Below are positions 1-64,000 of a stretch of 64,000 bases of DNA, in pieces. Position 1 is the first letter of the stretch; every line of letters begins with the position of its first letter. Made by a program: the position numbers and the translations under genes. The notes beneath the pieces were generated by a model that saw only the letters and a program-made list of their open reading frames with translations, made no database searches and was not told the DNA's origin. The DNA is from Cryobacterium sp. PH31-AA6. GTDB lineage: Bacteria; Actinomycetota; Actinomycetes; Actinomycetales; Microbacteriaceae. Location of the stretch: positions 1 to 64,000 of the forward strand of contig NZ_JASISS010000015.1 in NCBI RefSeq assembly GCF_030063195.1. The letters are read 5' to 3'.

Positions 1-127
1 ACCACGCATGGCCAACGCCACCAAACCCCAGGTGGGCAGATCTGTTGGCCATGAGTGGGCAGTTTTCATGGCCACCAGCGGGCATTTCTACTGGCCGCCC
101 GTGGGCAGATCGGATTGGCCATTGACA
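1..127. mobile_element. Terminal repeats of an IS21-like insertion sequence (end only)
   Basis: Three consecutive 23-bp units occupy about 50-118, each beginning TGGCC and carrying a GGGCA core, with a related unit just upstream. Read on the minus strand the end starts TGTCAATGGCC at 127. Repeated GGCCA/GGGCA-type transposase sites starting with TGT are known at IS21-family ends in actinobacteria (family assignment from memory). The transposase genes would lie left of the window. The neighbouring minus-strand gene reads straight into this end. Confidence 0.5.
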
Positions 128-755
128 GACCCGCCTTCCGCATGTTGCGGGTGACATTCAAAGTCGCAATCGTCAGCACCATGATGAAACAGACGATTGG
201 TGCGGCGGCTTTGAACCGCTCCTTCACGCCATGCATCTTCGTAGCTGCGAGGCGGTCGACGTCGTTGTGAACCACGTCCCCGTATATGTAGGCGAACGCC
301 AGCTCCGTGTCACTCAGGAACTCACTCTTGTTTCCTTCTGCATCCTCAATCTGCGTGCTGGCGCCGAGGATGTCTTTTCCCTTTGGCTGTATCCGATTCC
401 AGTCTGAGCGAATGGCAGCGAGGGCATTCCGCAGCTTCTCATCGGGGCTGTTCTTCGCAAAGTACCCGAGGGCGTTGAGGACTTTGATGTAGTGAACGCT
501 GTCTTCTTGGAGCAACAGGGGACGTACTCGTGCAGCTGCGGATTCGACCTGTTCCTCAGGAGGGAGAACCTGTATGAGGTACCCCTGATCCTCAGCAGCG
601 ACGAACTGATATGTCATCTCCATTGTGGAGAGCTTATGAAGGAGCGCTTTGTCGGCTGCAAGAGAGTGAGCCTCCACACGCCTTGCCCGCAGTACGAACC
701 CAGACAAGACAGCGATGTGACGTTCTTCAACTTGCTGCTTACGGGCATCAGTCAT
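66..755 (-). CDS. Hypothetical membrane-anchored protein, 3' end replaced by IS sequence
   Basis: The product is 229 aa. The first ~209 residues look native: charged and helical, ending in a hydrophobic stretch (APIVCFIMVLTIATLNV) that could be one membrane helix. The last ~20 residues (from LSMANP onward) are encoded by the IS21-like end at 1-127, so the original C-terminus is lost. The gene is divergent from the MmeI-type restriction gene, with 67 bp between the start codons, and may have belonged to the same defence island. I do not recognise a family. It may be a pseudogene in practice. Confidence 0.6.
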   Translation of the reverse strand: MTDARKQQVEERHIAVLSGFVLRARRVEAHSLAADKALLHKLSTMEMTYQFVAAEDQGYLIQVLPPEEQVESAAARVRPLLLQEDSVHYIKVLNALGYFAKNSPDEKLRNALAAIRSDWNRIQPKGKDILGASTQIEDAEGNKSEFLSDTELAFAYIYGDVVHNDVDRLAATKMHGVKERFKAAAPIVCFIMVLTIATLNVTRNMRKAGLSMANPICPRAASRNARWWP

Positions 756-822
756 TCCTTCATTCTTCCCGATTCGACTGATGCTCCCGTGCTGAGCATC
801 GCTCGGTCCGTAAACTGAGCGA

Positions 823-3684
823 GTGACTTCCGGGGATGTTAAAACAGGCGTTGATCTCTCACGTCAAAAAGCTCGTATCTTTGCCGACAAATGGGCAACG
901 GTAACGAATGAGAAGCAGTTCGCCCAGTCCTTCTGGAGCGACTTTTTCCACCAGGTCATCGGCGTTGAAGACCTGTTGGCAACGGGAGTGGACTTCGAGT
1001 TCCCCATCAAGAACGTTGCTACTGGCACGACGAACTTCATCGACGTCCTGTGGGGTGGCGTGGTTCTTATTGAACACAAGTCCGCAGGCAAGTCGCTGGA
1101 TGGTGCGGAAGTTCAGGCTCGTCAATACATGGTCTCTCTCAGCCCTCACCTGCGACCACCCGTTCTCATCGTTTCCGATTTTGCCAATATTCGAATCATT
1201 GACGTGCTGCTTGGCACGAGCGTGCAGTTCCCGCTCACAGGCCTGCCGAAGCACCTCGACCACCTCGATTCGATCTTCAAGGTCTACGGGTCAAAGGCCA
1301 CCGCACAAGAGATCGACGCAGATATCAAAGCCGTCAACTTGATGGCAAACCTCTATGTGGAGTTTGAGAAGAACGGCTACGAGGGACATGCCGCGAGCGT
1401 GTTCATGGTTCGCATTCTCTTCCTGAACTTCGGTGATGACACCCGCATGTGGAAGAAGGGACTCTTCGCTGACTTCTTGGCTGAGTCTGCTGAATCAGGG
1501 GCTGGTTTGGGTGGCAGTATTCAGGAGCTTTTCCAGATTCTGAACACCCACAAGGAGGAGCGACCGCAGAACCTGCCCGCCTCCATTTCGGCGTTCCCTT
1601 ATGTGAACGGTGGACTTTTCAAAGAAGTCATCCCCGTCTTCTCCTTCAATGCTGAGATGCGAACAGCACTGATTGCTTCCAGTAGTTATGACTGGTCAAA
1701 AATATCGCCAGCCATCTTCGGGGCGATGTTCCAGACGATCAAATCGAAAGAAAATCGTCGTGCTTTGGGCGAGCACTATACGAGTCAGCAGAACATCCTG
1801 AAAGTAATACGCCCGCTCTTCCTTGACGAATATCTTGAACAGCTCCGTAAGGTCTGGGATGACCGTGCTGGACTCAAAAAGCTCCGCAAAGACCTCGGAA
1901 CCAAGAACTACCTTGACCCAGCAGCGGGCAGCGGGAACTTCCTTCTCGTCGCCTACAAGCGATTGAGGGACATAGAACACAAGATCATCGCTCGCCTGAT
2001 TGAGCTTGAAGGCAAAGTAACCACGGGACACGACGGAGAAGAACTCCAAGTCGGTCTGGATGGCTTGGGAACTATCGGTCTCACGGTCAGCCTCGAGCAA
2101 TTCCACGCCATCGAATTTGAGCAGTGGAGTTCGCAAATCGCTTCGGTTGCGATGTACCTCGCTGAGCATCAGGCGAATCAGGAATTGGATGAGCTGACTG
2201 GTGCAGCTCCAACGATCTTCCCGCTCTCCCACGCAGCCACAATTCGTCAGGGCAACGCCCTTCGGATTGACTGGGCGGACGTTTGCCCAATGAATAACGA
2301 CACGATAATCATGGGTAATCCCCCGTTCTATGGCTCCTCATGGCTGAGTGCTGACCAGAAGGATGACCAAGCCCTCGTGTGGGGGAAGACGAAGAGTGCA
2401 GGCATTCTGGATTACGTTGCGTCTTGGTATCTGGTAGCCGCTCGCCAAATGGAAGGCACGACCGCACGAGCTGCTTTTGTTTCCACCAGCTCCATCTCCC
2501 AAGGTCAACAGCCGCCCGTCATCTGGGGTGCTTTGAAGCAGCTCGGCATGGGTATCGACTTCGCTCACCGTACTTTTGCTTGGAACAATGACGGCGGAAA
2601 GAACGCAGCAGTCCACTGCGTCATCATCTGTTTCTCCGCCAACGGAAAACCATCTCTTCGTTCGTTGTGGTCTTATCCCAGCCTGAAAGCCGAACCTGTG
2701 CTGGTTCGTGTGAAGAACATCAACTCGTACCTGCTGGATGCCACGGACGCTCTGATTACGAGCCGAAGCAACCCGCTTCAGGGTGGGACTCAGAAGATGA
2801 CGAACGGCAATAAGCCCGTCGACGGCGGTCTCCTCTCCAACATCTCGGTTGAGGAAGCTCAGGAAATTGAGGCGACTGACCCCATTGCCGCGAAATACCT
2901 GAGACGTGTGGTTGGCAGTGCTGAACTTATCGGTGGAAGCCTTCGTTATGGACTCTGGCTGAAAGATGCTGACCCGTCTGATTTGCTCGCCTCCCCCGTG
3001 CTGAAAGACCGCATTGCAAAGGTGCGAGAGATGCGACTCGCTTCCACAAAGTTGGATACACAGAAGTCCGCAACACGAGCATGGGAATGGCAGCAAGCTC
3101 TTCGCCAGCCCACGACTGAATACCTTGCTGTTCCTCGTGTTTCCTCGCAGGAGCGGGAGTATGTCCCAATGGCTGTCATGCCTGCGAACGTCGTTCCGAA
3201 CGACAAGCTGCTCTACATTCCGAATGCCACCTCTGAGACCTTCGGAATCATGATGAGCAGCGTCTTCAACATCTGGAATCGGGCTATCTCTGGTCGGCTG
3301 AAGTCCGACTACTCTTTGTCTGCCGAGGTCACCTACAACAATTTCCCGTTCCCCGATTTGAGCAACGAGGCAACGATGAAAAAGGTGCAGTCAGCCGCTG
3401 ATGCAGTTTTGGTTGCACGTGAGCAGTTCCCCACCAGTTCGCTCGCCGTTCTCTACAACCGCAACGCAATGCCGCTGGCTCTTCGCAACGCCCACAACGC
3501 TCTGGATAAAGCGGTGCTGAATGCGTACGGGCTGAAAGCCAACGCAACGGATGCTGGAGTGTTGGAACTTCTCTTTGGCATGTATGCAGACCTCACTCAG
3601 GGCCTGCTCGCACCTGAGAAGAAAACGAAACGACGTGGAGCTTCACCCACGGAAGACCTGAACTCATACGTCCTGAATCACTGA
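823..3684 (+). CDS. MmeI-like (type IIL) fused restriction endonuclease/DNA adenine methyltransferase
   Basis: The 953-aa product cuts and methylates DNA with one polypeptide. The N-terminus carries D74, nine residues, then E84-H-K86, the same D-X9-E-X-K spacing as the MmeI nuclease site. Methyltransferase motif I (DPAAGSGNFLL) lies near residue 365 and the catalytic NPPF motif near 498. The C-terminal third should contain the target-recognition domain. Length matches the MmeI family (~920 aa). The start is GTG at 823. Because cleavage and protection share one recognition domain, no separate specificity subunit is needed. The gene appears intact. The recognition sequence cannot be read from this. 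Confidence 0.9.
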   Translation: MTSGDVKTGVDLSRQKARIFADKWATVTNEKQFAQSFWSDFFHQVIGVEDLLATGVDFEFPIKNVATGTTNFIDVLWGGVVLIEHKSAGKSLDGAEVQARQYMVSLSPHLRPPVLIVSDFANIRIIDVLLGTSVQFPLTGLPKHLDHLDSIFKVYGSKATAQEIDADIKAVNLMANLYVEFEKNGYEGHAASVFMVRILFLNFGDDTRMWKKGLFADFLAESAESGAGLGGSIQELFQILNTHKEERPQNLPASISAFPYVNGGLFKEVIPVFSFNAEMRTALIASSSYDWSKISPAIFGAMFQTIKSKENRRALGEHYTSQQNILKVIRPLFLDEYLEQLRKVWDDRAGLKKLRKDLGTKNYLDPAAGSGNFLLVAYKRLRDIEHKIIARLIELEGKVTTGHDGEELQVGLDGLGTIGLTVSLEQFHAIEFEQWSSQIASVAMYLAEHQANQELDELTGAAPTIFPLSHAATIRQGNALRIDWADVCPMNNDTIIMGNPPFYGSSWLSADQKDDQALVWGKTKSAGILDYVASWYLVAARQMEGTTARAAFVSTSSISQGQQPPVIWGALKQLGMGIDFAHRTFAWNNDGGKNAAVHCVIICFSANGKPSLRSLWSYPSLKAEPVLVRVKNINSYLLDATDALITSRSNPLQGGTQKMTNGNKPVDGGLLSNISVEEAQEIEATDPIAAKYLRRVVGSAELIGGSLRYGLWLKDADPSDLLASPVLKDRIAKVREMRLASTKLDTQKSATRAWEWQQALRQPTTEYLAVPRVSSQEREYVPMAVMPANVVPNDKLLYIPNATSETFGIMMSSVFNIWNRAISGRLKSDYSLSAEVTYNNFPFPDLSNEATMKKVQSAADAVLVAREQFPTSSLAVLYNRNAMPLALRNAHNALDKAVLNAYGLKANATDAGVLELLFGMYADLTQGLLAPEKKTKRRGASPTEDLNSYVLNH

Positions 3685-4087
3685 GCGTGTCGGCCGAGGT
3701 CGATATGAAGATGTCGATGCCGAGGTGGTCCTTCGCGATTTGCCGTGCTCGCAGCAGGTACTCGTAGTACTTGAGCATCAGGCGTTCTGAGGGATCGCTA
3801 TCGAGTGTGAAGTGCGAAACGCTGACCTGTTGCATCGCGTGGAAGCGCGTCAGCGGTCGGTACTTTGCCTGTGCTTTCGCGTAGTCACGGGCAGGGTCGA
3901 ACTACGTCTGATAGGTGAATCGCGGCACCGGGTCGCCGGTGTGAGCCCAAACGATCATCGCTTCGACCAGATCGCGCAGATACTGCAGTACGTTCTTCGA
4001 GAGAAAGCCGCGGTCTGTCGTGATCATTGAGATGTTGGTGTCGATGGCATCACTCGCCGCGCGGACCTGTCCCTCGAGCGTGGCCAT
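3685..4087 (-). pseudogene. Remnant of an unrecognised gene, interrupted by an in-frame amber codon
   Basis: The frame from ATG at 4087 gives MATLEGQVRAASDAIDTNIS and continues through a helical segment to a TAG at 3902-3904. It resumes in the same frame (FDPARDYAKAQAKYRPLTRF), running through a second segment rich in Y, L and R until it meets the 3' end of the MmeI-like gene near 3685. The two halves keep plausible protein composition, so this looks like one gene with a nonsense mutation and a lost 3' part rather than two small genes. Family unknown. Confidence 0.5.
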
Positions 4088-4160
4088 CAGACAACCCGCT
4101 GGAGGGCGAGAAGGTCGCGGACCGTCAACGCAAGAGAATCAGCGAAGGCGTCTAAGTGCA

Positions 4161-5279
4161 TCACGACATCGGCTCCGGTTCGTTCGCTGCATGCGGCACG
4201 CGTGACGCCGCGATCGCGTAGAGCCCGACCGGCAGCCCCGACCCCGACAGGAACGTCTCTTCGTCGACGCCCGCCTCACTGAGCACCTCTTTCGCGCGCG
4301 GCAGCATCGACGGCATCTCCAACGACGAGATGCGACCCGGCTCCGCCCGCCGCCACCCGTTCTGCGACATCCGAATGATGGCGTTCCGATACGACACGTC
4401 GCCCATCACGCCGAGCGCACGAGCACGGTAGAGAAGCGCTGCAAGGCTTACACCCCAGTGCTCTTTCAGCTCCGCGAGCTGCGCCCACGCCTTGCCCGCG
4501 GTGGAGCCAGGGAGGAACGGCGCGATCTCCTCGGCCGGCATCAGGAACTCCGCAGCGAAGCGATTAGCCTGCTCCTCCGCAACCTTCCCCCCGGGCTCGG
4601 CATCGTGATGCATGATCAGATGCCCGAGCTCGTGGGCGACGTCGAAGCGCTGCCGGTAGTAGTCATCCTTCACCGGGTTTAGGACGATAATCGGGCGCGT
4701 CGCCGAGTGCAGCGAGTAGGCGTCAATTGCCGCTATGCCCGGCTCGCTGAACACCACCACGACGCCGCTGCGCTCAACCAGGCGCACGACGTGCTGCACC
4801 GGCCCCGGCGCGACGCCGAAGAACTCGCGTGCCTCTCGGGCTGCGACCTCAGGCGTCATCGACCGCTCGTCCGGGTTGACAGAAAGGTCGGGCAACAGCG
4901 CTTCGGGGAACTCGACCGCGTTCTCCAGCATTCCCGCGACCTCGGCGACGAACCGGCCGTATGCCTCCGCCTCGTCCTGCGCGATCTGTGGCGTTGAGCG
5001 CAGCGACCGGAAGTGCGGCTTGTTGATCTTCGGCGGCGCACCGCCACTGAAGAACTGTGGTTCGACGCGGAGCGCCAACGCGAGCTTCGCTACCGTCGCG
5101 CGGTTCGGTTGCTTGGCGCCACTCTCCCAAGCCGTCATCGAGGCCGGCGACATCGCGATCAGCGCAGCGAGGTGTGACTTCTTAAGGCCCGCGAGTTGCC
5201 GGGCCATGGTGAGGCGCTCACCGTTGAAGAACGAAGCTGCGGCGGCGAGCGTCTGGGACGGCCGACGCTGTTCAGCCAT
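4161..5279 (-). CDS. XRE-family regulator with ImmA/IrrE metallopeptidase domain
   Basis: Residues ~10-65 form a Cro/CI-type helix-turn-helix (LAALIAMSPASMTAWESG). The C-terminal half has the zinc-peptidase motif HELGH in the context FDVAHELGHLIMHHD, followed by EEQANRFAAEFLMP, the usual third ligand region of COG2856 proteins. Such proteins cleave a partner repressor or antitoxin in phages, ICEs and stress systems. I start at ATG 5279 because it overlaps the upstream stop codon (AATGGCTGA, 8-nt overlap), implying translational coupling to the 265-aa gene. The in-frame extension to 5360 is composition-poor and overlaps that gene. Confidence 0.88.
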   Translation of the reverse strand: MAEQRRPSQTLAAAASFFNGERLTMARQLAGLKKSHLAALIAMSPASMTAWESGAKQPNRATVAKLALALRVEPQFFSGGAPPKINKPHFRSLRSTPQIAQDEAEAYGRFVAEVAGMLENAVEFPEALLPDLSVNPDERSMTPEVAAREAREFFGVAPGPVQHVVRLVERSGVVVVFSEPGIAAIDAYSLHSATRPIIVLNPVKDDYYRQRFDVAHELGHLIMHHDAEPGGKVAEEQANRFAAEFLMPAEEIAPFLPGSTAGKAWAQLAELKEHWGVSLAALLYRARALGVMGDVSYRNAIIRMSQNGWRRAEPGRISSLEMPSMLPRAKEVLSEAGVDEETFLSGSGLPVGLYAIAASRVPHAANEPEPMS

Positions 5280-6069
5280 TCGCTGCACCCGACCCCTCGT
5301 CCGTGCGCGGCTTCTTGATGCGCATCGGCACGTCGTCGACGTCGGTTGAAGCGCCGTCACCAGGCATAGCCGACGGCACCGACAGGCCGGTGCCGCCGAT
5401 CAAAGTGCCGTCGGACAGGAGCAGTTTTCGCCAGTGCCAGCAGGAGTCCTTTGGGTATTTGGGGTTCTTACTCTGCCCAATGTAGAGCTCGAATTGCTTC
5501 GTCGTCGGGTTGAAAGCGTGCGCCGCCACCAACGTCACGCCGACGAAGTCGTCGTCATCGGGAATGCCCGGGATCGATTCCAGGCCGAACTCATCGTCAC
5601 GGAACAAGGTGTCCTCACGGATGAACTCCTGAGACGCGACCCGACGCTTCGCGTCGCTGCGTTGCACCCATTTAATGTCGTCGATCTCGCCAAACGGGTA
5701 TGACTGCAGTAGCACGCGGTACCCCTCGATCGCCCAGCCGGGAGACTGCTTGTAGTCGCTGCGGATGACCGCGCCAGGCGCGAGCTTCGGCATCGCTCGG
5801 AAAACCTCCGGCGTGATGCCGCGCTTCACGACGTCGTCACCGCGGCTGTCGACGTCGTCACCCAGCTTGAAGCGCCCGTTGGACGTCGCCCGGTCGATGA
5901 GGTCCCTCAGGTGTTTGAAGTTCAGGAAGCCGACTACCCCCTGGTCGTGGCCCTGGTCCTCGTCGTACAGCTGATCCGTCGCCGCGAACGCAGCCGGGGC
6001 CGCCCAGGTCAGGGTCTTGAGCAGGCCGGAGCCCTTGAGGCTCACAATGGGGTTGTCTTCTGTAGTCAC
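5272..6069 (-). CDS. Hypothetical protein coupled to the ImmA/XRE gene
   Basis: The 265-aa soluble product has no domain I recognise. It has short acidic runs (DDDD near residue 177), a WHWRK segment and a Pro/Asp-rich tail. It is the first gene of a two-gene minus-strand unit and its stop codon overlaps the start of the XRE/ImmA gene. By analogy with other ImmA pairs it could be the cleaved partner, a toxin, or a sensor. That is inference from context only. Confidence 0.75.
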   Translation of the reverse strand: MTTEDNPIVSLKGSGLLKTLTWAAPAAFAATDQLYDEDQGHDQGVVGFLNFKHLRDLIDRATSNGRFKLGDDVDSRGDDVVKRGITPEVFRAMPKLAPGAVIRSDYKQSPGWAIEGYRVLLQSYPFGEIDDIKWVQRSDAKRRVASQEFIREDTLFRDDEFGLESIPGIPDDDDFVGVTLVAAHAFNPTTKQFELYIGQSKNPKYPKDSCWHWRKLLLSDGTLIGGTGLSVPSAMPGDGASTDVDDVPMRIKKPRTDEGSGAANG

Positions 6070-6362
6070 GTGATCAGGCTACACGATGGTCAGTATTTAA
6101 TGTAAGCAATTTCACCCTCGGTGTGTTGGTTGGCCAAATGAGCCACTTTTCTTGTTTTGGCTCGACCTAGACGGGCGTTTCTACCCTGGGAATCAGCCAT
6201 CGACACGCTTCTCTCCCCTGACCCGACTGACGAGAACTAGGAACCGAAAGGTACTGGGCCGGTACTCCCGCTTGATGAGCTGGCTCTACGTCCTCGCGCC
6301 TCGTTGCACGGCGCCCCGGGCCCTCGTGTCCGCCGCTCGCCGCCCAGCGCCAACCCGTGGTT
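6070..6362. other. Intergenic region without a recognised gene
   Basis: The first ~50 bp are AT-rich (TTAAATACTGACC on the minus strand) and probably hold the promoter of the 265-aa gene. Around 6127-6165 lies TTGGCCAAATGAGCCACTTT, faintly like the IS21-type repeats at the left edge of the window. I see no convincing reading frame in the rest. Confidence 0.4.
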
Positions 6363-6488
6363 CTAGATCATGCTGACGAGGTCGCATGACGGGCAGCGCC
6401 AGTAGGGCGTGGCGGTGGTGCCGGCGGGCAGCATCGGGATGAGGCAGTGCTCGCAGTTGGGTGATGCGCCCAGGTCATCCGTGTGCAT
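6363..6488 (-). CDS. Small zinc-ribbon protein (41 aa), possibly 5'-truncated
   Basis: ATG at 6488 to TAG at 6363 encodes 41 residues with two CxxC knuckles, CEHC (residues 12-15) and CPSC (32-35), separated by 16 residues as in a compact zinc ribbon. It starts 29 bp from the end of a Tn402-like miniature element and the upstream frame runs into that element, so the original gene may have been longer. No clear ribosome-binding site is visible. Function unknown; DNA binding or scaffolding is typical of such ribbons. Confidence 0.5.
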   Translation of the reverse strand: MHTDDLGASPNCEHCLIPMLPAGTTATPYWRCPSCDLVSMI

Positions 6489-6517
6489 GAAGGCACGATA
6501 CCCCCGGGCGCGACGGG

Positions 6518-6940
6518 TGTCATTTTCCGTTCACGTCTGTACAAGGGCCCGCGTGTTTTCGGGGTTGTGCAGGCGAGTGTTGAGCACTGCTCTTTCCGTT
6601 CACCCCTGCACTAAAAGGGTTTTTGCTCACTACTGCTCTGCACAAAGGAGGTGCCGGGTTGGACGCAGAATCGGTGCACATTGCCGAGTTCGGCAACGTT
6701 GACGATGCCGGATGCCCTATGGGATCGCACGAAGAGAGTGTCGGCGGTGGTGGCGCCGTTGTCGGCACAAGCGATCGTAGGCAGGGCCGCCGTCGATGCG
6801 TCCGTGCTGTGGTCGCGGCGGCCCGGTCAAGTTGAATGCCATGCCCGCTGCAGAAGGCCAACTGAGCAGAAAAAACCTCGGCAATCGATCTCCGAACCAG
6901 TTGTGCAGGCGTGTAGGGACATTTGTGCAATCGTGAACGG
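6518..6940. mobile_element. Tn402-like miniature element, copy 1 (interrupted)
   Basis: It starts TGTCATTTTCCGTTCACG and carries spaced TTTCCGTTCAC..CTGCAC sites like the multiple TniA-binding sites at Tn402/Tn5053 ends. It is ~85-90% identical by eye to the copy at 11634-12059 over its whole length. It stops at GTGAACGG (6940). The missing terminal piece (AACGGAAAATGACA) reappears at 11616-11629, with AACGG present on both sides as a 5-bp target duplication. It contains no transposase frame, so it is non-autonomous. Confidence 0.7.
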
Positions 6941-6972
6941 TGAGAATGCTCATCTCGATGTCACTAATCTGC
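6941..6972 (+). repeat. Left terminal inverted repeat of the three-gene transposon
   Basis: The 32 bases are the exact reverse complement of 11259-11290. A second, weaker site (minus-strand sense AATGAGCAGATTAGTGACAT) continues inward, as expected for a transposase that binds several sites per end. Confidence 0.85.
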
Positions 6973-7038
6973 TCATTTGGCTGTCACTGACCAGGTCGCT
7001 ACATCCGGCCAGGGTTGGGAAGTACCACGGGAACGGGT

Positions 7039-8790
7039 CTAGTGATCTTCGTGTCTCACGAGCGTCCGTTCGGGGACGTTTGGGGCTGGGCGTTCGGTGA
7101 GGCTCAGTGCGTAGAGGACATCGGGGTGGGGTGCCAGGGCGGTGAGGTTCCCGTCTGGATCGTGGGGGTAACAGGCGAGTTGGCGGCGGATGAGTAGCCA
7201 GCTGCGCCCCTCAGGGCGTCTATGTCGGTCGCGGGGCGCGATGGCGCCCAGGTGGTCGTGGATCAGGTGGAGGACACTAGCTGCGGTGTCTGCGGTCAGT
7301 GGTCGTCGACCGTGCCAACGGTCGTGAGCATGGTCGTTCGCCGTTGGCTTGGCGTGGTTACGGCTGGTAAATGCCGGCCGGCTGGGTTGGCCGAGGACCC
7401 GTGATATCGGTGGTTGTCCTTCTGGATGCGAAGCGACGGTATGAACGGGCGGGGCGTCGATCTGGGTGCAGGTGACTCTGATCTGCCAGGTGGCCTCGAG
7501 CGTGGGTGGCTGAACAGGCAGCGCGATCTGGCAGTGGTCTGCCGCGGCCTGGATCCGTTTGTTCGTCGCCGCTGGCGGTTCGAATAGCCGCGGTCGGGTG
7601 GCGGCGGGCTGCTGCTGGATGGCGAAGGAGGCGGCGGCACGGAGCAGCGGGCGTGCCGCGACCGGCACATGGAAGACAGCCCAGGTGGAAACGGTCGGTG
7701 CCGTCTGTTTGATCAGTTTCGGGACCATTTTGGTCATCTGGGGCCGCCATGCCAGCCGCAGGGCTACGAGGTCTGGGCGGTGGGCCGCCAGTGTGGCGTA
7801 GCTCATCCCCTGCGGCGATATGCCGGTGAACAGTGCGGTGGCCACGCCTGCGGCGACCATGGGGTGGGCCACGCCCGTTCGGATTCGCTGCAGGGCGTCT
7901 GGGCTGACTGGCAGAGCGTTCAGCCCCGGCCCGCTCAGGACGTCCATGAGGTCGCGGGCCGGGGGAACATCCAGTAGCAGCCCGTGTTCCAAGAACCCGG
8001 CCTGGGCGCCGCGGAGCCGGGCCAGGGTGTGAGCACGGGTAGGGCTGTCAGGTACCAGCCCGGTCAGGAACAGCTGCACGTGCTCCGTGCCAGTCCAGGT
8101 CTCGTCGGGTGCGGGGCGGCTCAACCAGTCGCAGGCCGCCTGTTGCCCGTGCTGATAGGCGGCATCGACCCGTGCGAAGCTCACAGCGTCGAGCCGCCGG
8201 TACGCTTCGGCCCGGAAGTGCGCAACGCCGGCCGCGGGCAGGTCCGGTAGCTGGTCGGTGTCTTGGCGGCCAGACTGTGGCTGCGCCCTGACCCGGGGCG
8301 GGTGGGCCGGCTCGTGCGGGGCGAGGGCCTGTGCCAAGTCTGTGAGCACGTGGTGCTCAATTCCGGTCAGAACGGCGCCCAAGGATGCTGGGATCTGCCG
8401 GGTGTGGCAGACCAGCATCAGGCGGGTGCCGGTCTGCTGGCACAGCCCGATCAGGTGATTCCAGGTGCCGCCCGAGAGCCGATCGGCGCGAAGCACGATC
8501 AGGTCTGTGACCTGATCGGTGACCATCCATACGGCCACGGCCTGCCAGGGGCGTACTACCCCGGTTAGATGTTCAGCCTCGAGCCGGGTCACCGGCCGGT
8601 CAAGGGCGGCCAGCAGGTCGTAAGCGAACGCCGTGGGGCTGGAGGAGGCGGGTGTGGGATGCACCACGACCCGGCCGCGGGCCGGGTCGTGGTGCCCCAG
8701 CAGGCTCGCTGTCACCCGGACGTCGTCCGTGGGGTCCATCAGGATCCGAACCGGCGCAGGTGCATCCGGGTGGTTGGCAGGCTCACCCAC
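7039..8790 (-). CDS. Third transposition protein (TniQ/TnsD position), family not recognised
   Basis: The product is about 583 aa from a GTG at 8790 that overlaps the stop of the ATPase gene by 8 nt (GTGGGTGA), which is why I prefer it to the more upstream ATG at 8847. It is Ala/Pro/His-rich and has no zinc-finger motif that would prove TniQ. Its place after the transposase and ATPase genes suggests target selection or accessory function (inference). The C-terminal ~60 residues, around PEGRSWLLIRRQLACYPHDP, are the most protein-like conserved patch by eye. Confidence 0.7.
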   Translation of the reverse strand: MGEPANHPDAPAPVRILMDPTDDVRVTASLLGHHDPARGRVVVHPTPASSSPTAFAYDLLAALDRPVTRLEAEHLTGVVRPWQAVAVWMVTDQVTDLIVLRADRLSGGTWNHLIGLCQQTGTRLMLVCHTRQIPASLGAVLTGIEHHVLTDLAQALAPHEPAHPPRVRAQPQSGRQDTDQLPDLPAAGVAHFRAEAYRRLDAVSFARVDAAYQHGQQAACDWLSRPAPDETWTGTEHVQLFLTGLVPDSPTRAHTLARLRGAQAGFLEHGLLLDVPPARDLMDVLSGPGLNALPVSPDALQRIRTGVAHPMVAAGVATALFTGISPQGMSYATLAAHRPDLVALRLAWRPQMTKMVPKLIKQTAPTVSTWAVFHVPVAARPLLRAAASFAIQQQPAATRPRLFEPPAATNKRIQAAADHCQIALPVQPPTLEATWQIRVTCTQIDAPPVHTVASHPEGQPPISRVLGQPSRPAFTSRNHAKPTANDHAHDRWHGRRPLTADTAASVLHLIHDHLGAIAPRDRHRRPEGRSWLLIRRQLACYPHDPDGNLTALAPHPDVLYALSLTERPAPNVPERTLVRHEDH

Positions 8791-9553
8791 CGCTACCGCC
8801 CAGCCGGCTGAAGACCCACTGCAGGACCTCCCGGTCGGGACGCTCACGTTCCAGACGGTCCAGCGCGGTCACCAGGTGGGCGGTGATCTTCGACCAGGCA
8901 CGGAAGTTGCCGTGTCCGGCGTGGGCGTCGGTGTAGATAATGTCCTCCGGGTCGGGGTCGGCCCAGACCCGGTGGTAGGCCGGGATCACGGCCAGGACCT
9001 GCTCGCGGGTCAGGCGCCGAAACTCCTGCCAGACGTAGACCCGGCTGGAGAGCATCGGTTCTCGGCGCAATACGCGGTAGCAGTCGCCGCCACCGACGAA
9101 GATGATCGCGATGTCGGTGCGCCGGTCGTCCCACAGGTGCCGCCACAGCTCAAAGCACTCCCGTGAGAGCCACTGGGCTTCATCGCATACCAACACACGG
9201 AACCGTTCAGATAAGACGTCTTTGAGGAGGGCGTCGAACTCGATCGGTCGTGATGGTGGGGTTCCGCCGACCCCGAGGGCCGCAAACAGGACGTGGCGGA
9301 TGTCGCGGGGGGTGGGCCGGGCCCGGAACTGCACCCGGCACACGTCGGCCGGTGCCAGCGCCCGCAGTGAGGTATTGACCGACAGTGTCTTCCCCAACCC
9401 GGCGTCGCCGTGCACACACATCATGGCTTTGGCTGCCATGACGTCGACCAGGTTGTCCTGCAGCATCAGCAGAGACTCGGTCGCCACCACGTTTGCCCCT
9501 GTCAAGCCGAGGTAGTGATCATCTCGCTCGTCGATGTCCGCCCAGGCACTCAC
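8783..9553 (-). CDS. TniB/TnsC-like AAA+ transposition ATPase
   Basis: The 256-aa product has Walker A GDAGLGKTLS near residue 49, Walker B RVLVCDEAQWLS near 115-125, and a sensor-like IIFVGGG segment. Proteins of this size next to a Mu-type transposase are the ATP-dependent target regulators TniB/TnsC/MuB. The gene overlaps the transposase stop by 4 nt (ATGA at 9550-9553) and its own stop overlaps the next start, so all three are translationally coupled. Confidence 0.88.
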   Translation of the reverse strand: MSAWADIDERDDHYLGLTGANVVATESLLMLQDNLVDVMAAKAMMCVHGDAGLGKTLSVNTSLRALAPADVCRVQFRARPTPRDIRHVLFAALGVGGTPPSRPIEFDALLKDVLSERFRVLVCDEAQWLSRECFELWRHLWDDRRTDIAIIFVGGGDCYRVLRREPMLSSRVYVWQEFRRLTREQVLAVIPAYHRVWADPDPEDIIYTDAHAGHGNFRAWSKITAHLVTALDRLERERPDREVLQWVFSRLGGSGG

Positions 9554-11120
9554 CGGCCGTGGCCCCCGCCGATGCCTTCATCCAAGGCACGGTTGGTCTT
9601 CTCGCGCGGGGGACGGGGCAAGACCCAGCCCGGCGCTGGCGGGCGCAACGGCACCAGCAGGGGCCGGGCTACGGCCTGCAGCTGCTGATCGTCGGCGTCG
9701 GACAGCTCGGCCGTGGCCTGCGCGACGGTGACCGCGCCGATCGGTTGCGGGGGCGCCGCGGTGGTCGCCGCGGCATACCGGATCCGACGGGCTTTCTCCG
9801 CCTTGCGCAGGTCTGCCTGCAATTGCCGGCGGCGGGCCTCGCGGGAGCGGCGCAGTTCACCAATCTGCTCACTGCTGGCCATATCAGCGAGACCCGCGGC
9901 CCCCAGATGCTCCCCAGTGCTAGCGTCGAACACCTCGACCTCGTGCTCGTGGTGAGGCATATGTCGCAGCCGCACCTGACGCCCGACCTGCCCGGTCATC
10001 CACGCGGCCACGTACGGGCGGCCCCGCCACGAGACACCCTTCGTAGTGATCTTGCGGGTGCGCCCATCGTCTTCCAGAGTAAGCAGCCGCAGATCACCGG
10101 GAGGCACAGTATTCAACGGGGTCGGGTCATCCAGCCACGCCTGCAACGGTGTCCTGCCTTCCAGCACAGGCATCTGGTGCTCGGTGTTCCACCACCGCAC
10201 CCAGCCCAGCAACTCCGTGACGAACGCCTCGAATGTCAACGCCGGCGCATCCGGATCGATCGATCTGCCATTGGCCAACGTCTGTGCACCGATATAGCGG
10301 GGCAAGCCCGCGAAAAACATTCGCCCGGCCGCACCATTCACCGTCTCCACCGTCCCTTTGAGATGCGGTGTGTATGCAGGCAGAGGCACGACCCTCACGG
10401 CGAAACCTGCCAACGCGCTACGCACAGTGTCGGAGAGAAAATCCTTCCCCCGGTCTATCCGCACTCTCTCCGGTAGCCCACCTGGCGGCCCGTACGGCAC
10501 CTCGAGAGTGATCGCTGCGCGCAACGCCGCCAAGATGCTCTCCCTGGACGGCGCCCCCGGTGTGATGGCCGTGCCGCACACCGCGTTCGTGCCAACGTCA
10601 ACGAACCAGGTCACCCATGGTTTGACCAGCCGGCCCTCGACGTCGACCTCCACAGGAGCCTCAACATGATCGGACTCCCACACATCATTGCGGTACGTTC
10701 GCGGACGTTGCAGGAATACGTCATGCGCACGCCGAATCCCGCCCGATCTCCCCGCACGATGTCCCGCTCCACGGCCCGCTGCAGAGTCGGCCGGCTCACC
10801 GCCGCCGTCCCCGCGCTCGTAGCCGCCTCAACGAGCTCGCGGTGCACAGCAGAAATGTTGCCACGCCAGAACGCAAGCCGTTCACGCAACAGATCAGTGA
10901 CCAGGAAATGATCGCGCGCCACCTGGTCGAGGTCATCGTTGTTTCGCGCCCGCTCGATCCACCGCCACACGGTCCGCTTCGACACGGCCAGCCCCTCCGC
11001 CACCAGCAGCACATCCTCCGTCGCCAGCCGGCCCTCACCATCCAAAGCCATCAGCCGGCGCACCGCCGCCTCACGCGGAAGCCGATCGCCCGCCCCCAAG
11101 TCCTGTCCTCCGCGCATCAT
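9550..11120 (-). pseudogene. Mu/TnsB-type DDE transposase, split by a one-base frameshift
   Basis: The start is ATG 11120, preceded by GGAGGGG. The first frame gives an N-terminal helix-turn-helix region (VSKRTVWRWIERARNND) and runs to GVRMTY, where it leaves the conserved reading. The -1 frame continues LQRPRTYRNDVWESDH into the catalytic core: D in WESDH, D in RIDRGKDF and E in KGTVETVNG, then a Mu-type C-terminal barrel and a coiled tail. Restoring one T in the TATTCC run near 10715-10720 would fuse both parts into a ~520-aa TniA/TnsB-like enzyme. This may be decay, programmed slippage or a sequencing error. Confidence 0.8.
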
Positions 11121-11190
11121 CGACCCCTCCGCCGACCACCAGATCACCAACGTGATCACCGAGCCTACTGGGACGACCCCGCGATCCACT

Positions 11191-11306
11191 GACATCGAGA
11201 TGAGCAGATTAGTGACATCAGGATGAGCAGATTGGTGACATCGAGATGAGCAGATTCCGCAGATTAGTGACATCGAGATGAGCATTCTCAACAGACATCG
11301 AGATGA
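11191..11306 (-). repeat. Transposase-site array at the right end of the three-gene transposon
   Basis: Five copies, two of them incomplete, of a ~23-bp unit beginning GACATCGAGATGAGCAG lie at about 11191, 11214, 11237, 11269 and 11294. The fourth contains the terminal CATTCTCA. The fifth lies outside the inverted repeat and abuts the next miniature element, so it may be the relic of an older end. Confidence 0.75.
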
Positions 11307-11615
11307 TGTCATTTTTCGAAGTCGTCTGCACACCGACCCCTGTGTTTTCGGGGGTTGTGCAGCCGAGTGTGACGACTGAGTTTTCCGTACTCCCCTGCAC
11401 ACGTGTCGCTTTTGTTCGTACTCGCCTGCACAAGCAGGAGGCAAAGGGGGTGGACGCCGAATCGGCCCGGGGTCGTCCGGATGCGATTGCAGTCGTTGCG
11501 CCGAGACGGGGTGACTAATCCAGAGGCCAACTGATCGACAAAGTCTCGCCGGGGGTCACCGAGTCAGTTGTGCACGCGAGTACGAACATTGTGCAGACGA
11601 CTTCGAAAAATGACA
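11307..11615. mobile_element. Tn402-like miniature element, short type (309 bp)
   Basis: It has perfect 25-bp terminal inverted repeats: TGTCATTTTTCGAAGTCGTC plus TGCAC at 11307-11331 and the complement at 11591-11615. The repeat differs at only about four positions from the Tn402/class 1 integron 25-bp end as I remember it (TGTCATTTTCAGAAGACGAC, then TGCAC). Inside are further CTGCAC-spaced sites and a GGTTGTGCAGCC motif like that in Tn402. Its interior shares patches with the 426-bp element. It encodes no transposase. Confidence 0.7.
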
Positions 11616-11629
11616 AACGGAAAATGACA
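11616..11629. repeat. Detached terminal piece of miniature element copy 1, with 5-bp duplication
   Basis: AACGGAAAATGACA completes the right inverted repeat missing from the copy that breaks off at 6940. AACGG (11616-11620) repeats the last five bases before the break (6936-6940), the duplication length made by Tn402/Tn7-type transposition. Everything from 6941 to 11615 therefore sits inside copy 1. Confidence 0.7.
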
Positions 11630-11633
11630 CCCC

Positions 11634-12059
11634 TGTCATTTTCCGTTCACGTCTGCACAAGGACCCGCGTGTTTCCGGGGTTGCGCAGGCGAGTGTTGAG
11701 CACTGCTCTTTCCGTTCACCCCTGCACTAAAGGGTTTTTGCTCACTACTCCCCTGCACACAGGAGGTGGCGGGTTGGACACAGAATTGGTGCACATTGAG
11801 TTCGGCAACATTGACGATGCCGGATACCCTATGGAATCGCACAAAGAGAGTGTCGGCGGTGGCGCCGTTGTCGGCTCGAGCGATCGCAGGCAGGGCCGCC
11901 ATCGATGCGTCCGTGCTGTGGTCGCGGCGGCACGGTCAAGTTGAATGCCATGCCCGCTACGGAAGACCAACTGAGCGGAAGGAAGCCTCGGCCATCGATC
12001 TCCGAACCAGGTGTGCAGGCGTGTACGGACATTCATGCAATCGTGAACGGAAAATGACA
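11634..12059. mobile_element. Tn402-like miniature element, copy 2 (426 bp, complete)
   Basis: Terminal inverted repeats TGTCATTTTCCGTTCACG match perfectly over 18 bp at both ends, with subterminal CTGCAC sites on the left and TGTGCAGGCG-type sites on the right. It is a full-length relative of the interrupted copy at 6518, in the same orientation. The two copies could recombine and delete the transposon between them. There is no coding frame longer than shadow level. Confidence 0.75.
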
Positions 12060-12095
12060 GCCGGACCTTACAGACGAGCGCCCTATTTCGTGATT

Positions 12096-12145
12096 CGTTA
12101 TCGTTATTCGTATTACGTTAGCGTATTGCGTTATTAGTGTTACGA
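12096..12145 (+). promoter_or_regulatory. AT-rich tandem 6-7-bp repeats in front of the coiled-coil gene
   Basis: About six degenerate units of CGTTATT/CGTATTA follow each other in this stretch, ending in TACGATATAG, a good -10-like sequence. The start codon follows within a few bases and no Shine-Dalgarno is visible, so the transcript is probably leaderless and the repeats are likely an operator or partner-binding array. Confidence 0.55.
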
Positions 12146-12152
12146 TATAGGT

Positions 12153-13214
12153 ATGAGCATCCCCGAGATCACTGATGTGCGCACCTGCGGTTTCCCCGGC
12201 TGCGCCGAGCCCGTGGATGCCACGCCTGGTGTGGGCCGGCCCGCCGGCTACTGCGTCAACCCCGCGCACAACCGCGCCGCCGCGTGGCGGGCCCGCCGCA
12301 CCGAGGCGGGCCGGGTCGAGCGCACCGTGGAGGACGACAAGCTCCCCGTCGATGCGGCCCGGCAGCGGGCGAGCGTGCTGCGGGCCCAGGTCGCCGGCAT
12401 GGTCGAGCACCTGCAGCAGCAGCTGGTCGTCCTCGTCGACGAGCTCCGCACCGTCGCGGACCCGGACGCGGCCGAAGCACAGATCGAGGCCGTCACCTCT
12501 GACGCGGCCGAGCAGGTCGCCACGGCGGCCGCACGCGCCAACCGTGCCGAGACCGCTACCCGCAAGGCCGAAGCCGAGCGCGCCGAAGCTGACGCGGCAG
12601 CCGAGGAATCAGCTGCCCTGGTCGAGGAGCTCCGCACGGCCCTGGCCGCGCTCGAGCAGCGAGTCTCCACCCTCGAGAGCGACCTGGTCACTGCGGGCGA
12701 GGACAACGCACGGGCAACCGCCGAGATCACCGCCCTCACCGACCAGGTGGCCGCTCTGACCCTTGAGAACGCATCCACGACCGCACAGCTCACCGAAGCC
12801 CAGGAGCTCATCACTGCGGCCACAGCGGCCAAAGACGAGGCCCTAGCCGCCGCTCGGGACGCGATCGCTCAGGCCGCCGCTGCGGCCGGACGCGCCGAGC
12901 GGGCTGAGACGGATGCTGCCAGCACCCGGGACCTGCTCGATCAGGCGCGGACGGAGCGCGAGAGCGCCCGGGCGGAAGCGCTCGTGCTGACCGGGCGCCT
13001 GTCCACGGTCAGCAGTGAACGCGACAGCGCTACGGCCGAGGCGGGTAGGGAACGTTCCCACGCCGAGCAGCGCGTCACCGACGTGCGGGACGCCCTCGAG
13101 CAGCAACTCACCCAGTTGCGCGCCGACCTGGACCAGGCACGCACCAGTGAACGCGAACAGCGCACCCGCGCCGACCGCGCCGAAGCCCAAACGGTACGCC
13201 CCAAGCAGAAGTAA
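12153..13214 (+). CDS. KfrA-like coiled-coil plasmid protein
   Basis: In the 353-aa product, the first ~45 residues carry a possible zinc site (CGFPGC...YCVNPAH) followed by an arginine-rich segment (AAWRARR). The rest, residues ~65-345, is almost unbroken coiled coil rich in A, E, R, Q and T. This layout (small DNA-binding head, long coiled coil) resembles KfrA-type plasmid proteins that bind their own repeated operator and help partition. Family assignment is by architecture only. The repeat array directly upstream fits autoregulation. Confidence 0.7.
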   Translation: MSIPEITDVRTCGFPGCAEPVDATPGVGRPAGYCVNPAHNRAAAWRARRTEAGRVERTVEDDKLPVDAARQRASVLRAQVAGMVEHLQQQLVVLVDELRTVADPDAAEAQIEAVTSDAAEQVATAAARANRAETATRKAEAERAEADAAAEESAALVEELRTALAALEQRVSTLESDLVTAGEDNARATAEITALTDQVAALTLENASTTAQLTEAQELITAATAAKDEALAAARDAIAQAAAAAGRAERAETDAASTRDLLDQARTERESARAEALVLTGRLSTVSSERDSATAEAGRERSHAEQRVTDVRDALEQQLTQLRADLDQARTSEREQRTRADRAEAQTVRPKQK

Positions 13215-13315
13215 ACCGCCGCCCCACTCCCCCGCTCAGCTTCTCGCCGGGAACCATACTGGGCGAGTGCCTGATCGTCTGCGGTGACGGTAGCGGTGGC
13301 GTCTCGCGGGGCCGG

Positions 13316-13702
13316 CTACCGGAAGTTCTTCTTCGAGTCTGTCTCGTTGGGGTGGCCGGTCGCGGCTTTCGTGATGACTACGCGTCCGGGTTTCTTTGCC
13401 TTCGCGTTGGGCTCGTCAACGGCGTACCAGAGGCGAGCACCGTCGGTGACTTTGTACTGCCATTGAGGCAGGGCGACCCCGTCGACCAGGGCGGTGGCGA
13501 GATCTCCGCGGAGTTGGTAGCTGCGATCCGGGTCGTACTGTGCGGGATGCGCGGTGAGATAGTCGTGGGCGTCTGCGAGGGCGTTCTTCGCGGACGCCTT
13601 CAAATCTGTCCACCCCCGTTCGGCAGCGGTGTTGCCGAAGAAGATTTCGTACTCGGTGCCTTTGATCGGTCGTGGAACCGGAACGCCGCGCTTCCCTGCC
13701 AC
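13316..13702 (-). CDS. Putative toxin partner of a Phd-like antitoxin
   Basis: The product is 128 aa from a GTG that directly follows the antitoxin stop (TAGGTG). It is basic at both ends, with the segment EYEIFFGNTAAERGWTDLKA followed by LRGDLATALVDGVALPQWQY, which by eye recalls small RelE-like or related toxins in actinobacteria. No catalytic signature can be assigned with certainty. The toxin role is inferred mainly from gene order and size. Confidence 0.65.
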   Translation of the reverse strand: MAGKRGVPVPRPIKGTEYEIFFGNTAAERGWTDLKASAKNALADAHDYLTAHPAQYDPDRSYQLRGDLATALVDGVALPQWQYKVTDGARLWYAVDEPNAKAKKPGRVVITKAATGHPNETDSKKNFR

Positions 13703-14140
13703 CTACGGGCGATTCACGCGGACAGGGGCGGCAGGCAGCTCGATGGGCTCGACAGGCCGCATACCCATCGCGTACGCCACGGCCGTTTCCTGCCACTCCT
13801 GCTGCGCACGCAGCAGTCGCTCAAACGTTCCCAGCTCACTGGCGGCATAGACCAGCCGTTCAATCTCGGCAGCGTACGCGCGCAGCTCCCCCGGGGTGAA
13901 CTCCCCCGTCCAAGCGAAAAGATCAGTCAGCGCCGCCTCAACATCGCTGTTGTTCCGGCCGATCGCGCGGATCAGCCGGCTCGACAACGCAACACCCTGC
14001 TCGAGCACGTCAATATCGTGACCGCGCAAGATCACGAGGTCGTCACCATCACGGCGCGTGATCCGAACCTGGCCCTCGTCAATGTGGGCCAGGACCTCCT
14101 TGGGCTTACGCAGAAGGTCAGTGAAAGTCGCGGTACTCAT
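13703..14140 (-). CDS. Phd/YefM-type antitoxin-like protein
   Basis: The N-terminus STATFTDLLRKPKEVLAHID followed by VRITRRDGDDLVIL has the pattern of Phd/YefM antitoxins (short strand, helix, RGGDDLVL-like strand). The C-terminal ~80 residues are helical and probably wrap the toxin. I start at ATG 14140; an in-frame GTG two codons upstream is possible. It is the first gene of a two-gene unit, with an inverted repeat immediately upstream that fits autorepression. Confidence 0.7.
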   Translation of the reverse strand: MSTATFTDLLRKPKEVLAHIDEGQVRITRRDGDDLVILRGHDIDVLEQGVALSSRLIRAIGRNNSDVEAALTDLFAWTGEFTPGELRAYAAEIERLVYAASELGTFERLLRAQQEWQETAVAYAMGMRPVEPIELPAAPVRVNRP

Positions 14141-14153
14141 ACCCACACACTAC

Positions 14154-14171
14154 ATCAGATAAACATCTGAT
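14154..14171. promoter_or_regulatory. Inverted-repeat operator of the antitoxin/toxin unit
   Basis: ATCAGAT-N4-ATCTGAT, perfect 7-bp arms, lies 14 bp upstream of the antitoxin start in an AT-rich stretch. This is the expected place for a Phd-type autorepressor. Confidence 0.6.
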
Positions 14172-14257
14172 CGACTGGCCGGTGTTTCTGTTGACTCAAT
14201 CTAGTTCGCCCGACCGGCGTCCTTCGACCCAGGATTTGCGGCTCTCCCGGTCCGATA

Positions 14258-14644
14258 TCAGCTCCCGAGGGGCCTCCCTTGACGAAATCCACCTACATTT
14301 CGTGGGAAGGGCTCACCGTTGTTGAACTCGATAGCGAGCCGTGCGAGTTCACGCTCAAGCGCACCTTCAACTAGGGCAGCCATTGAGTTGTATCCGCCTT
14401 CGTAGCCTGCAGTTCGGAGGACTGCAGTTTCTGCCCGTTTCTTGAGCGAAGTGCGGAGCCCGAAAGTGACTGCCTTCTTCTCGTCACTCTCAGTGGACTC
14501 GGCCACTGATGTGCTGGGGGCGAGGTTCGTTGATGGAACGTCCGGCCCACGTTCCATGGCGGGTGGCGTGCGGACCTCTTCGACCTCGGGTACCAGCTTG
14601 ATTGGGCTTGCGCTTCCTGGTCGTCGACGGGTGGGAACGGTCAT
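14258..14644 (-). CDS. Small ParB-like centromere-binding partition protein
   Basis: The 128-aa product starts at ATG 14644, which overlaps the parA stop by 4 nt; the longer in-frame ORF inside parA is ignored. The N-terminal half is disordered (Pro/Ser/Glu). The C-terminal half (FGLRTSLKKRAETAVLRTAG, then a MAALVEGALERELARLAIEF helix pair) resembles a ribbon-helix-helix-type DNA-binding fold, as in small ParB/ParG/ParR-type partners encoded after parA. The likely binding sites are the repeats upstream of parA. Confidence 0.75.
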   Translation of the reverse strand: MTVPTRRRPGSASPIKLVPEVEEVRTPPAMERGPDVPSTNLAPSTSVAESTESDEKKAVTFGLRTSLKKRAETAVLRTAGYEGGYNSMAALVEGALERELARLAIEFNNGEPFPRNVGGFRQGRPLGS

Positions 14645-15522
14645 GCGGCCATCCCCTTGTCGCCCAGAAAGCGGGCTAGGTAGGTTCGAGCGACGGCGTC
14701 GTAGAGGGCGACGGTCTTGCGTCCGTTGCGGTCGCTCCAGTCGGACAGTGAAACGGCCGCTGCGTCGGCCTCTGCAAAGCGTGACCATTCGGGGATATAG
14801 GACGGGTTGAGGAGCTCTGACCCATCTGACATCTTGACGACGCCACCGAGGTTCCAAACGAGATCTCCGAACTGACCGCGCAGCCCCTCGATTTGGTAGT
14901 CGTGTTCGATTGTGGCCTTTCGTCGCGTTATGACGATGCCACCGACGGTGAGGGTCGGGTTTGCGATGTCGATCGCGTGACGAGTGACGAAGTCGTTCAC
15001 CCGGATCGCTGCCTCGACGGAATCGTAGTTGGGGTCAGTTGGGATGATGATGGTGTCAGCGGCCGCCATTGACATCTGGACCAGGTGCCCCAGGTCTGGC
15101 CGAGTGTCGATGAGGATGATGTCGTAGTCGTCGGTCCATCCTTCAAGAGCCTTCTGGAGTCTCCTCACGGCTCCGATGACTCCGGCTTCTGTTTCGCGGT
15201 TGATGAGGTCAAACCGTGCCGGCAGTACGTCGATGTTTTCTGCTTCTGGTGTTGGTAGCCCTTCGGGGCTGGTCCAGCCGCAGGCGACCACAGCCCCCTC
15301 CCCCGCCCCTGACTGGTCGGCCTTGATGACCTCGGACATGGTGGGGATAGGTTCGTTCGCGTCCCATTCGATGCCGAGGCGACGTGTGGCGTTCGCTTGT
15401 GGGTCCATATCCACGACGAGAACCCGTTGACCCGCTCGAGCGAGTGCAGCGGCGAGCTGTACGGTCAGCTCCGTCTTGGATACGCCGCCCTTGTTGTTCG
15501 ATATGACTGCCGTGTGGGCCAC
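14641..15522 (-). CDS. parA: ParA partition ATPase
   Basis: The product is about 293 aa. The deviant Walker A is NNKGGVSKTE near the N-terminus, in the context AVISNNKGGVSKTELTVQLA. Walker A' is VVDMDPQAN and Walker B is IILIDTRPD. I choose GTG 15522 (VAHTAVISNNKGG) because GAGAGG lies 7 nt upstream and canonical ParAs begin just before this strand; the extension to 15594 would run through the repeat array. It segregates the plasmid together with the small ParB-like protein. The A-type 'GGVSKTE' (S for G) is unusual but occurs in ParA relatives. Confidence 0.9.
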   Translation of the reverse strand: MAHTAVISNNKGGVSKTELTVQLAAALARAGQRVLVVDMDPQANATRRLGIEWDANEPIPTMSEVIKADQSGAGEGAVVACGWTSPEGLPTPEAENIDVLPARFDLINRETEAGVIGAVRRLQKALEGWTDDYDIILIDTRPDLGHLVQMSMAAADTIIIPTDPNYDSVEAAIRVNDFVTRHAIDIANPTLTVGGIVITRRKATIEHDYQIEGLRGQFGDLVWNLGGVVKMSDGSELLNPSYIPEWSRFAEADAAAVSLSDWSDRNGRKTVALYDAVARTYLARFLGDKGMAA

Positions 15523-15555
15523 GATTCTTGCCTCTCGGGGAATGGTCGACGAATA

Positions 15556-15695
15556 CAATACTTGTTTGTATTTACAGTGTTGATTGTTTTCCAAGTATTG
15601 CTTTGATTGCGTTCATTGCATTGATCGACACGCCAGAAAAACAATACTTGTTTGCTATGCAATAAATGCAATACTTGTTTGTCTTGTAAGTATTG
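15556..15695. promoter_or_regulatory. parS-like iteron array and par operon promoter
   Basis: Three exact copies of CAATACTTGTTTG begin at 15556, 15642 and 15669. Inverted copies of its core (CAAGTATTG) lie at 15592-15600 and, with one change, at 15687-15695. The array is much more AT-rich than its surroundings and ends ~30 bp before parA. Repeats in this position usually serve as both the partition centromere and the operator for the ParB-like protein. A role as replication iterons cannot be excluded. Confidence 0.75.
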
Positions 15696-15775
15696 TTAAT
15701 CCGGCCCAACCGAACCGGAACTGCCTCACCGACAGAGATTCCGCCAGGAGTTGCCCCGGGCTCTGTCCTGCGAAA

Positions 15776-15834
15776 CCGGGGGAGTGTGAGGGGGTCACCC
15801 CTCACCGGCTGGCCCACCAGGGGGCCAGCCGGTG
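15776..15834 (-). repeat. Motif B copy 1: double hairpin after the DUF3846 gene
   Basis: In gene sense, 8 nt after the stop codon, CACCGGCTGGCC pairs perfectly with GGCCAGCCGGTG. A second hairpin, GTGAGGGG with CCCCTCAC, follows, then the constant ACTCCCCC. The second hairpin and tail recur after two other genes, while the first hairpin has a different sequence each time. There is no T-tract, so simple intrinsic termination is doubtful. Confidence 0.65.
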
Positions 15835-15841
15835 CTTTCGG

Positions 15842-16261
15842 CTAGATGTTGCGGAGCATGCTGACGACGGTGGGGAAGGGGGACAGGCTCTCCACGAGGC
15901 GGTCGACGGTCCCGGCATCGGGCTTCTGCGCGAGTGCCTGCTGGATTCGGGCGAGCTGGGCATCGGTGAGGCCGACGGTTTCGCCGTCTCGGGTGACGCT
16001 GACGGCGATGGCGGTGCCGAAGATGACGGTGGGGGAGCCGAGTCGGTGGGCGAGGACGGTCGCGGGCAGGTTCAGGGTTGACCCGTTGATGAGTCCTTCG
16101 TCGTCGACGAAGAGGTCGATGTCGTCTTGCAGGCCGACGACGTCGAACATGCGGCAGCCGATGGCCGCGACGATGTCCGCCCCGATGCTGGCCTCGTTCA
16201 CGTCCAGGACGCGGATGGTTTCGGTCGGGTTGATCTTGATGCTGCGAATGGTGGCGTTCAT
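15842..16261 (-). CDS. DUF3846-type accessory protein
   Basis: The product is 139 aa from ATG 16261 (RBS GAGGGAGAGG). The segment FDVVGLQDDIDLFVDDEGLI, with LNLPATVLAHRLGSP, is the characteristic core of DUF3846 proteins found on plasmids and phages. Function is unknown. The C-terminal ~40 residues (LTDAQLARIQQALAQ) form a helical extension. The gene is framed by motif A upstream and motif B downstream, the same arrangement as two other genes here. Confidence 0.8.
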   Translation of the reverse strand: MNATIRSIKINPTETIRVLDVNEASIGADIVAAIGCRMFDVVGLQDDIDLFVDDEGLINGSTLNLPATVLAHRLGSPTVIFGTAIAVSVTRDGETVGLTDAQLARIQQALAQKPDAGTVDRLVESLSPFPTVVSMLRNI

Positions 16262-16280
16262 GGTGTGGGTCCTCTCCCTC

Positions 16281-16472
16281 AAAACAACTTGTTTTTTGCC
16301 TTTCCGGCAAGAGAGATCGATTGAGAGCGGGAGGCCCGGAGTGGCCGGTTTCGGGGCGAAATAAGGGAGCTTGCGACCGCGTCCCGTAACTGGGCACGCA
16401 GGGCCGGGAGCGAACTATGATCGGCTGCCGGAAAGGAAAAAAACGGGGTCAGAACGTGCCGCGCAGCGGCTC
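16281..16472 (-). promoter_or_regulatory. Motif A copy 1: structured leader of the DUF3846 gene
   Basis: In gene sense it has a 5' hairpin GCCGC-TGC-GCGGC, then TTTTTTTCCTTTCCGGCA, ~110 nt of GC-rich hairpins, and the closing TGCCGGAAAGGCAAAAAA. The outer arms pair over ~17 positions. A GGCC..GGCC hairpin inside corresponds to GGGC..GCCC in the other copies. The start codon is 20 nt downstream. Near its 3' end is a small AAAACAA-C-TTGTTTT palindrome (16281-16295). Candidate cis-regulatory RNA or single-strand promoter. Confidence 0.65.
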
Positions 16473-16581
16473 AAAGAAAGGTTCTTCCCGGCGCAGCCGG
16501 CCCCGCCAGGGAATTCTTGACAGGTGCCCATAGAGCTATCGGGGGGTTGAATACCGGGCGGGGCGGGGAAAAACTGGACGG

Positions 16582-16938
16582 ATGCGACGAATCTCTTACA
16601 GCGGGGCGTCTTTCCTGACTTCGGATGCCATCGCTGACGCGCTCTTTCAACTCGTCACCGCCCTGGGCATCAGTCAGACCACGGAAACCCTCAACTTGCC
16701 GGCGATCAATGTGACCGGGAAAACGATCATCGTGAAACTGATCGTGGGGCCGTGGAGTGAGCTGATCAGCGTCCCCGAGGATTCCCTGTGGGACGAGCCG
16801 AACATCACCGAGGTCCTCGCGTTCCTCCGCGGCCGGGTGCTTACTCTCCAGCAGCCCAAACCCTCGCCCGCGTACTCGGAGATCGCGACCACCGATTTCG
16901 ACAGCAGAGACTTCACCGACCCAGGCCGCACCCCCTGA
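16582..16938 (+). CDS. Hypothetical protein
   Basis: The 118-aa product is mixed alpha/beta with a strand-rich middle (INVTGKTIIVKLIVGPWSEL) and a charged, proline-rich tail. I do not recognise a family. It is transcribed toward the DUF7882-type gene 75 bp downstream and against the surrounding motif A/B cassettes. A TTGACA at 16517 could be a -35 box, but the -10 is poor. Confidence 0.6.
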   Translation: MRRISYSGASFLTSDAIADALFQLVTALGISQTTETLNLPAINVTGKTIIVKLIVGPWSELISVPEDSLWDEPNITEVLAFLRGRVLTLQQPKPSPAYSEIATTDFDSRDFTDPGRTP

Positions 16939-17013
16939 CCACCCCCTGGCACGGTGCGTGCGGCTCTCAGTACCCTAGGTCAGGTCCACGTCCACGATCG
17001 AGGAAGGTCCCTC

Positions 17014-17334
17014 ATGGGAAGACTGACCTACAACTCGAGCATGAAGGTCCATTTCTCTGACCGCACGCTCGCGCACTTGAAAAGCGTCATCAATACCAAA
17101 CTCCAACGCAAGGAGGGATTTCATTTCACGTGGGCTGATGACCCCGCGGAAGGCGGCGGCCGGAACACGATCTGGATCCACCCCGGCATCCCTCTGATCT
17201 TCACCTTCACCAGCTCCACCCCGCCCCTGCTCAATACGCGGTGGCTCGAGGCTCTCATCCGAACGGCCAATACCGTCACGGGCCTCGAAATCGTCCCCGA
17301 GCCACCCCGTCCACCCACCGCGGCAGCCTCCTAA
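17014..17334 (+). CDS. DUF7882-family protein
   Basis: The product is 106 aa from ATG 17014 (GAGGAAGG upstream). The start MGRLTYNSSMKVHFSDRTLA and the FHFTWADDP, RNTIWIHPGIPL segments are typical of short Microbacteriaceae proteins, some mislabelled as ATP-dependent DNA ligases. It has no ligase motif. Function unknown; it is useful mainly as a taxonomic hint. The longer frame from 16954 has a composition-poor extension and is not used. Confidence 0.8.
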   Translation: MGRLTYNSSMKVHFSDRTLAHLKSVINTKLQRKEGFHFTWADDPAEGGGRNTIWIHPGIPLIFTFTSSTPPLLNTRWLEALIRTANTVTGLEIVPEPPRPPTAAAS

Positions 17335-17377
17335 ACTCTTCACCGCACCAGTTGGCTGCCGCCACATCGGCCAGGTG

Positions 17378-17746
17378 TCACAGTGCGGAGCGCGTATCCG
17401 GGATGGTCCCGGCGAGCATCCGCTCGAGCTGGTCCATGTCGTCCGGGCCGCGCCCGCCGAGCAGAGCCGGCAGGAACCGGGCCAGGGCTGCGAACCCGGC
17501 CTCCTGGTCCGGATACACACCGAGGGAGACCAGGTGGGTGTCTCCGCGGGACATTCTCAGTTCCAGGCACGGGTAGTGCTCTTCCGCGGTGATGCCCATT
17601 CGGACGGCGTCTGTGAAGGTGTTGCTGTCGAGCTGCTCCTGGATGGAAACGATCTGGTCCAGGTTGACCCAGATGTCGTCGGAACCGGCCACGGGCCGGG
17701 AACGGTCGTGACCCGGGGTGGTGACGGCGAGTTTGATGAAGCGCAT
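17378..17746 (-). CDS. Hypothetical protein downstream of motif B copy 2
   Basis: The product is 122 aa from ATG 17746, chosen because MRFIKLAVTT starts a folded-looking domain; the upstream extension (to 17878) runs through motif B. It contains DIWVNLDQIVSIQE and LRMSRGDTHLVSLGVYPDQE, an all-beta then helical layout. No family recognised. It follows the 220-aa gene across motif B, so it may be cotranscribed with it or separated from it by that element. Confidence 0.65.
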   Translation of the reverse strand: MRFIKLAVTTPGHDRSRPVAGSDDIWVNLDQIVSIQEQLDSNTFTDAVRMGITAEEHYPCLELRMSRGDTHLVSLGVYPDQEAGFAALARFLPALLGGRGPDDMDQLERMLAGTIPDTRSAL

Positions 17747-17834
17747 GAGATGTCCAATCAGTAGGGACCTCGACGCTAAAACGCTGCCCACCGTCCCCGG
17801 CCGCATCCCGGCCACCTGTGGAGAGCCCGGTGCA

Positions 17835-17894
17835 CCGGGGGAGTGTGAGGGGCGCGCTGGCCCCTCACCCGTGGCCACCCGGAAGGGTGGCCAC
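17835..17894 (-). repeat. Motif B copy 2: double hairpin after the 220-aa gene
   Basis: In gene sense, about 10 nt after the stop, GTGGCCACCC-TTCC-GGGTGGCCAC is a perfect hairpin. GTGAGGGGC...GCCCCTCAC and ACTCCCCC follow. The first stem shares no sequence with copy 1 or 3 yet keeps perfect pairing. Confidence 0.65.
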
Positions 17895-17903
17895 GCAGCC
17901 CGG

Positions 17904-18566
17904 CTATCGGCGGGCCGTGGCAGCTAGGGCGATTTCCAGTGCCCGATCCTCACTCATCCCGATGGGACGAATAACGTTTCTGCTATACCGTTTGGTCTTC
18001 TTGACCCGGGTGGTCCCGGTGTATCCGGCCGGGCCGTCCTGCGCGGGCCCGTAGAGCGGGTGGACCAGCAACCAGTGGACGAAGGGCAGCGCCGGGGCCG
18101 CGACCCTGCGGCGAAAGCGCGGGGAGGGATTCGTGCAGAGGGCCCAAAACCGGGTTGCCTCGCCGCGAGCTGCGAGCCGGTCCGCGACCGGGATCGGGGC
18201 CACCCGGGGCGGGTGCATGAGCCTAATCGTGGAGACGTGCACGTACGCCTGCAGCGCGGAATCATCCCGGGCCGGGATCTCCTCCGCCAGCTCCCGGACA
18301 GCGCGCAGGATGCGGGCCGTGATCCGATCGGTGCGGGTGTCGTGGGGGTTCGTGCGCATCCACTCCGTGGCCTCGATCACACAGCAGAGCAGGTTCCACT
18401 CGAAGCTGTAGAAGCGCAGCAGAGAATCCACATCCCGGTTCCACCTGCTACCCCGGTGCGGGTTTACGGTGTCGTAACGGGCGAAGAAAGCGGTGCCGGC
18501 TTTCCGGTCCGCTGCGATCTGGTCACTGCTGCGCTGGGGCCGAACCTCGACAAGAACCTGGGACAT
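17904..18566 (-). CDS. Hypothetical cassette protein (220 aa)
   Basis: It starts at ATG 18566, preceded by GAGCGGAGAG. The product is basic and Trp/Arg-rich, with a helical core (SLLRFYSFEWNLLCCVIEAT) and an RVKKTKRYSRN stretch near the C-terminus. No family recognised; not an obvious ArdA or other anti-restriction protein. It is the second gene with motif A ~21 nt upstream and motif B just after the stop. Confidence 0.7.
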   Translation of the reverse strand: MSQVLVEVRPQRSSDQIAADRKAGTAFFARYDTVNPHRGSRWNRDVDSLLRFYSFEWNLLCCVIEATEWMRTNPHDTRTDRITARILRAVRELAEEIPARDDSALQAYVHVSTIRLMHPPRVAPIPVADRLAARGEATRFWALCTNPSPRFRRRVAAPALPFVHWLLVHPLYGPAQDGPAGYTGTTRVKKTKRYSRNVIRPIGMSEDRALEIALAATARR

Positions 18567-18587
18567 GGAAACTCTCCGCTCAACTGA

Positions 18588-18768
18588 TTTTTTTGCCTGT
18601 CTGGCAAGAGAATCGATTGAGAGCGGGAGGGCCGAAGAGCCCGGATTATCAAGGGAAATAAGCCCGCCAGGGCGCGCTCGATAAACCGGGCACGCAGGCC
18701 CGGAAGCGAACTACGATGACCGGCCAGACAGACAAAAAAGTCCTCAACCAGAACAGCCGCGAAGCGGT
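18588..18768 (-). promoter_or_regulatory. Motif A copy 2: structured leader of the 220-aa gene
   Basis: In gene sense, hairpin ACCGC-TTC-GCGGC, then TTTTTTGTCTGTCTGGCC, and on the far side GCCAGACAGGCAAAAAAA. Compared with copy 1 the arm changes from CTTTCCGGC to CTGTCTGGC and the opposite arm changes to match. CCGGGC..GCCCGG and GGGC..GCCC hairpins lie inside. The sequence after it, CAGTTG, is shared with the other copies, and the start codon follows 21 nt later. Confidence 0.65.
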
Positions 18769-18822
18769 CCACAGGCCGGCACCGCCGGCACCGTCACTGC
18801 CGGCCTGGGGCCGGTTTCCCCC

Positions 18823-18881
18823 GGGTGGGGGAGTGTGAGGGGGCGCCGCCACCTCACGGCCGGCCCCGGGTGGGCCGGCCG
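18823..18881 (-). repeat. Motif B copy 3: double hairpin after the DUF3560 gene
   Basis: In gene sense, 11 nt after the stop, CGGCCGGCCC pairs with GGGCCGGCCG. GTGAGG...CCCTCAC and ACTCCCCC follow. The second hairpin is slightly weaker than in copies 1 and 2. Confidence 0.6.
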
Positions 18882-18892
18882 CTGCGGCGGGG

Positions 18893-19828
18893 CTACTCGG
18901 GTCGCACGAGCTGCTGAATCTCGGCATACGGGGCGGTATCAGTCCACGTGTAGCCGGTGGTGACGCTGACTGTTTTCAGGTTGGCGCGCACGACTTCGCG
19001 CCACTGGCCGCGGATCTTCACCCGGTCGCCCTTCGTCACGGTGGAACGGTCGTAGCCGGTGGCCGTGCCGCTCTGGACCTGTGCGGCGCGCACGGCCTCC
19101 CAGTAGGCGATCTGGTCGCGCTTCTCGTCAAGGTGCGGCGCAAGGCGCTGTGCGCGGGCCTGCGTCTGCTCCTCGGTGGCATCGATGTAACCGTGTGTGT
19201 CGTCGTAGCACTGTGCGGTGATGCGGCGTTCGAGCGTGCGGAGCTCAGCGCCCAACGCCTCGATGCGGTTGGCCACGGTCACCGGGCTGTACCGGGCATT
19301 CGTGGTGTGGGTGGCCGCGTCCGCGCGGGCCTGGGCAGTGGCGGCGTCCGCGCTGGCTTCCACGGACTTCCGCATGGCGTTATCTGCTTGGGCGATCGCA
19401 TTCCGGTGGCGGGCCTCGGAGTGGTGACCCACCTTGATCGGCTCCCCGCCCTCGGGCAGACGATGGATCGCGGTACGGGCTGTGGCCCAAGCGGCCTCGT
19501 CCGCGGTGGTCTTCCGCTCAGCCTTTGCGGCCAGGGCGTCGACCCGGTCGGCCTGACGCCCGATCTTTCCGGCCTCGACCTCGGCGGTCGTGCGGTGGGC
19601 GCTGTCGATGTCGGTTTCCACCTCGAACCCGGCGGCTACCAGGGCCGCCTGGGTGCGGGTGATGGTGTGCAGTTTGGGCAGATGGTCGCGGGACTGCGGG
19701 ACGAACCAGGCGCTGATGCTGCGCCCCCACCGCCAACCAGCAGCCTTGAGTACGTCGGCGGTGCCGTCGCCTCGGCTGGTGCCCGCGATCATCGTTCCGG
19801 CTTCGTGAGTGTGGGTGATGGTGAGCAT
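18893..19828 (-). CDS. DUF3560 domain protein
   Basis: The product is 311 aa from ATG 19828 (GAGGGG upstream). The N-terminus LTITHTHEAGTMIAGTSRGD is the typical opening of DUF3560 proteins, followed by GWRWGRSISAWFVPQSRD and long charged helices with repeated AHR/ADR segments. The C-terminal ~60 residues form a small beta domain (KGDRVKIRGQWREVVRAN). DUF3560 is common on plasmids and phages; function unknown. Second gene of cassette 3, 19 bp after the 50-aa gene and followed by motif B. Confidence 0.8.
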   Translation of the reverse strand: MLTITHTHEAGTMIAGTSRGDGTADVLKAAGWRWGRSISAWFVPQSRDHLPKLHTITRTQAALVAAGFEVETDIDSAHRTTAEVEAGKIGRQADRVDALAAKAERKTTADEAAWATARTAIHRLPEGGEPIKVGHHSEARHRNAIAQADNAMRKSVEASADAATAQARADAATHTTNARYSPVTVANRIEALGAELRTLERRITAQCYDDTHGYIDATEEQTQARAQRLAPHLDEKRDQIAYWEAVRAAQVQSGTATGYDRSTVTKGDRVKIRGQWREVVRANLKTVSVTTGYTWTDTAPYAEIQQLVRPE

Positions 19829-19847
19829 GAGTGTTTTTCCCCTCGGT

Positions 19848-20000
19848 CTAGGCGAAGCTGTCGGCGTAGCGGCTGGCGGTGCAGGTTTCGCCCGGCTGGG
19901 TATCAACGGCCCCCTCTGAGCGGCATCCGCTGCAGGCGCACCCGTCCGCGTACCGCTCCCGGGGATAGGTGTTCTCGTGGCTGTAATCCGACTCATCCAT
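19848..20000 (-). CDS. Small cysteine-containing protein (50 aa)
   Basis: It starts at ATG 20000 (AAGAGAAAGAG upstream). The product has a CACSGC cluster and a third Cys near the C-terminus, with RYAD occurring twice. It may bind a metal. It is the first gene of the cassette-3 operon, just behind motif A copy 3 and before the DUF3560 gene. No family recognised. Confidence 0.6.
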   Translation of the reverse strand: MDESDYSHENTYPRERYADGCACSGCRSEGAVDTQPGETCTASRYADSFA

Positions 20001-20028
20001 GGGGTTCTCTTTCTCTTGTGACCAACTG

Positions 20029-20210
20029 TTTTTTTGCCCTATCTGGCACGAGAAATCGATAGCGACCGGGAGGGCCGAAGTGCCCGCAGTGCCGGGCGAA
20101 ATAAGCCCGCAGGGCGCGTCCGACAATGCGGGCAACGCAGGCACGAGAGGGAGCTACGGTGAAACGCCAGAAAGGACAAAAATGCCCAGCGAACAGCGCC
20201 GCGCAGCGGC
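20029..20210 (-). promoter_or_regulatory. Motif A copy 3: structured leader of the 50-aa/DUF3560 operon
   Basis: In gene sense, hairpin GCCGC-TGC-GCGGC, then TTTTTGTCCTTTCTGGCG, and the closing GCCAGATAGGGCAAAAAAA, with GGGC-TTATTTC-GCCC and GGGC-ACTTCG-GCCC hairpins inside. The outer stem is less perfect than in copies 1 and 2. CAGTTG follows and the start codon lies 28 nt downstream. Confidence 0.6.
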
Positions 20211-20488
20211 TCCATCACGCTCGTAACGGCGTCAGCCGTGGCTTCAGAGTGAAGTCACTCTGATATCACCGGCCGCGAAGCGGTTCCACTTCGGTGAAAG
20301 GGGGACGGCGGCCGGACCGCCGTTTCGCCTCATCCCCAAGGGGCGTGTACCTGGTGCCACCAGGCTCCGACCTTCGTGCCGGCGCCGGGGGAGGGGAGGA
20401 CGACAGTGAGGTGAGTGGGGGACTTTCGAGGTCGGGCCCACCCAGGCCGGCCCGAGATGGGTGCGGACGATTGCGCGCGGATAGCGAC
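20211..20488. other. Intergenic region with inverted repeats
   Basis: TCAGAGTGA-AG-TCACTCTGA (20244-20263) is a perfect 9-bp-arm inverted repeat. Another CCGC-GAA-GCGG hairpin like those at the edge of motif A lies near 20273, and a GGCGG..CCGCC hairpin near 20310. I see no reliable gene. The repeats may be operators or an eroded fourth cassette border. Confidence 0.45.
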
Positions 20489-20803
20489 ATGACGACTTCA
20501 CAGTCTGTTGCGCCGCCCGATTACCCCGGGAGTAACCGCGCTACGACCCGCTCACGACGGGGCTGGCGGCCGACGCTCGTCATCCTCGCGACGCTCCTAC
20601 TGGTCACCGTTCTCGTTGTGGGCTCCGTGGTGCTGGCGATTGTTTTCATCCCGGGTGGCCGGGATATCGCCCTGCCCGTGTTCGCTATGACGCTCGTCGT
20701 ACATGCCACTCTCATGCTGCTCACCCTGCACTGGGGTTTGCGCCGGCGGGGAGCGGCTGGCACAAGCCGCCCCATCAAGATCGCCGCTCAGTCTTTCAGC
20801 TGA
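20489..20803 (+). CDS. Small two-helix membrane protein
   Basis: The product is 104 aa from ATG 20489. It has a basic N-terminal cytoplasmic stretch (RATTRSRRGWRP), a first membrane helix (VILATLLLVTVLVVGSVVLA), a short loop with PGGRD, a second helix (VFAMTLVVHATLMLLTLHWG) and a basic tail. No family recognised. The longer in-frame extension from 20294 runs through inverted repeats and is not used. Confidence 0.55.
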   Translation: MTTSQSVAPPDYPGSNRATTRSRRGWRPTLVILATLLLVTVLVVGSVVLAIVFIPGGRDIALPVFAMTLVVHATLMLLTLHWGLRRRGAAGTSRPIKIAAQSFS

Positions 20804-20925
20804 TATCTCCAAGTGGCCCTGTTACGCCGTGTAGAGACGCAGCCACTCAATTGACAGACCGGATCGCTTTGTCCATGACGAACACCTTCCTTTCGCCGTT
20901 GCGGTCGAAGGAATGTTAGTGTGCT

Positions 20926-22765
<1,840 letters not shown>

Positions 22766-22774
22766 AGTTCCTCG

Positions 22775-23578
22775 ATGACCGAGCGTCTGGGCGCGGCTGA
22801 CGTCTGCGCCCTCCTTGAGAAATTGCGCGAAAGCGCCCCCCTCGTCCAGTGTCTGACGAACACGGTGGTGACCAACTTCACCGCCAACGTGTTGCTCGCT
22901 ATAGGTGCGGCCCCAGCTATGACGGACATCCCGAACGAGGCGGGAATGTTCGCCGAAATCGCGTCGGCAACCTTGATCAATGTTGGCACCCCGCATGCCG
23001 AGCAACGAATCGCGATGATCGAGGCCGCGCGGGCAGCCCACCGTGCGGGCCACCCTTGGGTTCTCGATCCGGTGGCGGTGGGTGCCCTTCCGGTGCGCAC
23101 GGCGTTGGCGCGAGAGCTGCTGGAGTATTCGCCGACAGCGATCAGGGGTAACGCTTCAGAGATCATGGCTTTGGCTGGCTTAGGTACTGGCGGGCGAGGT
23201 GTGGATACGGTACACAGCGCAGAGAGGGCGTTGGAGGCAGCTACCCATCTTGCCCGCGCTTGCGGTTCCACCGTGGCAATATCCGGCGCAACCGACCTCG
23301 TCACGGACGGAACGGATGTGCTCCGGATCAGCAACGGGCACCACTATCTGACTCTCGTCACCGGTGGAGGGTGCGCGCTGGGGGCGGTGACCGCAGCCTT
23401 CCTTGCAGTGGGAGAAGACCGGCTGGCTGCAACCGCAGCGGCCACGGCTGTATATACGATCGCGGCAGAATTGGCGGCGGTGAACGCGCGCGGTCCTGGC
23501 ACGTTTGCTGTTGCGTTCATAGACGCGTTGGCTGCGGTAGACGGGGCCCAGATCCAGTCGCGAGTCACCATCGCATGA
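22775..23578 (+). CDS. thiM: Hydroxyethylthiazole kinase ThiM
   Basis: It phosphorylates the salvaged thiazole alcohol so it can be joined to HMP diphosphate. The 267-aa product has [20 protein letters not shown] near the start, the ribokinase-like NASEI and [11 protein letters not shown] segments, and the active-site loop [16 protein letters not shown]. It starts 9 bp after thiC and its stop overlaps the thiE start (ATGA). With no thiazole-synthesis genes in view, this gives the salvage route. Confidence 0.93.
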
Positions 23579-24231
23579 CGGGGCGCCCGGCCTTTTCCGG
23601 CGGTGTATATCTTGTCACGGACACCGCATTGTGTGGTGAGCTCGGCGTCGTGGATACGGTGCGGGCAGCGGTCAAAGGGGGTATCAGGGTGGTCCAGATT
23701 CGGGACAAAACGGCCAGCAACCTGGACTTTTACGATCTTGTCATGCGCACGGCCGATGCCGTCGGCGATCAGACGCTGCTCCTGGTCAATGACCGCGTCG
23801 ACGTTTTCCTAGCTGCCCGTTCTGCCGGCGCTAAAGTACACGGCATGCATATCGGACAAAGCGATATGTCCCCGCTCCAGATGAGGCGAATTGTCGGGGC
23901 AGATGGGGTGATCGGGCTTACCGTCAACACGGTTGCACACATTGCGGATGCCCACCGTCTTCCTGAGAACACCGTTGATTACTTCGGAGTGGGCGTCATC
24001 CGGCCCTCGGCAACGAAACCGGACCATCCTCGGCCTCTTGGCGTCGTCGGCTTCAGAGCGCTTGCCGGTCTGACATCGTTACCGTGCGCGGCTATCGGCG
24101 GCATTACGGTAGCGGACATGCCCATCCTTCGCCGAGCTGGCGCGGTGGGAGCCGCTGTAGTGTCAGCGATCTGTGGAACGCCCCATCCGGAGGCCAGCGC
24201 CAAAGCCCTGGTCGCCGCATGGGAGAAGTGA
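23575..24231 (+). CDS. thiE: Thiamine-phosphate synthase ThiE
   Basis: It condenses HMP diphosphate with thiazole phosphate. The 218-aa TIM-barrel protein has [35 protein letters not shown] and AAIGGI, all standard ThiE positions. The usual VGPIFPTxTK phosphate loop reads [13 protein letters not shown], a modest divergence. The start ATG overlaps the thiM stop. The C-terminal [15 protein letters not shown] helix is normal. Confidence 0.92.
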
Positions 24232-25088
24232 ACCATCCCGTGCATCTGAGAGTTCCCCGCGTTCTCAGTATTGCGGGAACCGACCCCACCGGAGGGGCCG
24301 GCATCCAGGCCGACCTGAAGAGCATCTCCGCCAATCACGGATACGGCATGGCCGTCGTCACCTGCCTCGTCGCCCAAAACACTCACGGCGTTCGAGCGAT
24401 CCACACACCCCCGCCGGAATTCTTGTATCACCAACTTCGCGCCGTCAGCGACGACATCACGATCGACGCCGTCAAGATCGGAATGCTAGGCAACACGGTC
24501 ACGATCGACATCGTCGAGTCGTGGCTCAGCCACGCCCAGCCACCAATCATCGTGCTCGATCCTGTCATGATCGCCAGCAGCGGGGCGAGGCTCCTCGATC
24601 ACGATGCCGTCTCAGCAGTCACCCGGTTGCTCAACCGAGTTGATCTGGTTACTCCAAACCTCGCGGAACTCGGCGCTCTCCTTCAAGAACCGCCGGCCAC
24701 CGACTGGGCACACGCGGTGGCTCAGGCGAACCGCCTGTCCGAAATTCACGAGGTGATCGTTCTGGTGAAAGGCGGTCACCTGCACAGCCCGCAATCCCCG
24801 GATGCGCTGGTGGATGCTGCGGGGCGCCTCACTGGCGGCCTCGCGTTATTCGAATCGACCGCCACTCGAGTGAACACCTCGAACACGCACGGGACGGGGT
24901 GCTCCCTGTCCGCCGCGGTCGCCACACAACAAGCTCAACTCGGCGACTGGACTGCCGCCCTGACCGCCGCTAAAACCTGGCTGCAGGACAGCCTCCTCCA
25001 CGCCGACCATTTGAAGGTCGGGTCAGGCAACGGCCCCATCCACCATTTCCATCACCTGTGGGAGGCCGCTTCGGAGGGGCCACCTTAG
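24219..25088 (+). CDS. thiD: Hydroxymethylpyrimidine (phosphate) kinase ThiD
   Basis: It phosphorylates HMP and HMP phosphate to HMP diphosphate. VLSIAGTDPTGGAGIQADLK and NTSNTHGTGCSLSAAVA are the substrate and anion-hole motifs. It overlaps thiE; ATG 24219 and GTG 24228 (sharing GTGA with the thiE stop) are both possible starts. The product is ~289 aa from the ATG. A C-terminal TenA domain, sometimes fused, is absent. The 3' end overlaps the convergent MFS gene by 4 bp. Confidence 0.93.
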   Translation: MGEVNHPVHLRVPRVLSIAGTDPTGGAGIQADLKSISANHGYGMAVVTCLVAQNTHGVRAIHTPPPEFLYHQLRAVSDDITIDAVKIGMLGNTVTIDIVESWLSHAQPPIIVLDPVMIASSGARLLDHDAVSAVTRLLNRVDLVTPNLAELGALLQEPPATDWAHAVAQANRLSEIHEVIVLVKGGHLHSPQSPDALVDAAGRLTGGLALFESTATRVNTSNTHGTGCSLSAAVATQQAQLGDWTAALTAAKTWLQDSLLHADHLKVGSGNGPIHHFHHLWEAASEGPP

Positions 25089-26407
25089 GTGAGATAGCTG
25101 ATCTTGTTCGTTTCCGGTCCTGTGAACCCACCGATGAATACCAGCACACCGCCGAGGCTGAGGAGCGCTGCGATTGCCGTCTGCTGCCCGAGGGCCGCTT
25201 GCAACGTCGGCAGGTAGTAGGGGTAGAGCGCGGGGAGCACGATCGAGAGGCTGTAACCGACCCCGTACCCGCTGGAGCGAACGGCCGCAGGAAACCGCTC
25301 AGCGAGGTATGCGCCGACCGGACCGTAACCGGATACCGTCACGACCTGCAGTGCCACTACCAGCAGCACGATTATCGGAAGCCCATTCGTGTGGAATATC
25401 GCGAGGAAGGTGACCGGCGCAACCACGGCCGCGAGCACCCCAAAGCACATGAAAAAGGTGCGCCTACCCATCACCGTTGACAGCTGACCCGCCGTCAACA
25501 TCGCAACTGCCGAGACCACGGTCGCACACAGCATCGTGAACGAGATCGATTGCGCGCTCAGGTGAGAGGCAACCTGAAGCTCACCCGTCACAACGGGAAT
25601 TGCCATATCAGTCATCAGCCATAAACCACTCATCAAAACGAACACTTGCAACAGCGCGCGCCGCTGCGGGCCGACGAAGATCTCCTTGAGAGGGTTCGCC
25701 TTCTTCACTGCCTGTGTCCACGTCAACGAATCAAGGACCACGAAGCGGTAGTACACCAGCATCGCCGCAGCAAGCGCCGCCCCAAGCAGGAACGGAACAC
25801 GCCACCCCCACACGCTATACATTTCCGGGGTAAAGGTGCTGAGGAGCACCAACACGATCCCCGCGATCGTCGCGTTCGCCCAGGGAGACATCCACATGAT
25901 CAACCCGCTGGCAAGACCTCGTCGCCTCGGCACCGACCACTCCATCGCCAACGGAACAGCGGATGTGTACTCCCCACCCAGGAAGACCCCACCCAGGAAC
26001 CGCAATCCGACGATGATGAACAGGGTTCCACCACCCAGCACCGAATAGCCGGGCACCAGTGCAATGAGAAACGTCGTCAATGCGATGCCCGCGAGAGCTA
26101 TTTTCGTCATCTGCGTGCGCCCAAACCGGTCAGCAATCGGACCGAAAATTGCCGCTCCCAGGGGGCGGCCCAGAAGGGTGGCAACAAAAACCAAACCGGC
26201 GTTGCTGACCAAATTGTTCGGACCGAACACCGCACCAGCCGCTGGAGTCAGGGCAATAACTGGCAGGAAAATATCGAACTGATCAACGAAATTTCCGAAA
26301 ATGCCACCGCGAACAGCGCGGCGGACAGCGGCCGGCGCTGGGGAACTTCGCCCATCGGCGTGAACGAGGGCAAGCGCCTGGTTAGCGGGCTGGACGGAAC
26401 TATGCAC
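25085..26407 (-). CDS. MFS transporter, probable thiamine or precursor importer
   Basis: The 440-aa product has about 12 membrane segments. The loop 2-3 motif (GPIADRFGRTQMTKIALAG) and GGEYTSAVPLAMEWSVPRRR after helix 5 match the metabolite:H+ symporter branch of MFS. It sits directly behind its own TPP riboswitch, so its substrate is probably thiamine or HMP/thiazole (inference from regulation, not sequence). The start is GTG 26407, ~9 nt after the riboswitch. It is convergent with thiD. Confidence 0.9.
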   Translation of the reverse strand: MHSSVQPANQALALVHADGRSSPAPAAVRRAVRGGIFGNFVDQFDIFLPVIALTPAAGAVFGPNNLVSNAGLVFVATLLGRPLGAAIFGPIADRFGRTQMTKIALAGIALTTFLIALVPGYSVLGGGTLFIIVGLRFLGGVFLGGEYTSAVPLAMEWSVPRRRGLASGLIMWMSPWANATIAGIVLVLLSTFTPEMYSVWGWRVPFLLGAALAAAMLVYYRFVVLDSLTWTQAVKKANPLKEIFVGPQRRALLQVFVLMSGLWLMTDMAIPVVTGELQVASHLSAQSISFTMLCATVVSAVAMLTAGQLSTVMGRRTFFMCFGVLAAVVAPVTFLAIFHTNGLPIIVLLVVALQVVTVSGYGPVGAYLAERFPAAVRSSGYGVGYSLSIVLPALYPYYLPTLQAALGQQTAIAALLSLGGVLVFIGGFTGPETNKISYLT

Positions 26408-26414
26408 CGAAACT

Positions 26415-26506
26415 CACTTCCTTCGCCGGCATTACCCGGACAGGTTCAACGGTCGAAGCTGCGTCAGCTCCCTCTCAGCCCCTGCATCAGGACTCCCGTG
26501 TGGATG
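26415..26506 (-). promoter_or_regulatory. TPP riboswitch controlling the MFS gene
   Basis: Minus-strand sense reads GGGGCTGAGAGGGAGCTGAC, then GACCGTTGAACCTGTCCGGG and TAATGCCGGCGAAGGAAG, the same core blocks as upstream of thiC. The start codon follows so closely that the ribosome-binding site lies inside the terminal stem. Confidence 0.95.
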
Positions 26507-26554
26507 ATCACCACCATAGTGCTCACCAGAACGCATCGACCACCCCAGCGTTCA

Positions 26555-26670
26555 AGCACGCGAATCCGACATTCGCGAATGGGTCAGAGACTGGAACGAG
26601 AACCCGAAGCCACTCATCTGGAAAGAGCCCGCCGGACAGATCCTCAAATCTCTCCAAACGATATTCCATG
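26555..26670 (+). pseudogene. C-terminal remnant of an IS630-family transposase
   Basis: The frame through this stretch reads SDIREWVRDWNENPKPLIWK followed by AGQILKSLQTI, which matches the conserved C-terminal end of IS630/Tc1-type transposases (W..WNENP.PF.W..TA..IL.S). The upstream two-thirds of the transposase is missing, replaced by the riboswitch region. No inverted repeat was found. Confidence 0.65.
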
Positions 26671-27351
26671 GGAATTCTGGGGGCTTCAACCGTTGCGTTG
26701 CTCGCTGCGGCCACACTCGGGTCCGGCGCGGCTCAGGCGCACAGTCCTGAACACTCCGGCGGCAAAAAAACGGTAGAGCTGTCCGCCGACCTCACGGAGC
26801 TCAACGGCTCCGGGGCATCATGAACTGTGACAGCGACAGTTCGCAACCAGAGGATCAAGCACATTGAGGTGCACGCTTCTGGGCTGACGCCAGACGCCCC
26901 GCATGCGCAGCACATCCACTACGGCGAGCAGGCGTTGAACGAGTGCCCCACCCTGGCACTGGACAGCAACGGTGATGGCCGCTTGAACACCGTGGAAGGG
27001 ATTCCCGCATACGGACCGGTCGTCGTGTCGCTGAACACGACAGGCGACACGACTCCCGCAAGCTTCCTGGATGTGACTCGTTTCCCGGTGTCTGAGAGCG
27101 GCAGCTACCACTACAGCCGCGATAACATCGGCATCACCAAAGTCGCGGGAACGGGCTACCCGGGACCGGACGGAACAGGAACGGCGAAAGAGATCGCCGA
27201 TTCCATTCGCGAGAGTGAAGGCGTCGTCGTGATCCATGGCGTCGACTACAACGGCAACGGTGAGTACGACTTCGGCCGAGGTGCAAGCGAACTCGACCCC
27301 AACCTGCCTGCAGAAGCGACCGACCCAGCCGCCTGCGGCATCCTCGAATAA
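26668..27351 (+). pseudogene. Exported CHRD-like protein gene with an in-frame stop
   Basis: From ATG 26668 there is a signal peptide (STVALLAAATLGSGAAQAHS), then TVELSADLTELNGSGAS and TGA at 26821-26823. The same frame continues TVTATVRNQRIKHIEVHASG, HAQHIHYG and DSNGDGRLNTVEGIP to 27351. Such exported proteins normally read SGASGTATV here, so GGA to TGA is the simplest change. Domain type is judged from the HAQHIH and beta-strand pattern (CHRD-like). Readthrough or an alternative internal start cannot be excluded. Confidence 0.75.
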
Positions 27352-27383
27352 GCGCACTCCCAGGAGCCTTCCACCGGGGCACA

Positions 27384-27425
27384 AAACAGTGATGGCCCCG
27401 CACCCGAAACGGGCCATCACTGTTT
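27384..27425. terminator. Bidirectional terminator between convergent genes
   Basis: AAACAGTGATGGCCC at 27384-27398 pairs perfectly with GGGCCATCACTGTTT at 27411-27425 across a 12-nt loop, with A/T tracts on both sides. It separates the broken exported-protein gene from rep. Confidence 0.85.
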
Positions 27426-27463
27426 CACTTCCACAGCCCCCACCGCTCCGTAGGCGGTACTCA

Positions 27464-29485
27464 CTACGCCGCTTCGCCCAGGTACTGCCACCGATTCTCC
27501 GGATTGAGCAACCCTGCCCCCACCAGCTCAAGCGCAGCCCGGTGATCAGCCAGGTTCGTGCTGGCCCGCGGATACCGCGGCCACACCCGCTCACCCGACC
27601 CACTCGCCTCAAACAACGGCCGGCTCGACACATGTGGGCGCCGAGGACGACTGCGGGGCGCCGACATCATCGTGGTCAATTCCGCTCGCCACCACGCCCA
27701 CACCTCCCGCTCAATCCGATACCGCTCCGCTCGGGCTACAAGGGTTCCGAGCACGCCCAGCTGCAGGGCCGCCTGGTTCCGAAGATCCTGCTTCGACCTG
27801 GCCCACCCATCACGGTGAACGACCAGGAGCTTGTGACGACGCAGGCGACTGAGGATCGTGGCGGTGTGCCGGGCAGTGACGCCCAGGAGACGAGCTGCAG
27901 TGTCAATGGTCAGGGATGGGTGCTGGCGCAGCAGGGCGTAGAGCTTCCCGGCGAGGTGGCCAAGGCCGCGGCGGGTGAAGAGGTCGTGGCGTTGGTCGAC
28001 GAGTTGTTCCTCGAGCAGGGCAACGAGATGCGTGCGGGTGTTAAAGAGCTCAGCTGCAGAACGGGCCGGCGACGACGGGATTTCTTGCGGGGGGCGGGGG
28101 TTATCTAATGGTTGTGACCGGACTGTACTGGGACCTGTGGATAACGTGGAGGCTAGGCGCCATTCGGCGGCGTTGCCGTCATCGCTCGCACTGACCCGCT
28201 CGACGTACCCAGCCTCAGCAAGGGCCGTCAGTGCGTCGGCTGCAGTGGTGCGGCCGAGGCCTCCCATCGGGCCCAGGTCCCGGATGGCGGCAGCGACGGT
28301 GCGCTTGCCGGTCTGCAGGGTCAGGTAGGCCAGGGCGCGGAGAATGGTCTGCTGATTCGAAGACGCCTCGGTCCGGCCCCACCGGCCCGGGCTGACCCGG
28401 AACCGGGTCAGGAGGGCTTCGACATCGGTCACGATGGCGTCCAACTCGGACAGGTCCTGCGGCTCCCGCACCGCCGGCAGCGGGCGCTGCAGGGCTGCGT
28501 ACTGCTGGGCTTTGTCCCACTGCCGGCCCAACCGGGCCCGGGCCTCGGCCTTGCTGCGGGGGCGGCGGTCGCCGCGGCCGGTGTTCTTCGTCCGGAAGTG
28601 TTCCAAACCCGGGGCGGTCGTGATGGCGCGCTCGACATCGACGAGCTGCCAGCCCGCATTCGCGGCCGCGAGCAGACACATGAACCCCGTCCAGCTCGGG
28701 TTGCTGCCACCACCGATAGTGGCCATATGGGCGGTACCGGCCGCACTGAGGCGCCGGTGCGCCTGGTGGCGCGCGGTCACCGGGCCCGACGGGGCGCTGT
28801 CCTCCGTGCGGAGGGACGGTTTCGCCGCTTCGAGGACAGCGGCCAGGGCGGCCAGGTCAGCGGTCGTGGTCGACGGGACGATCAAGCTGTTCAGGTTGCC
28901 GCGGAGGACCGTGGAATGGCTGCCATCGCGGTGCGGGGACAACGGCGGCCGCGCAGCACCGGTAACAGCGTTCAGGAGCATGCCGTGGTCCAGACGGCGG
29001 AAATTCGCCCGCGCCGCACTCGCCACGGGGGCGACGGCGAGTTTCGGGGCGCCGCCCTGGAGGGCGAGCCAGATGTGACGGCCACCGGTCCCAGAGGACT
29101 GGCACACGACATGCTCGATCGAGAGAGCATCCATCATGTGGGAGAGCACGTCGCACTCATCGACGGCTTCCTCCATCAACTCGGCGTCAACGCCGTGCTT
29201 GTCCTTGCCGTCGAAGTCAAAGCACAGAACCCGGAACAACCCGGCCTCATCGGCCAGGTTCATCGCCCACGGCGTCGTGGGTTCAGCCGGCCCCACACGG
29301 TGAATCAGGGGGTAACTGTTCTCGTCCACACGCCCATACGCGTCCCGCTTCATCACACGCACCTGATCGCGCGGACTCATCCGGCGCGTCAAAGCCCAGG
29401 CTGTCCACGCTTCGGTGGACACGCCAGACACGCCGGACACACTTCCGGGTGCATTCTGGAGTACGTGCGCTATGCTCTGGGACAT
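27464..29485 (-). CDS. Plasmid replication protein with archaeo-eukaryotic primase-like domain
   Basis: The 673-aa product has FDFDGKDKHG near residue 90 (the metal-binding DxD of AEP primases), SSGTGGRHIWLAL near 130 and HRDGSHSTVL near 185, as in primase-type Rep proteins. Two helix-turn-helix regions follow (around 375-430 and 520-560, TIDTAARLLGVTARHTATIL). The tail is basic and probably binds DNA. The start is ATG 29485 with GGGAGG upstream. It is the best candidate for the replication initiator. No helicase motifs are present, so it would rely on host helicase. Confidence 0.75.
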   Translation of the reverse strand: MSQSIAHVLQNAPGSVSGVSGVSTEAWTAWALTRRMSPRDQVRVMKRDAYGRVDENSYPLIHRVGPAEPTTPWAMNLADEAGLFRVLCFDFDGKDKHGVDAELMEEAVDECDVLSHMMDALSIEHVVCQSSGTGGRHIWLALQGGAPKLAVAPVASAARANFRRLDHGMLLNAVTGAARPPLSPHRDGSHSTVLRGNLNSLIVPSTTTADLAALAAVLEAAKPSLRTEDSAPSGPVTARHQAHRRLSAAGTAHMATIGGGSNPSWTGFMCLLAAANAGWQLVDVERAITTAPGLEHFRTKNTGRGDRRPRSKAEARARLGRQWDKAQQYAALQRPLPAVREPQDLSELDAIVTDVEALLTRFRVSPGRWGRTEASSNQQTILRALAYLTLQTGKRTVAAAIRDLGPMGGLGRTTAADALTALAEAGYVERVSASDDGNAAEWRLASTLSTGPSTVRSQPLDNPRPPQEIPSSPARSAAELFNTRTHLVALLEEQLVDQRHDLFTRRGLGHLAGKLYALLRQHPSLTIDTAARLLGVTARHTATILSRLRRHKLLVVHRDGWARSKQDLRNQAALQLGVLGTLVARAERYRIEREVWAWWRAELTTMMSAPRSRPRRPHVSSRPLFEASGSGERVWPRYPRASTNLADHRAALELVGAGLLNPENRWQYLGEAA

Positions 29486-29572
29486 AGAGAAACCTCCCGT
29501 GAGGGCTGTTGATCTGGATTAGCTCGAACCCCCTGGCCGGCAAGCACACAGGGTTGGAGCTACGAAACTTGC

Positions 29573-29602
29573 AAGAGCCCGTCGCGAAAGCGACGGGCTC
29601 TT
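29573..29602. terminator. Strong GAAA-loop terminator upstream of rep
   Basis: AAGAGCCCGTCGC-GAAA-GCGACGGGCTCTT is a perfect 13-bp stem, followed on the plus strand by TCGTTT. It ends the minus-strand 78-aa gene and could also end a plus-strand antisense RNA made from the rep leader. A second, weaker inverted repeat (AGCTCGAACCC / GGGTTGGAGCT, 29521-29561) sits between it and the rep start. Confidence 0.75.
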
Positions 29603-29606
29603 TCGT

Positions 29607-29843
29607 TTAAGCGGCTGGGATGAGCAACTCCTCTTTAGGGTCGCGAATGAGGTCGAGGACAGGCAGTTGGCCCTGGTCCGCGAGAGTTAGGCGCAGCAAC
29701 GCTTCCAGGTAGATACCGGTGGAGACGCCACTTGCGGCTGCGGCTTGATTGACTACCGCGCGGATCGCGGGGTCGACTCGCGTTTGGAACAACACCGTGG
29801 GGGTGTGGTCCCGACGAATCCTGCTTCCCTTAGTAACGGCCAT
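29607..29843 (-). CDS. Small ribbon-helix-helix-like protein
   Basis: The product is 78 aa from ATG 29843. TVLFQTRVDPAIRAVVNQAA followed by GVSTGIYLEALLRL fits a short strand plus two helices as in plasmid copy-control or partition RHH proteins. Its position just upstream of rep suggests control of rep (inference). The longer in-frame extension to 30284 crosses another gene and is ignored. Confidence 0.65.
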   Translation of the reverse strand: MAVTKGSRIRRDHTPTVLFQTRVDPAIRAVVNQAAAASGVSTGIYLEALLRLTLADQGQLPVLDLIRDPKEELLIPAA

Positions 29844-29901
29844 GGAAACGATCTTGTCGTTAAACCCATTCAAGAGTGCGCGCCACGCGGGAGCGACTCG
29901 A

Positions 29902-30225
29902 TTAAAGCCGTGATTGTCCGAGGAACTCACCCAGAGCCACGTAGAGCTCTGTGACGCGTTCTGGGATGACTGTGTAGCGCACCCATTGGCCGCTTCTGGC
30001 TTCACTGCGCGGGGGAGTGGACTCGATGAGTCCCGCAGTCTCGAGCGCAGCAAGGTGGTTGGACGCCGTCGGCGGAGCGATGCCGAGCGCTGTGGCGATG
30101 TCGGAGCGTGTGCATGGCCCGTTCTCACGGATGTGCTTGAGGATTGCCACTCGAGCCCGGTTCCCAAATGCGTCGATCGCGGCCTCCACGAGTTCATCAT
30201 GATGGGGACGCACATAGCGGGGCAT
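29902..30225 (-). CDS. ArsR-type winged-helix regulator
   Basis: The 107-aa product has NRARVAILKHIRENGPCTRS, then IATALGIAPPTASNHLAALE, a standard winged helix-turn-helix, with the wing near SGQWVRYTV. It lacks the CxC metal site of ArsR, so it probably responds to something else. A palindrome 52 bp upstream is a likely operator. Confidence 0.85.
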   Translation of the reverse strand: MPRYVRPHHDELVEAAIDAFGNRARVAILKHIRENGPCTRSDIATALGIAPPTASNHLAALETAGLIESTPPRSEARSGQWVRYTVIPERVTELYVALGEFLGQSRL

Positions 30226-30276
30226 TGTGCCATTCTGCCCGACCTCCGCCCTCTTCCATCGTTGACGACGTCAACC

Positions 30277-30295
30277 CTAATCATTATATGATTAG
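30277..30295. promoter_or_regulatory. Palindromic operator upstream of the ArsR-type gene
   Basis: CTAATCAT-TAT-ATGATTAG: perfect 8-bp arms in an AT-rich patch within a GC-rich region, placed where the promoter of the 107-aa regulator should be. Confidence 0.7.
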
Positions 30296-30352
30296 CTTAT
30301 GACGAAGTCGAGCAACCGGGCGGCCAAATACACTCGCCCAGTGGGGGAGTGG

Positions 30353-30676
30353 TCAGCCCAGAACAAACTCGAGCACCTGCCCGAAGTCGCGGGTCACGAG
30401 ATCCCGTCGCGCGGTGAACATCGTTCCCGGCGGCCGGCGCAGAACGTCGGCGGCGGCATCGTCCTCGATATAGCCCATGCCCCGAAGATCGATCAAGGCT
30501 GCGTGGACTGCGGGGCGACTCATCGTGTCCCCGATGGCATCGAACAGCTCGCTGTAGCTGAGCGGCTTGGGCAGCAGGGCGCGGAGCACCAGGACGCGGG
30601 AGGGCGCGGAAAACAGCTCTTGGAACAGTGCCACCCGGTCAGGGGCATGCTTCATCAGATTGTCGTCGCGGGCCAT
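30353..30676 (-). CDS. Winged-helix DNA-binding protein
   Basis: The product is 107 aa from ATG 30676 (an upstream ATG at 30700 is possible). SAPSRVLVLRALLPKPLSYS followed by IGDTMSRPAVHAALIDLRGM resembles an ArsR/MarR-like wHTH, divergent from the neighbouring ArsR-type protein. It lies divergent to the T4SS operon and is a plausible repressor of it or of itself. Confidence 0.75.
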   Translation of the reverse strand: MARDDNLMKHAPDRVALFQELFSAPSRVLVLRALLPKPLSYSELFDAIGDTMSRPAVHAALIDLRGMGYIEDDAAADVLRRPPGTMFTARRDLVTRDFGQVLEFVLG

Positions 30677-30739
30677 GCGCTCAATTCTGGCGTGGATCAC
30701 CCTCGGTCGCGGGCTCGCCGCGACCGCGCTGCGGTTAAT

Positions 30740-30763
30740 GCAAACGCATCTATTTACGTTTGC
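30740..30763. promoter_or_regulatory. Inverted-repeat operator upstream of the winged-helix gene
   Basis: GCAAACG-N10-CGTTTGC with perfect 7-bp arms lies 64 bp upstream of the start in an AT-rich patch facing the T4SS operon. Both divergent promoters could be controlled from here. Confidence 0.65.
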
Positions 30764-30997
30764 AACCTAAACAACCCGTCGATGTCAGTGGCCGCCCGTA
30801 GGTTCGAAGCTCCATGCGCTCCGGCCGCTCGCCCTACAATCCACGTCATTCAAGCGGTTAGGACCACATCCACAGGCGGAACACACCCCCCGTTCAGGTG
30901 CCTTGTCGGGGAAAAAGACGAGAGACTAGTCGAGGCCTAAAGGGGCTTCCTGTTTCTCTTTGCCACTTAGCCAAAAATTCGAGAGGACATCCCGCCC

Positions 30998-32230
30998 ATG
31001 AGTGACACAGGTCGCAGCGCCCCTAGCGACGTCTTCGGAGCGGCAGACCGCGCCGGAGATTACATCGAGGAAGACACCCTCCTCACGCCCCCTGCGCCGC
31101 CCCGGCGCCGGCCCAAAACCACAGTCAGCACCCCCGGGGGAGTAGCCCTGGCTACAGCATCCGCGCCGGCCGCCGTACAGGAGACTGCCCCGTTGGAGTC
31201 GGCCACATCGACATCAACGGTGGCCGCTACAGTCGACTTGGTCAGCACGTCAGTGCTGTTCGGCGGTTCCGCCGCAGGTCTGGCTGCCGCGTCTCGCCCG
31301 ACGGCGCCGGCTAAAGCCACCACCGGGTTCCGCGGGGCCCTGGCCAGTCTGGGACTGCCGGTCGGGCCGGGTGCCGCCGAGCTGAGGGAGCGGCGCCGGA
31401 CGGAGCTGCGCACCACGCACGAGACCACGGTGCGGCAAGCGACCTGGACCCGGGCGGTCTCGGTCCTGGTGAACAACCCCAAGGGCGGGACGGGGAAGAC
31501 TCCCACCGCTTTGCTGCTCGGGGGAGTGCTGGCTGCGATCCGCGGCGGATCGGTCGCGATCCTCGAAGTCTCTGACGACCCCGGCGCCCTGAACTTCCGC
31601 GCCGAGGGCAACCCCCTCCTCGGCCTCGGCGAACTCGTCCGCGACGTCGACCAGATCGGCACCGCCGGTCGCCTCGCCGGATACACGGCCCCGCAAACAT
31701 CCTTCGCGTCCGTGATCGGATCCACCGGCCGCCGCGACCGCCTCACCGGCGAATCCGTCGTTGCAGTCTCCAACGTCATCGATGACTTCTACTCCATCCG
31801 CGTCATGGACTCCGGCAACGTCCCCACCTCCTCCGCGTTCCGCGGCGCAGTGTCCGTCTCCGACGTCCTCGTGATCCCCGTGATGAACGCCGGCGACTCC
31901 GTCCTCGAAGCCATCCAACTCCTCGAGGAACTCCGGGCGGAAGGCGGGCCCTCCGCGGAGCTCGCGAACCGGGCCATCGCCATCCGCCTCACCGACGGCC
32001 GCCCCGAGAACGACGCCGTCCGCCACGAAGTCGAACGCCTCCTCAACCAAGCGGGCGTATCAGCCCTGCACGAGATCCCCTACGACACCCACATCGCCGA
32101 ACGCGGCCAACTCACCCTGGGCAGCCTCAACCCCGCCACCCGGGACGCGTTCGTGGCAGCCGCCGCCAGCGTGGTCCGGGCCCTGCAATCCGCGGTCTCC
32201 GCCGCCCCCACACAGAACCGGAAGGCCTAA
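30998..32230 (+). CDS. ParA/MinD-like ATPase at the head of the conjugation operon
   Basis: The 410-aa product has ~155 disordered Pro/Ala/Thr-rich residues, then VLVNNPKGGTGKTPTALLLG (Walker A with the ParA-type lysine). The Walker B-like strand reads SIRVMDSGNVP, with N for the usual acidic partner, and DVLVIPVMNAGDSVLEA follows. It resembles ParA-like ATPases coded with actinobacterial secretion systems, where they position the machine. It starts 61 bp after the GAGAGGAC box of the leader. Confidence 0.8.
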   Translation: MSDTGRSAPSDVFGAADRAGDYIEEDTLLTPPAPPRRRPKTTVSTPGGVALATASAPAAVQETAPLESATSTSTVAATVDLVSTSVLFGGSAAGLAAASRPTAPAKATTGFRGALASLGLPVGPGAAELRERRRTELRTTHETTVRQATWTRAVSVLVNNPKGGTGKTPTALLLGGVLAAIRGGSVAILEVSDDPGALNFRAEGNPLLGLGELVRDVDQIGTAGRLAGYTAPQTSFASVIGSTGRRDRLTGESVVAVSNVIDDFYSIRVMDSGNVPTSSAFRGAVSVSDVLVIPVMNAGDSVLEAIQLLEELRAEGGPSAELANRAIAIRLTDGRPENDAVRHEVERLLNQAGVSALHEIPYDTHIAERGQLTLGSLNPATRDAFVAAAASVVRALQSAVSAAPTQNRKA

Positions 32231-32233
32231 CCC

Positions 32234-32548
32234 ATGCACGACCTCCTGCTCCAAGCAGCGATCGACAACCCTCTCGACGGGATCCTGCCCGACTTCTCCT
32301 TCGGCGGCGCCGAATTCACCGCCCTCTGGCAGAAACTCATCGCCGCCCTCTGGGCCATCGGGATCCTCGTGTCCATCGGCTTCCTCATCTTCGGCATCGT
32401 TGCCATGGCCGGCGCCTCCGGCGACACCAACCCGAACCCGCAAGCCCACGCCCAAGGACGCCGCAAAGCCGTCTGGGCCGGCATCTCCCTCGCCGCTCTC
32501 GCCGGCCTCGCGATCATCGTCGGCGCCGTCCTCTCCTTCGCCGGCTAA
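32234..32548 (+). CDS. Small two-helix T4SS membrane protein (pilin-position)
   Basis: The 104-aa product has helices at ~35-60 (LIAALWAIGILVSIGFLIFG) and ~80-103 (ISLAALAGLAIIVGAVLSFA) separated by a polar loop. Size, topology and place resemble the VirB2-like/small membrane subunit of actinobacterial T4SS clusters. No signal-peptidase site is obvious. Confidence 0.7.
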   Translation: MHDLLLQAAIDNPLDGILPDFSFGGAEFTALWQKLIAALWAIGILVSIGFLIFGIVAMAGASGDTNPNPQAHAQGRRKAVWAGISLAALAGLAIIVGAVLSFAG

Positions 32549-32584
32549 CCCACACAACCAACGTCCAACCCAAGGAGTCCCACC

Positions 32585-33310
32585 ATGCGAATGGTCACAG
32601 CATCCGGCCGTAGCCGCTGGCCCATCGTCATCGGGGCCGCCGCCCTCGTCATCGCCATCGGCGGAGGCATCGCCTACACCGCCACCCGCCCCACCCCGCC
32701 GCCGAACGCCGCACCCAGCACGGCCACAGCCACACCAACGCCGACGCCCACGGGCACCGATGGTGCCGGTGGCATCGGGGACGACGTCGCACCCACCGGA
32801 TGCCTCGGCGGCCAAGACCGCAACGTCAACATGGTCCTCACCGCCCAAGCCGACGCCAAACACACGACCTACGGAGCAGTAGAAGCAGCTACCGCGTACT
32901 ACCGGTGGCTGTGGCAGTACCCCAACCCGGCGGCCAACGTCACCGACGCGGACACCGTCAGTGCAGCGATCATGGCCTCCACGGCGAATGAATCGTTTCG
33001 CGACATCGCGGCCGCCTACGAGGCAACTGCGGGTATCGACATGACCTCGGGGCAAGTCCCCGCGGACACCCCGTTCCATCTGTCGACCACGAACGGCCTG
33101 TGGATGATCTCGGAGGGTTCGACTGCCGACAAGGTCGAAGTGAACATCGCGGCAGGGTACGTCGTCAACGGCGAACTCAGCCCAACGAAAGCAGCCATTA
33201 TAACCCAAACGATGGTTTGGGAAGACGGCGCGTGGCATCTCGAGAGTGCCGGCACTCCCGATCAAGAGAAACTTGCCGCCGGCGGCACGCGCTACACGGC
33301 GGGTTGCTGA
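32585..33310 (+). CDS. VirB8/TcpC-like T4SS membrane protein
   Basis: The 241-aa product has a single N-terminal membrane helix (WPIVIGAAALVIAIGGGIAY), a Pro/Thr linker, and an extracellular domain of ~170 residues with an NTF2-like order of helices and strands ending in TQTMVWEDGAWHLESAGTPD. That layout is typical of VirB8/TcpC-type scaffold proteins in Gram-positive conjugation. Its stop overlaps the next start (TGATG). Confidence 0.75.
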   Translation: MRMVTASGRSRWPIVIGAAALVIAIGGGIAYTATRPTPPPNAAPSTATATPTPTPTGTDGAGGIGDDVAPTGCLGGQDRNVNMVLTAQADAKHTTYGAVEAATAYYRWLWQYPNPAANVTDADTVSAAIMASTANESFRDIAAAYEATAGIDMTSGQVPADTPFHLSTTNGLWMISEGSTADKVEVNIAAGYVVNGELSPTKAAIITQTMVWEDGAWHLESAGTPDQEKLAAGGTRYTAGC

Positions 33311-34713
33311 TGAATCCTGACTGCGAGAGCAACGTCTTCGTTTGCGGTGTAACGAACCTCGCCGATGGAGTCGGGAACGCAGTAGGCGGTGTCGGCGCTG
33401 TCGTCAACACGGCAGCGGGGGTGGCGGACTTCTGGTCCGACCCCGCGGGGAATTCGTTCAAGCTGTTGCAGGAAGCGGCTAAGGGTCTCTCGGACACTGT
33501 GTTGCCGACGCTCACGCAGGCTACGCTTCCGGATCTGACGGCGGATTGGTTCATTCAGGCGTACCGGGTGTCGTTTGCCCTGGCGATCTTTGTGTTCGTG
33601 GCCCTGTTGATCCCGCAGATCGTGCGCACCGCGCGCGGCCACCAGTCCGGCCGGGAGCTGGGGGAGTCCCTCACCCTCTACGGGCCCGCCTTCATCCTCG
33701 GGGCCATGTTCGGTCCCGCGCTCGGCGCGTTCCTGGTGAAGTTCTTCGGCGCCCTCTCGGACTCACTCATCGCCTGGGGTGTCACCAGCAACTCCGAAAC
33801 GATTGTGGCTAAGTTCTCCACGATGCTCTCCGAGGAAGACGGGTCCGGCCTGGCCGGCGGCGCTGTCCTCGGCGTGATTCTGATGTTCTTCATGATCCTG
33901 GGACTGCTCGTCGTGCTGTTGATGCTGATCGTGCGGCTCATCACCCTGTACTTCTCCGGCGTGCTGTTCCCGCTGGGGTTCGTGTGGATCGTGGACCCGC
34001 AGAAACGGAAGTTCGGGTCGAAGATCGCATACCTGTGGTTCGGGATCCTCGCCTCCCACCCGCTGTTGTTTTTCTTGCTCGCGATCGCGTACAGCATGAT
34101 GAGCGCGCAGGTCGATGCGTTCTCTGACACCCCCACCCTCGCGAAGACCGTCACGCTGGTCGTGTCGATCCTGGCGTTGTTCATGGCTGGTCTCGCCCCG
34201 CTCGCCTTGACGAAGTTCGCCCCGGTGATCCCCACCGGTGGCGGCGGGACAGCACCCGTGGGACCCAACATCGGGTCGCAGTCGATGCAGCAAGCCGACG
34301 CCAAATACTCCGACAACGGCCCCGAAACCAGCGGCGGTGGCGGGTCGAGTTCACCGTCCTCGAGCGGCAGCACGGGCCAGGGCAGTACCGGTGGCGGTTC
34401 GCCTGCTGAGGGTGAAGCGGCGACGTCGTCGATCTCCGAGGCCGCGTCGGTCGGCTCCGCTACGGGCGGGGCCACCGCCGGCGCCGCTGCGGCAGGCGGC
34501 GGTGCGGTCGCTGCCGAGGGTGGGATGGCGGCCGCGGGTGCGGCTGAGTCCGCGACCGGTGCGGGGGCTGCGATTGGTATCCCGACGATGATTGCCGCCG
34601 GTGCGGTGGCGGGGTTTGAGGCGACGAAGAAGGTCACTGATTCGGTCACGGACGCGGCCGTGGCACCGGTCGAGGACCACGAGGAACATTATGGAAAGGA
34701 CTCCGTCTCGTGA
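33310..34713 (+). CDS. VirB6/TrbL-like polytopic T4SS protein
   Basis: The product is 467 aa from ATG 33310. It has an N-terminal amphipathic region, then about six membrane segments between residues ~80 and ~310 (ALAIFVFVALLIPQIV, VLGVILMFFMILGLLVVLLM), followed by a ~150-residue Gly/Ser/Ala-rich tail. This is the usual build of the channel protein VirB6/TrbL. It overlaps the following gene by 4 bp (GTGA at 34710-34713). Confidence 0.8.
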   Translation: MNPDCESNVFVCGVTNLADGVGNAVGGVGAVVNTAAGVADFWSDPAGNSFKLLQEAAKGLSDTVLPTLTQATLPDLTADWFIQAYRVSFALAIFVFVALLIPQIVRTARGHQSGRELGESLTLYGPAFILGAMFGPALGAFLVKFFGALSDSLIAWGVTSNSETIVAKFSTMLSEEDGSGLAGGAVLGVILMFFMILGLLVVLLMLIVRLITLYFSGVLFPLGFVWIVDPQKRKFGSKIAYLWFGILASHPLLFFLLAIAYSMMSAQVDAFSDTPTLAKTVTLVVSILALFMAGLAPLALTKFAPVIPTGGGGTAPVGPNIGSQSMQQADAKYSDNGPETSGGGGSSSPSSSGSTGQGSTGGGSPAEGEAATSSISEAASVGSATGGATAGAAAAGGGAVAAEGGMAAAGAAESATGAGAAIGIPTMIAAGAVAGFEATKKVTDSVTDAAVAPVEDHEEHYGKDSVS

Positions 34714-36413
34714 GTGACACCCCGCAGTCCCACATCCGCTACCTGGGCGGGGAGTCCGGGCACCGCGGGTTCTTCGGCGGCACCGCCTCCAAGACCCGTG
34801 TGATCTTGTTGGGCGTTTTCATCGCTGGCGGCATGGTCGGCATGGTCATCGGGGCCGGCCTGCCGGCGTTGATCGTGGCGGTGTCGGGGGTGGGCATCAC
34901 GATGCTGACCACCGCCCGCACCCACCGTGGCACTGTCCTCGAGCGGCGCCGGAAGCGCGCCCGCGCCCGGGCACGGAAACGCCTCGGCACGGACGAGTTC
35001 GTGCCCTACGAAGTCGGGGCGTGGGACCAGCTCCAAGAAGCCATCCTCCGCGGCACCAAGAGCGAGAAGCAGGCCGCGGAGCGCGCGGCGGTGAAGATGC
35101 GGGCGAACCCGGACGGCGCCGACGGTATGGGCTGGCTCCAATACGCCTCCAACATGCCCGGCATTGCCTGGCACGCCCCGATCGGTGAGGAACCCTACCT
35201 GTCGGTGGCGTTTTCGGTGTCGGGGCAGTTGCGGGGGATGGAGACCGCGGCCGCCCTGACCCGTGCGGCGAACGCGTGGGGCAAGTTCCTGGCCCGCCGC
35301 GCCGCACCCTCCTCGTTGATCCGGAACGTGCAAACCCTCACCCGGGTGTTACCGCCAGACTCCGCCCGCCAGCAGTTGTGGGTGAAGACCCGCCTGGAAC
35401 CGGTGCAGGAAACCTGGTCGGAGGCGCAGCGGGCCTCGTTTGAGGCGCAGAAACTCTCCTACGACGAAGTGATCCGGAAATCCAGTGCCAACGCGATGGT
35501 GCAACGCCACTACGTGGTCGTGTCCTGGCCGTTGACCCAGCAATTCACCGACGCCGCCAGCAAATACGGGACCGGCCGGGACGCCTGGCGGGCGCTGATG
35601 GCCGGGCAGATTCACGCCACCGAACAAGGCTTGAACGAAGCCCGGATGGGCGACGTGCAAGCCCTCACCGCCAAGCAAACCACAGCCCTGATGCTGCACC
35701 AGCAGAACCCACACCTCCCCATCGACCTCACCCGCACGGTCGACCCGCTCCGGGCCGGGATTACGTCCCGGGACGAGTTCTCCGCGCACATCGTCGACGA
35801 CATCGACCCCACCACCCTCGTCATGACCGGGGCCGGGCCGGTGTGCCCGCCGGTGACGTGGTGGCACCGCACCGCGGCCATCCACGGGGAGAACCTTGCC
35901 GTCGCCGGGCGCAGCCCCCTCTGGTCCCTGGACCTCCTCATCGGGCGGGAGCTGAGCTTTGTCCGCTCGGTGTCCTTCCATCTGCACTTGGTGCCGGCGG
36001 GGCAGGCGAAAGCGAAAGCGCGCGCCGACGTCGTCCGCGACCTTGCCGGGGTCCTCGCCGACCAGCAGAAGGGCCGCCTCATCTCCGACGACAGCAGCAC
36101 CCGCATGTCCGCCGCGCAGCGCCGCTCCGCGGACCTCGCCGCCGGATCCCACCACCACGGCGTCGACTGGATCGGCTTCGTGACTATCTCCGCGCCCACC
36201 CGGGCGGACTTGGGCCAGGCATCCCGGCAGCTCGAGGAAGCCTGTGCGACGGGCCTGGGCATTGAACGCCTCGACTGGCAAGACTCCTTCCAATCCGCCG
36301 CCTCCGGCACCACCTGGCCGATCGGCCGGGGCCTTCGCCCCGCAGGCGCAACCCTGGCAACCCGGGCCATCAACCGCCTCGCCGGCCGCACCGACAAGGA
36401 CGCCATCTCATGA
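34710..36413 (+). CDS. SCO6880-family T4SS protein
   Basis: The 567-aa product has two close membrane helices near residues 30-68 (VILLGVFIAGGMVGMVIGAG), an Arg-rich cytoplasmic loop, and a large soluble part containing WLQYASNMPGIAWHAPIGEE and WSLDLLIGRELSFVRSVSFH. SCO6880-like proteins are encoded just before the VirB4-type ATPase in actinobacterial conjugation clusters and look like VirB3 plus the VirB4 N-terminal domain. It ends with an ATGA overlap into the next gene. Confidence 0.85.
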   Translation: MSDTPQSHIRYLGGESGHRGFFGGTASKTRVILLGVFIAGGMVGMVIGAGLPALIVAVSGVGITMLTTARTHRGTVLERRRKRARARARKRLGTDEFVPYEVGAWDQLQEAILRGTKSEKQAAERAAVKMRANPDGADGMGWLQYASNMPGIAWHAPIGEEPYLSVAFSVSGQLRGMETAAALTRAANAWGKFLARRAAPSSLIRNVQTLTRVLPPDSARQQLWVKTRLEPVQETWSEAQRASFEAQKLSYDEVIRKSSANAMVQRHYVVVSWPLTQQFTDAASKYGTGRDAWRALMAGQIHATEQGLNEARMGDVQALTAKQTTALMLHQQNPHLPIDLTRTVDPLRAGITSRDEFSAHIVDDIDPTTLVMTGAGPVCPPVTWWHRTAAIHGENLAVAGRSPLWSLDLLIGRELSFVRSVSFHLHLVPAGQAKAKARADVVRDLAGVLADQQKGRLISDDSSTRMSAAQRRSADLAAGSHHHGVDWIGFVTISAPTRADLGQASRQLEEACATGLGIERLDWQDSFQSAASGTTWPIGRGLRPAGATLATRAINRLAGRTDKDAIS

Positions 36414-37948
36414 CCCACCCCACACCCCGGCCCACCGACACCCCCGAAAAGCGTGCTGCCCCGGTGCGGAAGCCCTGGTACGGCAGCGTCCCGGGCCTGA
36501 AAATCTTCCTCACCCCCACGGCCACCATCCCGCCCACCCTCACCGGGGAAACCGAAGCCACCGAAACGGGCACCGGGGCTGGTGTTGCGGGGCCTGGTCG
36601 GCGGCCGGTGGATGTGCCACCGTTTGAGCGTCCCGGGTCGGTGCTGCGGGCCTCGCCGGGGGCGGCGGCGCGCGGCTGGTACGCGCCCCGCCTGGCCGGG
36701 GCGCCGTCCACGACCCGGCAAGCGGAGATTCTGAACACGGGCATCATCGGCGCCCCGACCGGCATTGACGGGGTCGTTAACGGCACCGACACGCTCTCGT
36801 CCACGATGATCAGCCACGACGCCCCCACCGCCTACAACGCCACCCCCCGGAAGCTCACCTCACCCAACGTCCTCATCATCGGCACCGTCGGGTCCGGGAA
36901 GTCGTCGTTTACGAAAACGGTCATGGTGATGCGGCCGCTGCTGCTGAAGAATCACCGGGCGGTGGTGTTTGACAAGAAGGACGAGGGCGGCGAAGGCGAA
37001 TACGCCGCCCTCACCCGCCGCATGGGCACCGAACCCCTCCGCTTCGACCCCGACGGCTCCGGCACCCGGTTCAACCTGATGGACCCCCTCATCGCCCGCG
37101 GCACCGGACTGCAAGGCCAAATGCTGCTCATCAACGCTGTCGCCCGCATCGCCCGCGACGACACCGCTGCGACGGAATGGGAAGAGAAAGCCACCCGGTA
37201 CGCCCTGCAACTCTTGTTCGAGAAGTTCCAGGACACCCGCCGGGCCGCGACCACCACCGATTTGATGCCGTTCCTCGGGTTGGTGCCCACCGATCAAGGA
37301 CTCTCCGGGGACGCCTCCGAACGGTTCCACCAGGCGGGCCTATCGATCAGGTTCGGCCTGCAAAACCTCCTCGAAACCTACGCCGGCGTCTTCGACGGCG
37401 AAACCAGCCGCCACGTCGACCTCTCCCACAAACTCACCACCTTCGACATCTCCCAGCTCCCCGACTCCGGCCCCGCCATCCCCACCGTGATGGCGATCGG
37501 GAACATGTGGCTGATGGGACGCCTGCGCGAAGAACGCGGCTTCGTCACCAACGTGATCTACGAAGAGGGCTGGCACATGATCGGCGGCCCCTCCGCGCAG
37601 CTGGTGAAATCCAACCAGAAACTCTCCCGGTCCCTGGGCATCTCGAACGTCTTCGTCATGCACAAAGGCACCGACATCCCCGCGGACAGCCCCGGCTACA
37701 CCGTCGTCCAAGAAGCGCAAACCGTGTACGCGTTCCGCCAAGACCGGCCCGAAGACGCCAGGTGGGCGCAAGAAACCTTCAACTTCGCCCCCGACACCGC
37801 CGCGACGCTGATGGGGTTGAACCCCGGGCATTGCGTGTTCAAGTACGGGTCCAACCCGGAAACCCACATCCGTCACATCCGCTCGGACTGGGAAGTGGAC
37901 GTCACCAACACCGACTCCGCCATGGCCGCCGGCAACACCACCACCTAA
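36410..37948 (+). CDS. VirB4-like conjugation ATPase
   Basis: The 512-aa product has Walker A GTVGSGKSSFT near residue 158, Walker B NVIYEEGWHMIG near 382, and a later conserved IHKG/MHKG-type helicase-like segment (NVFVMHKGTDIP). It lacks the long VirB4 N-terminal domain, which the preceding SCO6880-like protein seems to supply, so the two may act as a split VirB4. It powers pilus or channel assembly. Confidence 0.88.
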   Translation: MTHPTPRPTDTPEKRAAPVRKPWYGSVPGLKIFLTPTATIPPTLTGETEATETGTGAGVAGPGRRPVDVPPFERPGSVLRASPGAAARGWYAPRLAGAPSTTRQAEILNTGIIGAPTGIDGVVNGTDTLSSTMISHDAPTAYNATPRKLTSPNVLIIGTVGSGKSSFTKTVMVMRPLLLKNHRAVVFDKKDEGGEGEYAALTRRMGTEPLRFDPDGSGTRFNLMDPLIARGTGLQGQMLLINAVARIARDDTAATEWEEKATRYALQLLFEKFQDTRRAATTTDLMPFLGLVPTDQGLSGDASERFHQAGLSIRFGLQNLLETYAGVFDGETSRHVDLSHKLTTFDISQLPDSGPAIPTVMAIGNMWLMGRLREERGFVTNVIYEEGWHMIGGPSAQLVKSNQKLSRSLGISNVFVMHKGTDIPADSPGYTVVQEAQTVYAFRQDRPEDARWAQETFNFAPDTAATLMGLNPGHCVFKYGSNPETHIRHIRSDWEVDVTNTDSAMAAGNTTT

Positions 37949-37955
37949 CCCGCCC

Positions 37956-39029
37956 ATGCAGAAAGGCATCCTCGGCACCACAGCAGTGCTCCTGCTCGTG
38001 GTCCTCTTCACCGGGCTGCTGCTCGTCACTGGCGGCAGCCCCGGCACCAGCGCCTGCGCGGCAGTCGCGGCGAACCCCCAGGGCGCCGCCGAACGCTCAC
38101 CGGTCGCCGGGTATCAGGGCGACCAGCTCGTTAACGCGGCCCTGATCATGAACGCCGGCGCCACCGCCGGGGTCAACGTGCACGGGCAAACCATCGCCGT
38201 GATGACCGCGATGGGCGAATCCGCACTCCGCAACCTCACCTACGGCGACGCTGTCGGCCCCGACTCCCGCGGCCTGTTCCAGCAGCGCAACACCTGGGGC
38301 ACCCTCGCCGAACGCATGAACCCCACCCAAGCAGCCGGGTTCTTCTTTCAGCGCCTCGTCACTGTCCCAAATTGGGACACGCTGGCGCCCACGGCGGCGG
38401 CGCACGCCGTCCAGATCAACGCCGACCCCAACCACTACACGACCTACTACGACCAGGCGAAAGAAGTCGTGGCCGCTCTCACCACCGGGGACGCAGCCTG
38501 TGCCGCCGGCGTCAGCGGTGACGCCCAGGCGTTGGCAGCCGCCCTTGTGGTCAAGATCGACGCGGGAGCGATCACGGGTTTGTCGCCGGATCACCTGCGC
38601 GAGATCCGGTGGATCGCCGACGGCGACACCCGCCCGAACTGCGGCATCGACACCCGCATCCTGCAAGTCATCACCATCGCGACGAACATGTTCGAGCGGG
38701 TCGGGATCTCCGACATCAACCGGGCCTGCACCGGCCAGGTCCTCGGCTCCGGGCTCTCCTCGCCGCACTCCGCGAATGGTGGCGGCCACGCCGTCGACTT
38801 CTACTCCTTCGACCGGATGCCCACCACCGGCGCCGACGCGAACGCCCTGAAGCTCTTGAAGGCACTCAGCCCGGTGATGCCCGCCGGGTCCGGCGCCGGC
38901 CAGAACCAGTGCCGCGCCGACACCGGCGTGAGCCTGGACCTGTCGATGAAGCAATTCCGGGACGACTGCAACCACGTCCACATCGCCGTCGATCCCAACA
39001 GCACCGACCCCATGAAACTCAGCAACTAA
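37956..39029 (+). CDS. Bifunctional cell-wall hydrolase of the T4SS
   Basis: The 357-aa product has an N-terminal membrane helix or signal (TTAVLLLVVLFTGLLLVTGG). Residues ~60-165 are a lytic-transglycosylase-like region (AVMTAMGESALRN, GPDSRGLFQQRNTWG). The C-terminal half carries HSANGGGHAVDFYS and DCNHVHIAVD, the zinc-ligand pattern of D-Ala-D-Ala peptidases. It opens peptidoglycan for the conjugation channel (VirB1-like role). Confidence 0.82.
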   Translation: MQKGILGTTAVLLLVVLFTGLLLVTGGSPGTSACAAVAANPQGAAERSPVAGYQGDQLVNAALIMNAGATAGVNVHGQTIAVMTAMGESALRNLTYGDAVGPDSRGLFQQRNTWGTLAERMNPTQAAGFFFQRLVTVPNWDTLAPTAAAHAVQINADPNHYTTYYDQAKEVVAALTTGDAACAAGVSGDAQALAAALVVKIDAGAITGLSPDHLREIRWIADGDTRPNCGIDTRILQVITIATNMFERVGISDINRACTGQVLGSGLSSPHSANGGGHAVDFYSFDRMPTTGADANALKLLKALSPVMPAGSGAGQNQCRADTGVSLDLSMKQFRDDCNHVHIAVDPNSTDPMKLSN

Positions 39030-39102
39030 TGCCCCACCCCCAGGCGCACCACGCCACCCCGAAACCCAGACAGTCCGTGTTTGTGGCGGCAAGGAGAACC
39101 CT

Positions 39103-40857
39103 GTGATCGACTGGAAAGCCCGCATCATGACCGGGCTCCTCGCCGTCCTCGCGGCCGCCGGCCTCCTCGTGGCCGTGCACGTCGGCGCGATGATCACCCC
39201 CACCGGCACCCTGTATCCGTGGAACCCGGCCGCGTTGGCCGGGGGCTTCCTGTTCCGGGACGCACCGTGGCCGCCCGCCGCAACCTGGACAAGCCTGGTC
39301 GCCCTGATCCTCGCGGTGGCCCTGTTCGCATTCATCCTGGCCAAGCAAGCCCAGTGGGCGTCGACCAAGCGCAACAACGTCGCGCTCCGGCACATGGCCA
39401 CAACCCGGCAATCCGCCGTGCTGCGCTCGAAGTTGCGGGCCAAGGAAGCCGCGCAGCTGCACCCGGCCGCGGTGAACCTGCCTCCGGGGGAGCGGGTCGG
39501 CCGCCTCGTCGGGCGCGGGAACCGGTGGGTGTATCAGGGGTGGCGGGACCTGGGTGTGTACGTGTTCGGCACCGGCCGCGGCAAAACATCCGCCCTCGTG
39601 ATCCGGCACATGCTCGAAGCCCCCGGCGCGGCCATCATGACGTCCAACAAAGTCGACGGCGTTCGCGAAACCCTCGCCGGGCGCGCCGAACACGGGCAGG
39701 CGTTCATCTTCGACCCCAACCGCATCTACCGCCTCGACCCGCAGCCTGATTTCGTGTTCAACCCGCTCGAGTACATTCGCAGCGCCGCGGACGCCCGGGA
39801 GCTCGCCGCGATCTTTGAAGCCTCCACCCGGAAGGCTTCGGACCGGGGTGGGGATTCCCAGTTCGATACCGCCGGGCGGGACATGCTCGCGTACTTCTTC
39901 TACGCCGCCGCCCTCGAGCACGAACCCCTGTCCCAGGTGTTCGCGTGGATTGCCCGGGCCGAGGGGTACGACGTGCAGCAGATCCTCGCCCGGCACGGGA
40001 AAACCGGGCCATCTTCCACCATCGAGGGCATCCTGAGCTGGCCGGACAAAACCAAGGGCAGCGTCTACGCGACCGCGCAGCGGATGGCGTCCGCTCTCGC
40101 TGACGACGACCTCCTCGCCTGGACCGATACGACCGGGGTCCGCCGGTTCGACCCGGCCGCGTTCATCACCAGCACCGACACCCTGGTGCTCCTCTCCAAA
40201 GACGGTGAAGGATCCGGTGGTGCCATTCTCACCGCCCTCATCCGTGCGATCTGCAAAACCGCTGAGACGGCCGCGCAGCGAAACGGCGGCCGCCTCCCGG
40301 TCCCGCTCGTGATGGAGCTCGACGAGTGCGCGAACATCGTCCGCTGGCCCGAACTGCCCTCGGTGTATTCGTTCTACGGGTCGATGGGCATCATCCTCAA
40401 CTCCTACTTCCAATCCCGCGCCCAAGCCATCGACGCGTTCGGGAAAGACGGCTGGCAGACCCTCTGGGACGCCGCCGCCACCCGGGTCTTCGGTGGCGGA
40501 TCCGGCGACGACGACTTCCTCCGTTCCCTGGCCGCCCTCATCGGTGAACACGACGAAATCACCTACGGCAGCTCCACCGGCAAAGACGGCCAGCTGTCCA
40601 CCTCCACCAACACCCGCAAGGTCAACACCCTCGACATCGCCGCCCTCGGCTCCCTCCCCGAATGGCGCGCCATCGTCTTCAGCTCCAAATGCCGACCCGT
40701 CATGGTCAACACCGTCCCCTGGTTCCGCGACAAAACCCTCACCACCACCATCAACCGCACCCAAATTAGAACCGCGAACCCCAGGCCGGAACCGGTGCCG
40801 GTGCCGGTGCCGGTGCCGGACGACACCATTCCCGCGGAGGCGGTAGCCCATGGCTGA
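39103..40857 (+). CDS. VirD4/TraG-type coupling protein
   Basis: The 584-aa product has two N-terminal membrane helices (to residue ~85), Walker A VFGTGRGKTSALV near 155 and Walker B PLVMELDECAN near 404, with LNSYFQSRAQ as the conserved sensor helix. It links the relaxosome to the channel. The start is GTG 39103 with AAGGAG upstream. The C-terminus ends in a PVPVPVPVP run encoded by four CCGGTG hexamers (40792-40815), a slippage-prone tract. Confidence 0.93.
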   Translation: MIDWKARIMTGLLAVLAAAGLLVAVHVGAMITPTGTLYPWNPAALAGGFLFRDAPWPPAATWTSLVALILAVALFAFILAKQAQWASTKRNNVALRHMATTRQSAVLRSKLRAKEAAQLHPAAVNLPPGERVGRLVGRGNRWVYQGWRDLGVYVFGTGRGKTSALVIRHMLEAPGAAIMTSNKVDGVRETLAGRAEHGQAFIFDPNRIYRLDPQPDFVFNPLEYIRSAADARELAAIFEASTRKASDRGGDSQFDTAGRDMLAYFFYAAALEHEPLSQVFAWIARAEGYDVQQILARHGKTGPSSTIEGILSWPDKTKGSVYATAQRMASALADDDLLAWTDTTGVRRFDPAAFITSTDTLVLLSKDGEGSGGAILTALIRAICKTAETAAQRNGGRLPVPLVMELDECANIVRWPELPSVYSFYGSMGIILNSYFQSRAQAIDAFGKDGWQTLWDAAATRVFGGGSGDDDFLRSLAALIGEHDEITYGSSTGKDGQLSTSTNTRKVNTLDIAALGSLPEWRAIVFSSKCRPVMVNTVPWFRDKTLTTTINRTQIRTANPRPEPVPVPVPVPDDTIPAEAVAHG

Positions 40858-41260
40858 GTACGACGACTACGACTCGACCGGCCCTGAGGAGGACACGGTC
40901 GACGTTCGCCAAATGTTCCTCGACTGGTTGACCGGACACCTCGCCACCGTCGAGGTCGTCGGCACCAAACCAACACCGTGGTGCACCCAATGGTGGCTAC
41001 ACCCGGAGGTCGTCGCCCGGTTCAAGGCCCTCTGGCAAGCCAGCATGCAAGCCGACGCCAGCGTCATGGACGGCGACGCCGGCGCCGTTTCCTCCTGGTG
41101 GATCAACCACTGGGACCGCCACGCCGCCGTCATCTTCGACAAAGGAAACGGGCCCTTCCGCGACTGCGACCCCGACCAAGGACACCTCTACCGCCGTAAA
41201 GACACAACCGCCCAGATCGTGCCGGCGGCGATGCCGCCGGACGACGTCGAGCTCAGCTGA
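40850..41260 (+). CDS. DUF4913 protein
   Basis: The 136-aa product has WCTQWWLHPEVVARFKALWQ and SSWWINHWDRH, the hallmark of DUF4913, which is encoded behind the coupling protein in many actinobacterial conjugative plasmids. Function unknown. It overlaps the coupling-protein gene by 8 bp, so it belongs to the same operon and is its last gene. Confidence 0.88.
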   Translation: MAEYDDYDSTGPEEDTVDVRQMFLDWLTGHLATVEVVGTKPTPWCTQWWLHPEVVARFKALWQASMQADASVMDGDAGAVSSWWINHWDRHAAVIFDKGNGPFRDCDPDQGHLYRRKDTTAQIVPAAMPPDDVELS

Positions 41261-41352
41261 AGGTGACACCGTGTTTTTTAGAACGTACCCCGACAGAAAT
41301 TAATCAATATTCGACGATTTGTCAGCGCAAATGGGGCTGTTCGACGGGGGTT
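41261..41352. other. Spacer at the end of the conjugation operon
   Basis: This short AT-richer stretch (AGAAATTAATCAATATTCG) without a reading frame lies between the DUF4913 stop and the Tn3-like inverted repeat. It marks the change from backbone to catabolic island. Confidence 0.4.
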
Positions 41353-41390
41353 GGGGTCTTGGTAGTAACGGAACAGGATTGAACGCTAAG
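41353..41390 (+). repeat. Solitary Tn3-family-like 38-bp terminal repeat
   Basis: It begins GGGGTCTTGG and ends GAACGCTAAG exactly 38 bp later, the length and the GGGG...TAAG signature of Tn3-family ends, with GGAAC-N-GATT.. resembling the Tn3 interior. The GGGG side faces the conjugation genes, so the transposon would extend rightward over the sugar island. I found no partner repeat to the right. Confidence 0.45.
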
Positions 41391-41415
41391 CGCGTCGTGT
41401 CAGGTCGCGTTCCGG

Positions 41416-41700
41416 CTAGTTTTCCGACGGTGTGCCTGTCGCGGGCGAGGCAGTGAGCGGGACTTGCGGCTTCAGCGAAGACAGCGTTCTGGTAAAGCGA
41501 AGCCGGGCGATGTCGCTGCGATATGGGTCGGCACTCTCAATCACCGTGTCAATGATTCCCCGTGCCCGGAAGACACGCCGCGCGGTCCCAAGGCTGACAC
41601 CTCCCTGCCCCGATTCAAGCTTGTGTCGGCGACCTGCACAGCAGTCAACCCGAGAAGTTGACGCCAACGTCTGAATGTCCGTGCCAAGTTAGCGTTAGAG
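41416..41700 (-). pseudogene. Decayed XRE-type regulator gene
   Basis: One frame reads LARTFRRWRQLLGLTAVQVAD. After a frameshift near 41625-41640 another reads RRHKLESGQGGVSLGTARRV, then DPYRSDIARLRFTRTLSSLK. Joined, these are the first and later helices of a Cro-type helix-turn-helix with the turn partly deleted. No intact start is visible. It probably regulated a neighbouring locus before decay. Confidence 0.6.
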
Positions 41701-41758
41701 CACGCCGAACGGGAATGGGCGTTGTTCGCTTCGCGACCATGAGTGCTCCTCTCTAACG
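41682..41758. promoter_or_regulatory. Inverted repeat with a motif shared with the araC-type promoter
   Basis: GCGTTAGAGCAC at 41692-41703 is mirrored by GTGCTC-CT-CTCTAACGC ending near 41758. Its left part, GTGCCAAGTTAGCGTTAGAG, recurs as GTGCCAAGTCAGTGTTGAG at 42742, upstream of the AraC-type gene. It could be a transcription-factor site or the end of a lost insertion element. Confidence 0.4.
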
Positions 41759-41825
41759 CGCCGTTAACTCCCCAGCCTCACCGGTGGATCGAGGCTATCC
41801 GACCCGGCGAATCGGGCGCGCGACT

Positions 41826-42701
41826 TCAGTCGTGCCGCCGATACGCGGTCGGTGAGACGCCGTGAATTTTCTTGAACTGCCGTGAGAAGTAGAACGAGTC
41901 ATCGTAGCCAACAGCGTGGGCGACGTCCTCAACCGTCTGATTGGTCGTGTCGAGCAACCCCCTCGCGCTAGCCATCCTGAGCTGAGTTTGGTAGGTAACT
42001 GCGGGAACTCCCGTGTGTTTCTTGAACACCGCTGCGAAATGGGAGGCGCTCATACCGGCCATGTCCGCCAGATCGGAAACGTTGATCCGTCGATTGACGT
42101 GATCGCGCAGATACTCGGCCGCACGTTCGACCATGTCCTGTGTGTTTCCCGCGCCAGACGGACGGGACGACGCCAAGGACGTCATGAGGTGCCAGGCCGC
42201 TCCGGAAGCGTGCACAAGACTGGACTCTGTTGTATCGCGCTCCATCCACCGGATGATCTCCTCCATCAGGGCGACGCTGGCGTAAATGTCCGGGATCTCC
42301 CGCACCACTGAGGTGGGAGTGAGGGCGGCGATTCGCATGAAGTCTTCGACGCTCGAGCCATCGAGATGCGCCCACCAGACCGTCCACGGATCCGCGGCGT
42401 CGGCCCCGTAGGAGTGCGCAAGTGCGGGCGGCAGGAGTAGCGCCTGACCGGCTTTCACGGTGAATCGTCCCTCGGCCGCTTCGCACCAGCCCTGCCCACG
42501 CACGCACAGGATCAGGACCAGCTGCCGGATCGGACGCGTCCGAATCCATCCGTGGTGCTCGGCGTGGGGGAAGTAGCCGCAATCGGTAACGAGAAGGTTA
42601 CGCGTGACGGGCCGTTGCAGGGCGAGTTCGACTTGCGGGCGCGGAAGAACGAGCATCCTCTGTCCCGGGAACCCGTCTGCGACCAGTTCAGGCTTTACCA
42701 C
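41826..42701 (-). CDS. AraC-family transcriptional regulator
   Basis: The 291-aa product has an N-terminal cupin-like sugar-sensing domain (residues ~30-110, LVLILCVRGQGWCEAAEGRF). The C-terminal AraC double helix-turn-helix spans ~190-290 (INVSDLADMAGMSASHFAAV and VEDVAHAVGYDDSFYFSRQF, then KKIHGVSP). It is the last gene of the minus-strand lacZ cluster and is the probable activator of this beta-galactoside locus. Confidence 0.92.
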   Translation of the reverse strand: MVKPELVADGFPGQRMLVLPRPQVELALQRPVTRNLLVTDCGYFPHAEHHGWIRTRPIRQLVLILCVRGQGWCEAAEGRFTVKAGQALLLPPALAHSYGADAADPWTVWWAHLDGSSVEDFMRIAALTPTSVVREIPDIYASVALMEEIIRWMERDTTESSLVHASGAAWHLMTSLASSRPSGAGNTQDMVERAAEYLRDHVNRRINVSDLADMAGMSASHFAAVFKKHTGVPAVTYQTQLRMASARGLLDTTNQTVEDVAHAVGYDDSFYFSRQFKKIHGVSPTAYRRHD

Positions 42702-42741
42702 CCTCGCCTCTTTCCCTGTTATGCGTCCCTCCCGAGGATAG

Positions 42742-42762
42742 GTGCCAAGTCAGTGTTGAGCC
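42742..42762. promoter_or_regulatory. Shared motif upstream of the AraC-type gene
   Basis: GTGCCAAGTCAGTGTTGAGC lies 40 bp before the AraC-type start and matches the motif at 41682-41703 at 17 of about 20 positions. It is a candidate binding site, possibly for the AraC-type protein itself. Confidence 0.4.
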
Positions 42763-42774
42763 CAAATACTCCTT

Positions 42775-45700
42775 TCATCGGAGCGATGTCAATCGGATCG
42801 TGATTGTGCGCGCCTCGGGACGGAGGATGTGATCGGGCCACACGTCCGGACCGCACGCGCGCGAACCCAGCCCGTGCTGAGCGGCATCCAGCCAGAGGTA
42901 TACCCGGTCGGACTCAGGCAGGTCGTGCGGATGCGCGGCCGCGGCCACGTCGGCAGTCGTGTGGCGGCGGAGAGTGAAGCCAGGCAGCCGTCCGCGGCCA
43001 TCTGGCATGGCCTCAATCTTCAGCCAGGGGGAGCCGCCTTCGGAGAGGATCAGCTCCCGAAATTCGCTATGGTGGCCACTCTCTTGTGGGCGGGCGTAGT
43101 CAACCACCAATCCCGTCAGATCGGACTGATAGCGTCCGACGTGCGCCGAGCGGCGGCTGTCGGGGTAGGACTCCCGTTCCCCCGCACCGAACCACTCAGC
43201 CTGGTCGACGGTCGCCGGGAGCGCAAAACGCACGCCCAGACGCGGCCAGTGGATGCGCCAGCTCCCGGTGGGATTCATGGAGACGGTGAGTAGGGCGGAG
43301 CCATCCTCATCCGACCAGCGTTCATCGACCAACAGGCCCTCCCGTGCATCTGCCGCCGAGTAGCGCAGGCGACGACGCGCACCACCCTGCGCGACACCCT
43401 CGGTGCGCCCCATAAGGCGATCCAGGCCCGCCCGCCGCCACAGTTCGGCCGACGAGGGGGCGGGAACGCCAAACCCGTTGTTCGCCCACGGGTCCCTAGA
43501 GTCGTAGCTTCCGAAATCACCGGTGACGTTGCCGCCGTTGTCGTTGTCCGTCGGTGCTCGCCAGAGTTCAGCGAGCGGTCCCGAGACCGGCAGGCCCGCA
43601 AGAGCTGATAGCTGGCCTCCGTCGAAGCGGACGAGGGAGGTGTTAGGTGCCGCATCGGTCTGGCGCTGCCCTGTGTGAGCCGGCAACGGTGAGGAGAGCC
43701 TGTGCTGGGCCGTTGCGACGACGTGTCCAGCAGCAGCCCAAGCTACATCGGACGCCAGCACCGCCTCCACGGTCAGCCAGTCTTCCCCGGCCGGTGTGGC
43801 CACTGCGGGGGTGAACACCGGCAGCGGCACGGTGGCGGATGAACCAGCTTCCACGGTGAAGGGCAGGGTCAGCTCGCCGCGCTCGATCACATACCCATGC
43901 ACCGTCCTGGTCCACCGGACGAGAAAACCCGACAGGTCGACAGAATGATGACGATTCTCGACGGCAACGCCATCGGCGGAAAAGTGAAACCGTATCGGAG
44001 CGACGATGTGCTTCCACTCGTGCAGGGAAGGCGAGGGCGTTCCGTCAGAGAGCACCATGCCGTCCATGATGAAATTCGCGTCGTGCACGGGCTCACCGAA
44101 GTCGCCACCGTAGGCGAAATATTCGGTGCCGTCGGGGGTGCGGGTGCGGAGGCCGTGGTCGCGCCACTCCCACACAAAACCCCCGTGCAGGCGCGGGAAG
44201 CGATCGACCAGGTCTTCGTATTGATCGATCGCGCCGGGGCCGTTGCCCATGGCGTGGGCGTACTCGCAGAGCAGGAATGGTTTCGAGCGCTGCTGAGCGG
44301 ATTCTGCTGCCGAACAATTCAGCAGCACGGATGCATCGTCGTCCTGGCCGATCGCTCGCGTCTCGGCAATGGTGGAGTACATCCGGGAATACACGTCGGT
44401 GTACGCGCCTGCGTGGTCACCCTCGTAGTGAACCGGCCGTCCGGGGTCACGCAAGCGCACCCAGTCGGCCATCTGGGCAAGGTTTTCGCCGGTTCCCGCT
44501 TCGTTCCCGAGGGACCACAGCACGATGCTCGGGTGGTTCTTGTCACGTTCGACCGTGCGCTCGATACGGTTTAGGTAGGCGTCTCGCCAATCGGGGTCGT
44601 CGCTCGGATTGCCCGACCACTCGTGGGGGTCGCCCGGTTTGTGAAAGGCGTGGGTTTCAAGATCGTTCTCCAGGATGACCCAGAAGCCCAGTTCGTCCGC
44701 CAACTCCAGCAGGCGCGGATGGGGTGGGTAGTGGCTGGTCCGGATGGCATTGACGTTGAACTGCTTCATCTGGGCCAAGTCGGCGCGGGCAAACTCCTCG
44801 TCGAATACTCGGCCACGGTCGGGATGCGTCTCATGTCGGTTGACTCCATGGAAGACGACTCGGCGGCTGTTGACGAGGAAGCGATCGCCGTCGATCCGCA
44901 CTGAGCGAAACCCTATCCGCACCGTTATCGCCTCCATGGGATTGGATACGATGGCGTCGTACAAGCGCGGGTGCTCAGCGCTCCACGGATCGACCTTGGG
45001 GACCTGGACAACGTCGACATCGTCGGCCGTCTGCCAGGTTCTGTCGATGCCGAGTTCGGCGACGACGAGGCGTACAGGGAATTCGGCCCCGCGCACCTCG
45101 ACCTCAAGGGTGCCAGCTGGGTCGTGGTAGCCGGCCTGCAGCCAAAGGTCTTCGATGCCGCCGCGAGGCCGCACCTGCAAGGTCACCGAGCGGAAGATGC
45201 CGGGTAGCCACCACTGGTCCTGATCTTCCAGGTAGCTGGCGGCCGACCACTGGTGCACCCGCACGACGATCAGGTTGGTGCCCGCATGCAGTAGGTCGGC
45301 GACATCGAATTCCTGGGCCAGGCGGCTGCCACTGGCCACACCGACTTCGACCCCATTCACCCAGACCTTGTAGCGTGACTCGACGCCCTCGAAACGCAGG
45401 GCGACACCATCCGCACCAGCCCAGGAGCCTGGGATCTCAAAGCTGCGCCGGTAATCGCCAGTGGGATTGGCATCGGGCACGAACGGCGGGTCCAGCGGAA
45501 AGGGCAGCTGAGTGTTGGTGTAAATCGGATGACCGTAGGCACCGTTACCCTCCAGCACCCAGTGAGCGGGCACCGAAATGGTGTCCCAACCCGAGTCGTC
45601 GAAATCGTTGTCCGCGACGGCCTCAGCGGACTCTCCCGAGGGGAGTACCGATTCGGCTCCGGGGGCGCCTGGCGCACCGGCCAGCAGCCGGAAGCGCCAA

Positions 45701-45807
45701 TCGCCGTCGAGGGAAAGGGTCGGCGCATCCGTTCGAAGCCACGATCGCGGAGCCCGGTGCGCGCCTGATCCCGGTGTGGTGTCGGTTAGGTACGTGTTCG
45801 TCTGCAT
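42775..45807 (-). CDS. lacZ: Beta-galactosidase (GH2, LacZ type), cytoplasmic
   Basis: The product is ~1010 aa from ATG 45807; the extra N-terminal 38 residues of the longer frame overlap the galM-like gene. It has an N-terminal sugar-binding domain (TQLPFPLDPPFVPDANPTGD), acid/base E in WSLGNEAGTG (near 433), nucleophile E in LLCEYAHAMGN (near 514), and the C-terminal small-chain domain (WPRLGVRFALP, WFGAGERESYPD). It hydrolyses beta-galactosides after uptake. No signal peptide. Full length, as E. coli LacZ. Confidence 0.96.
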   Translation of the reverse strand: MQTNTYLTDTTPGSGAHRAPRSWLRTDAPTLSLDGDWRFRLLAGAPGAPGAESVLPSGESAEAVADNDFDDSGWDTISVPAHWVLEGNGAYGHPIYTNTQLPFPLDPPFVPDANPTGDYRRSFEIPGSWAGADGVALRFEGVESRYKVWVNGVEVGVASGSRLAQEFDVADLLHAGTNLIVVRVHQWSAASYLEDQDQWWLPGIFRSVTLQVRPRGGIEDLWLQAGYHDPAGTLEVEVRGAEFPVRLVVAELGIDRTWQTADDVDVVQVPKVDPWSAEHPRLYDAIVSNPMEAITVRIGFRSVRIDGDRFLVNSRRVVFHGVNRHETHPDRGRVFDEEFARADLAQMKQFNVNAIRTSHYPPHPRLLELADELGFWVILENDLETHAFHKPGDPHEWSGNPSDDPDWRDAYLNRIERTVERDKNHPSIVLWSLGNEAGTGENLAQMADWVRLRDPGRPVHYEGDHAGAYTDVYSRMYSTIAETRAIGQDDDASVLLNCSAAESAQQRSKPFLLCEYAHAMGNGPGAIDQYEDLVDRFPRLHGGFVWEWRDHGLRTRTPDGTEYFAYGGDFGEPVHDANFIMDGMVLSDGTPSPSLHEWKHIVAPIRFHFSADGVAVENRHHSVDLSGFLVRWTRTVHGYVIERGELTLPFTVEAGSSATVPLPVFTPAVATPAGEDWLTVEAVLASDVAWAAAGHVVATAQHRLSSPLPAHTGQRQTDAAPNTSLVRFDGGQLSALAGLPVSGPLAELWRAPTDNDNGGNVTGDFGSYDSRDPWANNGFGVPAPSSAELWRRAGLDRLMGRTEGVAQGGARRRLRYSAADAREGLLVDERWSDEDGSALLTVSMNPTGSWRIHWPRLGVRFALPATVDQAEWFGAGERESYPDSRRSAHVGRYQSDLTGLVVDYARPQESGHHSEFRELILSEGGSPWLKIEAMPDGRGRLPGFTLRRHTTADVAAAAHPHDLPESDRVYLWLDAAQHGLGSRACGPDVWPDHILRPEARTITIRLTSLR

Positions 45808-45838
45808 GGGGGCAATCCTTACGTCGTCGTCAGGGGAG

Positions 45839-46744
45839 TCAGGCACGTCGAATGCCCCAGTCGAGCTCCCAGAGCTCGCCCGGCGCGAGCCAGCGTAGGC
45901 CCTGTCCTGTGCGGAGTGCATTGGGGGGAGCCGTCATCGGCTCCATGGCGATCACCGAATGGCGGGCGTCGCTCCGGAACCCCGGCGAAATGTAGATTTG
46001 CAGCCAGGCGAAATCGGGATGTGCCCACAATTCGGTCGCGGTTCCGTCGTCCGAACTGAGCCGGTGCACGAGCCGGCCGCGGTGCGGATCGAGTCCCGTG
46101 TAAGTGGCGTGCCGCACGGCATCACCCACCCGGCGACCGGCACGCAAATCCCAGGCCGTGCCCGCCACGGCGAAGTCGCCCCGTGGGATGTGCGTGTCGT
46201 CGAGGACGAGCGCACGCTCCGCGGAAACTGTCAGAGTCAACGCTTCGACCGGCAAGGGACCGGCACACAGATAGGGATGCGCTCCCAGAGCGACGGGCGC
46301 ATCACACTCCGACAAGTTCCGGATTCGATTCGTGACGACGATCCCGCTGTCGTCGAGGGCATAGCTGACCTCGACGTGGATCCGGAAGGGGTAGCCGGCA
46401 GCGCCCGACAGGAGCGTGCGCAGCGTCACCTCTCCCGGACCCTCCGTCGCGTCGTAGTCCCGGTCCTGCAGGAGCCCGTGGATGGCGTGCCCAAACTCCG
46501 GTTCGGTGATTTCGAGCCGCTGCGCACGGCCGTCCAAACTCCAGGTTGCACCATCCACGCGGTTCGGCCAGGGCGCCAGGACGGCTCCCGCGATCGAGGA
46601 ATTTCGAGGGGACACTGCCGGATCTACCAAGTCAACCCCACGAACCTTGAGCGCGCAGAGCGCGGCCGCCCGGCTCGAAATGACCGCCTCGACGCCACCG
46701 CCCGGGCCCACCAATCGATGCCTGATAGCGGCAGGTGCCGTCAT
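45839..46744 (-). CDS. Aldose 1-epimerase-like protein (mutarotase)
   Basis: The 301-aa product has LAPWPNRVDGATWSLDGRAQ, FGHAIHGLLQDRDYDA, ALGAHPYLCAG and IAMEPMTAPPNALRTG, the substrate-loop pattern of the galactose mutarotase family. It interconverts alpha and beta anomers of the sugar released by the hydrolases. It lies between the DUF5107 gene (9-bp gap) and lacZ (31-bp gap) in one operon. Confidence 0.9.
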   Translation of the reverse strand: MTAPAAIRHRLVGPGGGVEAVISSRAAALCALKVRGVDLVDPAVSPRNSSIAGAVLAPWPNRVDGATWSLDGRAQRLEITEPEFGHAIHGLLQDRDYDATEGPGEVTLRTLLSGAAGYPFRIHVEVSYALDDSGIVVTNRIRNLSECDAPVALGAHPYLCAGPLPVEALTLTVSAERALVLDDTHIPRGDFAVAGTAWDLRAGRRVGDAVRHATYTGLDPHRGRLVHRLSSDDGTATELWAHPDFAWLQIYISPGFRSDARHSVIAMEPMTAPPNALRTGQGLRWLAPGELWELDWGIRRA

Positions 46745-46753
46745 CGTGATCCT

Positions 46754-49693
46754 TCAGTCCAGCTGAGGATTGTGAAAGAGCAACTGTTCCGGAAGGCTCG
46801 TGGCGAAGTAGTCGGTGACGCCGTCCGGTCGCACCGCGGCCGGCGGGACCGCGACCGGTCGGCCCTCACCGAGGTTCGCAGGCACGTCAACAATCGGCAA
46901 CCCCACCGCGGTGCGGGCGCGGTCCCAGGCACCAAGAACAAGGCCTTCGCCACCCTCCCAGGGCTGGAAGGCCCTCGATTCCAGCAGTACCACCGCTTCG
47001 GAGCCGCGCCCGTCGTCCACGAGCAGTTCGGTGTACGCCACCGTCAGGTCGTCACGCAAAAGCGTAACCCCGATCGACTGTTCGAGCCGCTCGAGCCTCG
47101 CTCCCGATGAATGACCGAGGCGCAGGGCGAGCTGATCGAGTTCATAGAGGAGTCGGGCGTCATCCGGTGCGAGGGCAAGCGCCTTCTGGTAATACAGCCA
47201 GGACTGCTCCTCGTCGCCCAGCACGTTGGACGCAGCAAGTCCGGCGTTGCGAAACAGAACCGCATCCTGCAGCCCGGCCGAGATGGCCCGCGACCATAGG
47301 GCCGCTGCCTCGTCGCGTCGGCCGTTGTCGTAGAGCAGCATGCCGAGCAGATGAGCCGCCACGGCATCGTCCGGCTCGGCGAGGAGTGCGGCTACCAGAG
47401 CGTCGTGCGCGTCGAGGCCGGCTGGGAAGACCCACCGCCGGTCGGCCGCACGGGCATCTTCCCGAGCCTGCCGGGCCTCATCGGTGCGACCAAGCAAGTC
47501 GAGTAACGCCGCACTCAGGTAGTGAGCCACGGGACGAACGGCGCTCGCCCCGCTTACCTCGCTCGCCCCCGCGGCCTCCAGCACGACGAGTGCAGCTTCG
47601 GTCGATCCCATCTCCCGCAGGTCGACAGCGAGATCCACCAGAAGACCGCCATCCGACGGCAGAGACCCGTCGGACAGAAAACGGATGAGCACGTCGAGCG
47701 GGTCGATCGCCAGCGCTTTGGAGAGCGCGGCGGCTGCCTGGTCGTGGTTGTTGAGTCTGCGCAGGAGCACGATGCGCAGCGCTCGGCGGCGGGAGTCTTC
47801 GCCGACGATCGCATCGAGGGCGACGACATCAGCGAGGGCGGCCGCAGGGAGCCCGGCTGCGGCGGACAGGCGAGCCATCGCGAAGCCTGCGGCTGCTGCC
47901 CAGGCGCCGTCCCACGACGCCTTGGCGAATGCCTGCATAGCTTCGCGTCGGGATCCCAACCGCTGCAGGATCAGCCCCAGCAGGTAGAACGATTCGGCAT
48001 CGCGAGGGTTGGAATTGCGTAGCGTCTGCCGTTTCAGTGCGGTTCGGGCGTAGCTCAAGGCCTGGTCGTAGCTACCCGCGCGGTAGGCGTGATCGGCAAG
48101 TGCCAGGTTCACGCGCGACTCCTCGGGGTCGCGACGCAGCGCCTCCTCCCAATAGGGCAGTGGCGATCGGGTCGGGTGCCGATTCTGCGAGAGGTGCACA
48201 CCGGTCAGGTACAACTCGTCTATGGAGGCCGTCGCTGTCGGAAGTGCTGGCTCGAGCGCCACATCCGGCTCGCCTTCGTCGACCACGCCCTCTTGCCACG
48301 TGAGGATCTCGTCGCCGTCTCCATCGCGTAACTCAATGATGACGTCGGCCGGGGCCATGTTCTCGGGCAGCTCGGCCGCAATATGGTGCGTCGTTCCTGG
48401 TACCAGGGTGGTGACGCGCTCAGCGAGCAGCACACCCGACGCCGTCGCAATCCGCAGTGTGCCGGAACGGACGGCGCGGGTAACCGCGAAACTGGCCGAG
48501 ATCCGGTCCTTCTCGATATCGACGTGCACAGCCGCGTCCACATTCGCCTGGTGCGCCACGCCGATGGCCGGCAGCGGGTACCAGAACTGGGAGAAGGTCT
48601 TCGTCTCTCCGGGCAACAGCCAGGAGAAGTCCGGCTGGTTGTCCGTAAACACTCCCGCCATCAGCTCGATGTAGGGGCCGTCGGCGTCTGTGAGCAGGTC
48701 GTCCCAGGCGTGCCCGAACGGCGCGTCGCCCCAGGTCCACTGCTTCTTGCCGGGCGAGACGCGTCGGTCGGCCCAGTGCACGAAACCGGCCTCCTTCGCA
48801 TGGTCGTACCCGCCGAAAAAGCCTTCCTGCGAATCCACGATCATGTATGAGGTGGGCACCGGGATGTTGCGGTAGAAGTCGATCCGGTCAGCACCGGGTC
48901 GCTCCGCAGCCAACGCGGGGTAGTCGACCCCGTAGTATTTCCGGTCGGCCGCCGGAAAAGCCGTGATGGCCCGGCGGGCATGATCGGCGACGTAACGGAC
49001 ATCCTGAGGGAAGAAGGACTGGTAGTCCTCGTGCACCAGCGCGGCCACATTCGCCCACCACAGGAACGTCTGACGCTCATCGGTGCGGTTGTTCAACCGT
49101 ACGACGAGCTCGACCACGGACCGGTCGGGGTGCAGCCTCACTCCGTGCATGCCCTTCATCCGGGCGAAGGGGTCGTGGTCGCTACACCAGACGGTGACGC
49201 TTCCGTCCGCCCCCTCCTCGATGAATGTTTCGACCGGCAAGAACGTTGCCGGCCGGTGATGTTGAGGCCAGTTGAACTCCACACCGCCGCTCATCCAGGG
49301 CCCGGCGAGGCCCACGAGAGCCGGTTTTATCACATTGTTGCGGTAGAAGAAGTCGTAGTCGTTTGTCTTGTCGTAGCCGATATGGATGCGTCCGCCGAGC
49401 TCTGGAAGGACCACAATGCGCAGGTAGCGGTTCTCAAGGTGCACCGCCTGCCACTCGCGCGGCTCCGGGGCGGACGCGATCCGTTCCGTGAAGGGCATGG
49501 GGTACACGCGGCCGCTCGACCCCTGGTAGACCCGACGGTCGAGGTACATCGGATACTCACTGGCGTTCTCGGGGGCATAGGTCGAGATGACCAGTGGTTC
49601 ACTCCACGCGACGGCACCACCGGCGTCGATTCGAGCTTGAAGGACTGCGGGGGCGTCAGCGAGGGTGATGGACGCATCGATCGTTGTAGGCAT
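46754..49693 (-). CDS. DUF5107/TPR protein of the galactoside operon
   Basis: The 979-aa product's N-terminal ~430 residues form a beta-sandwich of the DUF5107 type (EWQAVHLENRYLRIVVLPEL, GGRIHIGYDKTNDYDFFYRN), related in fold to galactose-mutarotase-like domains. The rest is a chain of TPR-like helices (HLSQNRHPTRSPLPYWEEAL, YYQKALALAPDDARLLYELD). It has no signal peptide and may be an unrecognised glycosidase or sugar-binding protein. First gene of DUF5107-galM-lacZ-araC; divergent from the exported GH2 gene. Confidence 0.85.
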   Translation of the reverse strand: MPTTIDASITLADAPAVLQARIDAGGAVAWSEPLVISTYAPENASEYPMYLDRRVYQGSSGRVYPMPFTERIASAPEPREWQAVHLENRYLRIVVLPELGGRIHIGYDKTNDYDFFYRNNVIKPALVGLAGPWMSGGVEFNWPQHHRPATFLPVETFIEEGADGSVTVWCSDHDPFARMKGMHGVRLHPDRSVVELVVRLNNRTDERQTFLWWANVAALVHEDYQSFFPQDVRYVADHARRAITAFPAADRKYYGVDYPALAAERPGADRIDFYRNIPVPTSYMIVDSQEGFFGGYDHAKEAGFVHWADRRVSPGKKQWTWGDAPFGHAWDDLLTDADGPYIELMAGVFTDNQPDFSWLLPGETKTFSQFWYPLPAIGVAHQANVDAAVHVDIEKDRISASFAVTRAVRSGTLRIATASGVLLAERVTTLVPGTTHHIAAELPENMAPADVIIELRDGDGDEILTWQEGVVDEGEPDVALEPALPTATASIDELYLTGVHLSQNRHPTRSPLPYWEEALRRDPEESRVNLALADHAYRAGSYDQALSYARTALKRQTLRNSNPRDAESFYLLGLILQRLGSRREAMQAFAKASWDGAWAAAAGFAMARLSAAAGLPAAALADVVALDAIVGEDSRRRALRIVLLRRLNNHDQAAAALSKALAIDPLDVLIRFLSDGSLPSDGGLLVDLAVDLREMGSTEAALVVLEAAGASEVSGASAVRPVAHYLSAALLDLLGRTDEARQAREDARAADRRWVFPAGLDAHDALVAALLAEPDDAVAAHLLGMLLYDNGRRDEAAALWSRAISAGLQDAVLFRNAGLAASNVLGDEEQSWLYYQKALALAPDDARLLYELDQLALRLGHSSGARLERLEQSIGVTLLRDDLTVAYTELLVDDGRGSEAVVLLESRAFQPWEGGEGLVLGAWDRARTAVGLPIVDVPANLGEGRPVAVPPAAVRPDGVTDYFATSLPEQLLFHNPQLD

Positions 49694-49971
49694 ATCGCCA
49701 GACTAGAAAACCACTCCCTCCCACGGGAATAGCAGAAGAGCGGAAGTAATCTGGACATTTCTCTGATTTCGAAGATGCCCATGCGCGGTCTTGTCAGGGG
49801 AGTCGCCTGCAGCGATTCTCTCGGAGGTTGCCAGGTTGGTGACAGTTGGATTGTCCATAGTTGCGAGCTGGAACGTGCATTCACCCGTGACCTCATCGGT
49901 TACTAGCGTTGGGAAGTACTCAGGGTTGAGTGCGGAGGCGCCCTCAACTACTCACTGTCAAGAGGACACCA
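49694..49971. promoter_or_regulatory. Divergent promoter region
   Basis: This 278-bp gap between the DUF5107 operon and the exported GH2 gene contains no gene and must hold both promoters. No clear operator palindrome was found. Confidence 0.5.
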
Positions 49972-52014
49972 ATGACCAACCTGAAACAGCCATGCACACG
50001 CCGACAAGGGCTGGGAACGCTCACTCTCAGCGCAACCATGGCCCTAGTCATCAGCGGTTCCGCTCTCATCGCCGGCCCTGCCGCTGCCCAACCAGCGACA
50101 GGACCCGCTCAAGGGGCCGCGGAACCAGCGGGAACGGCAATCGAACTGATTGATGGCACCAATGTCGTCAAGCAGTACGAGAGGGTTGTCCCGTCCTTCG
50201 ACGGATGGGATCACCGGCAGCCCACCCGGGACTATAAGTCGCTTGACGGAAAGTGGAGATTCAAGTTCGACCCCGAAGATCGCGGTCTGAGCGAGGAGTG
50301 GTTCGACCCAAAACTTGATGAGAAGGCGTGGGATGAGGAGCAGGTTCCAGCGGCATGGGACCTCTACGACACCCCGGAGTTTGCGTCATACGACGGTGCC
50401 AGCTTCGGGCAAGGAACGGCTTTCGCCGACGGATACGCATGGTATCGAACGGACCTTTCTGCTCCCGCATCCTGGGCCGAGCAGGACATAAGACTGAATT
50501 TTCTCGCAGTCAATTACCGCGCCGACGTTTGGGTGAACGGGACCTTTTTGGGAACTCACGAAGGCGGCAATACTCCGTTCTCCATACCGGCAACGGACGC
50601 GATTCAAGCGGGCGAACCCGTCAGTATCGCCGTCCGGGTGTACCGAGGCCCCTCCTATCCGGACTACGCGACCGGGGAAAACCCAGTGACGGATGACTCC
50701 GCGATCCCCTACAAACCGGTCGATTATTGGCCGTACGCGGGCATCACCCGTTCTGTGTGGCTCGAAGTAACCCCAGAGGTGACCATCAGCCGGCTCCTCG
50801 TTGCCGCAGACGGTGCCACCTTCGACGGGCGGGTAGTGATCGAGAACATGACCGATGATCGCGTAACTGGCCAGGTGACCGTCGATCCAGGCAAGGTGAC
50901 GGGGATGAAACCAGTGGCCGACCGGTACTCGATCGAAGCCGGCGGGACCGCCGTGGTATCCGTTTCAGGGCCAACTCCAGACGCCCCCCTCTGGTCTCCC
51001 GAGACCCCGACGATGCTCGAAGCGACAGCGCGGCTTATTCCTGATGAGCGAGGCGGGAAGAAGGACCAGCTCACAGCCAAGTACGGGGCGCGCGACCTTC
51101 AGGTCGATGGCTCAGCGATCAATATCAATGGCGAGCAGCAGTTCTTCAAAGGACTCAATTGGCATGAGGAGAATGCTCAGCGAGGACGCGCGATGACTGT
51201 GAAAGACCTCGATCGCGAATTGAGCTCCGCACAAGGGGCCGGTGCGAACTTCCTCAGGAACTCCGTCTACAACCGCCATCCGTACGTGTACGAGTGGGCG
51301 GACAAAGAGGGCATGCTCATCATGGATGACCTGGACAATATGTGGCTCAACACGCCACAGATTCGCCATCAGACCGAGCAGTACGGGCTCTCCAGGGCGC
51401 TTGCCTCGATGATGGCGTGGAACCAGCACAACAACCCTTCTGTCGTTCTCTGGGGCTTGCAGAATGAATCCGAGATTGACTCTGGGGGTACGTACTACCG
51501 GGCCTGGATTCAGGACATGAAAGACGCCGTCAAAGCCGTCGACATCACTCAGCGACCAGTGACCTGGGCGTCATCCACCTCGAACGATCCAGCCTTCGAT
51601 ATTGCTGATGTGATTGGGTTCAACGAGTACTTCGGCTACTTCTACGGAGCGAGCAGCGATCTGGGCCCAACCATCGACGACGTCCATCAGCGGTTCCCGG
51701 ACAAACCGATCCTGATCACCGAAAATGGGACATGGTCCCTACCCGGCAACCACGGCTCGCCCGAGGTTCAGGGAACGGAAGAATGGCAGGCTGCGTACTT
51801 TCAGGAGCATTGGGACCAAGTAGTGGATCGTTCGGACTATGTCGCCGGTTACGCACATTGGGTCCTGAAGGATTACAAGGAGCGAGCAGGATATAACCAG
51901 TCCTACAACGGTATTTCGGTTCTCGGTCTTCTGTCTTTTGATGGGACGAGGAAGCTGGTTTACGAAACATTCAAGAATGCGTCACTGCCTCAAATCGCAC
52001 CGACCGCACGCTGA
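49972..52014 (+). CDS. Exported GH2 glycoside hydrolase (beta-galactosidase/glucuronidase-like)
   Basis: The product is 680 aa from ATG 49972 (AGAGGACACC upstream). It has a Sec-type signal with twin Arg (CTRRQGLGTLTLSATMALVI) ending AAAQPA. The sugar-binding domain includes YKSLDGKWRFKFDPEDRG. Acid/base E lies in VVLWGLQNESEI (near 498) and nucleophile E in ILITENGTW (near 584). It probably cuts oligo- or polysaccharide outside the cell to feed the ABC transporter. Exact substrate unknown. Confidence 0.88.
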   Translation: MTNLKQPCTRRQGLGTLTLSATMALVISGSALIAGPAAAQPATGPAQGAAEPAGTAIELIDGTNVVKQYERVVPSFDGWDHRQPTRDYKSLDGKWRFKFDPEDRGLSEEWFDPKLDEKAWDEEQVPAAWDLYDTPEFASYDGASFGQGTAFADGYAWYRTDLSAPASWAEQDIRLNFLAVNYRADVWVNGTFLGTHEGGNTPFSIPATDAIQAGEPVSIAVRVYRGPSYPDYATGENPVTDDSAIPYKPVDYWPYAGITRSVWLEVTPEVTISRLLVAADGATFDGRVVIENMTDDRVTGQVTVDPGKVTGMKPVADRYSIEAGGTAVVSVSGPTPDAPLWSPETPTMLEATARLIPDERGGKKDQLTAKYGARDLQVDGSAININGEQQFFKGLNWHEENAQRGRAMTVKDLDRELSSAQGAGANFLRNSVYNRHPYVYEWADKEGMLIMDDLDNMWLNTPQIRHQTEQYGLSRALASMMAWNQHNNPSVVLWGLQNESEIDSGGTYYRAWIQDMKDAVKAVDITQRPVTWASSTSNDPAFDIADVIGFNEYFGYFYGASSDLGPTIDDVHQRFPDKPILITENGTWSLPGNHGSPEVQGTEEWQAAYFQEHWDQVVDRSDYVAGYAHWVLKDYKERAGYNQSYNGISVLGLLSFDGTRKLVYETFKNASLPQIAPTAR

Positions 52015-52080
52015 GCCGAGCATACGAAGCGTGGCCGGCCTCACGGAGTATTTGGAGACCTCGCGCCGCGCTTCGGCGGA

Positions 52081-52320
52081 TCACGTTCCGGGATTGGTCG
52101 GGAACATAGACCGGAGGTGCGTGTTCGCGTAGCGGATCCATCTCCGGTCCAAGGCGATACCGAGCAAGTGTTGGGCGATGACAAGGCAGAGCAACTCAAT
52201 GTCGGTCAGGGACGGCGGCCACCAGGGACGGCCCCGCCTGGTAAACCCCAGCTCGGGGATAGTCCGATCGTCTAGATGGACGCACGGTGTGTTCAGGACG
52301 GTGTTTAGATCTGGCTTCAC
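52081..52320 (-). pseudogene. N-terminal fragment of an IS982-type transposase
   Basis: The 79-aa frame begins MKPDLNTVLNT and reads RGRPWWPPSLTDIELLCLVI, then AQHLLGIALDRRWIRYANTH, the conserved beginning of IS982-like transposases (GRPP.L.DSEL..LAVAQALLG). It ends soon after MFP. The catalytic domain is gone. It lies in the gap between the exported GH2 gene and the ABC operon. Confidence 0.65.
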
Positions 52321-52671
52321 AAACAGGGCTTAACACCCTCCGCCTTCGATGAACAGCGTCCACGCGGGGCAAGTCAGATCCGACTAACCAGGTGCCGTTA
52401 GAGTCGATCGATTGGGACTCAATCCTCTAAACGGGGCTTCGGTCAGTATGTGACCACAATGCCCACTAACGATGGCGGGTCCATTGTTTTGTCCAGATTC
52501 TCCATCGGAAGACTGCTGCTAGTCGGCCTTCGTCGCTCCTACTCTGGTAACACACCCGATTCCGAAGCCGCTGGATTCCCTTGCTCTCTTTGGTCGGCGG
52601 GACGCACTCACATTCATTCGACAACTGATCAAATACTGGTCTGTGTCAACCATCTCGATGAGGAGTAAACA
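52321..52671. promoter_or_regulatory. Upstream region of the ABC operon with an inverted repeat
   Basis: CCGTTAGAG at 52395-52403 is mirrored by CTCTAAACGG at 52425-52434, the same TTAGAG core as in the repeat at 41692. GATTGGGACTCAATC lies between the arms. The ribosome-binding site GAGGAG precedes the binding-protein gene. No reading frame is convincing in the rest. Confidence 0.5.
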
Positions 52672-53994
52672 ATGAGGTTACGGCAAGCAGCAATCGTTTC
52701 GGTGGTGGTAGCCGCGGTCCTCGGCACGGCCGCCTGCAGCGGCGGTTCGCCCGAATCTACGGATTCCGCAGGCGGCGGCGTCACAGAACTTACGTTCTGG
52801 TCCTGGGTACCCGGAGTCGACAAAGCAGTCGACCTCTGGAATTCAGAAAACCCCGACATCCAAGTCAATCTGGAGGCGACCCCTGCCGGTAGTTCTGGTA
52901 CGTACGCCAAGATCTACGCCGCACTGAAGTCCGGAAACGGCGCGCCGGACCTGTCCCAGGTTGAATACCAGGAGCTGCCCGGGTTCATTCTCGAGAACGG
53001 CTTGGTTGACCTCGGACCGCTCGGGATGGACGACGTGAAGGACACGTTCTCCGACTGGCAGATCTCCCAGTCGACCTTCAACGACACAATCTACGCCGTA
53101 CCTCAAGCGTCAGGACCGATGGGGCTCTACTACCGTGCAGACATCTTCGACTCACTAGGCATCGCCACGCCGACCACCTGGGACGAGTACGCGGCCGCGG
53201 CCCAGACGATTCACGATGCGAACCCCTCGCAATACATCAACACCTTCCCGCCGCAGAACTCCGCATGGTTCGCGGCACTTGCGTGGCAGGCCGGCGCGAA
53301 CTGGTTCGGCCTGGATGGCGACACCTGGACCGTCGACATCGACTCGGCTGAGACGCTGAAAGTCGCCGAGTACTGGGACGGCCTGAGGGAAGCCGGCCTG
53401 ATCGCTACGATCCCCGACTTCGCCAATGAGTGGTACAGCGAGCTACAGAACGGGAACATCGTGGCCTGGCCGTCCGCCCAGTGGGGCGGCGAGATCATCG
53501 CCGGAAACGCTCCGGACACGGCAGGGAACTGGCGCGTTGCGCCGATGCCACAGTGGGACGCGACCGGCGACTTCGCCAGCGCAAACTGGGGTGGCTCGAC
53601 AACTGCCGTGTTAAACGGGACGCCCAACGCCGAAGCCGCCGCGGAGTTCGCCATCTGGTTGAACAGCGATCCGGAGAGCATCAATCTTCTCGTCGAGGGT
53701 GGCTACGGTTGGCCGGCCGCAAAGGACGCGTTGGCCAGCACCGCGCTCAATCAGCCCGACGACTTCCTCGGCGGGCAGAACGCCAACCAAGAGGTATTCG
53801 CCGAATCCGACGCCGCGGTTGACGTCGATTGGGGCTGGATCCCCACGACGGCCGCGACCTACACCGTCCTCAACGACGGTTTCTCGGCCGCCATCGCCGG
53901 CAACGGCACATTCGTGGATGCCGTGAAGGCCGCGCAGAGTGCCACCATCAAAGCCCTTGAAGACAAGGGCCTCAAGGCTAGAGCTGGGCAGTAG
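52672..53994 (+). CDS. Sugar ABC transporter substrate-binding lipoprotein
   Basis: The 440-aa product has a lipoprotein signal (IVSVVVAAVLGTAACSGGSP, Cys near residue 23) and family 1 solute-binding features: TFWSWVPG, AAQTIHDANPSQYINTFPPQ, GNIVAWPSAQWGG. It captures an oligosaccharide outside the cell. First gene of a four-gene plus-strand operon with two permeases and an intracellular hydrolase. The dedicated ATPase is missing, so it probably borrows a shared MsiK-type ATPase. Confidence 0.93.
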   Translation: MRLRQAAIVSVVVAAVLGTAACSGGSPESTDSAGGGVTELTFWSWVPGVDKAVDLWNSENPDIQVNLEATPAGSSGTYAKIYAALKSGNGAPDLSQVEYQELPGFILENGLVDLGPLGMDDVKDTFSDWQISQSTFNDTIYAVPQASGPMGLYYRADIFDSLGIATPTTWDEYAAAAQTIHDANPSQYINTFPPQNSAWFAALAWQAGANWFGLDGDTWTVDIDSAETLKVAEYWDGLREAGLIATIPDFANEWYSELQNGNIVAWPSAQWGGEIIAGNAPDTAGNWRVAPMPQWDATGDFASANWGGSTTAVLNGTPNAEAAAEFAIWLNSDPESINLLVEGGYGWPAAKDALASTALNQPDDFLGGQNANQEVFAESDAAVDVDWGWIPTTAATYTVLNDGFSAAIAGNGTFVDAVKAAQSATIKALEDKGLKARAGQ

Positions 53995-54063
53995 GCGTTC
54001 AGGAGGGGCTGGGACAGAGCCGGCCCCTCCACCCCAGATTCGACATCGAACGAAAGCGTCACC

Positions 54064-54960
54064 ATGACATCCACACGTACAAGAACGCGCCTCGCCGTGT
54101 TCGGCTTCCTGGGGCCGTTCCTCGCGCTCTTCCTAGCCACCATCGTCTTTCCGCTCGGCTACGCCCTCTTCCAGAGCGTGACAGCGACGGCACGATCCGG
54201 AGCGTTCGGCGAGGGAGGCGGCACCACGGTCTTTGTGGGCCTGCGGAACTACGCTGCTGCGCTGAGCGACCCCGGCTTCGTCAGCAGTCTGGGCCGGGTG
54301 CTTCTCTTCGCCGTGGTCCAGGTGCCGCTCATGATCGTCCTAGCTACGGCGCTCGCGCTGATGCTGGATGCGGCATCGGCGCGCGGAGTGAAGCTCTTCC
54401 GCTCTGCCTACTTCCTGCCGTACGGGGTACCCGGCGTGATCGCATCGCTGCTCTGGGGCTTTCTCTACACGCCCGGGATCAGCCCGGTCATCGATCTGGG
54501 CAAGGTCTTCGGGCTGCAATTGGACTTCCTCGGCGCGGAAACCGTGCTGTGGTCCATCGCCAACATCGTCATCTGGCAGTACGCCGGATACAACATGCTC
54601 GTGATCGTCGCCCAGCTCAAGTCGATCGACCGAGACCTCTTCGAGGCGGCAGCCATCGACGGCGCCAGTTCCTGGCAGGTGATCACGCGAATCAAGCTCC
54701 CCCTCATCGCCCCTGCGATCGTACTGACCACCGTGTTCACCATTATCGGGACTCTGCAACTCTTCGCGGAGCCGCTGGTGCTCAAACCGCTATCGAGCGC
54801 TATCACTTCCAGTTACACCCCGAACATGGCTGCGTACAACCAGGCCTTCACCAACAACAACTACAGCTTGGCCGCCGCCGAATCGGTGCTCCTTGCCTTG
54901 GTCGCGTGCGCTTTCTCCTTCGGATTCCTGAAGCTCATTGGCCGGAGGCAGAACGCATGA
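54064..54960 (+). CDS. Sugar ABC transporter permease (MalF type)
   Basis: The 298-aa product has six membrane segments and the EAA loop EAAAIDGASSWQVITRIKLP near residue 195. It starts 69 bp after the binding-protein stop and overlaps the next permease by 4 bp (ATGA). Confidence 0.94.
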   Translation: MTSTRTRTRLAVFGFLGPFLALFLATIVFPLGYALFQSVTATARSGAFGEGGGTTVFVGLRNYAAALSDPGFVSSLGRVLLFAVVQVPLMIVLATALALMLDAASARGVKLFRSAYFLPYGVPGVIASLLWGFLYTPGISPVIDLGKVFGLQLDFLGAETVLWSIANIVIWQYAGYNMLVIVAQLKSIDRDLFEAAAIDGASSWQVITRIKLPLIAPAIVLTTVFTIIGTLQLFAEPLVLKPLSSAITSSYTPNMAAYNQAFTNNNYSLAAAESVLLALVACAFSFGFLKLIGRRQNA

Positions 54961-55901
54961 CCGAGACATCCACCCCCGACACATCCACCCTCGATTCATC
55001 CGCACGAGCCGTCACGACGGGCACCGCGAAGCCGGCGAAGCCAACCCGCAAGGTTGGCTCCCGGCGCAGCGGACCCGCACGAATCCTGCTGCCGGTCGGG
55101 CTCGCGGTCGCTGCGATCTACTTCCTCTTCCCTGTGTATTGGCTCGTTATCGCCGCCACGAAATCCACGGGGAGCCTGTTCGGCTCGTCGGGGTTCGTGC
55201 TCAGCGAGCCCCAGTTGTTCCAGAACCTCGAAAACGTCCTGACCTACAACGGCGGAATCTACCTGCGCTGGGGCCTCAACAGCATCCTTTATTCCGGAGT
55301 TGGCGCGATCGTCGCCACCATCCTGTCGATGTCGGCCGGATACTGCCTGGCGAAGTTCGTCTTCCGCGGCCGCGAATTCTGGTTCAACGTCATCCTCGCC
55401 GGGGTGATGATCCCCGGCACAGCCCTCGCCCTGCCCTTGTTCCTCATGATGAGCCAGCTGGGTCTCGTCAACACCTACTGGGCGGTGCTTATCCCGTCGA
55501 TGGTCAGCCCGTTCGGCGTCTATCTCGGCCGGATCTACGCGACCGCGGCCGTGCCAGACACCCTTCTCGAGGCATCCAGGCTTGACGGCGCGGGTGAGGC
55601 ACGCATTTTCTTCACCCTAGTGTTGCGTCTGATGACCCCGGCCGCTGTGACGGTGTTCTTATTCCAGTTCATTGGCATCTGGAACAACTATTTTCTGCCG
55701 CTGGTGATGCTCTCCAACCCCGACCTGTATCCGATTACCCTCGGCCTGGTCAGCTGGCAGAGCGTCTCCGACCGCAACCCCGATCTGTACCAGCTCGCCA
55801 TCGGCGGAGCCTTCATGTCGGTCATCCCCATCATGATCGCAATCGTCAGCCTGCAGCGCTTCTGGAAGGCCGGCCTGACCGAAGGCAGCGTCAAAGGCTG
55901 A
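54957..55901 (+). CDS. Sugar ABC transporter permease (MalG type)
   Basis: The product is 314 aa from ATG 54957. It has a ~35-residue Thr/Ser-rich N-terminal extension, six membrane segments, and the EAA-type loop EASRLDGAGEARIFFTLVLR. It pairs with the preceding permease. The longer plus-strand frame from 54549 is only the shadow of the first permease. Confidence 0.94.
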   Translation: MTETSTPDTSTLDSSARAVTTGTAKPAKPTRKVGSRRSGPARILLPVGLAVAAIYFLFPVYWLVIAATKSTGSLFGSSGFVLSEPQLFQNLENVLTYNGGIYLRWGLNSILYSGVGAIVATILSMSAGYCLAKFVFRGREFWFNVILAGVMIPGTALALPLFLMMSQLGLVNTYWAVLIPSMVSPFGVYLGRIYATAAVPDTLLEASRLDGAGEARIFFTLVLRLMTPAAVTVFLFQFIGIWNNYFLPLVMLSNPDLYPITLGLVSWQSVSDRNPDLYQLAIGGAFMSVIPIMIAIVSLQRFWKAGLTEGSVKG

Positions 55902-55960
55902 GGCACCTCTCGACCTATCCGCGGCCTGACCGCTCATTCGCACTCACAGAAAGAATTTCT

Positions 55961-57259
55961 ATGAACACCGATTCCATTCGTACCCCGTCCCACCTGCCCG
56001 ACCGACTCACAATCTCGTTGTGGGACTTCACCTGGTACACCCAGACGATGCCGGGGGAGCCCTTCGACGATCTCGACCGCGCATTCGCCGAGGCCAAGGT
56101 GCGTGGCTACAACACCGTACGCATCTGTGCAGCACCCTTGCTGTTGTTCGGCGAGCACGCCATTGATACCAGCGTGCTAAAGATGGTGAACATGGGCGGC
56201 GAGACCGGTCAACGCACCCGCTGGTACGACGCTGCCGGCGGGGCCACGCTTGACGGCAGGGCCCACCTGCTCGCGCTGTTCGAAGCCGCTGACCGCCACG
56301 ACATGTTCGTCATCGTCTCGTCATGGGAGTACCAGCAGAGCCCGGCCTTCCTCGCAGATTCGTCCTGGCATGACATGGTCCGGGCCATCGCACCGCCGGA
56401 GCGACACGCGGCCCTCGCCCGGGCCGAATCCAAGCTGGTCTCGTTCGTCAAGGCCGCCGGACTCGGTCACCGCATCGCGTACGTCGAGATCCACAACGAG
56501 GTCGACCTCTCCCGCCTCGACGAAGTGCCGTGGAACGGACTCGACACCTTTTGGGCCCAGAAGCCGTACCTGGTCAACGCCCTCGACATCCTGCAGCTGG
56601 ACCATCCCGACGTGCTGTCAACGGTGTGCTACGGGGTCCCGCCCCACCTCGATCTCGAGTCGGTTCCCGAGAACGCCCAGGTCGCGCACGCTCACTTTTA
56701 CGTCTACGGAGTGCTATCCGCGCTGGAGGCGTGGGCACAGGTTCGTGTGGCGCCCCCTATCTTCCCTACTCCCGAACTGAAGTCCCTTCTCCGGGACGAC
56801 GCCCCCGACTTCGACGACTGGACCACCTCCATCGAACCGTGGCGCCTCCAAGCGACCGGGATCACCACGAGCATGTTCTACGCCTTCGACTGGGTCGACC
56901 CGGTGAAGTGGGATGCATGGTTGTACCGAGCGTTCGGCGACCACGAGATTGCGATGAAGGAGGCCATCGATACGAGGCTCCGGGCCGTCGCGACTTGGGC
57001 CGGCCATCGAGGCTTGCCCGCTGCCGTCGGCGAAGGCTGGATCGGCTACACGCCTCTCGACGCGGAGTTCGAGGACGGACCGATCGGTCAGTACCTCGCG
57101 GCCTTCGCCGTGCAGCGCTGCCAGGAGTTGGGCTATTGGGGAACGATCGTCGGATCAAATTCTGCTCCGCACCACCCGGGCTGGGGAAATGTGGCGTTTC
57201 AGTTGAAGCTCAACACCGAGTTTCTGGGCGAGCCCGCCCAGGCCCCCGCTCCCGTCTGA
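55961..57259 (+). CDS. Cellulase-like (GH-A clan) intracellular glycosidase
   Basis: The 432-aa product has no signal peptide. TISLWDFTWYTQTMPGEPFD, YVEIHNEVDLS (acid/base E near 178) and AAVGEGWIGYTP (nucleophile E near 357) match the cellulase-like/sugar-binding family of GH5-like TIM barrels. Its place at the end of the ABC operon suggests cleavage of the imported oligosaccharide. True substrate unknown. Confidence 0.85.
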   Translation: MNTDSIRTPSHLPDRLTISLWDFTWYTQTMPGEPFDDLDRAFAEAKVRGYNTVRICAAPLLLFGEHAIDTSVLKMVNMGGETGQRTRWYDAAGGATLDGRAHLLALFEAADRHDMFVIVSSWEYQQSPAFLADSSWHDMVRAIAPPERHAALARAESKLVSFVKAAGLGHRIAYVEIHNEVDLSRLDEVPWNGLDTFWAQKPYLVNALDILQLDHPDVLSTVCYGVPPHLDLESVPENAQVAHAHFYVYGVLSALEAWAQVRVAPPIFPTPELKSLLRDDAPDFDDWTTSIEPWRLQATGITTSMFYAFDWVDPVKWDAWLYRAFGDHEIAMKEAIDTRLRAVATWAGHRGLPAAVGEGWIGYTPLDAEFEDGPIGQYLAAFAVQRCQELGYWGTIVGSNSAPHHPGWGNVAFQLKLNTEFLGEPAQAPAPV

Positions 57260-57941
57260 GCCTCGTCCACCGGTCTACATGGCTAAGCCGGGTCACCGCG
57301 TTTTGGATCTGAGGTTCGGCTGGTAGGCGTGGCGATGCGTCCGGCCTTGCTGCGGGTGGTGTTCCTGGTTTGGTTGTGCTGTGGGGATTGGGTGGTCAGA
57401 TGGGCTTGGTTCGTGGCGGGTCGCAGGCCTCCACGAACAGGGCTGTCCATCCGTTGAGAATCATCGTCGCCGGCCTCGAACCCCAACCGCCCGTGAGCGT
57501 CGAGATGCGTGCGCAAATCGAGCGCATGTTCACGCTGGAACTCCTGGAGCTCAGTCGCCTGGTCTCCGAAATAGCGGGCACCGTGATCGCTGTCAGCCCT
57601 ACAGCGCCAACGTGAGCAGAGGCATCTAATCGCGAACACCACGCTGCCGCCGTCGAGCCCTGGAACACGCGACACCGCCAACTAGTTGTCCGGCCGTGGA
57701 CAGCACAATGATCGCCAAAATGCCCTCTCCGGTGGGAGCGAGCTGTTCCTGGGCGAGCCGGATCCGTCAGCAGGAACCGTTCCTGTAGCGTTACGCATCG
57801 GAGTCCCCCACTCCGACGATTAGCCCCGGTTCTCTTGCTCTTCTTTCCCCAGGCGACACAACCGGGGCTTTTTTATTTGTTACCGCAACGCGCCTGCAAT
57901 TAGTCCTGTCTCCTCGGCCCCTACGCGGCGCCCAAACCGAG
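57260..57941. other. Long intergenic region
   Basis: Short frames exist on both strands around 57370-57680 (for example VEMRAQIERMFTLELLELSR on plus), but none has a good start, ribosome-binding site or recognisable family. I regard them as decayed sequence. The region ends with a clear terminator at 57822-57874. Confidence 0.5.
57822..57874 (+). terminator. Intrinsic terminator
   Basis: AGCCCCGGTT pairs with AACCGGGGCT across a 28-nt loop, followed by TTTTT. A small CGGAGT..ACTCCG hairpin precedes it. It closes any plus-strand transcript from the sugar operon side. Confidence 0.75.
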
Positions 57942-58145
57942 TTACGCGTCGGGGTCGTGGCCGAGCATTTTGAGCAGTTCTCGGAGGGAATGCGCTACTT
58001 GCTCGTACCCGTGCTCATAGAAAAGTGGTGTCAGCTCGTGCAGGCTGGTGTCGTCGAGGTCGTGAAGCATGTCAACTGTTTCGAGGATGAACGCCTCGAC
58101 GTCAGCGGGTGGGTTCCCAGGCCATGCGTCGCTCCGTGAACTCAT
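57942..58145 (-). CDS. Small acidic hypothetical protein
   Basis: The 67-aa product is Asp/Glu/Leu-rich and helical (VEAFILETVDMLHDLDDTSL, YEQVAHSLRELLKML). It is divergent from the AAA ATPase gene with a 233-bp gap. No family recognised. Confidence 0.55.
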   Translation of the reverse strand: MSSRSDAWPGNPPADVEAFILETVDMLHDLDDTSLHELTPLFYEHGYEQVAHSLRELLKMLGHDPDA

Positions 58146-58311
58146 CGCGTTCCATCCAATCCATCGGTTCTTCAGATTCTGCCGGGTTTCGTCACGGCCC
58201 TGCCATCACGCGCCCAGGGTGTTCCAGTGACCAGCCGCAGAAGGTCCGCGTACACGCCGGGATCCGTTGCCTGGCGGCGGGAATGCCGGTGCGGGCAGGT
58301 ATGGTGGTGCC

Positions 58312-58370
58312 CAAGCTCACAAGACTCACAGATACAACAAGACTCACACGACTCACACACACTCACAAGG
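58312..58370 (+). repeat. CTCACA tandem repeats before the AAA ATPase gene
   Basis: CTCACA occurs six times in 59 bp, mostly as AGACTCACA units. It ends just before AAGGGATCC and the start codon. It is probably an operator or leader element of the following gene. Confidence 0.7.
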
Positions 58371-58378
58371 GATCCACC

Positions 58379-59476
58379 ATGGAGAACCCATTCCGGCCTT
58401 CAGCCGGAGCGACACCACCCGAGATCATCGGCCGTGCCGGCCTTCTCGACGAGTTCGCCTACGGCCTACGCCTGGGATCCGGGGCGCCGGGGCTCCTCAC
58501 CATTTTCACCGGTGCCCGTGGCATCGGCAAGACCGTCATGCTCGGTGCCGCCCACGACCTGGCCCGAGAGAACGGCTGGGCCGTGATCTCCGAGACGGCC
58601 ACCGGTGGCTTCATGGGCAGGATCGGTGAATCCATGCGCCAACTGGCCGAAGAACTCGGCAACGGGCCGCAAGGACGCAAGATCATCGGTGTCTCCGCTG
58701 CCGGCTTCAGCCTCACGACCGAGCTCCCGCCCGAACGCCAGGTCGCCTGGCGGAACGTCGCCGAAGAACTCCTCCGGCTCCTCCAGAGCCGTGGCACCGG
58801 CCTGGTCATCACCGTGGACGAAATCCACGCCGCTGACCGTGCTGAACTGGCTCAGCTGGCAGCCAGTGTCCAGCACCTGATCCAGGACCGCCTACCCATC
58901 GGGCTGGTCTTCGCTGGCCTACCGGCCGCAGTGTCGGACCTACTCAACGAAGGCGTGGCGACGTTCCTCCGCCGCGCCGACAAGATCGATCTGCACGCCG
59001 CCACGGTCAGGGACGTGGAGGCGTCATTCGCCGAGACGTTCGCGGCAGCGGCATTCAACATCTCACCAGCCCTCGTCCGGCAAGCCTCGGAAGCCACTGG
59101 AGGATACCCATTCCTCATCCAGCTGGTCGGCTACTTCCTCTGGCGGGAAGCCGAAAAACACGAGGGCGCCCTCGACGAGGACGCTGTCGGTAGGGCTATT
59201 GATGCCGCCCACCGACGCAACGCACGCACCGTGATCGAGGCTGCTCTCTCCACCGCCTCTCCCAAAGACATGGATTTCTTGCATGCTATGGCCAAGGACA
59301 CAGGGCCGTCGTCCACCGGCGATATCGGTCAACGGCTGGGTGCCAAGACAAACCTTGTCGCCAACTACCGGACACGGCTCCTAGCCGCCGGCCTCATTGA
59401 GTCGGCCGGATACGGCAAAGTCGACTTCGCCATCCCCGGCCTACGCCGCTATCTCAGCTCCAAGCCCACGGACTAA
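58379..59476 (+). CDS. AAA+ ATPase (AAA_16/ORC-like)
   Basis: The product is 365 aa from ATG 58379 (AAGGGA upstream; the extension to 58109 crosses the repeats). Walker A is FTGARGIGKTVML near residue 45, Walker B LVITVDEIHAAD near 145, sensor region LVFAGLPAAV. A C-terminal winged helix follows (TGDIGQRLGAKTNLVANYRT, LLAAGLIESAGYGKVDFAIP). Stand-alone ATPases like this occur on actinobacterial plasmids and prophages; role unknown (possibly DNA maintenance or defence). Confidence 0.85.
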   Translation: MENPFRPSAGATPPEIIGRAGLLDEFAYGLRLGSGAPGLLTIFTGARGIGKTVMLGAAHDLARENGWAVISETATGGFMGRIGESMRQLAEELGNGPQGRKIIGVSAAGFSLTTELPPERQVAWRNVAEELLRLLQSRGTGLVITVDEIHAADRAELAQLAASVQHLIQDRLPIGLVFAGLPAAVSDLLNEGVATFLRRADKIDLHAATVRDVEASFAETFAAAAFNISPALVRQASEATGGYPFLIQLVGYFLWREAEKHEGALDEDAVGRAIDAAHRRNARTVIEAALSTASPKDMDFLHAMAKDTGPSSTGDIGQRLGAKTNLVANYRTRLLAAGLIESAGYGKVDFAIPGLRRYLSSKPTD

Positions 59477-59525
59477 GCCACCCAGTGAGCCTCACAGCGC
59501 GTCGGCGAGGCGGCGAGCCCACCGG

Positions 59526-59921
59526 CTATCCGTGGGCGGCAAAGGACCGGGCGGCAGCAATGACTTTCGGGCCCACTGCGTCGAGCGGCTCAGTACGCAA
59601 CAGCGCAGCGGGCGACTGATCGCCCAACTCCGGGTTCATGCCCTGGAACCACGCCTGGACTACCTTCGCCCTCTCCCGTTCAATCAGAATGCCGGCCACG
59701 TAATAAGAGGTGCGTAGCCGCTGGACGACGTCCGCGCCAGGTGCACGCGAACCGTCCGCCCATTCACGGACGGAGCGTGTGTTCGACACCCGGCCCAGGT
59801 AGGCGACGAGCTGGGCGCCGAGGATCTCGCGTAGACCCGTGACGATCCCGCCGGTGTCCAGCCGCACAGAGTCCTCGTAAGCGCGGTGGCCTGACGGCGA
59901 GGCGGAGGCAGAAGTACGCAT
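59526..59921 (-). CDS. MbcA/Xre-type antitoxin-like protein without a visible toxin
   Basis: The product is 131 aa from ATG 59921. LREILGAQLVAYLGRVSNTR, then VREWADGSR and IERERAKVVQAWFQGMNPEL, matches the Xre/MbcA antitoxin layout, ending in AALLRTEP. RES-domain toxins normally follow such genes, but the ATPase gene converges here instead. Four 12-bp repeats lie upstream. Confidence 0.65.
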   Translation of the reverse strand: MRTSASASPSGHRAYEDSVRLDTGGIVTGLREILGAQLVAYLGRVSNTRSVREWADGSRAPGADVVQRLRTSYYVAGILIERERAKVVQAWFQGMNPELGDQSPAALLRTEPLDAVGPKVIAAARSFAAHG

Positions 59922-59978
59922 GCCCACCAGTCTTCCGTGTCACGGGCGCGGCAGCAAGAATCATTACTGTTTCACTGC

Positions 59979-60051
59979 CAATATCACAAGCAATATCACA
60001 GACGATATAACACCCAATATGACCGATAATAGTTATTACGTCAAGTAATAA
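59979..60051. promoter_or_regulatory. Four 12-bp iterons and a palindrome upstream of the MbcA-like gene
   Basis: CAATATCACA, CAATATCACA, CGATATAACA and CAATATGACC begin at 59979, 59991, 60003 and 60015, a strict 12-bp step. TTATTAC-GTCAA-GTAATAA (60033-60051) follows. The block is strikingly AT-rich, with a helical-phase-like period. It is probably the autoregulatory operator; an origin-type role is possible. Confidence 0.65.
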
Positions 60052-60171
60052 ATGCGCTTTTTCGCATATTCTGCTGATGGGTCTCCCGAATTACGCTGCA
60101 ACGGCAAATTCAAAAGTGCCCAGATCATCCGTCGTGCAGCCGACGATGCACAGCAATATCGAATGGTCTGA
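60052..60171 (+). CDS. Possible 39-aa peptide
   Basis: ATG 60052 to TGA 60169-60171 encodes a basic peptide starting MRFFAYSADGSPELR with an IIRRAADDAQQYR helix. There is no ribosome-binding site and the start sits at the edge of the palindrome. It may be a fragment of a larger gene. Low certainty. Confidence 0.25.
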   Translation: MRFFAYSADGSPELRCNGKFKSAQIIRRAADDAQQYRMV

Positions 60172-60239
60172 AGTGACCGGCTCCAGGGATAAGTCGTTCC
60201 CACTGCCGCGCTCAAAAGGAATGATGTACGAGTTGCTAG

Positions 60240-60261
60240 GGTTGCACTTATAAGTGCAACC
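60240..60261. promoter_or_regulatory. Perfect 22-bp palindrome, operator of the HTH/PIN pair
   Basis: GGTTGCACTTATAAGTGCAACC is fully self-complementary and lies 53 bp upstream of the antitoxin start, overlapping a TATAAG -10-like box. Autorepression by the helix-turn-helix antitoxin is the likely use. Confidence 0.8.
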
Positions 60262-60314
60262 TGTCTAGAATTCGACGACGGGTAAGCAGCTAGGCCAACT
60301 CGATTGGAGCGCTC

Positions 60315-60752
60315 ATGGCAGGAACGGCCATTCTTACGGGTAGTCAAATTGTCGACGAAGTCGTTCAGTTGGAAGCTTCCCACTTGGTTTCTGAAGCACA
60401 CGACCGTCAGGTCGGAAGCGTGACAATGACTCTCGAGGACGGCACGGAAGTCCTCCTACAGAAGAACCTGGCACGTTTCATCGTGAATGTTGTCGAAAGC
60501 ATCGCAGCCGACGGCACCCTCACGACCACTTCCCTTCCAGAAGAACTGTCGACTACCGTCGCAGCTCAAGTCATTGGCGTTTCTCGTCCCACCTTGATGA
60601 AGATGATTGCCCGCAAAGAGCTTCCGACAAAGAAGGTCGGCTCACACACTCGGCTTATGCGCAGCGACGTCCTTGAGCTTCGCGCCCACCGGCAAGGCGC
60701 TCGCGTTCAGGCTGTTGAGGATCTACGCCGTGCCGGAGACGCCTTCGACTGA
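60315..60752 (+). CDS. Helix-turn-helix (excisionase-like) antitoxin
   Basis: In the 145-aa product, residues ~70-120 form a MerR/excisionase-type winged helix (STTVAAQVIGVSRPTLMKMI, then ARKELPTKKVGSHTRLMRSD). The N-terminal half is a small alpha/beta segment with TMTLEDGTEVLL. It precedes a PIN-domain toxin by 30 bp, a common type II pair in actinobacteria. Confidence 0.85.
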   Translation: MAGTAILTGSQIVDEVVQLEASHLVSEAHDRQVGSVTMTLEDGTEVLLQKNLARFIVNVVESIAADGTLTTTSLPEELSTTVAAQVIGVSRPTLMKMIARKELPTKKVGSHTRLMRSDVLELRAHRQGARVQAVEDLRRAGDAFD

Positions 60753-60782
60753 ACCCCCTCCGCCAGCCTGTACGTTTATTAG

Positions 60783-61388
60783 GTGCTGATCCAGAGAGTT
60801 TTCGTCGACGCGAACGTTCTCTACAGCCGAAGCCTTCGCGACTGGCTTTTCCTTCTGCGAAGCGAAACTGAAGGCATGTTTCAAATCCACACGACGGAAG
60901 ATGTCCTGGCCGAAACCGAGTACCGACTTCGGCGAAACAACCCCACCATGGCTGGCGGAGTGATCACTGATCTCAGAAAAAAGATCACGGATTCCATCGA
61001 CGAGCTTGTGGGTGACTATGACGCGACGATCCCCTACTCGGGGCGCGACCCACATGACAGACACGTTCACGCTGCTGCAATCGCCAGCCGAGCTAACATC
61101 CTGCTGACCAACGATTCCGGGTTCGTTGGTTCAGACGACGACCCCTACGAAGTCTTCAATTGCGATGACTTCTTCATTCTCGTGGACGACTCCGCCAGCT
61201 GGCATGTGGAACGGGTAACGGCAAACCAAATCAGCTATTGGAGCAAGAAGCCCGGACCCAGGAAGACCCTTGCCGTGGCCTTGGCCGACGCAGGCTGTCC
61301 TGAATTTGCCAAACGTGTGGAGAAGCACGTTGAGAAACTAACCGGAATGGGCAACCGGAAGACTCGCCGCACCGTGGGACGGCGGTAG
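60783..61388 (+). CDS. PIN-domain RNase toxin
   Basis: The 201-aa product has VFVDANVLYSRSLRDWLFLL (first catalytic Asp), the conserved Glu in TTEDVLAETEYRL, DPHDRHVHAAAIASRA and LTNDSGF, the acidic residues of PIN nucleases. The C-terminal ~60 residues form a basic helical extension. It starts at GTG 60783. It probably cleaves RNA when the HTH antitoxin is lost. Confidence 0.9.
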   Translation: MLIQRVFVDANVLYSRSLRDWLFLLRSETEGMFQIHTTEDVLAETEYRLRRNNPTMAGGVITDLRKKITDSIDELVGDYDATIPYSGRDPHDRHVHAAAIASRANILLTNDSGFVGSDDDPYEVFNCDDFFILVDDSASWHVERVTANQISYWSKKPGPRKTLAVALADAGCPEFAKRVEKHVEKLTGMGNRKTRRTVGRR

Positions 61389-61467
61389 CCGACCTTCTGA
61401 TCAGGGGTCGACACCGGAAGGTACAAGCAATTCAGCGGGGTCGGGGCCAGCAGAACTCGATCAGATT

Positions 61468-61644
61468 CTAGGTCCGCGGTTGGGTGTCCTGGGGGTTGGC
61501 CTCGTTGGGGGTGTCGCTATCTGTGTACTCGCCTTCGACGTCCGAGTCGGTGGTGGCACGGTCGTCAGCTGGGGTCGTCGCGTCGGCTTCAGGTTCCGTG
61601 TCGGTGTATTCGCCGTCGGACTCGGACTCGGGGTTGGGGTTCAT
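61468..61644 (-). CDS. Small, very acidic protein next to the relaxase gene
   Basis: The 58-aa product is disordered and rich in Asp, Glu, Thr and Pro. GEYTD occurs twice (SDGEYTDTEPEAD and VEGEYTDSDTPNE), suggesting an internal duplication. The start ATG 61644 has AGAAGGAAG upstream. It lies 109 bp downstream of the relaxase gene on the same strand. It may mimic DNA or act as a chaperone (speculative). Confidence 0.6.
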   Translation of the reverse strand: MNPNPESESDGEYTDTEPEADATTPADDRATTDSDVEGEYTDSDTPNEANPQDTQPRT

Positions 61645-61753
61645 TGGGGGCTTCCTTCTGCGAGGGTCCCCTGACGGTATCTCTCCGACTGTGTGATCGC
61701 AATGGAAATTTCACCAGGCATCGCACCCGCAGGAGCTTTTCCCGGTGAGTGAT

Positions 61754-64000
61754 TTACCGTTCGCGGCCCTCATCCCGGGTGCGCGGGTCGTCAGCCCGTG
61801 TCGATTGGTCACCGCGCACGGCCTGGCGGGCCTTGACGGTGAGTCCCGCGGCGTGCTGCGCCTCCCGCTGCCGGTCGGCAGTGGCCCTGTTCGCGGCGCG
61901 CATCGCGTCCAACGCGGTGGCCGGCTTCTGCCGAACCGCCTCGGGCGTGCTCGGTGGAGTGCCCTGAGTCTGCTTCTCCTGCAGGGCCGCTACGCGGGCC
62001 GCAAGCTCCGCACCAACACCGCGTTCACGGTACGCCTCAGGGACGGCCAGAGTTTGGGTCGGGTCGACCTTGTACCGGTCGCGGAACACGTCGACTTCGG
62101 CGGCGAGACGCACCCACTCGTGCCTGCGGGTGCCCTCGGCCGGAACTGCGCCGAGCTGCAGCGCCCACTCGGGCCGTTCGGCGGCGATCCCCGTGCCGCG
62201 TTCCCCGAGGCGAACAGCCAAGTACTCGTACCGCTCCGCGAGGTGGTCCCGCCACGCGGGGTCGGTGCCGGCGGCATCGAGCACCCGATGATCGGCAATC
62301 CACGCCGGTACTGCAGGGCGCTCGGCCACTGCCGGAGCCTGGTCGGCGGGGGCGGTTTCGATGCGTCGTTCCATCCGGTGGGAGAGGACGGCGCCGACGT
62401 CGTCGGCGGTGCCGCGTTCTCGTTCGTTCCACGAGTCCCGCAGGACACTGACCGGATCAAGGCCGATGATTTCGGCGCGGGTGAGGGCGGCGGTGACGGC
62501 GCCCCAGCTATCAGAGCTGGTGAGCTTCCCGGCATACTGCTCCCCCAGGGTGTGGCCTACGAGTTGGGTGAAGCGGATGGTGTTGGCGCGTTCGGCGACG
62601 TCGCCGTATTGGTCGATGAGGGTGACTAGGTCATCGACGCGGGTTTGTTCGGCGCGGATGGTTTCGGTGGCGGAGAGCATCCCGTCGCTGTGGCCTGCGA
62701 TGCTGGCCAGGACGTCGCTCATGGGTTGGGCGTCTTCGGTCTCCACGTAGAGGTGGTTGGCTTCCTTCCCCCGGGTCAACCCGACGTAGACAAGTTCGCG
62801 GGAGGTAGAGGAGTCGGCGAGGACGTGAGCGGTGTCCGCGGTCATGCCCTGGGCCCGGTGAATGGTGGACGCGTAGCCGAGCTCGACGTTCTTCTGCACG
62901 TACTCGGCCGGGAGGGTGATGCGGCCGCCGTGCCCGGCATGGGTGACGGTCAACGCCCCGTCGGCTTGCACCTTCGCCACGATCCAGACGTCACCGTTTT
63001 TGACCCGGTCGATGCCACGCCCGGTGCGGAGGGTGGCATCGTTCAGCCGGGTCACAATCCGGTCACCCTGGTACGCGGCGAGCCCGTCGCGCAGCTGCGA
63101 CGACGTGCGTCCGGAGACGAGGCCGGCGCCCATCCGGTAGGCCTGGGCCCTCGTGTTGAGGTCGGTGACGGTGACGTTTTGTTGGGCGAGCATGACGGCG
63201 TTCTTGCCGGTTTCGTCGTCGTGTTGCCAGGCGGCGAAGACGTGGTCGGTCATCCGGTCGATGCTTCCACCGGTGACCCGGTTGTTGTCCACGTACCAAC
63301 GGAACGGGTCCCCCACCGTCGCCGGGTCCCGCAGCTGCCGGGTCGCTTCGGCTTCGGCCGGGGACGTGAACCGGTGGATCTCCTCGAGCTTGACGGACCC
63401 GACTTCGCGTTCCAGGAGGCGCAGCGCCCCGCCGGACTCGACGGCGGCGAGCTGCCGGTCGTCCCCGATCAGGCGCACGTGCGCGCCGTGCCGCTCCGCA
63501 ATGCTGGTGACCTTGGCGAGGTTGAGGGTGCCGGCCATGCCGGCCTCGTCGACGACGATGATGTTCCCCGCGCGCAGCTTCAACTCGTCCGGGTGGCGGC
63601 TGTCCGGGGTGGCGTCCCCGTGGGTGTCGTACGCGCGCACAAAAGAATGGATGGTGGCCGACGGGACTTGGACGGCGTCGCGGAACACGGCGGCGGCCGT
63701 CGCGGACGGGGCCAACCCGATCAGCCGGCCGCCGGCCTGCTCGGTGGCGCGGGCGGCCAACGCGAGGGCGGTGGTCTTCCCGGCGCCGGCAGGCCCGGTG
63801 CCGACGACGAGGAGCGTGCTGGAGGTCGTGAACTCCAGTGCCAGTGCCCGCTGCCCGGCGTCCAATGGGCCGGTGTGCCGGGCGGCCGTCCGGTCGAACT
63901 CGGCCACCGTGACGGGGGCGATCGTGCGGGTGCGGCCCGCGGCCAGGAGGGTGTCTTCTGCGGTGAGGAGGCTGGTGGAGGTGAAGAGCATGCGGCCCTT
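61754..64000 (-). CDS. MobF/TraA-type relaxase-helicase, C-terminal part (runs off window)
   Basis: At least 748 aa are encoded, open at the right edge. A RecD-like helicase core is visible: motif I GTGPAGAGKTTALAL, motif II NIIVVDEAGMAG, motif III LIGDDRQLAAVESGG, motif V GYASTIHRAQGMTADTAH, motif VI VYVGLTRGKEANHLYVE. A long charged helical tail follows. Such domains are fused behind the tyrosine relaxase of TraA/TrwC proteins, which would be encoded beyond position 64000. It unwinds plasmid DNA for transfer. Confidence 0.92.
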   Translation of the reverse strand, partial: KGRMLFTSTSLLTAEDTLLAAGRTRTIAPVTVAEFDRTAARHTGPLDAGQRALALEFTTSSTLLVVGTGPAGAGKTTALALAARATEQAGGRLIGLAPSATAAAVFRDAVQVPSATIHSFVRAYDTHGDATPDSRHPDELKLRAGNIIVVDEAGMAGTLNLAKVTSIAERHGAHVRLIGDDRQLAAVESGGALRLLEREVGSVKLEEIHRFTSPAEAEATRQLRDPATVGDPFRWYVDNNRVTGGSIDRMTDHVFAAWQHDDETGKNAVMLAQQNVTVTDLNTRAQAYRMGAGLVSGRTSSQLRDGLAAYQGDRIVTRLNDATLRTGRGIDRVKNGDVWIVAKVQADGALTVTHAGHGGRITLPAEYVQKNVELGYASTIHRAQGMTADTAHVLADSSTSRELVYVGLTRGKEANHLYVETEDAQPMSDVLASIAGHSDGMLSATETIRAEQTRVDDLVTLIDQYGDVAERANTIRFTQLVGHTLGEQYAGKLTSSDSWGAVTAALTRAEIIGLDPVSVLRDSWNERERGTADDVGAVLSHRMERRIETAPADQAPAVAERPAVPAWIADHRVLDAAGTDPAWRDHLAERYEYLAVRLGERGTGIAAERPEWALQLGAVPAEGTRRHEWVRLAAEVDVFRDRYKVDPTQTLAVPEAYRERGVGAELAARVAALQEKQTQGTPPSTPEAVRQKPATALDAMRAANRATADRQREAQHAAGLTVKARQAVRGDQSTRADDPRTRDEGRER

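Follow-up and report, generated by a model that had tools for sequence, protein, structure and literature searches.

The window, that is, the whole 64,000-nt stretch of DNA that was analysed, looks like part of an actinobacterial conjugative plasmid. It encodes a MOBF relaxase/helicase, a type IV coupling protein and a ParA-type ATPase, and between 15,776 and 20,210 it carries three accessory cassettes, each of the form A-gene-B. The sequence-only reading had described these cassettes, all three on the minus strand, and the observation is confirmed. The features are as follows.

14,641-15,522, minus: ParA-type ATPase gene (AAA_31, E 4.2e-35), downstream of the cassettes
15,776-15,834 (core 15,779-15,792), minus: motif B copy 1, variable hairpin plus GTGAGGGG..CCCCTCACACTCCCCC
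15,842-16,261, minus: DUF3846 gene (PF12957, E 1.1e-15)
16,290-16,444, plus (hairpin on template strand): motif A copy 1, covariance model 158.3 bits, upstream of the DUF3846 gene (minus)
16,393-16,398, plus: GGCACG of motif A copy 1, conserved, 17 nt before TAnnnT, at the -35 position and not TTGACA-like
16,416-16,421, plus: -10-like TATGAT at its alignment position, gene-distal arm of motif A copy 1
17,835-17,894 (core 17,838-17,851), minus: motif B copy 2, core match
17,904-18,566, minus: gene for the 220-aa protein, which has no Pfam family and is 49% identical to the L004 protein that follows a motif A copy
18,587-18,740, plus (hairpin on template strand): motif A copy 2, covariance model 149.7 bits, upstream of the 220-aa gene
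18,689-18,694, plus: GGCACG of motif A copy 2, conserved, 17 nt before TAnnnT
18,712-18,717, plus: -10-like TACGAT at its alignment position, gene-distal arm of motif A copy 2
18,823-18,881 (core 18,828-18,841), minus: motif B copy 3, core match, between the DUF3560 gene and motif A copy 2
18,893-19,828, minus: DUF3560 gene (PF12083, E 3.6e-16)
19,848-20,000, minus: gene for the 50-aa protein, first gene after motif A copy 3
20,029-20,183, plus (hairpin on template strand): motif A copy 3, covariance model 149.5 bits, upstream of the 50-aa and DUF3560 genes
20,132-20,137, plus: GCAACG of motif A copy 3, 17 nt before TAnnnT
20,155-20,160, plus: -10-like TACGGT at its alignment position, gene-distal arm of motif A copy 3
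39,103-40,857, plus: type IV coupling protein gene, TraG/TraD type (PF12696, E 9.3e-25; PF02534, E 2.7e-14)
61,754-64,000, minus: MOBF relaxase/helicase gene (helicase part; the TrwC domain is at contig positions 64,349-65,542), same strand as the cassettes

The covariance-model cores of motif A stop 28, 20 and 28 nt short of the start codons, as had been claimed; the longer spans first given for motif A also take in a small hairpin upstream of the core, and a small hairpin pattern precedes 111/121 copies. Motif B does follow the stop codons (15,842, 17,904 and 18,893), at about 8-12 nt when the original outer limits are used rather than the 8-11 nt proposed, a range that describes the window copies. 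A 50-aa gene occupies the matching place before DUF3560 in L004, L006 and L010 also. When five proteins of the window were submitted to PADLOC, the sole match was a weak one to LmuB for the DUF3560 protein (E 0.0018).

Motif A recurs far beyond chance. It is a family of hairpins of ~155 nt, with 124 matches in 49 sources, and it is present in 67/398 Microbacteriaceae genomes; a blastn search with copy 2 identified 34 places in 15 plasmid records, all actinobacterial, and no match in phage records. In wider samples, for which stricter filters were used so that weak matches were lost, motif A was found in 8/396 genomes across the order (six Microbacteriaceae, including the window's own genome, and two partial matches outside the family) and in 1/396 across the phylum, that is, only the window's own genome. 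The sequence-only reading recognised no known family, and indeed no Rfam family matches motif A or B: over the whole window only TPP riboswitches exceed the gathering threshold, and between 15,400 and 20,900 a search at E up to 5 returned chance-level matches, none near its gathering score. Among the matches listed in the literature on single-strand promoters and leading-region elements of Actinobacteria or Gram-positive bacteria, motif A is undescribed in the text available, and it is unmentioned in the accessible part of the report on Arthrobacter plasmid pA19BH1 (PMC6305408); subscription papers and preprints are poorly covered, so the absence of an earlier description is not proven.

The outer arms of motif A covary between the window copies, as proposed, and the covariance model identified further homologues with compensatory changes (118 distinct copies). 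Both sides vary in 41/44 pairs; the covariation score is 0.468 (shuffled, 0.145; slid structures, ≤0.081), and 92.0% of paired cells can pair compared with 71.7% after shuffling and ≤47% in slid structures. None of five measures of pairing was reached by the shuffles (0/500), a test that kinship among the copies can by itself beat, and the covariation at pair 29-127 is largely the difference between two subgroups.

The sequence-only reading had placed the structure on the minus strand; we find better pairing on the template strand, that is, the plus strand of the window. The template is the more stable fold in 23/24 copies with both DNA and RNA parameters (mean z with DNA parameters, -3.74 for the template and -2.68 for the sense strand). 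In window copy 2 the sense strand has a slight advantage; the reverse complements of six hairpins also match the model weakly (27-49 bits). On the template strand G·T outnumbers A·C by 283:55 (41 pairs, 118 copies), or 56:19 for 28 cluster representatives, and slid controls go in either direction. The count favours template G·T because the pairs were taken from the template-strand model; when the consensus is instead derived from the sense strand, as was done for the first 24 copies, wobbles on the sense side are slightly ahead (about 28 vs 19, counted by hand). G·A positions are nearly invariant: 35·122 in 116/118, 36·121 in 114/118 and 50·107 in 115/118 copies.

The gene-distal arm contains a -10-like TAnnnT at one alignment position in 115/118 distinct copies; the next stem is 5-6 nt away, and the middle pairs of TAnnnT, 27-129 and 29-127, covary. 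Anywhere in motif A, TAnnnT occurs in 121/121 templates and 35/121 sense strands; on the sense strand outside motif A it occurs in 3/121 upstream 90-mers and 0/121 downstream 30-mers, an upstream depletion that is strong relative to shuffles (observed 3, mean 36.4) and modest relative to random windows from the same loci (about 10.5%). The -35 position has GG[CAT]ACG in 93/118 copies; no TTGACA-like or canonical -35 was found there in the 118 copies.

Motif A could be read in two other ways. TAnnnT and GG(C/A/T)ACG, both strongly conserved, could be contacts of a plasmid regulator protein on duplex DNA, but such an operator does not account for pairing that covaries along about 150 nt, where 41/44 pairs vary on both sides, and we regard it as extremely unlikely. 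We also consider it very unlikely that the template-strand sequence is transcribed into a structured antisense RNA that controls the mRNA: the G·T and G·A pairs suit RNA as much as DNA, but there is no clear enrichment for a 5' promoter (TAnnnT in 11/121, compared with 215/3000 random 60-mers), and transcription of the duplex from the conserved TAnnnT, which lies inside motif A, would point away from it.

A start codon follows motif A in 116/121 copies at a median of 25 nt. Among 101 downstream genes that were scanned, ParB_N (19), DUF3846 (10), glutaredoxin (10), ArdC (9), DprA-like (5) and SSB (2) were identified; a small gene family that starts MRVFIIDT or similar (MRVF) also occurs behind motif A, and the DprA-like protein of L051 has PADLOC matches to ShosA and PsyrA. 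The description of the genes as typical mobile-element accessory genes was an understatement: in the relatives, some of the genes behind motif A can be recognised as a set for establishment (ParB-like, ArdC, DprA-like and SSB). The same fold and -10 logic would hold if motif A were mainly a single-strand origin of the sso/ssi type, at which RNA polymerase primes the second DNA strand with a short transcript made on the hairpin, and the genes that follow are incidental; multiple copies per plasmid could speed the conversion. Masai and Arai reportedly described Frpo in 1997 as both a promoter and a priming site. RNA-polymerase-dependent sso elements are known from Gram-positive rolling-circle plasmids, according to the available text of PMC4595007. 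However, priming alone needs neither a start codon close behind motif A nor the functional set that many of the genes form, and we judge this origin unlikely to be the main role.

The genes behind motif A are on the relaxase strand in 54/54 listed copies from 18 contigs with a relaxase match, and a hand count for seven annotated plasmids gave 18/18. The 54 do not include contigs without a relaxase nearby (e.g., L051, L055, L060, L070, L080 and L081) or chromosome G319, the sole relaxase match of which is about 2 Mb away; no relaxase was found in the examined parts of annotated plasmids L006, L007, L013 and L014. With the usual oriT layout, from which we infer the identity of the transferred strand, genes on the relaxase strand would have the transferred strand as their template; an oriT-like sequence block upstream of mobF, seen in 4/6 aligned regions, is only suggestive.

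The pattern is different in 12 chromosomal islands, in which just 10/20 motif A copies are on the relaxase strand. Within the islands the ParB/ArdC genes are on the relaxase strand in 8/8 cases; MRVF-family genes are opposite to it in 10/12 (split by hand). Copies occur on both strands in 13/39 loci with at least two full motif A copies, which the simple form of the single-strand promoter idea does not explain; in L007, L055, L060 and L070 the glutaredoxin genes and another gene behind motif A point in opposite directions. The 13 mixed-strand loci are no problem if motif A works as EGeRS1 of pLS20 would, as an insulator or attenuator that blocks read-through in duplex DNA while expression is triggered otherwise, since an insulator needs no single strand orientation. 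EGeRS1 likewise occurs in several copies, is GC-rich and structured, and precedes establishment operons, with ardC among their genes; it blocks read-through and is without promoter activity in duplex DNA, as described in the available part of PMC8708921; the small hairpins upstream of motif A and the 16/45 motif B cores that precede a motif A by 59-106 nt are also in keeping with insulation. However, the fixed-spacing TAnnnT on the template and the template bias of the wobbles and G·A pairs have no role in a sense-RNA terminator, so we regard an insulator as quite improbable.

The sequence-only reading had suggested that motif B protects or ends the transcript, and a putative terminator is plausible. 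Its 3' core has 45 matches in the 49 sources searched, each with a motif A in the same source and on the same strand. DNA parameters give an average energy of -22.4 for the sense strand and -22.8 for the template, the sense strand being better in 10/31; with RNA parameters it is better in 5/31, and G·T counts are 56 for the template and 14 for the sense strand. From these energies and counts we draw no inference on its role.

Our preferred reading, to which we assign a probability of roughly 0.7, is that motif A is a single-strand promoter for the establishment genes of conjugative elements of Microbacteriaceae. The earlier interpretation is supported in part. Its Frpo-type single-strand promoter gains support from the covariation, the uneven distribution of wobbles and G·A positions between the strands, the TAnnnT, the gene repertoire and the relaxase orientation on plasmid-type contigs; the leader RNA that it offered as an alternative is disfavoured, given that the antisense strand suits the structure better. 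As we envisage the mechanism, the transferred strand, the template of the motif A genes, would enter single-stranded in conjugation and fold into a long near-duplex hairpin. The gene-distal arm would serve as the non-template strand and display the -10 hexamer TAnnnT within a mismatched bubble that is partly open; a stem with an A/T tract at its end lies 5-6 nt away. The RNA polymerase of the host would initiate there and run out of the hairpin into the gene about 25 nt away, and motif B after the genes would probably end the transcripts and insulate the next cassette. When the second strand is made the hairpin would be gone, and no sense-strand promoter is evident in duplex DNA at motif A, so expression is expected to be early and transient. 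The binding of RNA polymerase, the timing of expression and the role of motif B are inferred, and transcription from motif A is predicted.

A broader proposal, which we consider doubtful, is that motif A arose independently in actinobacteria as a single-strand promoter and serves a distributed entry regulon with one promoter per gene, insulated by motif B. The islands would then be strand-split: in the recipient the transferred strand would be read for ParB/ArdC, and in the donor the retained strand would be read for MRVF, which is mostly on the opposite strand even though its position shifts.

How establishment genes are activated when Gram-positive conjugative elements enter a cell is only partly known. 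In the available text of PMC8708921, p576 relies on a repressor that stays behind, and the mechanism of EGeRS1 is unknown according to its authors. With its 118 distinct covarying copies and conserved -10, this compact family provides a defined, testable model of how RNA polymerase might initiate on folded ssDNA, and motif A offers a marker for establishment genes of unknown function (the DUF3846, DUF3560, 220-aa and MRVF families).

Three known systems invite comparison. The sso elements of Gram-positive rolling-circle plasmids and ICEBs1, compared by description from the accessible part of PMC4595007, are also single-stranded hairpins, some recognised by RNA polymerase, but they are described as primer sites for second-strand synthesis and not as gene promoters. 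EGeRS1 of the Bacillus pLS20 family, compared by description from the available part of PMC8708921, is also multicopy, structured, GC-rich, Gram-positive, without an evident duplex promoter and placed immediately before the RBS of establishment operons that include ardC; however, it is a structured region of 420-750 bp, a size range outside which motif A (about 155 nt) falls. A single-strand promoter is rejected by the authors of the EGeRS1 study on the grounds that there it is the non-template strand that is transferred (PMC8708921, available part); on plasmid-type contigs motif A would have the opposite geometry, plus a conserved -10-like site.

Single-strand promoters are documented for enterobacterial plasmids, e.g., Frpo/ssi of F and ColIb-P9 (PMC9849209 and PMC11541004, in the parts available). 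As far as those parts describe them, these too are long template-strand hairpins upstream of leading-region genes (in F: ssb, ParB-like and antirestriction), and in the two F regions that precede ssb and the gene at 64032, which we take as Frpo2 and Frpo1, the template folds better, so motif A and the two F regions have strand preferences of a common sign. The best match of model R1 to the F leading region is 11.5 bits (E 0.18), and the best reading is that motif A would be analogous to Frpo of F and not detectably homologous. Motif A is shorter (about 155 nt, against more than 300 nt in the F fold) and, unlike Frpo/ssi, has a -10 but no canonical -35, belongs to actinobacterial hosts and usually provides each gene or short operon with a hairpin of its own, many of them followed by motif B.

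The three minus-strand cassettes described in the sequence-only reading, each with motif A ahead of its gene or genes and motif B behind, are present in the window; a genome search finds motif A at these three sites only. The full contig (83,312 bases) also encodes the following:

39103-40857: type IV coupling protein (domain search)
~61754 in the window to contig position 65563, minus strand: MOBF relaxase gene

Because it carries both, the contig probably represents a conjugative plasmid, either free or integrated. The window has several further features. Between cassettes 1 and 2, two plus-strand ORFs oppose the cassette direction (16582-16938 and 16954-17334, the latter DUF7882). An AT-rich tract with three repeats around CAATACTTGTTTG (15552-15695), directly upstream of parA, is perhaps a partition site or operator. 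One TPP riboswitch (20926-21034, plus strand) adjoins the cassettes and precedes an operon that by eye resembles thiC and other thi genes; another (26401-26509, minus strand) precedes ORF 25085-26407. A carbohydrate cargo block (42775-52014) encodes beta-galactosidase-type glycoside hydrolases and a DUF5107/TPR protein.

The search for homologues proposed in the same reading was run with a covariance model built from 20 copies of motif A, with hits in 67 of 398 Microbacteriaceae genomes, which fall in 30 of 85 genera. An order-wide sample (396 genomes) gave two partial matches outside this family, and a phylum-wide sample of 396 genomes gave none except the source genome. In the plasmid collection, blastn located 34 places spread over 15 records, with as many as five on a single plasmid; by genus, 14 records are Microbacteriaceae and one is Arthrobacter. 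A blastn search of phage records gave no match. The 49 sources searched contain 124 matches, of which 121 are nearly full-length and 118 distinct. In one subgroup (some copies in loci L065-L069 and L072), motif and start codon are separated by an extra leader (~60-95 nt) that includes a hairpin resembling CCCCGTAGTT..ACCACGGGA. At a contig end, locus L049 has a partial copy (15951-16068) on the strand opposite to its two full copies; this copy, under the length filter, was left out of the orientation counts.

The fold of motif A is under selection, and the claim that its pairing is conserved is borne out by covariation over both shuffled and slid controls. Across 44 model pairs, 92.0% of cells are paired vs 71.7% after shuffling, where cells are sequences and not independent events and the alignment was fitted to the tested structure. 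The covariation score is 0.468 (shuffled control, 0.145; controls slid by up to 3 columns, no higher than 0.081), and 41 of the 44 pairs change on both sides; when column pairs are ranked by Watson-Crick covariation alone, the top ranks are mostly the same nested pairs. A small hairpin of GCCGCTGCGCGGC type lies upstream of the T-run (16445-16472, 18741-18768 and 20184-20210 in the window), and 111 of 121 copies fit a loosely defined pattern for it. Next to the apical hairpin, template columns 69-76 hold a strongly conserved GAAATAAG, which has no role in the promoter model discussed below.

Of the two strands, the template is the better fit to the structure. For 24 copies, the template strand folds more stably in 23, with RNA and DNA parameters alike, the sole exception being window copy 2; mean z against dinucleotide shuffles is −5.67 for template and −4.40 for sense (RNA parameters), and −3.74 and −2.68 (DNA parameters). 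Counts at 41 pairs in 118 copies give 283 G·T vs 55 A·C for the template strand (sign test across pairs, p 0.0005); reducing the set to 28 representatives (80% identity) leaves 56 vs 19 (p 0.043), and slid controls went in both directions. Two points weigh against the template preference: the pair list was derived from a template-strand model, and on a sense-derived consensus for the first 24 copies a hand count gave ~28 sense wobbles vs 19 template wobbles. Independently of the wobbles, internal loops of the template strand place a near-invariant G opposite A (n = 118: 35·122 in 116, 36·121 in 114), with further such positions at 39·118 (109), 48·109 (101) and 50·107 (115); G·A pairs of this kind can be stable, and their sense-strand equivalents would be C·T mismatches. 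As a control we folded two 360-nt regions of plasmid F, one upstream of ssb and one upstream of the gene at 64032, taken as Frpo2 and Frpo1 according to the description in the available text of PMC9849209. Both likewise favored the template strand; with DNA folding, template vs sense gave −82.2 vs −75.2 for the presumed Frpo2 and −87.1 vs −78.2 for the presumed Frpo1.

The gene-distal arm of the template strand contains a −10-like hexamer, TAnnnT, which 115 of 118 copies have at the same alignment position. In the window these are:

16416-16421, plus strand: TAnnnT hexamer
18712-18717, plus strand: TAnnnT hexamer
20155-20160, plus strand: TAnnnT hexamer

The hexamer's initial T and A never vary; the three bases in its middle are paired to the opposite arm, and covariation is seen at two of these, at one of them mainly as a difference between two subgroups. 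GG[CAT]ACG precedes the hexamer in 93 of 118 copies (spacing 17 nt in 80, 16 nt in 23), and the next stem follows after 5 nt (102 copies) or 6 nt (16). Because in the hairpin form the gene-distal arm would be the non-template strand for the downstream gene, the modeled hairpin would be laid out like a promoter with an already partly opened −10 region. Within the motif, 35 of 121 copies have TAnnnT on the sense strand; outside the motif it occurs in 3 of 121 (90 nt upstream) and 0 of 121 (30 nt downstream), compared with ~10.5% of random 90-mers from the same loci and a total of 36.4 in shuffled upstream sequences vs the 3 observed. Given this scarcity around the motif, the sequence shows no evident duplex promoter for these genes.

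A start codon follows a purine-rich stretch, at a median of 25 nt downstream, in 116 of 121 copies, as chosen by a simple rule that took some doubtful starts (15 within 10 nt). A Pfam scan of 101 of the 116 proteins (15 left out, three starts corrected) identified ParB_N (19), DUF3846 (10), glutaredoxin (10), ArdC (9), DprA-like (5) and SSB (2). The DprA-like protein behind motif A in locus L051 (12533-13468) matches the PADLOC models ShosA and PsyrA.

Relaxases (PF08751 or PF03432 over cut-off) were sought in 33 genomes, namely, the source genome and 32 of the 67 positive Microbacteriaceae genomes. On 18 contigs with a relaxase, 54 of 54 copies among the matches listed drive genes on the relaxase strand, as do 18 of 18 full copies, counted by hand, on seven annotated plasmids (pA28BH2, the Mycetocola plasmid, pP27867_1, pA19BH1, pP27867_2, pCCa and pCM2). 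The relaxase gene is typically the last to enter the recipient, according to the available text of PMC11541004, so the transferred strand would be the predicted template for relaxase-strand motif A genes. A block upstream of mobF, common to four of six aligned regions, is only suggestive of the nick region. Twelve chromosomal islands, in which the relaxase match covers only a portion of the TrwC profile, have 10 of 20 copies on the relaxase strand: ParB/ArdC genes in 8 of 8, and a family whose proteins begin MRVFIIDT or similar, split by hand, in 2 of 12, with 10 of 12 opposite. This family of small proteins (loci L074, L075, L077, L078, L079, L083, L084, L101, L102 and L104-L107; frames in L101 and L106 look truncated) stays opposite in those 10 counted copies though its position changes. 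Among the 39 loci with at least two full copies, 13 have both orientations; four of the 13 (L007, L055, L060 and L070) involve a glutaredoxin gene. Such off-strand copies may be idle or may be used on the other strand (e.g., in the donor); otherwise the strand model would be incomplete.

Window copies of motif B lie close 3' of stop codons and consist of a variable hairpin, then GTGAGGGG..CCCCTCACACTCCCCC. Its 3' core occurs 45 times in the 49 sources, every time with a same-strand motif A in that source, and 16 of these cores precede a motif A copy by 59-106 nt. As a plain guess, motif B may be a terminator or insulator.

The sequence-only reading had offered a single-strand promoter or a leader RNA for motif A; we favor the promoter, with the structure assigned to the template strand, at a probability of roughly 0.7. 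A literature survey on single-strand promoters and leading-region elements in Actinobacteria or Gram-positives, with subscription papers and preprints thinly covered, found no report of motif A. In the Bacillus pLS20 family, EGeRS1 is similar in placement and structure; in the available text of PMC8708921, its authors consider a single-strand promoter improbable, since it is the non-template strand that is transferred. The single-stranded forms of Frpo1 and Frpo2 of plasmid F fold into stem-loops that contain −10 and −35 boxes, and early leading-gene expression depends on them, as stated in the available parts of PMC9849209 and PMC11541004. Searching the F leading region with our model detected no homology to Frpo. 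Motif A is like Frpo in its template-strand hairpin, −10 and gene context, and unlike it in having no canonical −35; its gene set resembles the F leading region, with ssb, ParB-family and antirestriction genes.
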